A DNA stretch of 36,433 bases from a virus. Where the stretch lies: IMG/VR virus record IMGVR_UViG_3300027736_000112, positions 1 through 36,433 of that record; one strand, written 5' to 3'. The position numbers and the translations under genes are program-made. The notes under the pieces were generated by a model that saw nothing but the letters and a program-made list of their open reading frames with translations, did not search any database and was not told where the DNA came from. Shown piece after piece: positions 1 through 36,433 of the stretch (position 1 is its first letter; the number at the start of each line of letters is the position of its first letter).

Positions 1-4
1 GCAT

Positions 5-364
5 ATGAAGACGACACCGTTAAGACCGCATAAAGTTTTAGGTACTAACACAGCAGAGGGAGATCTTCATGCTCTCACTCTGCTAACAGGCCCATTTGCT
101 GGAATTATATTTTCTTATACTGATGTAAAGTTTTCAGAAGATGAAGCAAACGATAAGTTAAAAGTAGCATTTGAATACTTTGTGCACGATGTTCCTGAAG
201 ATAAAGAAGGTTATAGCACTTCTCAATTTGAGAATGAGCTAGGAGACTTTCTTGTGGAATTAGTTTTTTATGGACTTGAGCGAGACAACTTAGGATTTAT
301 TGATGAGCAGAATAGAGAAGACTATCCTTTCCAATCTGATACACAACGAGGAGTATTGCCGTAA
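5..364 (+). CDS. Hypothetical protein upstream of the helicase, possibly 5'-truncated
   Basis: A 119-residue acidic protein that I do not recognise with confidence. An ATG lies four bases from the window edge and no stop precedes it in frame, so the true start may lie outside and no ribosome site can be judged. The 3' end overlaps the helicase gene by about 60 bases. In T4 the slot just before gene 41 is held by gene 40, a small head-vertex chaperone; the position is comparable, but I see no motif that proves kinship. No membrane segment or signal peptide is visible. Confidence 0.65.
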   Translation: MKTTPLRPHKVLGTNTAEGDLHALTLLTGPFAGIIFSYTDVKFSEDEANDKLKVAFEYFVHDVPEDKEGYSTSQFENELGDFLVELVFYGLERDNLGFIDEQNREDYPFQSDTQRGVLP

Positions 365-1688
365 AGTAGTTCCGTTCATAAAGACGGAATATTTTACAGA
401 TCAATATGAGCGTATTGTATCTGAAGAACTACTTAAGTTTTTTACTGAATACAACAAACCAGCATCACTGGAAATTCTTGCAATACAAATTGGAAACCGT
501 AAACTACATCGGGATCAAATTGATGGCATTGAAAAATACATCAACGAGTTAGTTTATAAAACAGACAATGACGAATGGTTGCTTAAAAATACAGAATCAT
601 TCTGTAAAAAGCAAGCAGTTTATAGCGCAATTGTTGAATCATTTGAAATCATTGAAGGCAAGAATAAACAACTCACTGAAGATGCAATTCCATCAATGCT
701 ATCAGATGCACTAGCTGTATCATTCGATAGTTCAATCGGCCACGATTATCTTGAAGACTTTGCTGATCGATACGAGTTCTACAATCGTAAAGAAGAAAAG
801 CTTTCATTTGATCTAGAGCTATTCAATAAGATCACTAAAGGTGGTCTACCACGTAAAACTCTAAACATGATTCTTGCCGGCACCGGTGTCGGTAAGTCAT
901 TATTCATGTGTCATTATGCGTCATCAGTTCTTATGCAAGGTAAGAACGTTCTGTATATCACTATGGAAATGGCAGAAGAACGTATTGCAGAACGTATCGA
1001 TGCAAACTTACTTAATATGACTATGGAAGAATTAAGTAAAGTTGATAAAGATATCTATGAAACACGTGTTGGTAAAGTTATTAAGAAGACTACGGGTAAG
1101 CTAATTGTAAAAGAATACCCAACAGCTGCTGCTCATGCTGGACACTTTAAAGCTTTGCTTGAAGAGTTAAAGATGAAGCGTAACTTTAAACCAGATGCAA
1201 TTATTATTGATTACTTAAATATCTGTTCTTCATCTCGTATGAAGCATGGAGCAGGAGTTAATTCTTATACGTATATTAAATCTATTGCAGAAGAACTTCG
1301 TGGTCTTGCTGTAGAATATAATGTACCTGTTCTTTCTGCGACGCAAACAACTCGAGGTGGCTATGACAATACCGATGTGGATCTTACTGACACTTCTGAA
1401 TCTTTTGGCTTGCCTGCTACTGTGGACTTTATGTTTGCTCTTATTTCGACTGAGGAATTGGAAAACCTTAATCAGATCATGGTCAAACAACTCAAGAATC
1501 GTTATAACGATCCTTCTTATTACAAGCGTTTCGTTATTGGTGTCGATCGATCTAGAATGAGACTATATGATGTTGAAGATTCTGCGCAATCTAACATTTC
1601 AGATTCAGGTCAAGATACTGGCCCAGCATTTGATAAGTCTTCGTTTGGAAAAAGAATGAAACAGGCCGGCGATGGATTTACTTTTTAA
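303..1688 (+). CDS. 41: Replicative DNA helicase, T4 gp41 / DnaB-like
   Basis: A 461-residue hexameric replicative helicase that would unwind the lagging-strand template at the phage fork. An N-terminal helical domain (about 1-140) precedes a RecA-like motor. Walker A is AGTGVGKS at 192-199 and Walker B is AIIIDY around D303, followed by an arginine-rich C-terminal region typical of DnaB-family proteins. T4 gp41 has a similar length. I start at the ATG at 303, which has AGGA about seven bases upstream; a TTG at 300 would add one residue. A primase-like gene lies 1.8 kb downstream, matching the helicase-primase pairing of T4-like replisomes. Confidence 0.93.
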   Translation: MSRIEKTILSNLIHNEEYCRKVVPFIKTEYFTDQYERIVSEELLKFFTEYNKPASLEILAIQIGNRKLHRDQIDGIEKYINELVYKTDNDEWLLKNTESFCKKQAVYSAIVESFEIIEGKNKQLTEDAIPSMLSDALAVSFDSSIGHDYLEDFADRYEFYNRKEEKLSFDLELFNKITKGGLPRKTLNMILAGTGVGKSLFMCHYASSVLMQGKNVLYITMEMAEERIAERIDANLLNMTMEELSKVDKDIYETRVGKVIKKTTGKLIVKEYPTAAAHAGHFKALLEELKMKRNFKPDAIIIDYLNICSSSRMKHGAGVNSYTYIKSIAEELRGLAVEYNVPVLSATQTTRGGYDNTDVDLTDTSESFGLPATVDFMFALISTEELENLNQIMVKQLKNRYNDPSYYKRFVIGVDRSRMRLYDVEDSAQSNISDSGQDTGPAFDKSSFGKRMKQAGDGFTF

Positions 1689-1706
1689 TCGCAAATGTGT
1701 TACAAT
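1678..1706 (+). promoter_or_regulatory. Probable promoter, variant of the recurrent motif (TACAAT -10)
   Basis: TACAAT at 1701-1706 is preceded by TGT (an extended -10) and by TAATCG in the position where the other copies have TCGT. The -35 (TTACTT at 1678-1683) is poor. It resembles the sequence before 28130, with TGTGTTACAAT identical in both. It would drive the gene starting at 1726. Confidence 0.5.
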
Positions 1707-1725
1707 ATAATTTTGGAGATATACT

Positions 1726-2124
1726 ATGAGCAATAATTGGGTTTGGGATATGGAACGTATGCACAGTAAATACGGTGTATGCCCAGTAGTTGAAACTTTT
1801 GATAAAGACAAACTTCAAAAGTTTTTGGAATTTCGTATCAACTTCTTGCAAGAAGAACTTGATGAAATGAAAACTGCAACTAATGCAGATGATGTTGTTG
1901 ATGCATTGATTGATCTTTGTGTAGTTGCTATTGGAACTCTTGATGCATACCAAGTTGATTCTCACGAAGCATGGAATCGCGTATTAGAGGCAAATATGTC
2001 AAAGGAAGTTGGAATTAAACCTTCTCGTCCTAATCCATTAGGTCTACCAGACTTGATTAAACCAGAAGGTTGGATTGCTCCAACACATGCAGATAACGTA
2101 GGACTACTAGCAAAGGTATTCTAA
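1726..2124 (+). CDS. MazG-like all-alpha NTP pyrophosphohydrolase
   Basis: A 132-residue protein that probably hydrolyses a (deoxy)nucleoside triphosphate to the monophosphate and pyrophosphate, as MazG/phosphoribosyl-ATP pyrophosphatase folds do. The metal-binding pattern is visible: E43-E44-x-x-E47 on one helix, then D55/D56-x-x-D59 and D63 on the next. The start has GGAG nine bases upstream and its own upstream promoter-like sequence. It sits among nucleotide-modification genes, so nucleotide-pool cleansing is a reasonable inference. The exact substrate cannot be read from sequence. Confidence 0.75.
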   Translation: MSNNWVWDMERMHSKYGVCPVVETFDKDKLQKFLEFRINFLQEELDEMKTATNADDVVDALIDLCVVAIGTLDAYQVDSHEAWNRVLEANMSKEVGIKPSRPNPLGLPDLIKPEGWIAPTHADNVGLLAKVF

Positions 2125-3089
2125 TGTACAGCCTTACTGTCTTTAAATCGATATTCGATAACAAGACTGATACACGCGTTGACTTTGATTCTTTTGACAA
2201 ATTCGAAAAGTCATTGTATCATTTGTCAACGCTGCCAGGTTATAAAGCCAAGCGTGGAGAGTTTACTACTAAAGCTTCACCGCTAATATCTCCTGCAGTA
2301 TATAAAGAAGATACTACACGCGCTAACATTAATGTAATTGAATGGGCAGGTTGGGCAGCCCTTGACGTAGATAACGCAACATATGATGGAGACCTTGAAC
2401 ATGAATTGGCTAGGCTTTACCCTGATACTTATTTTATCTGCTATTCAACTGCTAGCAGCAGTCGCAGCGCGCCGAAGTTTAGATTGGTGTTCCCACTTGG
2501 AAGATCTGTTAGAAACGAAGAAATCAAACATTTCTGGTTTGCACTCAACACAGAATTTGGCATGGTGGGAGATACCCAGACTAAAGACCTCTCTCGCATG
2601 TATTACGTCCCTGCGCAATATCCTAATGCTTACAATTTTATCTTTACTCATCGTGCAGACAGGCATCTTGATGTTGATGCTCTCCTAAGAAAGCACCAAT
2701 ACGATGATAAGTCTTCTTCTTCTAATTTTATTGATAGGCTTCCTATTGAAAGTCAAAAGAAGATCATTGAGCAACGACAACAAAGACTTGAAGAAATAAA
2801 GAAAGAGTTTGAGTGGTCATCATACAATGATTGCCCATTCGTCAATCAAAGACTTGTAAGAGATTATAAGTCTATCTCAGGCGTTGACGGATCTGGCCGC
2901 TACTCTATGATCTACAAGATCATGACTTCTATCGCATGTAATGCTATAAAGAAGAACTATCCAATCAGTGAGTACGAGATCGTGAACCTCATACGTGATC
3001 TTGATAGGGATACCTCAAATAGGTACGCCAAAAGACCTCTCAACACCGAGGCGTCTAGGGCTATAGAATTCGCCTATAGAAACGTGTAG
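2124..3089 (+). CDS. Primase-like protein of the archaeo-eukaryotic primase (AEP) type
   Basis: A 321-residue protein starting at an ATG that overlaps the previous stop. Residues about 70-190 carry the AEP-like signature: a DxD motif in LDVDN (about 79-81), then a serine-rich strand running into KFRLVFPL, then KDLSRMYYVP with a late acidic residue. The C-terminal third (about 240-321) is helical and resembles primase C-terminal (PriCT-type) domains. There is no zinc finger or TOPRIM domain as in the T4 gp61 primase. Proximity to the gp41-like helicase suggests it makes replication primers or initiates synthesis. It could instead be a replication initiator-type AEP. Confidence 0.62.
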   Translation: MYSLTVFKSIFDNKTDTRVDFDSFDKFEKSLYHLSTLPGYKAKRGEFTTKASPLISPAVYKEDTTRANINVIEWAGWAALDVDNATYDGDLEHELARLYPDTYFICYSTASSSRSAPKFRLVFPLGRSVRNEEIKHFWFALNTEFGMVGDTQTKDLSRMYYVPAQYPNAYNFIFTHRADRHLDVDALLRKHQYDDKSSSSNFIDRLPIESQKKIIEQRQQRLEEIKKEFEWSSYNDCPFVNQRLVRDYKSISGVDGSGRYSMIYKIMTSIACNAIKKNYPISEYEIVNLIRDLDRDTSNRYAKRPLNTEASRAIEFAYRNV

Positions 3090-3104
3090 TATAAAAGTAT
3101 ACAG

Positions 3105-3133
3105 TGTACAATAATTCGTCTTTATGGTATAAT
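3105..3133 (+). promoter_or_regulatory. Promoter, recurrent TGTACA-17-TATAAT motif
   Basis: TGTACA at 3105-3110, a 17-base spacer with ATTCGT, and TATAAT at 3128-3133 preceded by TGG (extended -10). It lies in the short gap after the primase gene and 25 bases before the ATG at 3158. The same motif recurs before 27534, 29103 and the tRNA operons. Confidence 0.85.
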
Positions 3134-3157
3134 ACTACTACAAACTGGAGATTTCTT

Positions 3158-3376
3158 ATGAGTGATGAAGACCGCAATAATCTTAATTTTCTTTTAACCG
3201 TTAGCCCAGAAGTTTTTGAAGATTGGTTTGACCAAGCTGACGAAGACGATGTCGACTATGCACTAGAACTTTTGGCAAAACGTAAAACAGAACTAAATCT
3301 TAAAGAACTTGAGTTCAGTGACAGCGTAAAAGACACAACTGAAGCTAATCAAGTGTTGAGAAAGTTCATGCTATGA
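3158..3376 (+). CDS. Small acidic hypothetical protein
   Basis: A 72-residue, strongly acidic, helical protein of unknown function. I place the start at 3158 because it follows TGGAG at the right distance and lies just downstream of the promoter; earlier in-frame codons would put the start within the promoter. A second small protein (31878) has a similar acidic helical stretch (DEEIEYVEWLI versus DEDDVDYALELL), too short to prove homology. The stop overlaps the next start by four bases. Confidence 0.72.
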   Translation: MSDEDRNNLNFLLTVSPEVFEDWFDQADEDDVDYALELLAKRKTELNLKELEFSDSVKDTTEANQVLRKFML

Positions 3377-3867
3377 AAATTTCTATTCCAACAAGATACA
3401 AAACGCCTAGAGCAAAACTTGGTTATATTGGTGAAGTTTTAGTTAAGACTTACTTTGGTGGAGTTTTGTCGACATGGATGTATGATTCTGAAAAAGATCT
3501 TACTTTTTCAGATGGTAAACTTGGAGAAGCCAAAGCACAAAATAGAAACGTTAAACTAAATGTCTTTAGTATTAGAGCTCCAACTGAAACAACATATAAG
3601 AATCAGATTGTCAAATGCCAAGAAGTTGACAAGTTATATTTCGTAGAATATAATCTATCAGATAAATTTAGAATTTATGAATGCCACGATCGAAATGATG
3701 TGATTGAATATACTGCGTATATGGGTGAAGATCTCGGTAACGTAAATATGATTGGTTGGCCAATAGACAAAATGACAATGTTAATAGAAATTGAAGACGC
3801 TGAGGTGTGTGCTCAAATGCGTAGTTATTCCCAAGCAAAAACTATTATGAAAGATTTTCCAAAATGA
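3373..3867 (+). CDS. Hypothetical protein, possible PD-(D/E)XK-type nuclease
   Basis: A 164-residue protein. Near the N-terminus it has GYIGEVLVKTYFGG, followed by a DL and then GEAKAQ (about residues 52-57), an arrangement like the glutamate, aspartate and E-x-K of restriction-endonuclease-like folds. That assignment is inference from a short motif; the rest of the protein is not recognisable. It overlaps both neighbours by four bases, so it is probably translated with the modification genes that follow. Confidence 0.7.
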   Translation: MKISIPTRYKTPRAKLGYIGEVLVKTYFGGVLSTWMYDSEKDLTFSDGKLGEAKAQNRNVKLNVFSIRAPTETTYKNQIVKCQEVDKLYFVEYNLSDKFRIYECHDRNDVIEYTAYMGEDLGNVNMIGWPIDKMTMLIEIEDAEVCAQMRSYSQAKTIMKDFPK

Positions 3868-4256
3868 AAGAAGGTAAACAATTTACTCGTGAATCAGCAA
3901 ACATCCTGTTGGAAGCTGCTGCACTTCAAGAACGCAAAGGCCAGGATTATCAAAATCCTCTAAGCCGCGTACGTCAATCAGATCACTATCCACGAGGCGT
4001 TTATACAATCCTTGATACGATTAATGGTAAGATGCTTCGTATGTATTCCGTGTTGGAAACTATGGAAGCTGGTGGTAAAGTTAATTTTGAATCAGTTGAA
4101 GATTCTGCGATTGACATGATCAATTATGCCTCATTCCTTGTTGCATATATGCGTGGCGATATCGATGGTCAAGAACCTAACAAAGATATCTTCAATCGTC
4201 GTATCAGCAAAGAAACTCATCCAACAACTGATTTAACTCCTTCAAAGTTTAAGTAA
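3864..4256 (+). CDS. DUF1599/Nmad1-like nucleotide-modification-associated protein
   Basis: A 130-residue helical protein. KGQDYQNP near residues 25-32, NGKMLRMYSV in the middle and EDSAIDMINYASFLVAY near 83-99 resemble the DUF1599 family (nucleotide modification associated domain 1). Members are found next to phage DNA-base modification enzymes, as here, directly upstream of a dCMP hydroxymethylase. The biochemical role of the family is not settled. Four-base overlaps with both neighbours indicate one operon. Confidence 0.65.
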   Translation: MKEGKQFTRESANILLEAAALQERKGQDYQNPLSRVRQSDHYPRGVYTILDTINGKMLRMYSVLETMEAGGKVNFESVEDSAIDMINYASFLVAYMRGDIDGQEPNKDIFNRRISKETHPTTDLTPSKFK

Positions 4257-4987
4257 TGATGAATACCGTACACGAAATTCGCCAACAGTTTGCACGACTA
4301 TATCGTGATCAAAAGTTTGTAACCGATAAGTCAGGCGTTAAGACTCTTGAAATTATGTGTGCAAACTTCTGGGCTAACTCACCTCTAATCTTTGGTGCTG
4401 TTAACGAAGATTATGTTAAACGTGAACTTGACTGGTATCTTAGCGAATCATTGAATGTTAATGACATTCCTGGATCTACTCCACAGATTTGGAAACAAGT
4501 TGCAGATATAGACGGCTTCATTAATTCGAACTATGGTTGGTGTGTATACTCTGATGAAAATAATAATCAATTCGCTCATGTTGTAACTGAACTTGAAGAT
4601 CGTCCAGATTCACGCCGTGCTATTATGATTTACACTCGTCCTACTATGTGGGGTGATCATAATAAGAATGGTCGTTCAGATTTTATGTGTACTAATACAG
4701 TACAATATATGATTCGTGAAAACAAAGTTAATGCTATTGTGAATATGCGTAGTAATGATGCTTGGGCTGGTTATCGTAATGATTATGCTTGGCAGCAATA
4801 TGTACTAGAAGAAGTGGTGCAAGAACTTCACTATCGTGGAAAAAATTATAATCGTGGTGAGATTTATTGGAATGCAGGATCACTTCACATTTATGAACGG
4901 CAGTTCTATCTAATAGATCACTTTATTAAGACTGGTGCTTTAACAATTTCTAAAGAAGAGTATGACGCAAAGTACAATTTGGAATGA
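4256..4987 (+). CDS. 42: Deoxycytidylate 5-hydroxymethyltransferase, T4 gp42-like
   Basis: A 243-residue thymidylate-synthase-fold enzyme expected to convert dCMP to 5-hydroxymethyl-dCMP with methylene-tetrahydrofolate. The catalytic cysteine is C145 in DFMCTNTVQY. The pyrimidine-recognition segment RSNDAWAGYRNDYAW has D176 where thymidylate synthases have asparagine; this Asn-to-Asp change marks dCMP specificity. Both residues sit three positions before their T4 gp42 counterparts (C148 and D179), so spacing is conserved. With the deaminase and glucosyltransferase downstream it predicts modified cytosine in the phage DNA. A second ATG at 4259 is an equal start candidate. Confidence 0.92.
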   Translation: MMNTVHEIRQQFARLYRDQKFVTDKSGVKTLEIMCANFWANSPLIFGAVNEDYVKRELDWYLSESLNVNDIPGSTPQIWKQVADIDGFINSNYGWCVYSDENNNQFAHVVTELEDRPDSRRAIMIYTRPTMWGDHNKNGRSDFMCTNTVQYMIRENKVNAIVNMRSNDAWAGYRNDYAWQQYVLEEVVQELHYRGKNYNRGEIYWNAGSLHIYERQFYLIDHFIKTGALTISKEEYDAKYNLE

Positions 4988-5414
4988 TAGGTATTTAGCT
5001 TTAGCAAAGCAAGTTTCTACTTGGAGTAAAGATCCAAGTAGAAAGATTGGTGCAGTTGCAGTAGGATCTAAGGGTCAGATTTTATCACAAGGATACAATG
5101 GTTTCCCTCGAGGAATTCTTGATAGTGCTGATCGTTATAATGATCGTACTACAAAATATAAGTTAGTAGTTCATGCTGAAATGAACGTTATCTATAATGC
5201 TACATTCAATGGTGTATCATTAGATGGCGCATCGTTGTATGTCTATGGTCTTCCAGTATGTTCTGAGTGTGCTAAAGGTATTATCCAAGTCGGTATCAAA
5301 AAAGTTTTCATATATACAGATGATGCAGTACCAGCAATTTGGACAGAAGCATATGACTTAACATGCGATATGTTTAGTGAAGCTGGAATACAGTGTGAAT
5401 GGATACAAACATGA
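4962..5414 (+). CDS. cd: Deoxycytidylate deaminase
   Basis: A 150-residue zinc-dependent deaminase expected to convert dCMP to dUMP for thymidylate synthesis. The zinc site is clear: H71-A-E73 in VVHAEMN, and C100-x-x-C103 in LPVCSECA. It starts inside the 3' end of the hydroxymethylase gene (26-base overlap) after AAGAAGAG. In T4-like phages this enzyme diverts dCMP away from incorporation and feeds dTMP synthesis, here presumably through ThyX at 20283. Confidence 0.92.
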   Translation: MTQSTIWNDRYLALAKQVSTWSKDPSRKIGAVAVGSKGQILSQGYNGFPRGILDSADRYNDRTTKYKLVVHAEMNVIYNATFNGVSLDGASLYVYGLPVCSECAKGIIQVGIKKVFIYTDDAVPAIWTEAYDLTCDMFSEAGIQCEWIQT

Positions 5415-5429
5415 AGGAAGTAGATATAA

Positions 5430-6635
5430 ATGAAGATAGCAATTATTATGGGACGAGGCATTGAAGGATGTGGCGTTACCAAGTTTACAGTAGAACAAAC
5501 GAAATGGCTCGGCAAAAACGGGCATGATTTCGTTGTATACTCGTCAAAAGATAAATCATGGACACGTAAGAACGCCCACGATGTATCTAACGTCGTTCAA
5601 TTGAAGTTTGCTAAACCAGAAGAAACTAATAAGATGATTGAAGGCTGCAACAACGCCGATGTAGTTATCATTAATAGTCTTCCTTCAATTGGACATCCTG
5701 AAAAATGTATTAATGAATTTAAGCGAGCACTAAATGAAATTACTAAACCAATTGTCCTCATTCAACATGACCATTCTTCGTTGTCGATTAAGCGCAATGC
5801 TGCAATCGATGACGCCATTGGAAAAGCTAACATTCTTTTTGGCCATAGCGCTAGCAATGATTTCGCTAAGTACGTATCTAAAGTAACTGAAGGTGGTGGT
5901 CTTACGGGATTTTTTGATGAAGATAAGTCTAAGACTATCTTAAACTTTCAACCAGGACTTGACTTTGATTCAGTACGTGAAAAGTATTGGAAACCCATTG
6001 AAATACAAGATACGATTATGAATAAATGGATTGGCCGCACCACAAGTTGGAAAGGCTATGTTCAGATGTTTAAGTTTCATAATGAATACCTTCGTCCTGG
6101 TGGCTATATCACAACGTTTGAAGGTATTGAAAAGTCACCAGCATATCTTGGCTTTCGTGAACTATCAGAATTCAATGGAATGATTGATAGACATATTGCC
6201 TCAACTAATCTTGAAAACAATCAACCAGCATATGTCTTTGGCCCATTTATTAATGATGAGATGCTAGAGCGTATGTCTCGTGTTGGATTTGGTTATCAGC
6301 TTTCAGTACTAGATGAACGATACATTCAACGTTCTATTGAGTATACTCACTGTGAAGTTGTATGCACGGGCGTAGTTCCAGTCTTTCGTAAAACTTATGG
6401 TGAACGCTGTACTCACCGCAAGTTTGGAGATAAGCTAATTAATTGTAAAGACACGGGTACGATTTGGCTTGACGATAATGATATGCAGCCTGCTTTCGAT
6501 CTGCTAAATAAACTTGCCAGTGATAATGTTATGCGTAATGAATATCGTGAAATGGCATTCGAATTTTATAAACAACATCAAGACTCAAAGTATACCTTTG
6601 CAGAAATGATGAAACAGATTGAAGATAATCTATGA
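5430..6635 (+). CDS. agt: DNA alpha-glucosyltransferase, T4 Agt-like
   Basis: A 401-residue GT-B fold enzyme (T4 Agt has 400 residues) expected to move glucose from UDP-glucose to hydroxymethylcytosine in phage DNA. Similarity to T4 Agt runs end to end: EGCGVTKF near the N-terminus, QHDHSSLS, WIGRTTSWKGY in the middle, and MLERMSRVGFGYQLS and RSIEYTH in the C-terminal half. SD is AAGGAAG. It directly follows the hydroxymethylase and deaminase and overlaps the next gene by four bases. This is one of the firmest T4-type assignments in the window. Confidence 0.93.
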   Translation: MKIAIIMGRGIEGCGVTKFTVEQTKWLGKNGHDFVVYSSKDKSWTRKNAHDVSNVVQLKFAKPEETNKMIEGCNNADVVIINSLPSIGHPEKCINEFKRALNEITKPIVLIQHDHSSLSIKRNAAIDDAIGKANILFGHSASNDFAKYVSKVTEGGGLTGFFDEDKSKTILNFQPGLDFDSVREKYWKPIEIQDTIMNKWIGRTTSWKGYVQMFKFHNEYLRPGGYITTFEGIEKSPAYLGFRELSEFNGMIDRHIASTNLENNQPAYVFGPFINDEMLERMSRVGFGYQLSVLDERYIQRSIEYTHCEVVCTGVVPVFRKTYGERCTHRKFGDKLINCKDTGTIWLDDNDMQPAFDLLNKLASDNVMRNEYREMAFEFYKQHQDSKYTFAEMMKQIEDNL

Positions 6636-7822
6636 CATTTAAACATGCTTCTATTGTACCATTAATTGGAGGAGAAACTCTTGGGCAAATTAATGCATTT
6701 GGTACAAAACCTGATTACTTACTTTCGTATACCCCGTTTAGTAATAATGATTCGCACTTGGTTAATTACCTTGAAGACGTTCCTTACATCCTCTTGGACC
6801 AAGGGGGACACCATCCTCATTACGTTGATATCGTTAATGCTGTGTGTCCTTGTGCTGGCCTCAGTTCTTTATCCCCATCAGCAAACTCCGATGCTGCTGT
6901 TAATGATTGGTTGACAATTACTGCCAAGTACGTGTTGGAAGAAATGAAACCTAAAGTATTTTGGGGAGAGAATGCTCCACGATTTGCAGGTGAGATGGGT
7001 AAACCTATTGTTGTTAAGTTACATAAGCTTGCACAAGACAATGGTTATACGATGTCGATTTATAGAACTAAATCTTTGTTGCATGGACTTTCGCAAGTTC
7101 GTGAAAGAAGTTTTTACTTCTTTTGGAAAGGCGATAAGGTTCCAGTGTTTAAATATTTCGATGACTATAGAGTTAGCATTGAAGATCAAATTAATCTTGC
7201 TAAGCCTGATTCTACACAGCAAGAAGTAACGAATAAGAAGATTCCAAGTAAGGATGATCCATATTATCGTTATGTTCTTGAAGTTATGCATGGAGGCATT
7301 TCACACGCTGAATTCCAAAAGACTTTAACTAAGTCTGCAGATGCAATGCATTATATTGAAGAGAATGGCCACAACTATCGTATGGTAAAGTCTTTCTTTG
7401 AAAAAGAAGGCTATACTAAGTTTGCTGCAAAAATGGATGCTATGCAAGATAAACTTGATGCAGGCGGAAATATTATGAGACGTGCTTCATACATACCTAA
7501 AGACTATATTGGAGCTTTCGTAGGACATCTTCCAGTGTCTATGACTCATCATACTGAAGATAGATACCTAACATATCGTGAGTGTATGACTATTATGGGT
7601 TTACCTCAAGACTTTGAACTACTAAATCCAGCTAGAAATTTAAATCACGTATGTCAAAATGTACCAGTGCATACTGCTACAGATATGGCATTTGAAATTA
7701 AAGCTGTACTCGAGGGAAAACGAGATATGATGAATGGTAGTCTTATATATCAGTTTAATCCTCAAAAGACTTTTGAAATTCGAGACTATGAACCATTAAG
7801 TAGCTTAGAATCTTTCCTATAA
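6632..7822 (+). CDS. C5-cytosine DNA methyltransferase homolog
   Basis: A 396-residue protein with the ordered motifs of C5-cytosine methyltransferases. There is a weak motif I near the N-terminus and motif IV VCPCAGLS with the catalytic P73-C74. Motif VI is GENAP (E113-N114) and motif VIII is GLSQVRERSF. Motif IX is YRECMTIMGLPQDF, and the motif X-like segment is QNVPVHTATDM near 348-358. The catalytic cysteine is intact, so activity is plausible. It is coupled to agt, which is odd: cytosine C5 should already be hydroxymethylated and glucosylated. It might act on host DNA, on newly made unmodified DNA, or have changed chemistry. A terminator follows. Confidence 0.88.
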   Translation: MTFKHASIVPLIGGETLGQINAFGTKPDYLLSYTPFSNNDSHLVNYLEDVPYILLDQGGHHPHYVDIVNAVCPCAGLSSLSPSANSDAAVNDWLTITAKYVLEEMKPKVFWGENAPRFAGEMGKPIVVKLHKLAQDNGYTMSIYRTKSLLHGLSQVRERSFYFFWKGDKVPVFKYFDDYRVSIEDQINLAKPDSTQQEVTNKKIPSKDDPYYRYVLEVMHGGISHAEFQKTLTKSADAMHYIEENGHNYRMVKSFFEKEGYTKFAAKMDAMQDKLDAGGNIMRRASYIPKDYIGAFVGHLPVSMTHHTEDRYLTYRECMTIMGLPQDFELLNPARNLNHVCQNVPVHTATDMAFEIKAVLEGKRDMMNGSLIYQFNPQKTFEIRDYEPLSSLESFL

Positions 7823-7824
7823 TG

Positions 7825-7850
7825 ATCGCCCTTCGGGGCGATTTTAGTTT
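7825..7850 (+). terminator. Intrinsic terminator after the modification operon
   Basis: A perfect 7-bp stem ATCGCCC/GGGCGAT (7825-7831 and 7836-7842) with a UUCG tetraloop, followed by TTTTAGTTT. It separates the replication/modification block from the late block. Confidence 0.92.
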
Positions 7851-7858
7851 TATAAATA
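7851..7858 (+). promoter_or_regulatory. T4-type late promoter TATAAATA
   Basis: An exact match to the T4 late promoter -10 consensus, recognised in T4 by gp55 with the gp45 clamp. It starts one base after the terminator and 35 bases before the first late gene. No -35 is expected. The factors themselves are not in this window. Confidence 0.85.
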
Positions 7859-7885
7859 GTTCTATTACCTATATTTTAGAACTAG

Positions 7886-9031
7886 ATGGCAACTATCACA
7901 TTAGCTAAGAAACAGCTTACTCCAAACCAATTTGGACTTGGCATGTCGCCTGAAGATTCTGCTTCTCTTTTTAGAAAAGTTACAGCAGGTTTAAAAGCTA
8001 TGCATACTTCTAAGAAGCTTTCTACTGGCGTATTTAATGTATGCACAGAAATTTTAGCACATTCTCAAAAAGGCAAAAAGAATTTTGATGTAGACTTCTC
8101 GTCTTGGGTTACTCCACAGGAAGTAGGTATTATCGTATCTGACTTTGGTGAAGCATCTGGCGCGCTATATATGCTTAAGCATTCCGGTACAAAATTTGTT
8201 AAAGTTAAATTCCCAACACTAGCAAATGAAAAGCTAGTTGATTACTATCTTATAGATGGAGAAGGTATTGAATACCCATTCTCTGCTAAAGCAGGTGCTG
8301 GAGGTAAACCATCTATCACTGCTGTTACTCCTATTATAAGTAAGATGAAAGGTCTTAAGGGTAAGAGTAAATTAGCAGCAGAAGTTATATTGGCTATTGG
8401 TATTGAAGAAAAGACTGCAACTGGTAAGAGCACTGGCACAGACTTATTTAAAGGCCCATTGCTTGCAGCAGAAATTTTAAGTAAAGATATTCCTGCTTAT
8501 TCAGCTTTAATAAAAGTTCTTCAAGATAAAAAATTAAAGACAGGATATTCTGGCGGAACGCCTACCTCAGAGCATCTTGATGCCGCTATGGCAAATGCTG
8601 GTATGTATCCATCATGCGTAGAAACTTTCTTTAAGCCTTTTATGGAAGCAGCAAAATCAAAAGGTTTTGAACTTAAAGACGAAACATCTGTAAAGAGAGC
8701 AGTTAATCTTTCACCTTATGGACTACCCGGTGGTAAACCGCACCGTGATAAAAGATGGGGATTATTACATTATCCTCTTACAGCCAATCTTATAAGTTGG
8801 CTAAATAATACAGACAATGGCGCAACAGATTTATTATCAAAAGCAGCAAAGACTTTAACAGTGACTCAGATTTACTTAGATGTTTCACCAGCTAAGAATC
8901 CAAAGACATGTGTATACACATTTAAAGAATTTTCTGATGCTCAATTCCAATTTGGATCTCCATCAAGTACACCTAACCCAATTGGAAATAGAATTGGATT
9001 AACAATGATAAAATCTCCTGCTAAAAAATAA
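7886..9031 (+). CDS. Late protein of unknown function, probably virion-associated
   Basis: A 381-residue protein, first gene after the TATAAATA promoter. I recognise no domain. It is lysine-rich, with a GAGGKP loop near residue 137 and GLPGGKPHRDKRWG near 277; neither is a known active site. There is no signal peptide or membrane segment. It heads the operon of capsid-targeted candidates but lacks their N-terminal peptide. No clear Shine-Dalgarno is seen; the ATG at 7886 follows AGAACTAG. Confidence 0.75.
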   Translation: MATITLAKKQLTPNQFGLGMSPEDSASLFRKVTAGLKAMHTSKKLSTGVFNVCTEILAHSQKGKKNFDVDFSSWVTPQEVGIIVSDFGEASGALYMLKHSGTKFVKVKFPTLANEKLVDYYLIDGEGIEYPFSAKAGAGGKPSITAVTPIISKMKGLKGKSKLAAEVILAIGIEEKTATGKSTGTDLFKGPLLAAEILSKDIPAYSALIKVLQDKKLKTGYSGGTPTSEHLDAAMANAGMYPSCVETFFKPFMEAAKSKGFELKDETSVKRAVNLSPYGLPGGKPHRDKRWGLLHYPLTANLISWLNNTDNGATDLLSKAAKTLTVTQIYLDVSPAKNPKTCVYTFKEFSDAQFQFGSPSSTPNPIGNRIGLTMIKSPAKK

Positions 9032-9039
9032 GGACTAGA

Positions 9040-10263
9040 ATGTTACAATTTAAAAATTTTATAAAAGAAGAAGCAGAAGCAGAATCTAAACAGCTTAAGC
9101 ATATTACTCATCCAGAAGATCGTCCATTGATGCATGGACATAGTGGATTTGAGCATGCTCATGCTGCACTTATGCAAGCTCATTCGCACATGAAGTCTGG
9201 CACTAAGTCTAGTAATCTTACTATGAAGTACGATGGCGCTCCTTCTATTGTATTTGGACATCATCCAAAGACTGGAAAATTCTTTGTTGCAACTAAGTCT
9301 GCATTTAATAAGGATCCAAAGATTAATCATACGGAAGAGGACATTGATAGAAATCATGGTCATGCTCCAGGTCTTGCAAGTAAATTAAAGACAGCATTGA
9401 AACATCTTCCAAAAGTTGCTCCAAAGAAGGGAGTATTCCAAGGTGATTTAATGCATACGCAAGAAGACCATCGTCTTCATGAAGAACTATTAGTTGAACA
9501 GAAAAAAGTTTCTTTCACGCCAAACACTATTACATATACTGCTCACGGCGATGAAGCAAAAAGGATTGCTAGATCAAAAGTAGGTGTAGTTGTCCATCAA
9601 GAATATCATGGATCTGATGTTAGTAGCATGAAGGTTAGTCCTCATCCAAATCTTAAATCATTTAAAGATCATCCTGATGTTCATATGCATGGCGCAGAGC
9701 ATGATACTAGTAAGGTAACTCATTCTGATCAGAATGAAGCAGAGTTCCATAAGCACATGGCAGCTGCTAAAGAAATCCACGACACACATGGACATGCGAT
9801 GTATAACGCAGTACATCCAAAGCACTCTGGTGATGGTGGTCATCTTGCAACTTATATCAATAAAACAGTTCGTCATGATGAAGTCCCAAACGTAAAAGGG
9901 TTTCAGCAACACGTTGCAGATCATCATGCTAAACAGGCAGAGAAAGTAAAGACTGAAAAATCTAAGTCAGAGAAAGAGGCCGAAGGTGCTTCTCAAGTTG
10001 CTCATATTGAAAAGAATAAGAATCACTATAGCAATCTATTAGCTCAACACCATCACCTTGCTCAAGCTAAGAATGCATTAGTGCGTTCGTTAGAAACACA
10101 CGAAGGCGGGTATGATCACCACATTGCTGGAAAGAAATCAAAGCCAGAAGGTTTCGTTGTTAATACTAAACATGAAGGTAAAGAAGAACCTAGCAAATTA
10201 GTCAACCGTGCTGAGTTTGCAAAGGCTAACTTATTAAAAACTAAGAAATTTGGAGCAGAATAA
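9040..10263 (+). CDS. Ligase-like covalent nucleotidyltransferase with capsid-targeting-like N-terminus
   Basis: A 407-residue histidine- and lysine-rich protein. Residues 1-11 (MLQFKNFIKEE) resemble the T4 capsid-targeting peptide MKTYQEFIAE, ending at a gp21-type site (I-x-E). The body has ordered motifs of DNA/RNA ligases: motif I MKYDG with K63 as candidate nucleotidyl-lysine; TKSAF near 85-89; motif III-like GVFQGDL at 131-137; motif IIIa-like VGVVVHQEY near 181-189; motif IV EGFVV at 370-374; and motif V-like SKLVNR with K386. A histidine-rich insert fills 200-300. It may belong to a family listed as DUF6267, which I cannot verify. Late expression plus the leader suggests packaging in the head. 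The assignment rests on motif order. Confidence 0.7.
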   Translation: MLQFKNFIKEEAEAESKQLKHITHPEDRPLMHGHSGFEHAHAALMQAHSHMKSGTKSSNLTMKYDGAPSIVFGHHPKTGKFFVATKSAFNKDPKINHTEEDIDRNHGHAPGLASKLKTALKHLPKVAPKKGVFQGDLMHTQEDHRLHEELLVEQKKVSFTPNTITYTAHGDEAKRIARSKVGVVVHQEYHGSDVSSMKVSPHPNLKSFKDHPDVHMHGAEHDTSKVTHSDQNEAEFHKHMAAAKEIHDTHGHAMYNAVHPKHSGDGGHLATYINKTVRHDEVPNVKGFQQHVADHHAKQAEKVKTEKSKSEKEAEGASQVAHIEKNKNHYSNLLAQHHHLAQAKNALVRSLETHEGGYDHHIAGKKSKPEGFVVNTKHEGKEEPSKLVNRAEFAKANLLKTKKFGAE

Positions 10264-10871
10264 TGATAGATTTTTTATCGTTCCTTAAAGAAGCTACTGG
10301 CAATAAGCACGGTGTGCTCGCTGTTGGCCGTATGAATCCTCCAACGACAGGACATATGCAAGTCATTAACAAAGTGCATACTCTTGCTCAAAAACATAAT
10401 GCAGAACATAAAGTAGTTGTTACTCATAGCCAAGATGCCAATAAGAATCCTCTAAGTGCAAGTCAAAAGGTTAAACATTTGAAGCGTTATAGCGGAGAGA
10501 CTAATGTAGTTGCAGGTTCTAAAGAGAAGCCAAACATTCTATCTCATGCTTCGGATATGCATAAATCTGGAGTTACTCATCTTCATGTAGTAGCAGGTTC
10601 AGATAGAGTTGAAGCAACTAAAAAATTGCTAAATGATTATAATGGTAAAGAAGCTGCTCACGGCCACTATAACTTTAAGAAGATTACAGTACATTCTTCC
10701 GGTAAAAGAGATGCTGATGCTGAAGGCACATCTGGTATGTCAGGTACTAAAATGAGAGATCATGCTAAGAGCAACAATTTTAAAGAATTCCGTAAAGGAG
10801 TTCCGTCACATGTTTCAGATGCACATGCACATGAATTAATGCACGACGTACAACAAGGACAACTAAAATGA
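10263..10871 (+). CDS. HxGH-type nucleotidylyltransferase with capsid-targeting-like N-terminus
   Basis: A 202-residue protein. After the leader MIDFLSFLKEA comes GRMNPPTTGHMQV, the T/HxGH signature (T28-T-G-H31) of nucleotidylyltransferases such as NMN adenylyltransferase and cytidylyltransferases. AGSDRVE follows near 111-117, and GMSGTKMR near 158-165 matches the second signature (ISSTxxR type). Active-site residues look intact. The substrate cannot be told from sequence. The start overlaps the previous stop (TAATG). The leader ends in L-K-E, a plausible prohead-protease site. A degenerate relative is at 11611. Confidence 0.82.
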   Translation: MIDFLSFLKEATGNKHGVLAVGRMNPPTTGHMQVINKVHTLAQKHNAEHKVVVTHSQDANKNPLSASQKVKHLKRYSGETNVVAGSKEKPNILSHASDMHKSGVTHLHVVAGSDRVEATKKLLNDYNGKEAAHGHYNFKKITVHSSGKRDADAEGTSGMSGTKMRDHAKSNNFKEFRKGVPSHVSDAHAHELMHDVQQGQLK

Positions 10872-11416
10872 TATCATTTAAAGATTTCATAGATGAAGGT
10901 AAACGCGGCCTATGGGATAATATCCATGCTAAGCGTAAAAGAATTAAAGCAGGTTCTGGCGAGAAGATGCGTAAGCCGGGAAGCAAAGGTGCTCCTACTG
11001 ATGCAGACTTTAAAGCAGCAAACGAAGAAGTAGAATCTCAGTTTGATTTAATTGAAGAAGTTATTGAAGAGCTTGCTCTTGCTAAAGGACTTGATTCTGA
11101 ATTTGTTTGGGAAACATTAGAGCTTGTTACTGATGAAGAATTGCTAGAATATGCTATTGATAAAAAAGGTCACAAGTCTTCCGAAGGTGGATTGACACAA
11201 AAAGGTGTTGATGCTTACAATGCTAAGACAGGCGGTAACCTACAGACAGCAGTTACTACTAAACCTTCAAAATTAAAGCCAGGAAGTAAAGCTGCTAATC
11301 GCCGTAAGTCATTCTGTGCTCGTATGGGTGGAATGAAGAAGCGTTTAACTTCTGCTAAGACTGCTCGTGATCCAGATTCTAGAATTAATAAAGCTCTTAG
11401 AAAATGGAATTGCTAA
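10868..11416 (+). CDS. Late DUF6321-like protein with capsid-targeting-like N-terminus
   Basis: A 182-residue basic protein. It begins MISFKDFIDEGKRG, like the leaders of its neighbours, with an I-x-E end. An acidic helical stretch (about 50-100) joins to a C-terminal domain: GGLTQKGVDAYNAKTGGNLQ, then KSFCARMGGMKKRL and a final LRKWNC. I recognise this conserved phage domain (DUF6321-like) only as a family of unknown function. The spaced cysteines (FCARM and terminal C) are conserved-looking. Four-base overlap with the previous gene and a one-base overlap with the next. Confidence 0.75.
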   Translation: MISFKDFIDEGKRGLWDNIHAKRKRIKAGSGEKMRKPGSKGAPTDADFKAANEEVESQFDLIEEVIEELALAKGLDSEFVWETLELVTDEELLEYAIDKKGHKSSEGGLTQKGVDAYNAKTGGNLQTAVTTKPSKLKPGSKAANRRKSFCARMGGMKKRLTSAKTARDPDSRINKALRKWNC

Positions 11417-11580
11417 TGTTAAAGTTTAAAGATTATATTAAAGAAGAAAATAATGCAGGTTACGAGGGAACTGATAAGTTAACTCTTCATCGTAAGAAGA
11501 TAACACCTGGAGAGAAGCCAAAAACTCCAGATATGTTACCAGATTATTGTGAATGTGAAAATATACAAAAGAATAAATAA
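11416..11580 (+). CDS. 54-residue late protein with capsid-targeting-like N-terminus
   Basis: ATG at 11416 overlaps the preceding TAA (TAATG). The product starts MLKFKDYIKEENNAG, closely matching the leaders of the genes at 9040 and 10868 and ending in I-K-E. The remaining residues are basic, then CEC near the C-terminus. If the leader is removed, a peptide of about 44 residues would remain, in the size range of T4 internal peptides. No recognised domain. Confidence 0.7.
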   Translation: MLKFKDYIKEENNAGYEGTDKLTLHRKKITPGEKPKTPDMLPDYCECENIQKNK

Positions 11581-11610
11581 GATATAACGTTTACTTATCG
11601 ATGGAATAAC

Positions 11611-12936
11611 ATGAAAAAATATAGACAGTTAGTTACTCAACTGCCATCTAAAAAAGTTGTCTTAGGATTTAATGAGTTTCAGTCTCCTTCGGCTGTTCAT
11701 GAAGTCTATATCAACTCTATCAAAAAGTTAGCTTTTTCTCAGAAAGCTGATCATGTCATATTTGCTTCTTGCACAGAAGACAAAAAGATTCCACTCCCAG
11801 TAGATCGTAAAGTATATTTTTTGGAAAGAATGTTTCCAAAGACGAACTTCCTTGCGTGTAATGAAGTTGTAAATGATATAACAACTATCACCAAAGTTCT
11901 TTTTGAAAAATATAAGCACGTTACAATAGTAACTTCTCAAAGCCAAGTGGCAATTTATGAGAAGTTACTCGAGAATTTAAATGTACAGATTATTGGAGTA
12001 CAAGATTTTACTCCAAATACTAAGATTGTAGAGAGTCTTAAGAAGGGCGATTTTGGTTCCTTTAAGAAGACTCTTCCATTTACTATAACAGAACTTGATA
12101 GCAAGCGTCTCATGAATGAGATGCGTTTGGCTATGGGCCTTAAAGTTCTTAAGGAACAAGTCAAGTTTGAAACCAATGAATTAAGAGAAAAGTATTTCGC
12201 TGGAGAAATATTCAACGTTGGTGAGATAGTAGAATCTGATGATACCGTATATGAAATCATTAAGCGTGGTTCAAATCATCTTTTACTTCAAGATGAAAAG
12301 GGAAATCGTGTAAGTAAGTTTCCTCAAGAGCTACAGTTAACCAACAAAGAATTTGTTTTAGAGGAATCAAATATGCCAACACCCGAGCCAAAAGTTGAAA
12401 AAGTTAATGAAGCACAGGGTTTAGAGGGTGCTATGGATGGAGCAGAAGATACTTTAGAATCAGATCTAAATGATAAGCAAATTGATGATATGGTTGGTGG
12501 AGTAACCGATGATCATGTCATCAACCATTGTTACGATGATGATGAATTATGTATTATCGATGATGAAACTGGTGAGCATATTCATGATTTACATGAAGAA
12601 GTAATTATGGAAGTTCTATCGCGTATGGAACGCATAAAAGCAAAAGTAAGATTTGCAAGATCAGAAAGTAAGCGCGAAAGAAAAACCCGCGTCGCTCTTA
12701 AAACTCATTCCAATGTAAAGACTATTAACAATAGAGCTCGTCGTTTAGCAATCCAAATGATGAAACAAAGAATTGCTAAACGTCCCCTTGATAAACTATC
12801 TGTATCAGATAAAGAAAGAATTGAAAGAATGATGGCAAAGCGTAAAGTCGTTATTAATCGACTTGCTATGAAACTTGTGCCTAGAGTTAGAAAAACCGAA
12901 AATGATCGCCTTTCGCATAAAAACTATACTAAATGA
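11611..12936 (+). CDS. Degenerate nucleotidylyltransferase-like protein fused to a basic C-terminal region
   Basis: A 441-residue protein. Residues 14-125 align with the nucleotidylyltransferase at 10263: IPLPVDRKVYFLERMFPKTN against NPLSASQKVKHLKRYSGETN, and KHVTIVTSQSQVAIYEKLL against THLHVVAGSDRVEATKKLL. The catalytic TTGH is replaced by SAVH (residues 27-30), the GSD by SQS, and the second signature is absent, so it is probably a pseudoenzyme. A small beta domain follows (FNVGEIVES to about 245), then an acidic linker (about 265-335) and a very basic C-terminus (about 335-441). The N-terminus MKKYRQLVTQ faintly recalls a capsid-targeting leader. A structural or DNA-binding role in the head is an inference. 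Confidence 0.72.
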   Translation: MKKYRQLVTQLPSKKVVLGFNEFQSPSAVHEVYINSIKKLAFSQKADHVIFASCTEDKKIPLPVDRKVYFLERMFPKTNFLACNEVVNDITTITKVLFEKYKHVTIVTSQSQVAIYEKLLENLNVQIIGVQDFTPNTKIVESLKKGDFGSFKKTLPFTITELDSKRLMNEMRLAMGLKVLKEQVKFETNELREKYFAGEIFNVGEIVESDDTVYEIIKRGSNHLLLQDEKGNRVSKFPQELQLTNKEFVLEESNMPTPEPKVEKVNEAQGLEGAMDGAEDTLESDLNDKQIDDMVGGVTDDHVINHCYDDDELCIIDDETGEHIHDLHEEVIMEVLSRMERIKAKVRFARSESKRERKTRVALKTHSNVKTINNRARRLAIQMMKQRIAKRPLDKLSVSDKERIERMMAKRKVVINRLAMKLVPRVRKTENDRLSHKNYTK

Positions 12937-12947
12937 AATAGACAAAT

Positions 12948-13394
12948 ATGAATGAATTAGAAGCATCGCTTAGGGTGTCATTGGCAAATACGTTTGTCAT
13001 GTACTTTAAGACACACGGATATCACTGGAATGTTGAAGGAATTCAATTCAGCCAGTACCACGAATTCTTTGGAGATCTATACGAAGACTTATATGGAGCT
13101 GTAGATCCTCTTGCAGAAAACTTGAGAAAACTCGGTGCTTATGCACCAAAGAGTTTATCTGAACTATTTGACGCAACTACTATTAGAGAAAACCAATCTA
13201 TAGTAGGAAACAATCTAAAAGATATGCTAAATAGTTTAGAAGCTGATAATAAGGAAGTTATTAATTCTTTGAATAAGACATTTGGATTAGCGAATAAGGC
13301 TAACAAACAAGGTCTTGCAAACTTTATTGCTGAAAGGATTGATACTCATGAAAAACACGCATGGATGTTAACGGCATCTCTTAAAGGAACATAA
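12948..13394 (+). CDS. Dps-like ferritin-family protein
   Basis: A 148-residue four-helix protein resembling Dps (DNA protection during starvation). H26-W-N matches the conserved HWN; H38 lies 12 residues later, and D53 and E57 match the ferroxidase acids with E. coli spacing. The position of the remaining aspartate (E. coli D67) is G42, with D43 next to it, so the iron site is altered. There is no long lysine-rich tail. It lies in the late operon between candidate internal head proteins and ends one base before the next ATG, so a virion or DNA-protection role is possible. Confidence 0.78.
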   Translation: MNELEASLRVSLANTFVMYFKTHGYHWNVEGIQFSQYHEFFGDLYEDLYGAVDPLAENLRKLGAYAPKSLSELFDATTIRENQSIVGNNLKDMLNSLEADNKEVINSLNKTFGLANKANKQGLANFIAERIDTHEKHAWMLTASLKGT

Positions 13395-14774
13395 ATGACA
13401 ACTATAAAAAAGATTCTTGAAGGTAGAAAAGAACTTTCTGATAAGCAGAAACTGCATATTGATAAGAACGATAATGGCGAAATAGATTCCCAAGATTTTA
13501 AAGCTATTCACGCTAAGAGAGATGATGTATACACATCTGATTATAAATTAGATAAGAATGGTCGCAAAACTAAAGCTCATAAAATTAGTTTTAAAACTGG
13601 TGAACATGAAGTTAAAGGAGAATCTTTTAAACCTATGGACGAACCAAAATATAGTTTATCTATTCAAGCTCGTCAAAAAGAAGCGGATAAAAATATGACT
13701 AACAAACAAAATAAAAAGCATGAAGATATTGCTAAAGGCATGAAAAAATCTTATAAAGGATTTGTTCAAGCTTATGGTAAAAATCGTGCTGGCATGGACG
13801 AAGAAGTTGAACAAATTGAAGAAGCAATTCATGCAGATGACTATACAGCAACTTCAGAAAAGTCGCAGTTTGGTGGTCACCGTCCACACGTAGTTAACAA
13901 AGAAACTGGCAAAACTATGCACTTATCTGCGGCGGCGTATAAGTCTCCAGAACATGCAAAAGCTCATGCTAAAGCATATTTAACTGGTTATGCAAAGATG
14001 GGAATGCACGCAGCAGATCGTGCATCTATTGATTACGCTAAAGCAAATAAAGAACATATGGTTAAGGAAGACATCAACATGAACGAAGAACTACATCCAG
14101 AAGCACACAAAGTACTAAAGCATATTAAACCTGAACACCATGCAAAGTATACACCAGATATGACTAAGAAGCACTATACTGGCACCTTTGCAGATCGTAA
14201 AGCAGTTTTAGACGCAGCAGAAAAAGCTGGTCACTTAAAAGAAGCTTCACCGTTTGATTGGAAAAATACTCCACGTCAAACTTCTGACAAGACCCAAACA
14301 TCTACTTTTCATGATGTAAAGAAAATTTCTACTGGCACCGTATACACTAAGCAGTTCGATAAAGACGGTACGTCAAAAGGTACTGGTGATGATGCTGCTA
14401 AGAAAGCTGAAGGCGCTGCAAAGCGTGGTAGAGGACGTCCAAAGAAGGATAAGTTTTCTGAAGCTGTAGAGTTCTTAATTAAGTTCGACGAAGAAACATT
14501 TGATTCTTTGATGGAAGAAGGATTTGATTCTTTCATGGAACAGTATGAGCAACTAGATGAACTAAGCAAAAAGACATTAGGTAATTATGCTAAGAAAGCA
14601 TCACGTGATTCTACGATTACTCGTAAAATAGGAGCTGATTTTGAAAATCAGGCAAAGAAAGCAAGAAGCCCTGGAATGAAAGCTGCCTCTACATCACTTG
14701 CTGATAAGTATAAAGCTAAATCTTGGAAGCGTCGTGATGGCGTCGACCAAGCAATCAACAAATTAACCAAATAA
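13395..14774 (+). CDS. Modular basic late protein with EF-hand-like loop and AT-hook
   Basis: A 459-residue, very lysine-rich protein without a single known fold. An EF-hand/dockerin-like loop is at 23-34 (DKNDNGEIDSQD). An AT-hook core RGRGRP lies within 343-353, implying minor-groove DNA binding. Short modules are separated by acidic linkers ending in hydrophobic-x-E, such as EQIEEA, GHLKEA and EQLDEL, which match the cleavage preference of T4 gp21 prohead protease. The last module (LSKKTLGNYAKKAS to the end) is a repeat type seen in T4-like virion proteins. I infer an internal head precursor cut into DNA-binding peptides; no enzyme activity is suggested. Confidence 0.72.
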   Translation: MTTIKKILEGRKELSDKQKLHIDKNDNGEIDSQDFKAIHAKRDDVYTSDYKLDKNGRKTKAHKISFKTGEHEVKGESFKPMDEPKYSLSIQARQKEADKNMTNKQNKKHEDIAKGMKKSYKGFVQAYGKNRAGMDEEVEQIEEAIHADDYTATSEKSQFGGHRPHVVNKETGKTMHLSAAAYKSPEHAKAHAKAYLTGYAKMGMHAADRASIDYAKANKEHMVKEDINMNEELHPEAHKVLKHIKPEHHAKYTPDMTKKHYTGTFADRKAVLDAAEKAGHLKEASPFDWKNTPRQTSDKTQTSTFHDVKKISTGTVYTKQFDKDGTSKGTGDDAAKKAEGAAKRGRGRPKKDKFSEAVEFLIKFDEETFDSLMEEGFDSFMEQYEQLDELSKKTLGNYAKKASRDSTITRKIGADFENQAKKARSPGMKAASTSLADKYKAKSWKRRDGVDQAINKLTK

Positions 14775-14789
14775 TTCAAGGAGAAAACC

Positions 14790-15350
14790 ATGCCACTATG
14801 GGGAAACACAGACGTAACAGGTAGCAAACCAAAGTACCTATCTACTGCAGACAAAGCAAAAACATTTTTCGTATCTGCTGAAGAATCAGCTCTTGCCACA
14901 AACAAAGCTAAGGGTATTACCGGCGCTGGTTGGTGGTTAGTTAACGAATACAAAGATTCCGGTGGACAATCGCGTTACAAGTCAGAATGCCTTGTAGCTA
15001 TGTCAGTCGCTAACGCTGTATCTGGCGATGCAGCTGATGATACCGTTGTTGCAGATGTTAACGTTACAATTACTATTTCTGCACAACCAGCTAACCAGAA
15101 TACTTCTAGCGGTGGAGCAACATTCGGCGTGACCGCAACTGCTTCTTCTGGTACAGTGACATACCAATGGCAAAAAGCTGTAACCGGTTCTACACGTTTT
15201 GCTAACGTTGCTAGCGCAACTAATGCTACTATCGTATTAACTGGTCAACTTAGTGCTAACACTGGCGACAAATATCGCTGCGTTATCAGCACTTCAACAG
15301 GTGCAGTTAAGGTCAACTCTGACTCAGCTACATTAACATTTGTTAGTTAA
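14790..15350 (+). CDS. Ig-like-domain virion protein
   Basis: A 186-residue protein with SD AAGGAG. The first 75 residues (MPLWGNTDVTGSKPKY onward) form a module found in structural proteins of T4-like phages. Residues about 93-186 are an immunoglobulin-like beta sandwich: ISAQPANQNTSSGGA, then VTYQWQK with the core tryptophan, and DKYRCVIS with the conserved cysteine strand. Such domains decorate phage capsids and tails and may bind host-surface or environmental glycans. Codon use is more regular than in its neighbours, as in abundant structural proteins. Its location on the particle cannot be told. Confidence 0.75.
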   Translation: MPLWGNTDVTGSKPKYLSTADKAKTFFVSAEESALATNKAKGITGAGWWLVNEYKDSGGQSRYKSECLVAMSVANAVSGDAADDTVVADVNVTITISAQPANQNTSSGGATFGVTATASSGTVTYQWQKAVTGSTRFANVASATNATIVLTGQLSANTGDKYRCVISTSTGAVKVNSDSATLTFVS

Positions 15351-15356
15351 TTATAA

Positions 15357-15374
15357 TAGGGACTTCTGTCCCTA
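15357..15374 (+). terminator. Hairpin between the Ig-like gene and the next gene
   Basis: A perfect 7-bp stem TAGGGAC/GTCCCTA with TTCT loop, seven bases before the ATG at 15381. The following sequence (CTTGTT) is only weakly T-rich, so termination is likely partial. The only AGGG that could serve as a ribosome site for the next gene lies inside this stem. Confidence 0.5.
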
Positions 15375-15380
15375 CTTGTT

Positions 15381-15752
15381 ATGATCTTAAATGATGATAA
15401 TTTTCTTCTCTATGCTATGAATCACTATGATAATCCACAGTGTCATAGTATAGATGAATTTGAAGACGATGTTAAGAGATTTTTGTACGTTAAAAAATTA
15501 TTTTCTCGCTATAGAAATAGTGATGAGCTTCGAGAGAGACTCATCCTTAATCATATAATAGTCTTATATAATGTGTTTGGCGATCATGTCACTAACATGT
15601 TATTCTTTAAAATTGAAAAAGAAGATTGGCCTATATTGACTACGTTTTTAGTTTACGTAAATCGTATGCCAGATATAGTCGAAGAACACGGTATTAAAAC
15701 ATCTGATATAACTCTTGATCAAAAAGTTGTATCAGCTTTAAGGAAGATTTGA
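15381..15752 (+). CDS. Conserved T4-like phage protein (DUF7207-like)
   Basis: A 123-residue helical protein. NFLLYAMNHYDNPQC at the N-terminus, then KRFLYVKKLFSRY, RERLILNHIIVLYNVFGDH and MLFFKIE, are conserved features of a family common in late regions of non-enteric T4-like phages. I recall it as DUF7207, function unknown. No catalytic motif or membrane segment. No ordinary Shine-Dalgarno precedes the ATG; a hairpin does. The stop overlaps the next start (TGATG). Confidence 0.75.
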   Translation: MILNDDNFLLYAMNHYDNPQCHSIDEFEDDVKRFLYVKKLFSRYRNSDELRERLILNHIIVLYNVFGDHVTNMLFFKIEKEDWPILTTFLVYVNRMPDIVEEHGIKTSDITLDQKVVSALRKI

Positions 15753-16282
15753 TGTCTAGAACTATCGATAATGTAATAGCATTTAAAATATTATACATGC
15801 TAGTTACGCCGTTTGACGCAACAGATGCGTTTAGACTTGGTATTATAGATGCCAATGGCACAGCTTTAAAGAAAATTAGAAATTTTACTACGTCTGAAGA
15901 AAGAGATGCTTATACATCTCTTCATCGTTTAGTATTTTCTCTTAAAAAACTAATTCAAAAAATTCCAGGCGGAAAAACCAAACTTGCTAGTTTAGTTGCT
16001 GCTTATTGGTTAGTGAAAGAATCTTATGTCAATGGAACTAAGATAACTGAAAACATATTGATGCAATCAATTGAATTAATCGAAAGCAAAAAAATTACTT
16101 TAGTCGAAGAACAATTGACTATCGAAAAATTTATTAGTTTACTTGAAGATAGCGCAATTGCTAATACTGCTGGTGCTGCAACTTCAACTGATCAAGCTGC
16201 TATTAAAAAGAATAAAGACGGTATACTTGGTGCTCCTAAGTATATGTTCAAACGCAAAAAGAAGAATTTGGAGATGAGTTGA
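15752..16282 (+). CDS. Conserved T4-like phage protein, unknown function
   Basis: A 176-residue protein. The pattern AFKILYMLVTPFDATDAFRLGIIDANG, RDAYTSLHRLVFSLKKLIQKIPGGK and AAYWLVKE (given here in separate parts) belongs to a family widespread in T4-like phages outside T4 itself, always near the gene upstream of it here. The C-terminus is basic. I start at the ATG at 15752, embedded in the preceding TGA; a TTG three bases earlier is less likely. Its role is unknown; late expression suggests morphogenesis. Confidence 0.72.
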   Translation: MSRTIDNVIAFKILYMLVTPFDATDAFRLGIIDANGTALKKIRNFTTSEERDAYTSLHRLVFSLKKLIQKIPGGKTKLASLVAAYWLVKESYVNGTKITENILMQSIELIESKKITLVEEQLTIEKFISLLEDSAIANTAGAATSTDQAAIKKNKDGILGAPKYMFKRKKKNLEMS

Positions 16283-17442
16283 TGTTAACATTTAAAGAAG
16301 CATTCGGCCGTCGTTATGACGCTTATACTCGTGATCAACATAATGCGACTGCAGGTATGGGTAAAAACCAATCAGCTGCTTACCGTGCTGATGGCGGAGC
16401 TAATGACGAAGGTTGGGACAACGAACCTCAGCATAAATCTGCAGATCATCCACATGCTGTTCACATTAACGGTAAGAAGTGGAAAACATTTGGATCTCAA
16501 TCGCATGCTTCTAACGTAGCTAAAAAGATTAAAGGTGCTACAGTTCATAAAGAAGAAGTTCAAATTGACGAAGCTGGCACGTCAGCAGCAATAAGAATGC
16601 AGAAAGCTTTAGAAAAGATTAAAGCTGATCGTGAGCGTAAAGAACGTTTAGCTGCACCTTATGTTCCAGTTAAATCTGTATTCAAACAAGAAAAGCCTAT
16701 GAAAGAAAGCAACGAGCACTACGAAGAAGCTGAAGAGCATTTATCAAAGGCAAACGATGCTGAAGCTAAAGGCAATATGAAATCATTCCATGCTCATATG
16801 GCAGATCACCACGATGCTATGTCAGAATGGCATGATTCTAAAGGTCGTTCTGCTTCAGCAGACAAACATGCTGATAAAGCTGAATATCATCACGAAAAGT
16901 CTTTAACTGTTAAAGAAGATGTTGATTTAAACGAAGCTGGAATTCCAAAGAATCATACTATTGAAGCTCACGGCATTCGTGGTATGAAATCCACCCCTTG
17001 GAGAAAGACTTTTAAAAATCATGAACATCTATCAGATTGGGCCGATAAAAATGATAGCGTTGAAGTGCATGCTACTCGTGATTTAGAACAAGCTAAGAAG
17101 GGTAACCTATCCCCAGCTATGAGAGAAGAAGCTAAGGATCCTGGCGAATATGACTATGAAGGTCAAATGGCCCGCACCCAGTTGCAAACTACATTACGCA
17201 ATTGTGAAGATTTAATTGGTATGATTAAAGACGATGATAATATGCCAGAATGGGTTCAATCTAAAATCACTTTAGCACAAGATTACATTACAACTGTTCG
17301 AGATTATCTACAATCAAAAGAAGAACTCGGAGAAGAATTAAGCGATCTTACTCGTAATGCTAAGCAAGAAAAAGATATTTCTACTGGCAAAAAGCCTATG
17401 CCAAAGCGTAAGCTATTAGGATTTAAACAACAGAGTTGTTAA
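16282..17442 (+). CDS. Modular late protein, candidate internal head precursor
   Basis: A 386-residue, histidine- and lysine-rich protein starting MLTFKEAFGRR, a shortened match to the leader peptides of the 9040-11416 genes. Two linkers, KEEVQIDEAG (about 93-102) and KEDVDLNEAG (about 213-222), share a common pattern and present I/L-x-E sites like those cut by T4 gp21. Between them is a helical histidine-rich module (EHYEEAEEHLSKANDAEAKG region). After them, residues about 280-340 hold a common phage virion module (MPEWVQSKITLAQDYITTVRDY, in parts). The last residues are basic. I infer a polyprotein-like internal head protein. Confidence 0.72.
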   Translation: MLTFKEAFGRRYDAYTRDQHNATAGMGKNQSAAYRADGGANDEGWDNEPQHKSADHPHAVHINGKKWKTFGSQSHASNVAKKIKGATVHKEEVQIDEAGTSAAIRMQKALEKIKADRERKERLAAPYVPVKSVFKQEKPMKESNEHYEEAEEHLSKANDAEAKGNMKSFHAHMADHHDAMSEWHDSKGRSASADKHADKAEYHHEKSLTVKEDVDLNEAGIPKNHTIEAHGIRGMKSTPWRKTFKNHEHLSDWADKNDSVEVHATRDLEQAKKGNLSPAMREEAKDPGEYDYEGQMARTQLQTTLRNCEDLIGMIKDDDNMPEWVQSKITLAQDYITTVRDYLQSKEELGEELSDLTRNAKQEKDISTGKKPMPKRKLLGFKQQSC

Positions 17443-17450
17443 GGTAAAAT

Positions 17451-17894
17451 ATGTGGATGCTACAATTTATACCTGATTGGTTTTTCTACGTTATCTTCTT
17501 CCTAGGATTAGGAGGATTGATTATAACGTATTTCTTAAAACTAATTCCAATTCCAATGATCTATATGTACAAGACGCCAATTCAACTGGCGTCTATTGTT
17601 GCAATTGTATTTGGTACTTTTATGACAGGTGCAATCTATAATAATGATACTTGGGTTGCAAAGCAAAAAGAACTTGAATTGCAATATGCACAATCAGAAG
17701 TAAAATCTGAAAAAGCTACTGCAGAAGTAGTGACTAAATATATTACTAAGAGAGAAGTTATAAAACAAAAGGGTGAAGATATAGTTCAATATATTGATCG
17801 TGAAATCGTAAAGTATAATGAAATATGTGTATTACCTAAGGAAGTAATTTCAGCTCATAACAAAGCTGTAAATATTGGAGATGATAGAAAATGA
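17451..17894 (+). CDS. Inner-membrane spanin candidate (Rz-like)
   Basis: A 147-residue membrane protein. Two hydrophobic segments (about 8-30 and 42-62) precede a charged, probably coiled-coil stretch (about 66-125) ending in NEICVLPKEV. It overlaps by four bases the lipoprotein gene that follows, the arrangement of inner- and outer-membrane spanins that fuse the envelope at lysis. Classical Rz has one membrane segment, so topology here is uncertain. The endolysin and holin follow, which supports a lysis role. Confidence 0.65.
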   Translation: MWMLQFIPDWFFYVIFFLGLGGLIITYFLKLIPIPMIYMYKTPIQLASIVAIVFGTFMTGAIYNNDTWVAKQKELELQYAQSEVKSEKATAEVVTKYITKREVIKQKGEDIVQYIDREIVKYNEICVLPKEVISAHNKAVNIGDDRK

Positions 17895-18163
17895 AATACC
17901 TCATATTAGTAGCTATTTTTCTATCAGGATGTTCGACAAATCCGTCTATTAAACATCAATTTCCAGAACCTCCAGTTAATCTTTTGCAAAAATGCCCTCA
18001 GTTGAAAAAGCTAGCTGAAGACGAACAAAAATTAAGTGAATTACTAAAAGTAGTAAGCGAAAATTATGGGACTTATTATGAATGTGCTGTGAAAAATGAC
18101 GCACTAATCGAGTGGATACAGAAACAAACTATAATCCACAATGATGTTTTTAATAAGGACTAA
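17891..18163 (+). CDS. Outer-membrane lipoprotein, Rz1-like spanin candidate
   Basis: A 90-residue protein with a signal peptide ending in the lipobox LSGC (C14), so it should be lipidated and anchored in the outer membrane. PEPPVNLL follows in the mature part, a proline-containing linker as in Rz1-like proteins, then a helical segment and two more cysteines. It overlaps the inner-membrane candidate by four bases and precedes the endolysin by two. Confidence 0.7.
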   Translation: MKYLILVAIFLSGCSTNPSIKHQFPEPPVNLLQKCPQLKKLAEDEQKLSELLKVVSENYGTYYECAVKNDALIEWIQKQTIIHNDVFNKD

Positions 18164-18165
18164 CT

Positions 18166-18789
18166 ATGGAATTATCAAAAGAACAACTGAAGCAACTGCT
18201 TCCAAAGAACCCATATGTGGATCATTGGTATGAAGCTTTATCTCAACTTCTACCAGATTACGAGATTAATACTCCTCAGCGCATTGCTGCATTCATTGCT
18301 CAATGTTCTCACGAATCTGGTGGGTTTACAGCTCTTAAAGAAAATCTAAACTATAAGCCAGTAACACTTCGCAAGATATTTCCAAAGTATTTTCCAAATG
18401 ACGAAATTGCTAATGATTACTGCTCAAGGCCAAATAAGCAAGAAGCTATTGCTAATAGGGTATATGCTAGCCGTATGGGCAATGGCGATGAATATAGCGG
18501 TGATGGTTACCGTTATTGTGGCCGTGGTCTTATCCAGTTAACGGGTAAGGACAACTACACTTGGTTTGCAGCTTCACTTAGTATTACTCCTGATGAAGCA
18601 TCAGAATATCTTGGAACTTTTGAAGGTGCAGCACAATCTGCATGCTGGTTCTGGGAAACAAATAACCTAAATCAATGGGCTGATAAAGGCGACATTGTTA
18701 CATTAACCAAGCGTATCAATGGCGGTACTATTGGATTAGAAGATCGTATTAAGCATTATGAACATGCTTTACATGTATTAGGAGCTTAA
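18166..18789 (+). CDS. Endolysin, glycoside hydrolase family 19
   Basis: A 207-residue peptidoglycan hydrolase. The GH19 core is clear: AFIAQCSHESGGF with E50 as likely acid, KENLNYKP with E59, then GDGYRYCGRGLIQLTGKDNY and AAQSACWFWETNNLN. No signal peptide, so it would depend on the holin downstream to reach the cell wall. It lies in the middle of the lysis cassette, two bases after the lipoprotein gene. Confidence 0.93.
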   Translation: MELSKEQLKQLLPKNPYVDHWYEALSQLLPDYEINTPQRIAAFIAQCSHESGGFTALKENLNYKPVTLRKIFPKYFPNDEIANDYCSRPNKQEAIANRVYASRMGNGDEYSGDGYRYCGRGLIQLTGKDNYTWFAASLSITPDEASEYLGTFEGAAQSACWFWETNNLNQWADKGDIVTLTKRINGGTIGLEDRIKHYEHALHVLGA

Positions 18790-18790
18790 T

Positions 18791-19225
18791 ATGAAAAAGT
18801 TATTAGTGTTATTGATGTTATTACCTTGCTTAGCGATTGCTCAAAAGCAAAAAGAAGGTGTGACATATGATGTTATTATTACTAGAGTAATTGATGGTGA
18901 TACTGTAGGAATCCAAGCAAGTTGGTTGCCAGACCCCCTTAAAAAAGAGTTATCAATACGAGTTTTTGGAGTCGATACTCCAGAAAAAAGCTTTAGAGCT
19001 AAATGCCCTTCAGAAGCTCAGCGAGGAGAAGCAGCAACGGCTTTTACCAAGCAACTTATCAATCAAAGTCAAAAGAGACAAATGGTCCTTATGGACTGGG
19101 ACAAGTACGGTGGTCGTGTACTTGGAGATATCTTATTAGATGGTAAGAGTTTACGCCAACAGTTGATTGCTAATGGCTTTGCCCGTGAATATTACGGCGA
19201 AGCAAAGCAAAGCTGGTGTCAATAA
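18791..19225 (+). CDS. Secreted thermonuclease-like nuclease (SNase family)
   Basis: A 144-residue protein with an N-terminal signal peptide (cleavage near LAIA-QK, residue 17). The staphylococcal-nuclease fold is shown by RVIDGDTVG, IRVFGVDTPE, and DKYGGRVLGDILLDGKSL; catalytic aspartates and arginines appear present. It would degrade nucleic acid in the periplasm or on release. It is inside the lysis cassette, between endolysin and holin genes. Confidence 0.88.
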   Translation: MKKLLVLLMLLPCLAIAQKQKEGVTYDVIITRVIDGDTVGIQASWLPDPLKKELSIRVFGVDTPEKSFRAKCPSEAQRGEAATAFTKQLINQSQKRQMVLMDWDKYGGRVLGDILLDGKSLRQQLIANGFAREYYGEAKQSWCQ

Positions 19226-19235
19226 GGAGAATAAA

Positions 19236-19700
19236 ATGGCAGACGAAATAAAAGTATTAAGCGCAAGCGAGCAAAAGAAAGAAGATTGGATGAACAGCAA
19301 ATGGCGTCCAATGATGGGTTGGATGTATATGCTAGTCTGTACTATGGATTTTGTAATATTTCCAATCTTATGGAGTCTATTACAATCTATAAGCCACGGC
19401 GCTGTAAATGTTCAATGGCAACCAATAACACTGCAAGGTGCTGGTTTATTCCACATTGCAATGGGTGCTGTATTAGGTATTGCTGCATTTGGTCGTACAC
19501 AAGAAAAATTAGGTGGAGCAAATAATGGCGGAATTCAAACTCCAACAATGATGGCTGGATCTTCAACTGGATTCCAAGCGCCTCAGCCTTCATATAATCA
19601 ATACGCTCCACCACCGAGTTACGACTCACAAGTTGTATCAGTAAGTGTAGGTTATGGCGGTAAGGCCGCACCTCCTCCAGCTCCACAGCCTCTACTCTAA
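19236..19700 (+). CDS. Holin of the 3TM type
   Basis: A 154-residue protein starting at an ATG with AAGGAG seven bases upstream; earlier codons fall inside the nuclease gene. WRPMMGWMYMLVCTMDFVIFPILW, in separate parts, and GLFHIAMGAVLGIAAFGRTQEK are typical of phage holins with an N-terminal charged helix and two or three membrane segments. The C-terminal third is proline- and serine-rich, cytoplasmic or periplasmic, and ends in PPPAPQPLL. Its position next to the endolysin supports a hole-forming role. Confidence 0.78.
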   Translation: MADEIKVLSASEQKKEDWMNSKWRPMMGWMYMLVCTMDFVIFPILWSLLQSISHGAVNVQWQPITLQGAGLFHIAMGAVLGIAAFGRTQEKLGGANNGGIQTPTMMAGSSTGFQAPQPSYNQYAPPPSYDSQVVSVSVGYGGKAAPPPAPQPLL

Positions 19701-19709
19701 GGAATAAAT

Positions 19710-19892
19710 ATGAAAAGTATTTTATTAGTTCTAGCTTTAGCTTTTGCCGTTACTCCTGCAATTGCAGAAGTAGAGAAGAAAAAAGTTTGTGTAATGCAAA
19801 AAGACCCTAAGACAAATAAAGAAAAAGAAGTTTGTAAAGACGTCAAGCAGCATAAAAAATTAGAAGGAACAAAAGTTCCAGATAAGAAGTAA
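19710..19892 (+). CDS. Small secreted protein with two cysteines
   Basis: A 60-residue protein with signal peptide (cleavage near AIA-EV, residue 19), leaving a highly basic mature peptide of about 41 residues with C27 and C42, which could form one disulfide. SD is AAGGA. Nothing in it identifies a function. Its place in the lysis cassette suggests an envelope-related role. Confidence 0.7.
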   Translation: MKSILLVLALAFAVTPAIAEVEKKKVCVMQKDPKTNKEKEVCKDVKQHKKLEGTKVPDKK

Positions 19893-19894
19893 TC

Positions 19895-20218
19895 ATGGAA
19901 TTGTCAGAAAGAATTGCTAAAATGGAAGCACATGTAGAGGGTGTTAAAGAAGATGTTGCTGCCGTAAAGCAAGACATCAAAGAACTGCACTCACGTGTGA
20001 CTACCACGACGCGCGAGATTACAGACCATATTGACAATAAAATTGATGCTTTAGCACGTAGTGACGCAGATCAGCATACTGCAATGTCGAAAAAAATTGA
20101 TGCGATCAATGATCGTGTAGATCTTTTAGAGCGTTGGAAATGGATGATCGTAGGCGGCGCTATAGCAATTGGTTATCTACTTTCACAGATTAATTTATTA
20201 GATAGAATTTTAAAATGA
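19895..20218 (+). CDS. Tail-anchored coiled-coil protein, XhlA-like
   Basis: A 107-residue protein. A long amphipathic helix or coiled coil (about 1-78) is followed by ERWKWMIVGGAIAIGYLLS, a single C-terminal membrane segment. This layout is that of hemolysin XhlA-like accessory lysis proteins. It ends the lysis cassette; a new promoter follows. Confidence 0.68.
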   Translation: MELSERIAKMEAHVEGVKEDVAAVKQDIKELHSRVTTTTREITDHIDNKIDALARSDADQHTAMSKKIDAINDRVDLLERWKWMIVGGAIAIGYLLSQINLLDRILK

Positions 20219-20221
20219 TTT

Positions 20222-20250
20222 TGTACTAGTATTCTTCGATAATATATAAT
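20222..20250 (+). promoter_or_regulatory. Promoter for the thyX-nrd operon
   Basis: TGTACT at 20222-20227, 17-base spacer, TATAAT at 20245-20250. The -35 and spacing match the recurrent motif, but the TCG lies three bases further downstream than in the others. It is 33 bases before the thyX start. Confidence 0.7.
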
Positions 20251-20282
20251 GGTACCAGTGAACATTGTTATTGGAGAATATA

Positions 20283-20972
20283 GTGCAAGTCAAATTAATT
20301 TCACATTCTAAACCATCACGAGAGCTCGTTAACGACGGGCTCTATGACGTTCAGGAGCTCATTGCTTTCTGTGCTCGCGTGTCAAATCCTGCTAATCAAT
20401 TCAATACTGAAACCTCTGAGAAATTAATCAAGTATCTTGTAAAGCATCAGCATTGGTCACCACTTGAAATGGTATCTGCATGTCTCGAAGTCACAACGAC
20501 TCGAGACATTGCTCGTCAGATCCTCCGTCATCGTAGTTTTAGCTTTCAAGAGTTTAGCCAACGTTATGCAGATCCAACTGCACAATTAAGCGAAGCATTT
20601 GTTCTTCGTGAAGCAAGATTCCAAGACGAAAAGAATCGTCAGAATTCTGTTGAAGCTGATATGACTGATGAGAAGCAACGACTATTGGCTATTGGATGGG
20701 AACGTGCTCAAAAGCGAGTATTGTACACAGTTGAGAAAGAATATAAATGGGCTATCGCTAATGGCATTGCCAAAGAGCAAGCCAGAGCAGTTTTACCTGA
20801 AGGTTTAACTGTATCACGTATGTATATGAACGGCACTCTTCGTTCATGGATACATTTCATCCAAGTCCGTTCTGGTAATGGTACTCAAAAAGAACATATG
20901 TTAATTGCAAGAGAAGTAGCTTCAGTAATCGCTGAAATATTTCCACTTGCAAGTGAATTCGTAACACAATAA
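20283..20972 (+). CDS. thyX: Flavin-dependent thymidylate synthase
   Basis: A 229-residue enzyme making dTMP from dUMP with methylene-tetrahydrofolate, FAD and NADPH. The ThyX signature RHRSFSFQEFSQRY begins at residue 82, and LPEGLTVSRMYMNGTLRSW continues the conserved C-terminal part. I choose the GTG at 20283 because GGAG lies seven bases upstream; a TTG at 20265 has no such site. It takes dUMP made by the dCMP deaminase at 4962. Its presence alongside a ThyA-fold hydroxymethylase gives the phage separate enzymes for T and hmC. Confidence 0.93.
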   Translation: MQVKLISHSKPSRELVNDGLYDVQELIAFCARVSNPANQFNTETSEKLIKYLVKHQHWSPLEMVSACLEVTTTRDIARQILRHRSFSFQEFSQRYADPTAQLSEAFVLREARFQDEKNRQNSVEADMTDEKQRLLAIGWERAQKRVLYTVEKEYKWAIANGIAKEQARAVLPEGLTVSRMYMNGTLRSWIHFIQVRSGNGTQKEHMLIAREVASVIAEIFPLASEFVTQ

Positions 20973-20985
20973 TAAAGGAAAACTT

Positions 20986-22794
20986 ATGAATGATGTCGTT
21001 CATGGCATCAAAGTCGACTACTCTCGCGATAGCCTCTTTGATGAATTAGGTAGAATTAGACTTAAAGAAAGCTACATGAAAGATGATGAAAAATCTCCTC
21101 AAGAAAGATTCGCTTTTGTATCGTCAATGTTTGGAAGTAATCCTGAACACGCTCAGCGCCTTTACGATTACTCCTCTAATCATTGGCTTAGCTATAGTAC
21201 TCCAATTCTTAGCTTTGGGCGTTCTAAGCGTGGGTTACCTATTTCATGTTTTCTTAACTATATTGAAGATACAGCGGAGGGTTTAGTTGATAATCTATCT
21301 GAAACAAATTGGCTTTCAATGTTGGGAGGCGGTGTCGGCATCGGCTTTGGGATTCGCTCAGCGGATGATAAATCTACTGGAGTTATGCCCCACCTTAAAA
21401 TGTATGATGCATCATCTCTCGCTTTTCGACAAGGTAGGACTCGTCGTGGCAGTTACGCTGCCTATCTTGATATATCTCATCCTGATATTACCCCATTTCT
21501 TGAAATGAGAAAGCCGACCGGCGATCAAAACATGCGTACTCTAAATCTTCATCATGGAGTTAATATTCCTGATGCATTTATGGAAATTATTGAGCGTTGT
21601 ATGCTTGATCCAGATGCTAATGATGATTGGGAATTGATTGATCCAGCTTCAAATGAAGTACGTGAAGTAGTATCTGCTAAACATTTGTGGCAGCAATTGC
21701 TCGAATTGCGAATGCAAGCGGGCGAGCCGTACCTTCATTTTATCGATGAATCAAATCGTAAGCTTCCTCAATGGCTTAAGGATAAGGGATTAAAAGTTCA
21801 TCAATCAAATCTTTGTTCTGAAATTATTCTTCCAACAAACGAACAGCGCACTGCTGTATGTTGCTTATCGTCTTTAAATTTGGAGTACTATGATGAATGG
21901 AAAAATCATCCTACTTTTCTTCGTGATATCGCTGAAATGCTTGATAATGTTCTTCAGCATTTTATCGATAATGCTCCTTCCGCCATTCAGCGTGCAAGGT
22001 ATTCTGCCAGTCGTGAGCGCAGCATTGGGATCGGCGCTTTGGGTTGGCATGCTTTTCTACAACGAAATAACGTGGCGTGGGAATCAGTTGTTGCAAAATC
22101 ATTAAACAATAGAATATTTAAAAATATAAGAGGCAAATTGGATGAGGCGAACAAAGCTCTTGGATTGGAACGAGGCGAAGCGCCTGATGCAGTGGGTACT
22201 GGTAATAGGTTTAGTCATCTTATGGCTATTGCTCCCAATGCTTCTTCTTCCATTCTTATGGGCAACACTAGTCCTTCTGTTGAACCTTATCGTGCCAATG
22301 CTTATCGCCAGGATACTCTATCGGGTTCTCACCTAAATAAGAACCGTTGGCTTAATAGAGTTATTGAGAAACATTTGGCAGGTGATGGAGATACTGTATC
22401 AACAAATGACTACAACGACATTTGGTCTTCTATCATTGCAAATGATGGTTCGGTACAACACTTAACATGGATGGATGAAAACACTAAAGAAGTGTTTAAG
22501 ACTTCTATGGAAATTGATCAACGTTGGATTATCGAACACGCCGCTGATCGTCAACAATATATAGATCAAGCTCAGTCTATCAATGTATTCTTTAGACCAG
22601 ATAGCAGCATTAAATATATCCATGCAGTACACTTTCTTGCGTGGAAAAAGAAACTAAAGACGCTTTACTATTGCCGCTCTGAAAAGCTGGCAAAAGCAGA
22701 TAAAGTATCTAGAAAAGTTGAACGTGAAATTATTAAAGAATTAGATATGGCAGCAATTGCACAGGGAAATGACTGCATTGCATGTGAGGGATAA
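20986..22794 (+). CDS. nrdA: Ribonucleotide reductase large subunit, class I
   Basis: A 602-residue catalytic subunit reducing ribonucleotides to deoxyribonucleotides. The active-site cysteines are seen: C88 in GLPISCFLN, the thiyl cysteine C277 in QSNLCSEI with N275 and E279, and C292/C293 in AVCCLSSLNL. The C-terminal redox pair is CIAC. It is about 150 residues shorter than E. coli NrdA and lacks an N-terminal ATP cone, so overall dATP feedback inhibition is probably lost. SD is AAAGGA. Thioredoxin and nrdB lie downstream. Confidence 0.93.
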   Translation: MNDVVHGIKVDYSRDSLFDELGRIRLKESYMKDDEKSPQERFAFVSSMFGSNPEHAQRLYDYSSNHWLSYSTPILSFGRSKRGLPISCFLNYIEDTAEGLVDNLSETNWLSMLGGGVGIGFGIRSADDKSTGVMPHLKMYDASSLAFRQGRTRRGSYAAYLDISHPDITPFLEMRKPTGDQNMRTLNLHHGVNIPDAFMEIIERCMLDPDANDDWELIDPASNEVREVVSAKHLWQQLLELRMQAGEPYLHFIDESNRKLPQWLKDKGLKVHQSNLCSEIILPTNEQRTAVCCLSSLNLEYYDEWKNHPTFLRDIAEMLDNVLQHFIDNAPSAIQRARYSASRERSIGIGALGWHAFLQRNNVAWESVVAKSLNNRIFKNIRGKLDEANKALGLERGEAPDAVGTGNRFSHLMAIAPNASSSILMGNTSPSVEPYRANAYRQDTLSGSHLNKNRWLNRVIEKHLAGDGDTVSTNDYNDIWSSIIANDGSVQHLTWMDENTKEVFKTSMEIDQRWIIEHAADRQQYIDQAQSINVFFRPDSSIKYIHAVHFLAWKKKLKTLYYCRSEKLAKADKVSRKVEREIIKELDMAAIAQGNDCIACEG

Positions 22795-22795
22795 C

Positions 22796-22948
22796 ATGTG
22801 GAAATTGTGGGCTAAAGCCCTAGGCAAAAAAGCTAGTGAAAACGATAATGAGGCTGATAAAATTGCTATTATACGGAGCATTATCGTTCTTAGCTATCTC
22901 ATTACAAATATGTTTATTATCGCCGGCGTAATAAGGCATTGGGATTAA
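22796..22948 (+). CDS. Small single-pass membrane protein
   Basis: A 50-residue protein whose ATG follows GAGGG and almost touches the nrdA stop. A charged N-terminal half (about 1-25) precedes one hydrophobic helix (about 27-46). No family is recognised. Placed between nrdA and the thioredoxin gene, so it is transcribed with nucleotide metabolism. Confidence 0.6.
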   Translation: MWKLWAKALGKKASENDNEADKIAIIRSIIVLSYLITNMFIIAGVIRHWD

Positions 22949-22949
22949 G

Positions 22950-23147
22950 ATGGACGCATACGACATATCAAATAAAATGAAAGATCTGTGGGCTCAGCAT
23001 ACTGATAAAAATAGTGGAGCTGGAAAGAAAAATTTTGGCTATGATATACGAGTAATAGTATGGACAGATCACGGTTACAGGGAAGTAGCTGGGCTTAAGT
23101 ATAACGAACAACTAAAAATGATAGAATTAAAATTGGATAACGAATGA
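22950..23147 (+). CDS. Hypothetical protein
   Basis: A 65-residue soluble protein of unknown function. It starts one base after the preceding stop and overlaps the thioredoxin gene by four bases. The second half appears to be beta strands (YDIRVIVWTDHGYREVAGL, KMIELKL). The tight packing supports a real gene. Confidence 0.62.
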   Translation: MDAYDISNKMKDLWAQHTDKNSGAGKKNFGYDIRVIVWTDHGYREVAGLKYNEQLKMIELKLDNE

Positions 23148-23386
23148 AAGAATTACTAAAATTTCAAGCATCTTGGTGTGGACCCTGTAAAGCATTAAGT
23201 GAAACATTTAAACAAATAACTGTGCCTTATACTTTTACAGAAATTGATATTGATGAAGACCCAATACTAGCTGCAAAATTTAATATTAGATCAGTGCCAA
23301 CTATTATTATAGTTGAAGAAGGACATGAAGTTAAACGTAAAGTTGGCAACATGACATTAACACAATTAAAAGAATTTATAGAATAA
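23144..23386 (+). CDS. Small thioredoxin
   Basis: An 80-residue thioredoxin-fold protein with the CGPC active site at 12-15 (WCGPC) and the cis-proline segment SVPTII. It is shorter than bacterial thioredoxins (about 105). It lies directly before nrdB and overlaps it by one base, so it is probably the reductant for the phage ribonucleotide reductase, as NrdC is in T4. Confidence 0.9.
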   Translation: MKELLKFQASWCGPCKALSETFKQITVPYTFTEIDIDEDPILAAKFNIRSVPTIIIVEEGHEVKRKVGNMTLTQLKEFIE

Positions 23387-24375
23387 TGGTAAAAATTAAA
23401 TCTAACTTATTGTCTGACCGTAACAATTTTAAGCCTTTCAATTATCCTTGGGCTTATGATGCATGGTTAAAGCATGAACAATCACATTGGCTTCATACGG
23501 AAGTTCCTATGGCCGAAGACGTAAAAGATTGGAAGAAGAAATTAACGAGTGAGGAAAAGCAATTTCTCACACATATTTTCCGCTTTTTTACACAGGGAGA
23601 TATCGACGTTGCTGGAGGTTACGTCAACAATTACCTTCCTTATTTTCCTCAGCCAGAAGTACGCATGATGCTATTGGGCTTTGCTGCTCGTGAAGCTCTT
23701 CATATTGCAGCATACTCTCATTTAATTGAAACGCTTGGATTGCCCGAAGCTTTATATAATCAATTCCTTGAGTATCAAGCTATGAAAGATAAACATGAAT
23801 ATGTAATGGATTTATCTGCGCAAAATACTACAAAGGAAAATACTGCAAAACATATTGCAGTATTCTCGGCCTTCACTGAAGGTATGCAATTGTTTAGCTC
23901 ATTTATTATGTTACTTAATTTTCCACGTCACGGTAAAATGAAAGGCATGGGCCAAATTGTTACTTGGTCAATTGTTGATGAAACAATGCATACTGAATCA
24001 ATGACTAAGTTATTCAAAGAATATATAAAAGAAAACCCTGAGATTTGGAATGATGAACTTAAATCAGAACTTTATACAATTGCAGAACGAATGGTCGAAC
24101 TCGAAGATCGGTTTATCGACCTCGCTTTTGCTTTGGGTGGTATGGATAATCTTAGTGCTTCTGACGTTAAGCAATACATTCGTTATATTACTGATCGACG
24201 TCTTATCGGATTGGGCCTTAAAGGAATTATGAAGGTTAAAAAGAATCCTCTCCTTTGGGTTGAAGAAATGATTAACGCGCCAATTCATGGAAACTTCTTT
24301 GAAAATAGAGTCACCGATTACGCTAAAGGCGCACTTGGTGGTACATGGAATGATGTTTGGGGTAAAGCTGCGTAA
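23386..24375 (+). CDS. nrdB: Ribonucleotide reductase small subunit, class I
   Basis: A 329-residue radical-generating subunit. Metal ligands fit D72, E103, H106, E165, E199 and H202 (REALHIAAY, FTEGMQ, DETMH). Y110 lies seven residues after E103, as Y122 does after E115 in E. coli, so the tyrosyl radical site seems intact. It is translationally coupled to the thioredoxin gene. In this region thyX, nrdA, thioredoxin and nrdB form one deoxynucleotide-supply operon. Confidence 0.94.
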   Translation: MVKIKSNLLSDRNNFKPFNYPWAYDAWLKHEQSHWLHTEVPMAEDVKDWKKKLTSEEKQFLTHIFRFFTQGDIDVAGGYVNNYLPYFPQPEVRMMLLGFAAREALHIAAYSHLIETLGLPEALYNQFLEYQAMKDKHEYVMDLSAQNTTKENTAKHIAVFSAFTEGMQLFSSFIMLLNFPRHGKMKGMGQIVTWSIVDETMHTESMTKLFKEYIKENPEIWNDELKSELYTIAERMVELEDRFIDLAFALGGMDNLSASDVKQYIRYITDRRLIGLGLKGIMKVKKNPLLWVEEMINAPIHGNFFENRVTDYAKGALGGTWNDVWGKAA

Positions 24376-24397
24376 TGTCACACATAAAGGATATATA

Positions 24398-24553
24398 ATG
24401 GCAACTAGCAGATTATTTGAGTGCTCTGAATGTGGCGCTTTTGGTAAAATTACATTGAAGAGTGAAGAACATGAAAAGTCTTCAATCGCTTGCTGCCCGG
24501 TTTGCGCAGCTGATATAACTGAGGATGAAAAATATGACAACGAAGAAGATTAA
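24398..24553 (+). CDS. Small zinc-ribbon protein
   Basis: A 51-residue protein with C9-x-x-C12 and C33-x-x-C36, the two knuckles of a zinc ribbon, then an acidic tail. ATG at 24398 follows AAAGGA. Such small ribbons in T4-like phages are of unknown function; nucleic-acid or RNA-polymerase contact is possible. The stop lies inside the next gene. Confidence 0.68.
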   Translation: MATSRLFECSECGAFGKITLKSEEHEKSSIACCPVCAADITEDEKYDNEED

Positions 24554-24863
24554 TAAAGTAATAGTATACTATGACGATGGCACATACGAAGAAATTAAAA
24601 CTGGCGTTGTTGATTCACAGAATCAACCAAATAAAAATACTTTTAGCACGCCTTTCGTAGATCTTAGACCAGATTACTATAAAATCAAAGAATACGATAC
24701 TGTACCGCCATTCACTGTAACATGTGAAACTGGTAGTGTTCCACTTACTTACACGATGACAGAGCCTAATAACTGGAAGTTCACTTCCACGGGCAACTTT
24801 GCACCTGATAATAAATATTCCATTACAAGCACTGGTAATGGTAATGTGGATATATCAAAATAA
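24534..24863 (+). CDS. Hypothetical protein
   Basis: A 109-residue protein of unknown function, mostly beta-strand in appearance, with VPPFTVTCETGSVPLTYTM and a C-terminal serine/threonine/asparagine-rich stretch. GAGG lies nine bases upstream of the ATG at 24534; an ATG at 24525 would add three residues. It overlaps both neighbours by about 20 bases. Confidence 0.6.
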   Translation: MTTKKINKVIVYYDDGTYEEIKTGVVDSQNQPNKNTFSTPFVDLRPDYYKIKEYDTVPPFTVTCETGSVPLTYTMTEPNNWKFTSTGNFAPDNKYSITSTGNGNVDISK

Positions 24864-25242
24864 AGAATTTACTGAAGATCAAATAGAAAAGAATATTGGT
24901 TATGTTTATCTCATAACCAATAAAGTATCTGGTCGAAAATACATCGGAAAGAAACTTTTCTGGTTCTCAAAAACAAGAACTATTAAAGGTAAGAAGAAAA
25001 AAGAAAAAGTTCTTTCCGATTGGAAGACATATTGGTCTTCTTCTGAAGAATTACAAAACAACGTAAAAGAACTCGGTGAGGAAAACTTCACACGAGAAAT
25101 TTTGTATTTGTGCTTTAACAAAGGCACAATGTCGTATCTAGAGGCCCGCCAACAATTTGCATGCGGCGTTTTAGAAAAACCAACTGAATGGTATAATGGT
25201 ATCATTCAATGCAAAATACACAGAACACATGTTAAACTATGA
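24844..25242 (+). CDS. GIY-YIG family endonuclease-like protein
   Basis: A 132-residue protein. The GIY-YIG core is NIGYVYLITN followed by GRKYIGKK (about 17-35), with LEARQQF containing the likely metal-binding glutamate and WYNGII after it. A lysine-rich loop joins the halves. T4-like phages carry many such genes, either Seg-type homing endonucleases or endonuclease II-like enzymes; this one matches a widespread short type without a separate DNA-binding domain. The start is uncertain because it overlaps the preceding gene (24838 is an alternative). Confidence 0.75.
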   Translation: MWIYQNKEFTEDQIEKNIGYVYLITNKVSGRKYIGKKLFWFSKTRTIKGKKKKEKVLSDWKTYWSSSEELQNNVKELGEENFTREILYLCFNKGTMSYLEARQQFACGVLEKPTEWYNGIIQCKIHRTHVKL

Positions 25243-26546
25243 AATTTAATAACGAATCATTCTGCCCAGAAGCATGGTCACAAATGGTGATTGATGCCGA
25301 AGGTGACTTTAAAATATGTTGTCTTTCAAACTTTGATGATGATTTTGGAATGGCCATAGATTCTTCAAAAAAAGTAATGAACATTGCTACACATTCTATT
25401 TCAGAAGCTCTTAATAGTGAAACACATAAATCACATAGATTAACATTAGCTAATAATGTCTGGCCAAAAAGATGTAGATCTTGTTTAGATTCTGAAAATG
25501 CTACAAAATCAAAAATTGCTGTTAATGGAAGAAGTAAAAGACAGGGCGTTTTAAATAATGTTATAACATCTATACCAAAATATGTTACAGTGGATACAGC
25601 TGCTTTACATACTAACAAAGATGGTAGTGTCACTTCTAAGGTTGTTAATCTGGATTTAAGATTTGGAAATCTATGTAATCAGAAATGTATTATGTGTAGT
25701 CCTCAACATAGCAATCAATGGTATGACGATTGGTCTGCAATAATATTAAGTGATACGGCAATATATCAAAAGGGGAAATATAAAACATTCCCATTGATAC
25801 AAGATGATAGAGGCAAGACCGTTATGGATGGTCTTCACCCTTGGTGGGAAACAGAAAATTGGTGGAAGAAATTTGATGAAATAGCTAAAGATTTACGCCA
25901 CATATATTTCACAGGTGGAGAACCACTGATAGTTCCTGCAATGCAAGAATGTCTTGATAGACTTATAAATGCTGGCTATTCTAAAGATATAGAATTAAGA
26001 TATGATACTAATTTATCAGTAATTAACAATAAAGTTATTGATAAATGGAAACATTTTAAAAATGTAATTCTTTGCATAAGTATAGATGACACTGAAGAAA
26101 GATATGAACTTATTCGCTTTCCTGGAAAATATGATAGAATTTTAGAGAATATTAAAACTATAAAAGAAAAAAATATTAAGATAGAATACCTATCATCGTG
26201 TATTGGTATTGCATCTCCATATAGTGTTCTTCGTGTTCTAGAATTAGCAGAACAATTCGATGTTCCAACTTATTTTAGATTTTTAGAAGGTCCAGATTGG
26301 CTTGACATAAGAACATATTCTACACAAGCTAAAATGAAAATTATTAAAACGCTTGAACAATCTAAGTATGCAAACAATGAATGGGTAATTGGAGAAATAA
26401 AATTACTTCAGAAATATATGCGCACTGAATCTCGTCAAACATTAGAAAAGTTTATTCGTACAATGGAAATATTAGATGAGCGTAGAGGAACTGATTGGAA
26501 AAAGACTTTGCCAGATGTAGTAGATCTTATTCATATGAGTAAATAG
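25239..26546 (+). CDS. Radical SAM protein, twitch/SPASM-like
   Basis: A 435-residue enzyme. The [4Fe-4S] radical SAM motif is C146-x-x-x-C150-x-x-C153 (CNQKCIMC), followed by YFTGGEPLI, the SAM-binding GGE motif. Upstream cysteines C9, C27/C28, C79 and C82 could hold a further cluster. Similar proteins occur in many T4-like phages, function unknown. It overlaps the GIY-YIG gene by four bases and is two bases from the membrane protein gene. Candidate substrates (a peptide, nucleotide or RNA) cannot be chosen from sequence. Confidence 0.85.
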   Translation: MKFNNESFCPEAWSQMVIDAEGDFKICCLSNFDDDFGMAIDSSKKVMNIATHSISEALNSETHKSHRLTLANNVWPKRCRSCLDSENATKSKIAVNGRSKRQGVLNNVITSIPKYVTVDTAALHTNKDGSVTSKVVNLDLRFGNLCNQKCIMCSPQHSNQWYDDWSAIILSDTAIYQKGKYKTFPLIQDDRGKTVMDGLHPWWETENWWKKFDEIAKDLRHIYFTGGEPLIVPAMQECLDRLINAGYSKDIELRYDTNLSVINNKVIDKWKHFKNVILCISIDDTEERYELIRFPGKYDRILENIKTIKEKNIKIEYLSSCIGIASPYSVLRVLELAEQFDVPTYFRFLEGPDWLDIRTYSTQAKMKIIKTLEQSKYANNEWVIGEIKLLQKYMRTESRQTLEKFIRTMEILDERRGTDWKKTLPDVVDLIHMSK

Positions 26547-26548
26547 AA

Positions 26549-27475
26549 ATGACATATCTGTTATTCTTTAATGCAATTGCATTATCAATTATAGCAGAAT
26601 ATTATGCTATAATGGGGTTGATGGCGATATTCTCTGGTTCGCCAATTTCTATTGCAGTGATGGGCGCAATATTAGGTCTTTCTAAGGTGGTGATTACATC
26701 TTGGCTATATAGAAATTGGAAAGAAACGCCGATAATAGTAAAATCATATTTCGTTACGGCAATTAGCATACTCATGCTCTTAACAAGTATGGGTATATTC
26801 GGGTACTTGTCAAAGGCGCATCTTGAGCATGGAATATCTCTTGGAGATGTAGGTGCTGAAGTTACGTTATTAGACGAGAAAATTAAAATACAAAAGGAAA
26901 ATATAGATGCAGCTCGTAAAACGCTTACTCAATTGGATAACCAAGTCTCAGCAGCCCTCGATCGCTCCACAACCGACGCCGGAGCCGATCGTTCAGCCTC
27001 CATTAGAAGAGGTCAAAGTAGAGAAAGAGCCAGAGCCTTTGAAGAAATCAGTGCCGGCCAAAAAGAAATTGCCAAACTCACCGAGGAACGCGCCCCAAAA
27101 GCAACCAGTCTCCGCAAAGTCGAAGCAGAAGTCGGTCCAATCAAATACATCGCAGCGCTCATCTACGACGAAAGCACCGATCAAGACTCGCTCGAGAAAG
27201 CCGTCCGCTGGGTAATCATACTCATTGTTTTTGTGTTTGATCCATTAGCAGTATTAATGTTTATTGCTTTAAATCAATCTGTATCTCAAAATGAACAAAA
27301 GAAGCCTAATGTATCACATGAGATACAGATTGAACAGCCTTTAGCTGTTCATGAAGTTGAACCAGAAATTAAAGAAGAACCAATAGTTGAACCTATTAAT
27401 GAACCAAGACATATCAAAATGTCTGGAAATGTACAACTTGTAGAAGAATTTAAAATTGAAAGAATCGTAACTTAG
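26549..27475 (+). CDS. Membrane protein with central coiled coil
   Basis: A 308-residue protein with three N-terminal hydrophobic segments within residues 1-85, a long charged helix (about 98-205), a fourth hydrophobic segment (about 221-243), and an acidic proline-containing tail. Function unknown; related four-segment proteins occur in T4-like phages. The helix-coding part (about 26940-27210) is much richer in G+C than the rest and contains a second reading frame, so the two sequences appear constrained together. Confidence 0.75.
   Translation: MTYLLFFNAIALSIIAEYYAIMGLMAIFSGSPISIAVMGAILGLSKVVITSWLYRNWKETPIIVKSYFVTAISILMLLTSMGIFGYLSKAHLEHGISLGDVGAEVTLLDEKIKIQKENIDAARKTLTQLDNQVSAALDRSTTDAGADRSASIRRGQSRERARAFEEISAGQKEIAKLTEERAPKATSLRKVEAEVGPIKYIAALIYDESTDQDSLEKAVRWVIILIVFVFDPLAVLMFIALNQSVSQNEQKKPNVSHEIQIEQPLAVHEVEPEIKEEPIVEPINEPRHIKMSGNVQLVEEFKIERIVT
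26907..27215 (+). CDS. Nested overlapping gene: basic proline-rich protein
   Basis: A 102-residue reading frame shifted relative to the membrane protein gene and wholly inside it. ATG 26907 is preceded by AAAAGGAAAATATAG, a good ribosome site. The product is rich in proline, lysine and serine (QPTPEPIVQPPLEEVKVEK, then many K/S/R), with no membrane segment, and ends exactly where the base composition returns to AT-rich. By hand count the four full 60-base lines inside it are about 47-65% G+C, against about 25-40% in adjoining lines. This supports dual coding, though it is not proof. Confidence 0.5.
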   Translation: MQLVKRLLNWITKSQQPSIAPQPTPEPIVQPPLEEVKVEKEPEPLKKSVPAKKKLPNSPRNAPQKQPVSAKSKQKSVQSNTSQRSSTTKAPIKTRSRKPSAG

Positions 27476-27477
27476 AT

Positions 27478-27506
27478 TGTACAGAAATTCGTAGTAGTGG
27501 TATAAT
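27478..27506 (+). promoter_or_regulatory. Promoter, recurrent TGTACA-17-TATAAT motif
   Basis: TGTACA at 27478-27483, spacer with ATTCGTAG, extended -10 TGGTATAAT ending at 27506. It begins just after the preceding stop and 28 bases before the ATG at 27534. Confidence 0.85.
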
Positions 27507-27533
27507 GTATCTAAGGATACTCTATACACCATT

Positions 27534-28091
27534 ATGTTTACAGAATCAGATAAAACCAAATTAGTTACACTGCGCACAGCAGTGCTTCAACTATACTCAA
27601 AGAAACTCTCTGAGTTAAACGATCCCAAGCTAACATCACTATTCTTTAACCATTGCGTTATTTCAGGCGGAGCTATCTCTGCTATGTACTGGAACGAAAT
27701 TCCAAAAGATATAGATGTATACGCTAAAGACAATAAAGACATCAAAGTAATTTCTAACTTCATAACAGATGTCAGTGTCTATATCAAAAGCACAGAACAT
27801 TATAATTTAGATAACGCTATAGATCCTAAGCTATGCGTTACTAATAATGCAATCACCTTAAAGAACGACATTCAATTTATCACGCTTACTGATATTGAAA
27901 CTGCTCGTAAAAGCTTTGATTTTATTCATTGCATGCCTTGGATAGACATCAAAACTCAAAAGCTGCATATCTCTGAAGCTCAATTTGAATCAATAAAGCT
28001 ACGTAACATTGTTTTAAACAAAACTGGCCAATCGCCTAAAGAATATCGAGTTCAAAAATATGTTTCAAAAGGTTGGAACTTTAATTCGTAA
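27534..28091 (+). CDS. Nucleotidyltransferase-fold protein
   Basis: A 185-residue protein with the polymerase-beta-type pattern: SGGAISAMYW (about 44-53) followed by KDIDVYA (about 58-64), the hG[GS]...DxD motif that binds metal and NTP. The remainder (FDFIHCMPW and LRNIVLNKT) matches a phage-specific family. Possible substrates include tRNA, protein or small molecules; none can be chosen. AAGGA is about 17 bases upstream of the ATG, longer than usual. It has its own promoter. Confidence 0.72.
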   Translation: MFTESDKTKLVTLRTAVLQLYSKKLSELNDPKLTSLFFNHCVISGGAISAMYWNEIPKDIDVYAKDNKDIKVISNFITDVSVYIKSTEHYNLDNAIDPKLCVTNNAITLKNDIQFITLTDIETARKSFDFIHCMPWIDIKTQKLHISEAQFESIKLRNIVLNKTGQSPKEYRVQKYVSKGWNFNS

Positions 28092-28103
28092 TTGTGTTAC
28101 AAT
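28081..28103 (+). promoter_or_regulatory. Probable promoter, variant with TACAAT -10
   Basis: TAATTCGTAATTGTGTTACAAT includes the TCGT element and a TGT-extended -10 TACAAT (28098-28103), but no good -35. It is nearly identical to the element at 1684-1706 and lies 26 bases before the ATG at 28130. Confidence 0.55.
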
Positions 28104-28129
28104 AGCTTTATCTTAACAAGGATTATCAC

Positions 28130-28360
28130 ATGCAAGGAGTAAAACAAGTGCCAGCACTATTAAAAGCAAGGGTTAGCATCGATGACCAAGTCTCTGTTAC
28201 CAAGACAATTGGTATGAAGACAGGTTATATGGTACTATCTGAATTTGAAAATGAATTGGGTCATGTTACTGCAAAGGTTTTTCCAAAGGAATCTTCTGCA
28301 AAAGCATACGCTCAAGATCAACGAATTATCGAAGTAGACGTTATAAGGAAATTCAAATGA
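28130..28360 (+). CDS. Hypothetical protein
   Basis: A 76-residue protein of unknown function, with alternating strands and a final helix and a basic C-terminus (IRKFK). It heads a four-gene run (28130-29036) with four-base or slightly longer overlaps. AAGGA precedes the ATG by about 10 bases. Confidence 0.65.
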   Translation: MQGVKQVPALLKARVSIDDQVSVTKTIGMKTGYMVLSEFENELGHVTAKVFPKESSAKAYAQDQRIIEVDVIRKFK

Positions 28361-28554
28361 ATATAGATTTTAACACATTTTTTCGTCTTAGAGTAGACGT
28401 CACTAAAGTGAAAGAAAATCTTTTCGAGCTACAAATAGAAAGAGTTGACCTAGCGTCTTCATTTGAAAGCACTGTGCAAAAATACTTTTTTGAAGCTGAT
28501 CAGCTTAAACAATTTGTAGAACATATTAATGAGGCAACCCGTGATCACATCTAA
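28357..28554 (+). CDS. Hypothetical protein
   Basis: A 65-residue protein with predicted beta strands (FFRLRVDV, LFELQIERV) then a helix. It overlaps the previous gene by four bases and has AAGG about eight bases upstream. No family recognised. Confidence 0.62.
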   Translation: MNIDFNTFFRLRVDVTKVKENLFELQIERVDLASSFESTVQKYFFEADQLKQFVEHINEATRDHI

Positions 28555-28861
28555 CTCACCCATCGATTGGACAAACTTTATGAAACCCGAAGATAAAGAA
28601 GATTATAAGAAGTCACAAGAATTTCGTGATTGGCTTAATGAAATGCTTAGTATCAATGTAGCTAATATCACCTTTACTAAAAAGGATGGCACTAAACGAG
28701 TTATGCAATGCACTCGAAATTTTAACGTGATTCCAGTTGATCAACATCCTAAGAACACCAGTGTAGAATCTACTACAGCATGCCGCGTATTTGATGTCGA
28801 AAAACAAGAATGGCGCTCCTTTGTTTACGAAAATGTTGAAAGGTTTGAATATGACATCTAA
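28541..28861 (+). CDS. DUF2693 / WYL_2-like Sm-like beta-barrel protein
   Basis: About 106 residues. ITFTKKDGTKRVMQCTRNF in the middle and the closing VFDVEKQEWRSFVYENV are typical of the DUF2693 (WYL_2) family of small phage SH3/Sm-like barrels, function unknown. GAGG lies six bases before the GTG at 28541, which I prefer; an ATG at 28529 would add four residues. It overlaps the gene before by 14 bases and the gene after by 11. Confidence 0.68.
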   Translation: MITSNSPIDWTNFMKPEDKEDYKKSQEFRDWLNEMLSINVANITFTKKDGTKRVMQCTRNFNVIPVDQHPKNTSVESTTACRVFDVEKQEWRSFVYENVERFEYDI

Positions 28862-29036
28862 GATTATTCTGTTTGTTGCATTGGTAATTTTTCTAGTTTT
28901 TGTTGGGCCACTTCTAACAATTTGGTCTCTTAATACGCTCTTCCCAGCATTAGCTATTCCCTATGCGCTTGAGACTTGGGCTGCATGCATATTGCTTCAA
29001 TTGGCCATCAAGTCTGACATTAGCTATAAAAAGTAA
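28851..29036 (+). CDS. Small membrane protein
   Basis: A 61-residue protein with two hydrophobic segments (about 4-26 and 31-52) and a KK C-terminus. The ATG follows AAAGG within the end of the previous gene. No family recognised. Confidence 0.6.
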   Translation: MTSKIILFVALVIFLVFVGPLLTIWSLNTLFPALAIPYALETWAACILLQLAIKSDISYKK

Positions 29037-29051
29037 TACTTTTGGATACGG

Positions 29052-29080
29052 TGTACATTAATTCGTGTTTGGTATATAAT
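29052..29080 (+). promoter_or_regulatory. Promoter, recurrent TGTACA-17-TATAAT motif
   Basis: TGTACA at 29052-29057, spacer with ATTCGT, TATAAT at 29075-29080, 23 bases before the ATG at 29103, which has GGAGG upstream. Confidence 0.85.
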
Positions 29081-29102
29081 ACTAACATGAATTGGAGGAA
29101 TT

Positions 29103-30254
29103 ATGGCTACTAAAGAAAAAGAACCTAAACTGACAGCATCCGAAAAGCGTTCTCAAAAACGCCGTGAAACTGCTGTAAAAATGCACCAAGTATTTGGTAC
29201 TGGCAAGGGCAGTTCTGAACCCGTGCTTAATCCGCTTGATTACACTGCCTCAATGATGAGGGCATTGAACTATTACAACTCTGCGTTTGAAAACAAAGAA
29301 AAACGTAAATGGTTCATGTCTTACGTTGGCAAGAATTCAAGCGAATTCGATTCACTTTCAGATTTTGAATTTCGATCTATCGGTACAGTAATTCGTTTGA
29401 AGCAACGCGAACAACCTCTTATCGATAAAGATCTACAGTTTATTGAAGACACCATTGCATCTCTTCGCTTAAAAGCAAGAATTGGAAAAGTAATTTCTTC
29501 ATTAAAAGGTGCACCAAAAGTTAAAGAAGAAAAACCAGTAGTATCGATTCAAGATCGTATTGCTGAAGCAGCGTCTACCCACATCGGTGAAATCAATGGT
29601 CTCATTGATGAATTTGTTATGAATGATGTCGACATCGATGTGGGTTCCTATTTGAAATCCAATGAAGTAAGTCCTCAAGTTAGTAGGCTTATTCCTAAGG
29701 CTTTCACTCGCACTATCTTAGAACTAGAAGAAGCTCTTGAAGGTAGTGATAAGCAATTGGTTGAAGGTTATTCCCATCTTAAGAAAGTTAAGTTGAAAAA
29801 GCTAATTGCTCAACTTAAAGCTGTTGAAGATGCATGCCAACAACAAGTTGTTACTGCTAAAGCTGCTCGTAAACCTCGAGCTCGTAAAGAAAAACCTGCA
29901 ATCGTATTGGCTGCTAAAGTAAAATTCATGAAAGAATTTACTGAACTAAAATTGACATCAGAAAAACCTGAAAAGATTGTTGGATCTTCTGAAGTGTGGA
30001 TTTATAATACTAAATATAAAAAGCTTCAGGTGTATCGTTCATTGGGTACTCTTTCAATTAAGGGTACAACTATTCTTAATTATGATGTGGCAACATCAGG
30101 AGCTAAGACAATTCGTAAACCTGAACTCGTTACAGGTTATGCGGCAATGACCAAGCGTACTTTGGCCACAGAGTTCAAAACTCTTAAGACAAAGGAAGCG
30201 GCGGTCAATGGACGAATTAACGAGGAATGTATCATCTTAAAGGTGTTCTCATGA
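29103..30254 (+). CDS. Conserved T4-like phage protein, unknown function
   Basis: A 383-residue, highly lysine-rich protein. The N-terminal half is helical (KRKWFMSYVGKN, DLQFIEDTIASLRLK), a basic hinge with KPRARKEKPA follows near residue 260, and a compact beta region forms the C-terminus (VWIYNTKYKKLQVYRSLGTLSIKGTTI in parts). The family is widespread in T4-like phages outside T4. Nucleic-acid binding is possible from its charge. Strong ribosome site and its own promoter suggest high expression. Confidence 0.72.
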   Translation: MATKEKEPKLTASEKRSQKRRETAVKMHQVFGTGKGSSEPVLNPLDYTASMMRALNYYNSAFENKEKRKWFMSYVGKNSSEFDSLSDFEFRSIGTVIRLKQREQPLIDKDLQFIEDTIASLRLKARIGKVISSLKGAPKVKEEKPVVSIQDRIAEAASTHIGEINGLIDEFVMNDVDIDVGSYLKSNEVSPQVSRLIPKAFTRTILELEEALEGSDKQLVEGYSHLKKVKLKKLIAQLKAVEDACQQQVVTAKAARKPRARKEKPAIVLAAKVKFMKEFTELKLTSEKPEKIVGSSEVWIYNTKYKKLQVYRSLGTLSIKGTTILNYDVATSGAKTIRKPELVTGYAAMTKRTLATEFKTLKTKEAAVNGRINEECIILKVFS

Positions 30255-30589
30255 AGAAGTTAATCTTATCTTTAATGTTAGTAGTCTCAGCTCCGGCTTT
30301 TGCACAACATCATTGGCACGGCCACGGCGGACATGGAGTTGGGTACGGAGTATGGCCTCTTATAATTGGAGGCACAGTTGGGTACCTTGCAGCAAAAGAA
30401 ATTAATCGACCAGTGATTGTTCAACAACCTGTAATCGTTCAAGCGCCTGTGTACAATAATTCGCCTTCGGTATATAATCTACCTAATCCTCCGTACATTG
30501 GATCTACTCCAATATACGAAAAGCGTACACAGTTTGATAACAACTGCAATTGCTATGTTATAGTATACAACCAAATTGGTTGGCAATAA
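30251..30589 (+). CDS. Secreted histidine- and proline-rich protein
   Basis: A 112-residue protein. The ATG at 30251 overlaps the preceding stop and begins a clear signal peptide (cleavage near AFA-QH, residue 18). The mature N-terminus is HHWHGHGGHG, a likely metal-binding stretch, then a hydrophobic segment (VWPLIIGGTVGYLAA), then repeats of PVIVQ and proline/tyrosine-rich sequence. It probably sits in the envelope; function unknown. Confidence 0.68.
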   Translation: MKKLILSLMLVVSAPAFAQHHWHGHGGHGVGYGVWPLIIGGTVGYLAAKEINRPVIVQQPVIVQAPVYNNSPSVYNLPNPPYIGSTPIYEKRTQFDNNCNCYVIVYNQIGWQ

Positions 30590-30596
30590 GGAATTT

Positions 30597-31466
30597 ATGA
30601 TTTTAATTGATTATTCGCAGGTGTGTGTTTCAGCAATTCTTGCATTTAGTGCTGACCTGAAAAAAGGTGGAGACAATGACAAAAAGAATTTGATCAGGCA
30701 CGTTGCACTATCGTCTATCAAATCATACAAGAAAAAGTACGGCAAAGAATTTGGCGATATCATTATTGCATGTGATGGCCGTAACTATTGGCGTAAAGAA
30801 TTCTTTAAGAACTACAAAGGTATGCGCAAGAAAGCACGTGAAGAATCGGATCTTGATTGGTCTGTAATCTTTGACACTCTTTCTGAAATCCGTGAAGATC
30901 TTAGATTACACTTTCCATACAAAGTTATTCACGTTGATCGTTGCGAAGCCGATGACGTCATTGCAGTCTTAGCTCAATCAACTCAAGAATTTGGTCAACA
31001 CGAAAAAGTGATGATTGTTTCTGCTGATAAAGATTTTAAACAGCTACATCAATATGATAATGTCAAGCAGTTCAGTCCTATGCTTAAGAAAATGATTGTA
31101 GTAAATAAGAAGGAACTGCATGCTTGGTTAACTGAGCATATAGTTAAAGGTGATGCTGGTGACGGAATCCCAAACATTTTGTCTAATGACGATGTGTTTA
31201 TGAATGGTGAACGACAAAAGCCTGTTACTTCTAAGCGTCTTCAGGAATTTATTGATAATGGATTCATTGCATGTAAGAATGATGAAGAACGTAGGAACTA
31301 CCATCGTAATGCAACCCTTGTAAAATTCGAACATATTCCAGAAGAAATCAAGGGTGTTATTCTAAATGAGTTTGAAACGCCAGTTAATGGTGACAAGAAT
31401 TCAGTAATGAATTATTTAATTAAAAATAAGTGCAGGCATTTGCTTGACGAAGTTGAGGATTTTTAA
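30597..31466 (+). CDS. rnh: 5' nuclease, T4 RNase H-like (FEN family)
   Basis: A 289-residue 5'-to-3' nuclease expected to remove RNA primers from lagging-strand fragments. Acidic metal sites are in ILIDYS, IIACDGRNYWRKE, CEADDVIAVL and VSADKDFKQL, and the helix-hairpin region is KGDAGDGIPN. Basic arch sequence RKEFFKNYKGMRKK is present. T4 RNase H is about 305 residues. ATG 30597 follows AAGGA; an ATG at 30576 lies within the previous gene. Stop and next ATG overlap. Confidence 0.92.
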   Translation: MILIDYSQVCVSAILAFSADLKKGGDNDKKNLIRHVALSSIKSYKKKYGKEFGDIIIACDGRNYWRKEFFKNYKGMRKKAREESDLDWSVIFDTLSEIREDLRLHFPYKVIHVDRCEADDVIAVLAQSTQEFGQHEKVMIVSADKDFKQLHQYDNVKQFSPMLKKMIVVNKKELHAWLTEHIVKGDAGDGIPNILSNDDVFMNGERQKPVTSKRLQEFIDNGFIACKNDEERRNYHRNATLVKFEHIPEEIKGVILNEFETPVNGDKNSVMNYLIKNKCRHLLDEVEDF

Positions 31467-31906
31467 TGGCGACAAAATATATTACCGAAATCTTAGAGGA
31501 AGCGAATAAAGATATTGATAATCTTGCAAAATATCGTGAGAATGCAGCATTAAAGTTTTTATTTCAACATGCTTTCATACCTGAACAAAAGTTCATGTTA
31601 CCCGAAGGTGAGCCTCCATTCAAACAGGAAGCAGCTCCAATTGGAATGACACCAGCAAACTTTACACAGGAAATGAAAAAGTTGTATGTTTTCACGAAAG
31701 CTCGTGATTTGTCAAAGATTAGACGGGAGCAATTGTTTATTCAGTTGTTAGAAAGCATTCATCCGTCTGAAGCAAAAGTTCTCTTAGCCGTCAAAGATCA
31801 GAAGCTAAATAAGTTGTACAAGAACATCACTGCAGATGTTGCAGCTGATTATGGATTTATTCCAAGACAGGCAAAAAATGAGGACTCGACACCAAAAAAA
31901 TCTTAA
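31466..31906 (+). CDS. Conserved T4-like phage protein (DUF6433-like)
   Basis: A 146-residue helical protein. FMLPEGEPPFK, FIQLLESIHPSEAKVLLAVKDQKLNKLY and the final helical basic stretch match a family I recall as DUF6433, commonly linked to RNase H in T4-like phages. Function unknown. It is coupled to the RNase H gene by a one-base overlap. Confidence 0.75.
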   Translation: MATKYITEILEEANKDIDNLAKYRENAALKFLFQHAFIPEQKFMLPEGEPPFKQEAAPIGMTPANFTQEMKKLYVFTKARDLSKIRREQLFIQLLESIHPSEAKVLLAVKDQKLNKLYKNITADVAADYGFIPRQAKNEDSTPKKS

Positions 31907-32102
31907 AGTCATTCTTTCTTTGGAGCAAGAAGAACTCGCGCATTGGCTGGCACGTTTGCCAGACGAAGAAATCGAGTACGTTGAATGGCTTATTGAAGAA
32001 GTTGAAGGTGCTCTAGAAAACATTGTGCTTGAACAAACTGGACTTGAAGATGCTCAAAAAGTCTTGAAAAAATTCACAAAGAAAAATGAAGACAAAAGTT
32101 AA
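31878..32102 (+). CDS. Hypothetical acidic helical protein
   Basis: A 74-residue protein starting at ATG 31878 inside the end of the previous gene. The middle is acidic and helical (PDEEIEYVEWLIEEVEGALE), flanked by basic ends. Unknown function; faint likeness to the 72-residue protein at 3158. Overlaps the next gene. Confidence 0.6.
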   Translation: MRTRHQKNLKVILSLEQEELAHWLARLPDEEIEYVEWLIEEVEGALENIVLEQTGLEDAQKVLKKFTKKNEDKS

Positions 32103-32280
32103 AGTATTTAAAAACGCACAAGAAGTAGGTTGGTATAAAGACATTATTCCTGGCGCTAATGCTATCATTGCAACATGTAAAAATCTTGGCTATGACATCA
32201 CTCAATATTATTTCACCGAGTATGATGACACTAAAAAAATTGTGTGGCGCGGCGAAAAAAGTATGGTAGATGTCGTATAA
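32086..32280 (+). CDS. Hypothetical protein
   Basis: A 64-residue protein of unknown function starting inside the preceding gene. It has a helix (NAIIATCKNLG) and strands ending in MVDVV. The last gene of this run before a late promoter. Confidence 0.58.
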   Translation: MKTKVKVFKNAQEVGWYKDIIPGANAIIATCKNLGYDITQYYFTEYDDTKKIVWRGEKSMVDVV

Positions 32281-32284
32281 AGCG

Positions 32285-32292
32285 TATAAATA
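32285..32292 (+). promoter_or_regulatory. T4-type late promoter TATAAATA
   Basis: An exact TATAAATA, 20 bases before a small ATG frame at 32312 with AAGGAAAG, and upstream of a strong terminator at 32442. The transcript would be only about 170 bases. Confidence 0.7.
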
Positions 32293-32311
32293 AAATAACA
32301 AGGAAAGTAAA

Positions 32312-32410
32312 ATGCAACTCTGTCATATATCTTATAGTACAAAATCGAATGGTCTAAATGATCAAGCGATTGCGCGCTCATTTACACCTGAGTGGGGTAT
32401 GAGGGTCTAA
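32312..32410 (+). CDS. Possible 32-residue late microprotein
   Basis: ATG 32312 follows AAGGAAAG at normal spacing and lies between a T4-type late promoter and a terminator. The product (MQLCHISYSTKSNG at the start, EWGMRV at the end) matches nothing I know. The transcript could equally be a small RNA; about 30 bases separate the stop from the terminator stem. Confidence 0.4.
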   Translation: MQLCHISYSTKSNGLNDQAIARSFTPEWGMRV

Positions 32411-32441
32411 GGTAAGACAGAAGTAAGTTCATCTGACCAAA

Positions 32442-32475
32442 GGCCCTAGGAAAAAACTAGGGCCTTTTTTGTTTT
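32442..32475 (+). terminator. Strong intrinsic terminator
   Basis: A perfect 8-bp stem GGCCCTAG/CTAGGGCC with loop GAAAAAA, followed by TTTTTTGTTTT. It insulates the tRNA region from upstream transcription. Confidence 0.93.
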
Positions 32476-32480
32476 AACGG

Positions 32481-32509
32481 TGTACAATAAATCGTAGATG
32501 GTGTATAAT
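32481..32509 (+). promoter_or_regulatory. Promoter of the first tRNA operon
   Basis: TGTACA at 32481-32486, spacer with AATCGTAG, TATAAT at 32504-32509. It starts a few bases after the terminator. The preceding CGG is shared with the copies at 29052, 34658 and 34927. Confidence 0.87.
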
Positions 32510-32545
32510 ACATCTATCAACAGATTAATCTTAGTCTGCAAACAA

Positions 32546-32559
32546 GCTCTTTAAAATTT
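32546..32559 (+). promoter_or_regulatory. boxA-like antitermination element
   Basis: GCTCTTTAAAATTT closely matches the boxA of bacterial rRNA leaders (GCTCTTTAACAATT in E. coli). It is in the transcribed leader of the tRNA operon, where a NusB/S10 complex could bind. A second, weaker copy is at 34982. Confidence 0.55.
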
Positions 32560-32576
32560 CGTATTCTTATAATTAC

Positions 32577-32650
32577 TCCGGAATAGTGTAGCGGTAACAC
32601 TACAGACTTTGACTCTGTCATCCTAGGTTCGAACCCTAGTTCCGGTGCCA
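32577..32650 (+). tRNA. tRNA-Gln (UUG)
   Basis: A 74-base tRNA with encoded CCA. Anticodon stem ACAGA/TCTGT with loop CTTTGAC gives UUG. T arm is CTAGG/CCTAG with loop TTCGAAC. The first acceptor pair is U-U, which fits the weak first pair of glutamine tRNAs. Confidence 0.9.
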
Positions 32651-32747
32651 TATTGAAATGTATTACTTGCCTGACCGAAAAAGTCGTGGTAAACTACAAG
32701 AGACAGAGGGTTCGAATCCCTGGGACTGGTAGTATGTTTCAATATGG
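32648..32747 (+). ncRNA. tRNA-like sequence inside an inverted repeat
   Basis: CCATATTGAAA (32648-32658, including the CCA of tRNA-Gln) pairs perfectly with TTTCAATATGG (32737-32747). Between them are a tRNA-like T arm (GGG-TTCGAAT-CCC) and a possible acceptor CCTGACC/GGACTGG with two mismatches, but too few bases remain for both D and anticodon arms and no CCA is encoded. A decayed tRNA or another stable RNA. Confidence 0.45.
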
Positions 32748-32753
32748 TTTTTT

Positions 32754-32831
32754 CTGGGTATAATGTCAATCAGGTAGACGGCGAGGTTTGGAACTTCGAG
32801 GCTGCAGGTTCGAATCCTGCTACCCAGACCA
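32754..32831 (+). tRNA. tRNA-Pro (UGG)
   Basis: 78 bases with perfect acceptor CTGGGTA/TACCCAG, anticodon stem CGAGG/CTTCG, loop TTTGGAA (UGG), a TTCGAAT T loop and encoded CCA. C1-G72 is typical of proline tRNAs. Confidence 0.93.
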
Positions 32832-32838
32832 ATTTTAT

Positions 32839-32928
32839 GGAACGGTCCTATAATGGTATTAGAGCAGATTGCTAATCTGTCGCTCGGCGCAATCCGGGTT
32901 CTGAGTTCGAGTCTCAGTCGTTCCGCCA
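32839..32928 (+). tRNA. tRNA-Ser (GCU)
   Basis: 90 bases. Acceptor GGAACGG/TCGTTCC, anticodon loop TTGCTAA (GCU), long variable arm, T arm CTGAG/CTCAG, discriminator G, encoded CCA. Class II as expected for serine. Confidence 0.93.
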
Positions 32929-32934
32929 AGTTAT

Positions 32935-33020
32935 GGAAGTGTGGGTGAGTGGCTGAAACCGACAGACTGTAAATCTGTTCCCTAAAAAGCACGTTGGTTC
33001 GAATCCAACCGCTTCCACCA
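32935..33020 (+). tRNA. tRNA-Tyr (GUA)
   Basis: 86 bases. Acceptor GGAAGTG/CGCTTCC, anticodon stem ACAGA/TCTGT with loop CTGTAAA (GUA), long variable arm, T arm TTGG/CCAA, discriminator A, CCA. Confidence 0.92.
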
Positions 33021-33027
33021 ATTTATT

Positions 33028-33119
33028 GCCAGCGAGACTTGGAAGTCAGAGAGGTCTTATACACCTTTTAGCGCCAGATTAGCGTTCTTGAGAGGGTTCG
33101 ATTCCCTCCGCTGGTACCA
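33028..33119 (+). tRNA. Class II tRNA with apparent UAU anticodon
   Basis: 92 bases with acceptor GCCAGCG/CGCTGGT, perfect T arm GAGGG/CCCTC and CCA. The best anticodon stem is GAGGT/ACCTT with loop CTTATAC, giving UAU (reads AUA, isoleucine). Yet there is a long variable arm (AGCGC/GCGTT), as in leucine, serine and tyrosine tRNAs, and a very small D arm. Identity is uncertain. Confidence 0.6.
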
Positions 33120-33140
33120 ATCAATATGAAAGGAGGCAAT

Positions 33141-33731
33141 ATGCCAAGTGTATTTTTAGTTAGCGATACTCACTTTGGTCACACTGGCGTATGTCGCTTT
33201 ACGCTCAATGATGGTGTTACAAAATTAAGACCGTGGGATGATGCCGATGAGATGGATGAAGCTATGGTCAAAGCTTGGAACGAAAGAGTAAAACCTACTG
33301 ACAAAGTCTATCACTTAGGTGACGTTGTGATTAACCGTAAAGCAATGGGAATCATGCGTAGGTTGAACGGTGACAAAGTTTTGATTCGTGGTAATCATGA
33401 CATCTTTCGAGATGATGAATATCGTGAACATTTTCGCGAATTGCGTGCATATCACGTAATGAACGGTATGATCTTGAGTCATATTCCATTACACCCAGAA
33501 TCGTTAGGTCGTTTTGGCACTAACATTCACGGTCATTTACATTCTGGTAGAGTCATGAGACAACCAGAAGGTAAGTATGGAGTACCTATTGTTGATACGC
33601 GTTACCATTGTGTTTGCGTAGAACAGACTCCTGATTTTGCTCCAATCTTGTTTGAGGATGTGATTAAACGAATTGAAGCCGAAGGCGGAAGTGTTGGATT
33701 TAAAAACGGTAATCACAATAGAGCTGATTAA
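33141..33731 (+). CDS. Metallophosphoesterase (calcineurin-like)
   Basis: A 196-residue phosphoesterase. Metal-site motifs are in order: SDTHFGH (9-14), YHLGDVV, IRGNHD, LSHIPLH and NIHGHLHSG. ATG 33141 follows AAAGGAGG; an earlier ATG at 33126 is inside that ribosome site. Substrate unknown; phage relatives act on nucleotides or phosphoproteins. It lies between tRNA genes, and tRNA-Met starts two bases after its stop. Confidence 0.9.
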   Translation: MPSVFLVSDTHFGHTGVCRFTLNDGVTKLRPWDDADEMDEAMVKAWNERVKPTDKVYHLGDVVINRKAMGIMRRLNGDKVLIRGNHDIFRDDEYREHFRELRAYHVMNGMILSHIPLHPESLGRFGTNIHGHLHSGRVMRQPEGKYGVPIVDTRYHCVCVEQTPDFAPILFEDVIKRIEAEGGSVGFKNGNHNRAD

Positions 33732-33732
33732 T

Positions 33733-33807
33733 GGGCTGGTAGCTTAATGGTAAAGCAGTGAACTCATAATTCATTGAGTGGGAGTTCAATTCTCTCTCAG
33801 CCTACCA
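33733..33807 (+). tRNA. tRNA with CAU anticodon (elongator Met or Ile2)
   Basis: 75 bases. Acceptor GGGCTGG/TCAGCCT with G-U pairs, anticodon stem GTGAA/TTCAT, loop CTCATAA (CAU), T loop TTCAATT, CCA. It lacks the G-C run of initiator tRNA. Whether the C34 is lysidine-modified for isoleucine cannot be told. Confidence 0.88.
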
Positions 33808-33810
33808 ATA

Positions 33811-33828
33811 TATACTTGATGAAGTATA
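33811..33828 (+). other. Short hairpin between tRNA and HNH gene
   Basis: A perfect 7-bp stem TATACTT/AAGTATA with GATG loop, no T tract. Possibly an RNA-processing or stability element for the upstream tRNA; AAGGAAG for the HNH gene follows. Confidence 0.5.
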
Positions 33829-33842
33829 ACTAAGGAAGTATC

Positions 33843-34403
33843 ATGTCACAAATTTTAGCACTTGACGCATCAGGGTTACCGCGAAAGTGGATTACCTATG
33901 AAGATGCTATCACATACTATGCAAAGGAAGTAGTTGTTTGGTCACTTGGTGATATAGTAGCTACATTCCGCGGTGGTATTCAAAATAGTGGCGTAATGTC
34001 TGTGATTGAAACTCCTTCAATCATAGCTATTAAAGGTAAGGGCTTCAACATTGAAAAAGCAGGTAAAGTAGTTTTGTCTAACAAGACTTTGTTTGCTCGT
34101 GATCGTCATGTATGTGCATATTGTGGTGGGAAGTTTATACACAACCATCTATCACGAGATCATGTACTGCCAGTTTCACGTGGTGGTGAAAACACTTGGA
34201 TGAACTGTGTTACTTCTTGCATAAAGTGTAATACGTCTAAAGGAGCACGTACTCCAAAAGAATTCGGGCACGAAATCTTGTACGTTCCTTATGTTCCTAA
34301 CCACTATGAACATATGATCTTGCAAAATAGAAACATTCTTGCAGATCAAATGCACTACTTGCTTAGTGGAGTTCCTAAGCACTCAAGAGTTCTTTTGAAC
34401 TAA
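33843..34403 (+). CDS. HNH endonuclease
   Basis: A 186-residue protein. The HNH zinc-finger nuclease is at about 95-140: CAYCG, then SRDHVLPVSRGGENTWMNCV with the catalytic DH and N, then CIKCNTSKG. The N-terminal part may bind DNA. Such free-standing HNH genes in phage tRNA clusters usually behave as homing endonucleases. Strong ribosome site. Confidence 0.9.
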   Translation: MSQILALDASGLPRKWITYEDAITYYAKEVVVWSLGDIVATFRGGIQNSGVMSVIETPSIIAIKGKGFNIEKAGKVVLSNKTLFARDRHVCAYCGGKFIHNHLSRDHVLPVSRGGENTWMNCVTSCIKCNTSKGARTPKEFGHEILYVPYVPNHYEHMILQNRNILADQMHYLLSGVPKHSRVLLN

Positions 34404-34411
34404 AAAATTAT

Positions 34412-34487
34412 GTACGTGTGACCCGAAAGGCTAGGGACGAGATTGCAACCCTCGATTATGCAGGTTCGAGTCCTGTCGCGTACTCCA
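34412..34487 (+). tRNA. tRNA-Cys (GCA)
   Basis: 76 bases. Acceptor GTACGTG/CGCGTAC, anticodon loop TTGCAAC (GCA), T arm GCAGG/CCTGT, CCA. The discriminator U73 is a cysteine identity base. One A-C mismatch closes the anticodon loop. Confidence 0.88.
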
Positions 34488-34492
34488 AATGA

Positions 34493-34520
34493 TCATATAG
34501 GCCATAAAAAGCCTATATGA
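34493..34520 (+). other. 10-bp hairpin after tRNA-Cys
   Basis: TCATATAGGC/GCCTATATGA is a perfect 10-bp stem with loop CATAAAAA and no T tract. TATATGATC just downstream (about 34531-34539) could pair alternatively with GATCATATA. From here to 34657 I see no gene, only this hairpin and the terminator at 34585. Confidence 0.65.
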
Positions 34521-34584
34521 ATCAACAACTTATATGATCAAAATGCACCAGAATGCATCGAGAGTCATTTAGAAGGGGTACACC

Positions 34585-34621
34585 AGCTTCAAGTCCCTCA
34601 AGATCACCTGAAGCTCTTTTT
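34585..34621 (+). terminator. Intrinsic terminator of the first tRNA region
   Basis: AGCTTCAAGT pairs with ACCTGAAGCT (one mismatch), loop of 11, followed by CTTTTTAAT. It precedes the promoter at 34658. Confidence 0.8.
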
Positions 34622-34657
34622 AATAGTTGACTAAATCAGTATACTATTAAAAAGCGG

Positions 34658-34686
34658 TGTACATTAAATCGTAGTCGTGGTACAAT
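34658..34686 (+). promoter_or_regulatory. Promoter, recurrent motif with TACAAT -10
   Basis: TGTACA at 34658-34663, spacer with AATCGTAG, TGG-extended TACAAT at 34681-34686. It serves the small gene at 34717. Confidence 0.84.
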
Positions 34687-34716
34687 TATCCTATCAAATC
34701 AAAAAAGGATAACAAA

Positions 34717-34908
34717 ATGGCTAGAAAATCTAAAGATGTAGTAACATACATCGATGGTGTTAAGTTTACCGAGTGTGCTTACCGTGGACCTAAAAAAGGT
34801 CAAGGGACTTTTCCTATCGATAAGTCTAAGTACACGGTTTGGACGCAGACGGTTTCCAAGTATACGCGTGGTACAAATGGTGTTCTTGGAACAGTCGAAA
34901 GAGTTTAA
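34717..34908 (+). CDS. Small basic hypothetical protein
   Basis: A 63-residue lysine- and arginine-rich protein of unknown function, with strands in GVKFTECAYRG and SKYTVWTQTVSKYT. AAAGGA lies eight bases before the ATG and a strong promoter lies upstream. A single-gene unit between two tRNA operons. Confidence 0.65.
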   Translation: MARKSKDVVTYIDGVKFTECAYRGPKKGQGTFPIDKSKYTVWTQTVSKYTRGTNGVLGTVERV

Positions 34909-34926
34909 AAATAGTTCACTTAACGG

Positions 34927-34955
34927 TGTACAATAAATCGTAGAGGTGGTATAAT
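34927..34955 (+). promoter_or_regulatory. Promoter of the second tRNA operon
   Basis: TGTACA at 34927-34932, spacer with AATCGTAG, TGG-extended TATAAT at 34950-34955. Best match of all copies to an extended -10 sigma70 promoter. The next gene is a tRNA 240 bases later. Confidence 0.88.
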
Positions 34956-34981
34956 CTACCTCTACTGCTGATAAAGCAAAC

Positions 34982-34996
34982 GTTCTTTAAAAATTT
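34982..34996 (+). promoter_or_regulatory. boxA-like element, second copy
   Basis: GTTCTTTAAAAATTT, similar to the copy at 32546 and preceded as there by GCAAAC. It lies about 20 bases after the expected start site of the second tRNA operon. Confidence 0.45.
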
Positions 34997-35053
34997 CAAA
35001 AGTCCTCTCTGAGTCTACGGTAAATACGGAGCATGAGGCACATAAAGGTTGTT

Positions 35054-35157
35054 TCAAAACGCAACGCAGGACGCATTAAATGGACCTTGAAGGTCAGCCT
35101 GAAAAGGATGCAAGTCAAAACGCCGAGCAGGAAACATTAAATGACCAAAGGTCAGCC
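35054..35157 (+). repeat. Two imperfect tandem repeats in the tRNA operon leader
   Basis: Copy 1 (35054-35099) and copy 2 (35115-35157) share TCAAAACGC, GCAGGA, CATTAAATG and AAGGTCAGCC in order. Each contains a GACC...GGTC hairpin. No reading frame with a ribosome site covers them. The leader from 34997 to 35192 holds no gene otherwise. Confidence 0.75.
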
Positions 35158-35165
35158 AAGAGTTT

Positions 35166-35186
35166 GGTGGTTCTCCAAAAACCACC
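35166..35186 (+). other. Hairpin just before tRNA-Glu
   Basis: GGTGGTT/AACCACC, 7 bp, loop of 7, no T tract. Seven bases remain between it and the tRNA start, so it may guide 5' processing. Confidence 0.55.
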
Positions 35187-35192
35187 ACCTAT

Positions 35193-35267
35193 GCTGGGTT
35201 CGTCTATCGGTTAGGACACATGCCTTTCACGTATGTAAGACGGGTTCGATTCCCGTACCCAGTACCA
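35193..35267 (+). tRNA. tRNA-Glu (UUC)
   Basis: 75 bases. Acceptor GCTGGGT/ACCCAGT, TTCGTCTA D-arm start typical of glutamate tRNAs, anticodon stem CATGC/GTATG with loop CTTTCAC (UUC), T arm ACGGG/CCCGT, CCA. Confidence 0.93.
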
Positions 35268-35391
35268 TTTGTTTAACTGACGTAAGCCATGAGGTAAACG
35301 TCAACCTTGAGTAACTCTGTCGATAAACGGTACGTCCAGCTGGCAATTCCGTTGAGGCTTAGCAAATAGTGCGTCAGTTAAACAAATGGTA
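35263..35391 (+). ncRNA. Structured RNA bounded by a 20-bp perfect inverted repeat
   Basis: The 20 bases 35263-35282 are the exact reverse complement of 35372-35391. The left arm begins inside tRNA-Glu (its last five bases, TACCA). Inside, TAAGCC (35283-35288) pairs with GGCTTA (35356-35361), AGGT with ACCT, and ACGG with CCGT around a CCAG/CTGG hairpin. No reading frame with a ribosome site is present. A stable branched RNA is likely, comparable in setting to the stable RNAs C and D of the T4 tRNA cluster; function unknown. Confidence 0.65.
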
Positions 35392-35583
35392 GAATCTCGT
35401 TACTACTTTCGTTAAAGTAGCGCTTGATTAGCGATAGAGATCCGGTGGCAGAAGACCGTTAGCGGAGCAATCCTGAATCTGATAGGCAGTTATCTTTCTG
35501 CACACAGGTACCAGATAAAAAAGATGGACAGAGTAACTGCTCAATTAAGGGCTGGCGTGGAACCCAGTAGCTTATCCTAATTT
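35392..35583 (+). ncRNA. Gene-free stretch with further RNA hairpins
   Basis: Between the inverted repeat and tRNA-Asp no protein gene or tRNA is visible. Hairpins include CTACTTT/AAAGTAG (35403-35420), enclosed by ATCTC/GAGAT (35394 and 35437), and GCAGTTA/TAACTGC (35486 and 35534), enclosing ATCTT/AAGAT. CTGG/CCAG follows near 35552-35567. This may be a second structured RNA or the continuation of the one before. Confidence 0.5.
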
Positions 35584-35659
35584 GGTCTTAAAGTGTTCAT
35601 GGACGCACACTAGCTTGTCACGCTAGAAGAGTGGGGATCGTTACCCCCTAAGACCGCCA
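35584..35659 (+). tRNA. tRNA-Asp (GUC)
   Basis: 76 bases. Perfect acceptor GGTCTTA/TAAGACC, anticodon stem CTAGC/GCTAG with loop TTGTCAC (GUC), discriminator G as in aspartate tRNAs, CCA. The T loop (ATCGTTA) departs from the usual TTCGA. Confidence 0.88.
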
Positions 35660-35664
35660 AGTTA

Positions 35665-35700
35665 TGGAGAAGCAGGTGCTACGGCATCTGTTATCCACCA
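35665..35700 (+). ncRNA. 36-base hairpin ending in CCA, tRNA minihelix-like
   Basis: GCAGGTGC-TACG-GCATCTGT is an 8-bp hairpin, extended by an imperfect TGGA/TCCA end and followed by CCA. It sits between tRNA-Asp and tRNA-Leu with the same AAGTT spacer as real tRNAs. It lacks D, anticodon and T arms. Probably an internally deleted tRNA, or a genuine mini-RNA. Confidence 0.5.
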
Positions 35701-35706
35701 AGTTTT

Positions 35707-35782
35707 GCCCTGGTGACGGAATGGCATACGTACTGGTCTTAGAAACCAGGTTCTGGGAGTTCGAGTCTCCCCTAGGGCACCA
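35707..35782 (+). tRNA. tRNA-Leu (UAG) with short variable loop
   Basis: 76 bases. Acceptor GCCCTGG/CTAGGGC, anticodon stem CTGGT/ACCAG with loop CTTAGAA (UAG), T arm GGGAG/CTCCC, A73, CCA. The variable region is only about five bases (GTTCT), whereas bacterial leucine tRNAs are class II. Confidence 0.85.
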
Positions 35783-35789
35783 AGTTTAT

Positions 35790-35881
35790 GGAAAGTAATG
35801 CAGCTGGGATGGTCCGGCGACCAGCCTTGAAAACTGGGTTCTCAGAAATGGGATGGGGTTCGACTCCTCTGCTTTCCGCCA
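35790..35881 (+). tRNA. tRNA-Ser (UGA)
   Basis: 92 bases. Acceptor GGAAAGT/GCTTTCC, anticodon stem CCAG/CTGG, loop CTTGAAA (UGA), long variable arm, T loop TTCGACT, discriminator G, CCA. Second serine tRNA of the region. Confidence 0.9.
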
Positions 35882-35887
35882 TATAAT

Positions 35888-35963
35888 GGGAACGTAGCTC
35901 ATCAGGTAGAGCAGCAGACTGAAAATTTGCGTGTGGTTGGTTCGAGTCCAATCGTTCCTACCA
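35888..35963 (+). tRNA. tRNA-Phe (GAA)
   Basis: 76 bases. Acceptor GGGAACG/CGTTCCT, anticodon stem GCAGA/TTTGC with loop CTGAAAA (GAA), T arm TTGG/CCAA with TTCGAGT, A73, CCA. Confidence 0.92.
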
Positions 35964-35969
35964 ATATTT

Positions 35970-36043
35970 CCCCTTGTAGCTCAATGGTAGAGCACTCGGC
36001 TGATAACCGAGAGAAGATGGTCCGATTCCATACGAGGGGACCA
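35970..36043 (+). tRNA. tRNA-Ile (GAU)
   Basis: 74 bases. Acceptor CCCCTTG/CGAGGGG, perfect anticodon stem CTCGG/CCGAG with loop CTGATAA (GAU), T loop TCCGATT (a change from TTCGA), A73, CCA. The C1-G72 pair is unusual for isoleucine. Confidence 0.87.
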
Positions 36044-36051
36044 AGTTTAAT

Positions 36052-36137
36052 GGGTGTTGCCCCATACGGCGGTCTGTAAAACCGTTCCTGAAGGTATGGA
36101 AGTTAGGCACGTGGAGCGTTACCATCAACACCCACCA
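36052..36137 (+). ncRNA. tRNA-Tyr-like RNA without a D arm
   Basis: 86 bases with perfect acceptor GGGTGTT/AACACCC, A73, CCA and anticodon hairpin GCGGT/ACCGT with loop CTGTAAA (GUA). Only ten bases separate acceptor and anticodon stem, so no D arm fits. CCATAC in that gap can pair with GTATGG in the long variable region, enclosing the anticodon arm. The T-like loop is AGCGTTA. Probably not a normal decoding tRNA. Confidence 0.55.
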
Positions 36138-36138
36138 G

Positions 36139-36167
36139 TTTACATTATATCACGTTTGTGGTATAAT
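36139..36167 (+). promoter_or_regulatory. Internal promoter before tRNA-Asn
   Basis: TTTACA at 36139-36144, 17-base spacer with CACGT in place of TCGT, TGG-extended TATAAT at 36162-36167. tRNA-Asn starts nine bases later, so transcription starts at or near its 5' end. Confidence 0.78.
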
Positions 36168-36176
36168 ATTAGTTAT

Positions 36177-36252
36177 TCCCTAGTAGCACAGCGGTAGTTG
36201 CACTTGACTGTTAATCAAGGTGTCCGTGGTTCGATCCCACGCTGGGGAGCCA
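36177..36252 (+). tRNA. tRNA-Asn (GUU)
   Basis: 76 bases. Acceptor TCCCTAG/CTGGGGA, perfect anticodon stem CTTGA/TCAAG with loop CTGTTAA (GUU), T arm CGTGG/CCACG, discriminator G, CCA. Confidence 0.93.
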
Positions 36253-36257
36253 GTTTT

Positions 36258-36310
36258 AGAATACATTCAGCAATTAAAAACTTTTATGGAAAAAAAGCAA
36301 AACGTATTCT
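36258..36310 (+). other. Hairpin between tRNA-Asn and tRNA-Ala
   Basis: AGAATAC (36258-36264) pairs with GTATTCT (36304-36310) around an A-rich 39-base loop. The flanking CCA of tRNA-Asn and the TGG before tRNA-Ala are also complementary, so it may be a weaker version of the CCA-anchored repeats at 32648 and 35263. Confidence 0.5.
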
Positions 36311-36319
36311 GTTGATTTT

Positions 36320-36394
36320 GGGCTGCTAGTGATAATGGGAGCACAGGGGCTTTGCACGTCTCAGGTCGGGGTTCGATCCCCCGGCGGTCCACCA
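36320..36394 (+). tRNA. tRNA-Ala (UGC)
   Basis: 75 bases. Acceptor GGGCTGC/GCGGTCC with two G-U pairs, anticodon stem GGGGC/GTCTC with loop TTTGCAC (UGC), T arm CGGGG/CCCCG, A73, CCA. It does not carry the G3-U70 in isolation: G3 faces U70, the alanine identity pair. Confidence 0.92.
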
Positions 36395-36399
36395 ATTTT

Positions 36400-36433
36400 G
36401 CGCTGTTAGTATAATGGAGAATATTCTAGGCTA
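36400..36433 (+). tRNA. Partial tRNA, cut by the window end
   Basis: GCGCTGTTAGTATAATGG has the look of a tRNA 5' acceptor strand and D arm (TAGTATAATGG), placed six bases after the previous CCA like its neighbours. The window ends before the anticodon can be set. Confidence 0.7.

Follow-up and report, generated by a model that had tools for sequence, protein, structure and literature searches.

Why should four consecutive genes of a virus begin with nearly the same peptide? In the window analysed here, a 36,433-base IMG/VR virus record that is a fragment of an uncultivated T4-type phage genome, the starts MLQFKNFIKEE (9040), MIDFLSFLKEA (10263), MISFKDFIDEG (10868) and MLKFKDYIKEE (11416) lie exactly where a preliminary description had placed them. 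That description had likened the peptides to the capsid-targeting sequence (CTS) of T4 internal proteins. We consider it highly probable that the four N-terminal decapeptides are T4-type CTSs, and that the four proteins behind them are packed into the head, cut and ejected with the DNA.

The leaders and their late operon

The features of the region are collected in Table 1. A motif scan of all window ORFs of at least 40 amino acids, on both strands, finds the four leaders and one internal GTG at 3700. Aligned to T4 IPIII (MKTYQEFIAE), the four are in the exact CTS register: positions 4 and 7 are aromatic, position 8 is I or L and position 10 is E. According to a review on the assembly of the T4 head (PMC9026906), targeting is determined mainly by CTS residues 4 and 7, and residues 8 and 10 determine processing, roles that it traces to the mutagenesis of Mullaney and Black (1996). 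The likeness to the T4 sequence thus extends to all four functionally tested positions. Gene 11416 has an ATG start at 11416, with a longer ORF reading from 11404. A fifth leader had been proposed at 16282 (MLTFKEAFG); this start has F4 but A7 and, lacking both the aromatic residue at 7 and E10, is ruled out as a CTS.

Table 1. Features of the leader-bearing region of the window (a slash in a sequence stands after the glutamate of the site).
Feature	Position	Strand	Remarks
T4-type late promoter core TATAAATA	7851..7858	+	28 bases 5' of ORF 7886
ORF 7886, first operon gene	7886..9031	+	381 aa; leaderless in the window phage
DUF6267 protein	9040..10263	+	407 aa; Pfam PF19782, E=8e-100
Leader 1, MLQFKNFIKE	9040..9069	+	predicted cut after E10
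NMNAT-like nucleotidylyltransferase	10263..10871	+	202 aa; Pfam PF01467; PHROG cytidyltransferase
Leader 2, MIDFLSFLKE	10263..10292	+	motif scan
DUF6321 protein	10868..11416	+	182 aa; Pfam PF19846, E=2e-19
Leader 3, MISFKDFIDE	10868..10897	+	motif scan
Small leader-bearing protein	11416..11580	+	54 aa
Leader 4, MLKFKDYIKE	11416..11445	+	motif scan
Second nucleotidyltransferase-like protein	11611..12936	+	PHROG cytidyltransferase
459-aa protein	13395..14774	+	[IL]xE separators EQIEE/A, EQLDE/LSKKTLGNYAKKA; possible polyprotein cargo
386-aa protein	16282..17442	+	separators EEVQIDE/AG, EDVDLNE/AG; start MLTFKEAFG, not a CTS

As a positive control, the leader regular expression was run on 49 kb of T4 and returned exactly IPII and IPIII. 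Among 3015 unique ORFs from related loci, a set chosen for DUF6267 and hence dominated by it, the motif occurs at the first ATG 223 times and later in the ORF 12 times, whereas each of seven position-scrambled decoys matches a first ATG at most once (0 or 1 match) in the same ORFs. Chance therefore cannot account for the leaders.

The leader genes belong to a tight forward operon (7886–11580) that runs from ORF 7886 through the DUF6267, nucleotidyltransferase (10263) and DUF6321 genes to the 54-residue ORF, with junctions of 8 bases or start/stop overlaps. A family search with ORF 7886 gave no match; the Melnitz-2 gene at the equivalent position has a leader (MQGFKTFLSEA). The genes had been called late, and the TATAAATA element 28 bases ahead of the operon's first gene bears this out. 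Of 91 relatives, 67 also have this element upstream, mostly 28–112 bp before DUF6267 or ~1.2–2 kb before it, the latter sites being where the preceding gene would start. The window has no excess of the element (2 observed, 4.4 expected); for TATAAATA it is position that counts, not number. There are no head genes in this 36-kb fragment. At its far end (32577–36394) 14 tRNA genes are arrayed, with HNH endonuclease-like and phosphoesterase-like ORFs between them.

Proteins behind the leaders

The DUF6267 protein has motifs in ligase order (KxDG, GVFQGD/GVYQGD, PEGFVV and KLVNR, assigned by eye), and K63-D65-G66, QGD134-136, PEG369-371 and K386/R390 are invariant in 54 sequences. A Foldseek search of the PDB with the DUF6267 model gave no match at E<=0.001; weak matches to ligases and capping enzymes (1xdn, 4xrp, 1p16, 3jsl, 5fpo and 8w8e) occur among the best 31. 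Alignment of profiles with T4 RNA ligase 2 (Rnl2) by hhalign was negative (probability 0.1 percent), and a sequence search of the PDB produced chance matches only. Of the earlier label ‘ligase-like’, the ordered and invariant motifs stand, but no significant fold or profile match goes with them, and we do not assign the protein as an RNA ligase on motif resemblance.

The nucleotidylyltransferase recognized at 10263 holds up better. Its motifs TxGH, GSDR and SxTxxR are intact and conserved, and the best PDB matches of its AF2 model (pLDDT 89.7) are NaMN/NMN adenylyltransferases (8aih, E=1.1e-5); against NCBIfam there are weak cyt_tran/NMNAT matches only. Its fold neighbours are thus NadD/NMNAT, whereas its family label is cytidyltransferase, and judged by modelled fold and motifs it is NMNAT-like. 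In S-PM2 and uncultured phages DUF6267 and a cytidyltransferase are fused in one chain (PHROG 455), whereas in the window the same two domains are on separate proteins, each with its own leader. The fusion suggests that DUF6267 and the nucleotidyltransferase probably act together.

The strict leader is present in 25 of the 44 DUF6321 orthologues with complete N-termini, and it is kept in three N-termini related to the 54-residue protein. The protein encoded just beyond the operon, at 11611, starts with MKKYRQLVTQ, a degenerate CTS-like sequence (Y4, L7, V8, Q10), and a relaxed form of the leader fits 40 of its 43 relatives. Its active site is degenerate (FNEFQSPSAVHE), and since the homologue in a relative, G001, reads FNPPTIGHE, the protein of the window is possibly inactive. 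Directly 3' of the leader genes, a ferritin-like protein of the Dps family is encoded at 12948–13394.

G001 (164.7 kb) encodes homologues of gp20, gp21, gp22 and gp23. Its gp23 has EALFE/AAPT where T4 has FLTE/AEIG, which places an LxE site at T4's cut, and [ILM]xE is frequent in its gp22 (15 observed, 5.9 expected). Similar sites recur in proteins near the leader genes. The 13395 protein has nine [ILM]xE (3.9 expected), and the more elaborate pattern E.[VI]x[IL]xE occurs three times in the 16282 ORF (0.03 expected). In relatives, e.g. L052 (G001) from 11615 onwards, the nucleotidyltransferase opens a ~1140-residue chain in which EEVQIDE, EEIELEE and EEVELDE separate small modules (six matches to E.[VI]x[IL]xE, 0.09 expected), and S-SCSM1_92, annotated as a virion protein, has four such matches (0.07 expected). 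We hypothesize from this pattern that the separators may be cut by the prohead protease.

These sites raise the question whether the leader directs its bearers to the prohead core as scaffold or DNA-packing proteins and not as enzymes for delivery. DUF6321 and the neighbouring polyprotein-like genes, with their repeated [IL]xE sites, resemble the scaffold protein gp22 in this respect, and the T4 core proteins are indeed cut up in the head. However, neither the 10263 nucleotidyltransferase nor DUF6267 has an excess of [IL]xE, the active-site motifs of both are invariant, and a kinase and a SAM hydrolase carry the same leader (below). A scaffolding role for the cargo is in our judgement unlikely.

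Leader-bearing enzymes in cyanophage virion proteomes

Orthologues of the 10263 enzyme appear in mass spectrometry of CsCl-purified virions in three published cyanophage studies, as gp154 of S-CREM2 (PMC10665884), ORF91 of S-SCSM1 (PMC9602691) and S-SZBM1_140 (PMC9146016). All three begin with the leader: MKNFSSFLTE/A in gp154, MKSFLQFLKE/A in ORF91 and, one residue shorter, MRFRQFIIE/A in S-SZBM1_140. A scan of the whole S-CREM2 genome finds a strict leader at only three annotated gene starts, those of gp6 (SAM hydrolase), gp14 (APH-like kinase) and gp154, and all three are in the list of 52 virion proteins (PMC10665884). Near matches in gp13 (MKDLHSFLTE), gp136 (MQTFSMFFSE) and gp12 (RFASFMAE near the start) are in the same list. 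One of two leader genes was detected in S-SCSM1 and one of three in S-SZBM1. The total of detected leader genes over the three genomes is 5/8, against 1.44 predicted by the detection rates (P=0.006). The undetected ones are three small genes of S-SCSM1 and S-SZBM1 (~105–165 aa).

Two gene groups in these phages may be noted separately. L104 (S-CREM2), 3837–13331, encodes the SAM hydrolase and the APH-like kinase together with two small proteins and one annotated as ‘Cas9-like’; every one of them is virion-listed, two have strict capsid-targeting leaders and others near matches. L108 (S-SCSM1, record 44215) and L115 (S-SZBM1, record 122628) hold orthologues of ~105 aa (MKTFKQFMSESVNISGDFNGNLYVNS) with strict leaders, which lie inside the structural gene cluster and were undetected by mass spectrometry.

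The authors of the S-CREM2 (PMC10665884) and S-SCSM1 (PMC9602691) studies themselves raise the possibility that the virion enzymes are carried-over contaminants. The enzymes might accordingly be abundant late proteins that co-purify, the leader being some other docking peptide, e.g. one that brings several enzymes into a complex during infection; such a complex is conceivable for the window, where the leader genes are all in one operon. In the linear S-CREM2 record, however, gp6 and gp14 are far from gp154 and on the opposite strand, yet all three were detected. Of the phages whose virion proteomes were examined, only S-SZBM1 is known from this analysis to have DUF6267; its copy is leaderless and was undetected, while the leader-bearing neighbour was detected. 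Since the leader also agrees with the T4 CTS at all four positions that have been tested, we regard co-purification or another docking function as very unlikely.

S-CRM01, whose kinase g130 starts with MISFDQFLSE, is reported second-hand to have kinases in its virions. The NMNAT of S-CBWM1 virions was considered and set aside: it starts without a leader, and since the phage is reported not to be T4-like, the case counts neither for nor against packaging.

Since the tagged enzyme is found in purified particles of related cyanophages, it is very probable that these phages inject preformed enzymes along with their DNA. For the window phage itself we infer packaging, cleavage after E10, ejection and the function of the cargo by analogy with T4. 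The DUF6267, NMNAT-like, DUF6321 and 54-residue proteins would be made late in infection from the late operon, and F4 and F/Y7 would dock them in the prohead core. A gp21-type prohead protease would then cut after [IL]xE10, so that the mature enzymes stay in the head. Ejection with the DNA has been shown for the T4 internal proteins, and the window cargo, carried in the virion, would leave it in the same way. As soon as they have entered the host, the NMNAT-like enzyme and DUF6267 may act together on nucleic-acid ends or on the metabolism of NAD or nucleotides.

T4 CTS cargo is an already known kind of system; the enzyme cargo is the new part. The window proteins share with T4 IPI, IPII, IPIII and Alt, which are processed by gp21, an N-terminal 10-residue leader in the same 4/7/8/10 register, and further have in common with the T4 internal proteins an [IL]xE cut site (predicted here), late expression and unrelated cargo after the leader. 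T4 Alt has a shorter propeptide that is cut at ITE-6. The T4 internal proteins are small, variable and of anti-restriction or unknown function, whereas the window cargo comprises enzymes (NMNAT-like and DUF6267) conserved over a whole phage group. The virion NMNAT/cytidylyltransferases of S-CREM2, S-SCSM1 and S-SZBM1 are orthologous to the 10263 enzyme and have its leader; the accessible parts of these three publications describe neither a targeting sequence nor a packaged DUF6267 partner, and two of them leave contamination open.

The preliminary description had stated that no such packaged pair was known. This does not apply to the nucleotidyltransferase, which had been found in cyanophage virions but not explained by targeting, whereas the predicted packaging of DUF6267 is new. 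Its packaging interpretation as a whole keeps the CTS reading, the conservation of the leader and the virion-detected leader-bearing orthologues of 10263; it loses the fifth leader and whatever in ‘ligase-like’ went beyond motif resemblance.

Conservation and wider occurrence of the leader

Among DUF6267 relatives the leader is kept in 78/78 complete N-termini, in a search of which one pattern contained the leader. The search was therefore redone with domain-only patterns, and 63 of 72 DUF6267 N-termini have the leader in exact register; several of the other nine are shifted or near (e.g. MILGFRDFLTE). Conservation among relatives, which the preliminary description had named as a possible point of failure, is thus retained in a search free of the leader. 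In 54 aligned DUF6267 sequences, down to 47% identity, E10 is present in 54, [LI]8 in 54 and F4 in 52, and residues 12–18 are variable and gapped. Across 91 distinct codings there are synonymous codon changes at leader positions 4, 7, 8 and 10. In the AlphaFold (AF2) model of DUF6267 the domain has a mean pLDDT of 89 and residues 1–17 lie below 50, and the leader is accordingly a disordered segment in the model. Conservation, the variable residues 12–18, the synonymous codons and the low-pLDDT N-terminus together indicate that the leader is a module of its own, maintained by selection on the protein sequence. That the similar starts are functionless recent copies of one gene start, as recombination can spread first residues between adjacent genes, is extremely improbable, because the four starts in the window use different codons, the key positions show synonymous changes in the 91 codings and the leader persists down to 47% domain identity.

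The leader comes and goes among orthologues. P-RSM6 and S-SZBM1 have it on the nucleotidyltransferase and not on DUF6267, DLP6 and C48C1 have it on DUF6267, HTVC008M has it on neither of the two, and the RaK2 nucleotidyltransferase is leaderless. It also recurs on unrelated protein families: of 233 unique tagged proteins, 93 are not in the DUF6267 cluster, and once about a dozen internal Met matches are set aside, ~80 belong to other families.

A wider proposal, which we put forward tentatively, is that aquatic T4-superfamily phages in general use the CTS as a cargo code. It would load single enzymes and also polyproteins, in which a nucleotidyltransferase precedes strings of small modules separated by EEVQIDE/EEVELDE sites, and the prohead protease would cut these inside the head into many small proteins. 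If this is true, each virion brings a whole set of enzymes and peptides into a new host cell. In the literature searched, which covered few subscription journals, the papers found on this subject were mainly on T4 and giant phages; none describes a CTS in cyanophages or marine phages, nor was any paper found that links the virion-listed SAM hydrolase, kinase and nucleotidyltransferase to a CTS. Within this literature, a CTS as the reason for the enzyme cargo, DUF6267 as a partner and an extension of the rule to aquatic phages appear to be unreported. T4 head targeting, studied mainly in coliphages, would be extended to Kyanoviridae and related aquatic phages. Cyanophage virion enzymes have hitherto been left as possible contaminants, and a short N-terminal code predictive of packing would make this directly testable. 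It would also allow the NMNAT-like enzyme, SAM hydrolase, kinases and DUF6267 to be recognized as injected cargo from the genomes of uncultivated phages, and the phages concerned are very abundant.

Further leader-bearing families occur at L144 7185, L192 8501, L079 5337 and L130 3833. Searches of the further tagged families against Pfam and PHROGs gave nothing firm. Two of them (260–414 and 321–342 aa), though lacking a firm family match, look nuclease-like by eye, and one tagged family is an apparent HAD-type protein (FDVDETLF).

Follow-up and report, generated by a model that had tools for sequence, protein, structure and literature searches.

Bacteriophage T4 carries two stable-RNA genes in its tRNA cluster. 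Their products, RNA C and RNA D (also called species 1 and 2 RNA), are late RNAs that were detected by Northern blot and whose function is unknown (PMC9697503). GOLLD (RF02032), which is known from lake samples, and the ornate ROOL resemble the RNAs described here in being structured phage RNAs encoded near tRNA islands. In GOLLD the 3′ domain is conserved and the linker sometimes holds a tRNA; ROOL assembles into homo-oligomers (PMC12286853). The window analyzed here, a 36.4-kb stretch of the viral record IMGVR_UViG_3300027736_000112 from IMG/VR, shares its layout with T4, with two predicted stable-RNA genes side by side in a T4-type tRNA cluster and one of them abutting a tRNA. The order in T4 is tRNA-Arg, 1 nt, RNA D (119 nt), 6 nt, RNA C (139 nt); in the window it is tRNA-Glu, a module that we call HP, a module that we call CORE, and tRNA-Asp.

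Layout of the tRNA array

The window encodes a T4-type replication helicase with 61.7-63.5% identity to homologues from Methylophilales phage Melnitz and cyanophages, and its tRNA array sits at the right end (Table 1). Between tRNA-Glu and tRNA-Asp, an earlier note on this DNA had described about 320 bases of structured non-coding RNA, free of protein genes, in which a 20-bp terminal stem with at least three inner helices is followed by further hairpins up to tRNA-Asp. These elements are all present. A perfect 20-bp inverted repeat (35263-35282 / 35372-35391) encloses a small hairpin, an outer helix and an apical hairpin, more hairpins extend from HP to tRNA-Asp, and the only ORFs in the stretch are short, overlapping and of chance type, with none plausible as a gene. 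Neither ARAGORN nor Rfam calls a tRNA or tmRNA within 35268-35583. The whole stretch between the two tRNAs folds moderately better than shuffled sequences (z = -2.5), and the HP stem module alone reaches -46.4 kcal/mol (z = -5.6), a value that none of 200 shuffles equals. Five nucleotides at the 3′ end of tRNA-Glu, made up of its last acceptor base, the discriminator and CCA, also belong to the first arm of the HP stem; because these bases are common to both, an intact tRNA-Glu end and a full-length HP stem are mutually exclusive.

Table 1 Features of the tRNA-Glu/tRNA-Asp region in window coordinates.
Feature	Position	Strand	Evidence
Promoter-like repeat (family D6), ends in GGTATAAT, copy 3/3	34920..34955	+	Repeat analysis
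tRNA-Glu (anticodon UUC)	35193..35267	+	ARAGORN; Rfam tRNA 55.7 bits
Module HP: ncRNA with 20-bp terminal stem, three inner helices and palindromic apical loop	35263..35391	+	Homologues, covariation, covariance model
Palindrome CCAGCTGG in HP apical loop, predicted kissing-loop dimer contact	35336..35343	+	Palindromes in 32/32 distinct loops
Module CORE, subtype A: compact pseudoknotted ncRNA whose 3′ end is the conserved GGACAGAGUAAC domain	35394..35577	+	35-sequence alignment, pair counts
PK2 5′ arm, the loop of the GCAG...CUGC hairpin	35492..35497	+	Covaries with 35520-35525
CORE 3′ domain, its most conserved part, common to all subtypes	35512..35577	+	Alignment A3 (52 sequences); model R2 72.1 bits in window
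PK2 3′ arm, immediately 5′ of GGACAG	35520..35525	+	Covaries with 35492-35497
tRNA-Asp, begins 6 nt past CORE	35584..35659	+	ARAGORN

A promoter-like sequence occurs in three copies, each 5′ of a block of tRNAs or small genes (at 32474-32509, at 34651-34686 and at the position listed in Table 1). The third copy is the likely start of a predicted transcript that contains tRNA-Glu, HP, CORE and the later tRNAs.

Further features of the array lie outside the HP and CORE modules. A serine-type tRNA (~35790-35881), where BLAST matches the tRNA-Ser of another phage, and a tyrosine-type tRNA (approximately 36046-36134) are apparently present without an ARAGORN call. The leader upstream of tRNA-Glu (34957-35192) contains two repeats that lie 61 nt apart (TCAAAACGC..GCAGG..CATTAAATG..GGTCAGCC). 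This repeat unit is found in 8 IMG/VR stretches, with one or two copies in each, and the leader is possibly another small RNA. Directly 3′ of tRNA-Gln, positions 32647-32749 form a third RNA candidate of the tRNA cluster, with a 19-bp outer inverted repeat, a conserved core (AAAGTCGTGGTAAACTACAAGAGA, a word present in 28 IMG/VR stretches) and a tRNA-like T-arm; its outer stem shows compensatory variation in L094, L130 and L154.

HP and CORE as separate modules

We obtained 80 related contigs via a neighboring phosphatase-like protein. One of them is identical across the region, and others have only its 3′ part, beside tRNAs of their own. An exact-pattern scan with the conserved word GGACAGAGTAAC...GGGCT found CORE in at least 119 IMG/VR stretches, and a scan with a word from the stem module found HP in 111; full-length homologous HP sequences number 112, of which 78 are distinct. 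The two sets overlap only in part, with both modules present at 49 loci among those compared, and we therefore divide the 320 bases into two modules. On this comparison of relatives, the stretch is predicted to encode two independent RNAs, HP (~129 nt) and CORE (184 nt). The structured non-coding RNA described by the earlier note is borne out, except that HP and CORE are independent in relatives and the single RNA becomes two.

The stretch might still yield one RNA of ~320 nt, or one RNA with a tRNA inside as in GOLLD, in which HP and CORE are domains that work only together. The two modules do share a cluster at about 50 loci and are near-adjacent in the window and in L113, and GOLLD, with its conserved 3′ domain and occasional linker tRNA, sets a precedent (PMC12286853). 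However, the gap between HP and CORE in relatives ranges from 2 to >1000 nt and frequently holds a whole tRNA, and their order is inverted in six loci (L101, L206, L211, L214, L216 and L235). Among 19 large contigs, chosen for carrying HP or CORE, 11 carry CORE alone of the two modules and 3 carry HP alone. We consider it improbable that the modules form a single RNA.

The same 19 contigs each encode 14 to 53 tRNAs, and 17 encode the T4 major capsid family gp23. CORE is present in 16 of them (in single copy in 13 and in two copies in 3) and HP in 8. In one contig of 524,565 bases (L161/L264), two HP and two CORE copies lie in opposite orientation ~300 kb apart, a doubling that reflects either an inverted duplication or an assembly artefact.

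Both modules keep close company with tRNAs. A tRNA lies within 1.5 kb of 110 of 111 HP copies and 171 of 174 CORE copies, and every tRNA counted near HP (1149 counts) or CORE (1280 counts) is on the same strand as the module. The downstream tRNA is at most 10 nt from HP in 97 of 108 copies, and the preceding tRNA is equally close in 50 of 101.

Structure and covariation of HP

Alignment of 33 diverse HP copies (A1) yields a consensus of 38 pairs, comprising a ~20-bp terminal stem, a small hairpin, an outer helix (CUAUG with CAUAG in most copies) and an AACGG/CCGUU hairpin. Across these sequences 97.0% of cells are paired. Changes on both sides affect 25 of the 38 pairs, compared with 14.2 in shuffles (0/500 reach 25) and no more than 10 in slid controls, and the cells so changed number 184 versus 52.9 in shuffles. 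About 40 columns are invariant, many of them in loops and junctions, and the strongly conserved stretches GUAAGC, UAAC, ACGGUA, CCGUUGAG and UAGCAAAUAGUGC also fall mostly there. The HP covariance model, R1, scores the window copy at 138.5 bits.

A perfect 20-bp inverted repeat with a changing DNA palindrome in its loop could in principle function at the DNA level, for example as a mobile hairpin or a site of recombination, rather than as an RNA gene. Conserved U-G wobbles in the stem, kept in 32 and 23 of the 33 sequences, instead argue that HP acts as an RNA and not as a DNA cruciform. Moreover, its strand agrees strictly with that of the tRNAs, its further helices carry compensatory changes, and the large contigs that have HP contain a single copy, except for the 524-kb contig. 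A DNA element is thus a very remote prospect.

A self-complementary HP loop

The apical loop of HP, capped by AACGG/CCGUU, contains a perfect palindrome of 6-10 nt in all 32 distinct loops, and these palindromes are of 16 kinds. Their mean length is 8.2 nt, compared with 2.9 nt after shuffling of the same loops. The palindrome centre keeps a near-fixed register across all 78 distinct HP sequences, with a central dinucleotide of GC in 75 and CG in 3. Predicted duplex energies average -12.8 kcal/mol for self pairing and -3.5 kcal/mol for cross pairing. The innermost palindrome pair also covaries, which is not needed by a simple hairpin with a normal loop. Because the loop stays self-complementary while its sequence changes, we think it reasonably probable that HP forms a homodimer via a symmetric kissing loop. 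The cages formed by GOLLD contain self-interacting kissing loops between copies and provide a precedent (PMC12286853). Because the palindrome centre is nearly fixed, a less probable alternative is that the palindrome folds back within one molecule as a very tight hairpin whose loop is only 2 nt. A partner for the palindrome was also sought elsewhere in the cluster; occurrences of a phage's own 6-mer (0.36, versus 0.25 for swapped ones) were unconvincing.

Structure and covariation of CORE

The CORE alignment (A2) holds 35 copies of the window's subtype, subtype A. In its 41 named pairs, 98.0% of cells are paired, and 11 pairs are changed on both sides, a count that none of 500 shuffles reaches and that compares with at most 2 in slid controls; further pair types do not rise above shuffles. 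The lower covariation of CORE relative to HP reflects its very high conservation. The PK2 pseudoknot contains four covarying pairs. Its arms differ between phages and change together (AAAGAU/AUCUUU, UGAGAU/AUCUCA, AGGGA/UCCCU, UGUUAU/AUAACA and UCGCA/UGCGA), and the two arms of one phage match each other better than arms exchanged between phages (mean helix 5.01 vs 3.67). Two more CORE subtypes have a different 5′ half and share the 3′ domain with subtype A. The last CORE hairpin (35546-35574) displays compensatory variation across subtypes, as read directly from an alignment of 52 sequences (A3).

A possible second pseudoknot, PK1, is invariant in subtype A and appears likely by eye. In the other subtypes, two alignment-free tests gave no separation in one case and weak separation in the other, and RNAalifold favors a nested pairing of the same UCUG; PK1 is accordingly not established.

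The earlier note had named a lack of covariation in homologues among the outcomes that would speak against its proposal; covariation is now found in HP and CORE alike, and the structure is confirmed by the compensatory changes that these homologues carry. As judged from aligned sequences, HP and CORE are almost certainly two real, conserved RNA families.

Searches for known families and cultured carriers

Rfam 15 (4227 families) gave no match reaching or approaching the gathering score for either module, whether in the window or in relatives from all subtypes; a group I intron, RNase P, SRP and 6S RNA were rejected for lack of an Rfam match. The Rfam hits around HP/CORE clusters are of tRNA type or antisense to tRNA, with weak GOLLD and tmRNA hits elsewhere only. 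A weak tmRNA-type match of 35.9 bits, below the cut-off of 47, lies in a tRNA cluster at L214:260-351. In BLAST searches of 50,697 cultured phage records, two queries had no match and two others matched only in pieces of chance length. In 84,980 prokaryote species, a stringent pattern scan returned one match, the metagenome-bin contig L300 (3 kb), where an Asp-type tRNA comes after the end of a CORE.

The covariance models R1 (HP) and R2 (CORE) found nothing credible in T4, Melnitz and S-SCSM1, and R2 likewise found nothing credible in two more T4-like records. When tested for homology to RNA C and RNA D, R1 had a best score of 11.6 bits (E 0.3), away from both, and it found nothing in the whole T4 genome. 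The best R2 score in the whole T4 genome was at chance level, 8.1 bits (E 3.1), and its position in the record, 67628, lies away from RNA C and RNA D. We found no account of either family in the open-access literature, and a subscription-only report could exist. Both families are widespread in uncultivated T4-type phages and new as far as these searches reach; structured RNAs in phage tRNA islands are, as a kind, already known.

Individual resemblances were also pursued and rejected. HP and T4 RNA D have the words GTAAG and CCTGAGTAA in common, but the model search for homology was negative and CCTGAGTAA is not conserved among T4-like RNA D sequences. The occurrence in HP of GUAACUAU, AACGGU and UAGCAAAU in 23S order suggested a mimic of 23S rRNA helices 69-71, but the similarity is at shuffle level (79/200 for the consensus). 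A 14/15 match of CORE to 23S positions ~2386-2400 (10/200 shuffles) falls where the other subtypes show no conservation. A centrally placed tRNA and the conservation of the 3′ part had pointed to GOLLD, which was dismissed because Rfam gives no match and L082 has both; the GOLLD model (RF02032) finds no match in 34900-35720 at E up to 10. In L082, a partial GOLLD-like match (L082:1-187; 53 bits, cut-off 150) and a separate CORE lie 1.7 kb apart in the same tRNA cluster, such that one phage may carry both RNAs.

Probable release from the tRNA precursor and possible roles

The position of HP and CORE in tRNA arrays on the tRNA strand, the tight tRNA spacing and the promoter-like repeat upstream all point to release from a tRNA precursor, and we consider it likely that both are processed together with the tRNAs. 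The two modules would be transcribed within a polycistronic tRNA precursor, where RNase P cleavage at the 5′ end of the next tRNA would free the 3′ end of a module and 3′ processing of the preceding tRNA would free its other end. The released HP and CORE would persist as stable RNAs, and HP would pair with a second HP copy via its palindromic loop. More tentatively, both may affect translation or tRNA metabolism in trans in the infected cell, working through their structure and not as guides. Taken as a whole, two stable trans-acting RNAs cut from a tRNA precursor, with HP homodimeric via its kissing loop, make up our best explanation, whose chances we put somewhat above even.

The hairpins might alternatively serve the tRNA precursor itself as aids to processing or stability, through end protection, steering of RNase P or RNase E, or termination, and have no trans function of their own. 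HP abuts tRNAs on both sides, and the 5 nt shared by its stem and tRNA-Glu make the two folds compete at the junction, as might be expected of such an aid. A spacer, however, needs neither ~40 invariant HP columns, nor a changing palindrome, nor a pseudoknot, and neighboring tRNAs in the same clusters lack such elements, which makes a pure processing aid quite unlikely.

If HP and CORE are instead released as stable RNAs, the main alternative for their role is that they are decoys against host defence. As counter-defence RNAs, they would decoy or inhibit a host nuclease, a toxin-antitoxin system or an anticodon nuclease. Phage tRNAs offset host tRNA cleavage in other phages, and HP and CORE lie among phage tRNAs and are kept in contigs of several sizes. 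Not all of the large contigs have HP, a patchiness that is often seen with defence-linked genes. Decoys usually turn over fast, whereas HP and CORE are highly conserved and occur in one copy per genome in most large contigs, and no defence target was identified. We regard a counter-defence role as unlikely. That HP and CORE serve translation or tRNA metabolism, and not defence or precursor maturation, is itself a tentative assignment that we rate well short of even.

Comparison with known phage RNAs

T4 RNA C and RNA D are the closest described RNAs in position and gene order. Like them, HP and CORE lie inside or at the end of a T4-type tRNA cluster, on the same strand, and are of similar scale (139 nt for RNA C and 119 nt for RNA D, compared with ~129 nt for HP and 184 nt for CORE). 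RNA D, however, has no HP-like palindromic loop when inspected by eye, RNA C ends in a tRNA-like T-arm that CORE lacks, and neither sequence nor covariance searches link the two pairs in T4 or T4-like records. Of the earlier note's proposal of a larger counterpart of RNA C and RNA D, the position in a T4-type tRNA cluster holds; the one larger RNA gives way to two, and homology was tested and not found. The two pairs are, by these comparisons, analogues in position, with no relatedness found.

GOLLD and ROOL differ from HP and CORE in size. Many GOLLD RNAs exceed 800 nt and ROOL is ~650 nt, whereas HP and CORE are far from giant and have borders of their own; the ROOL model has no Rfam match in the window. 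The structures of GOLLD and ROOL are known and their functions are not, and T4 RNA C and RNA D are likewise without known function. HP and CORE are each represented in >100 contigs and offer a testable secondary structure, a pseudoknot and an easily mutated HP dimer contact, through which the function of structured tRNA-island RNAs becomes experimentally approachable. They also indicate that the tRNA arrays of T4-type phages contain conserved RNA genes missed by annotation.

A broader interpretation is possible, though we hold it as doubtful. The tRNA operons of uncultivated T4-type phages may contain two hitherto unknown RNA classes, in which HP homodimerizes in a sequence-specific manner while its loop drifts. 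If so, the RNA of each phage would pair best with its own kind. Both RNAs might then act together during infection as small RNA-only assemblies that would parallel GOLLD and ROOL in compact form and correspond in function to T4 RNA C and RNA D.
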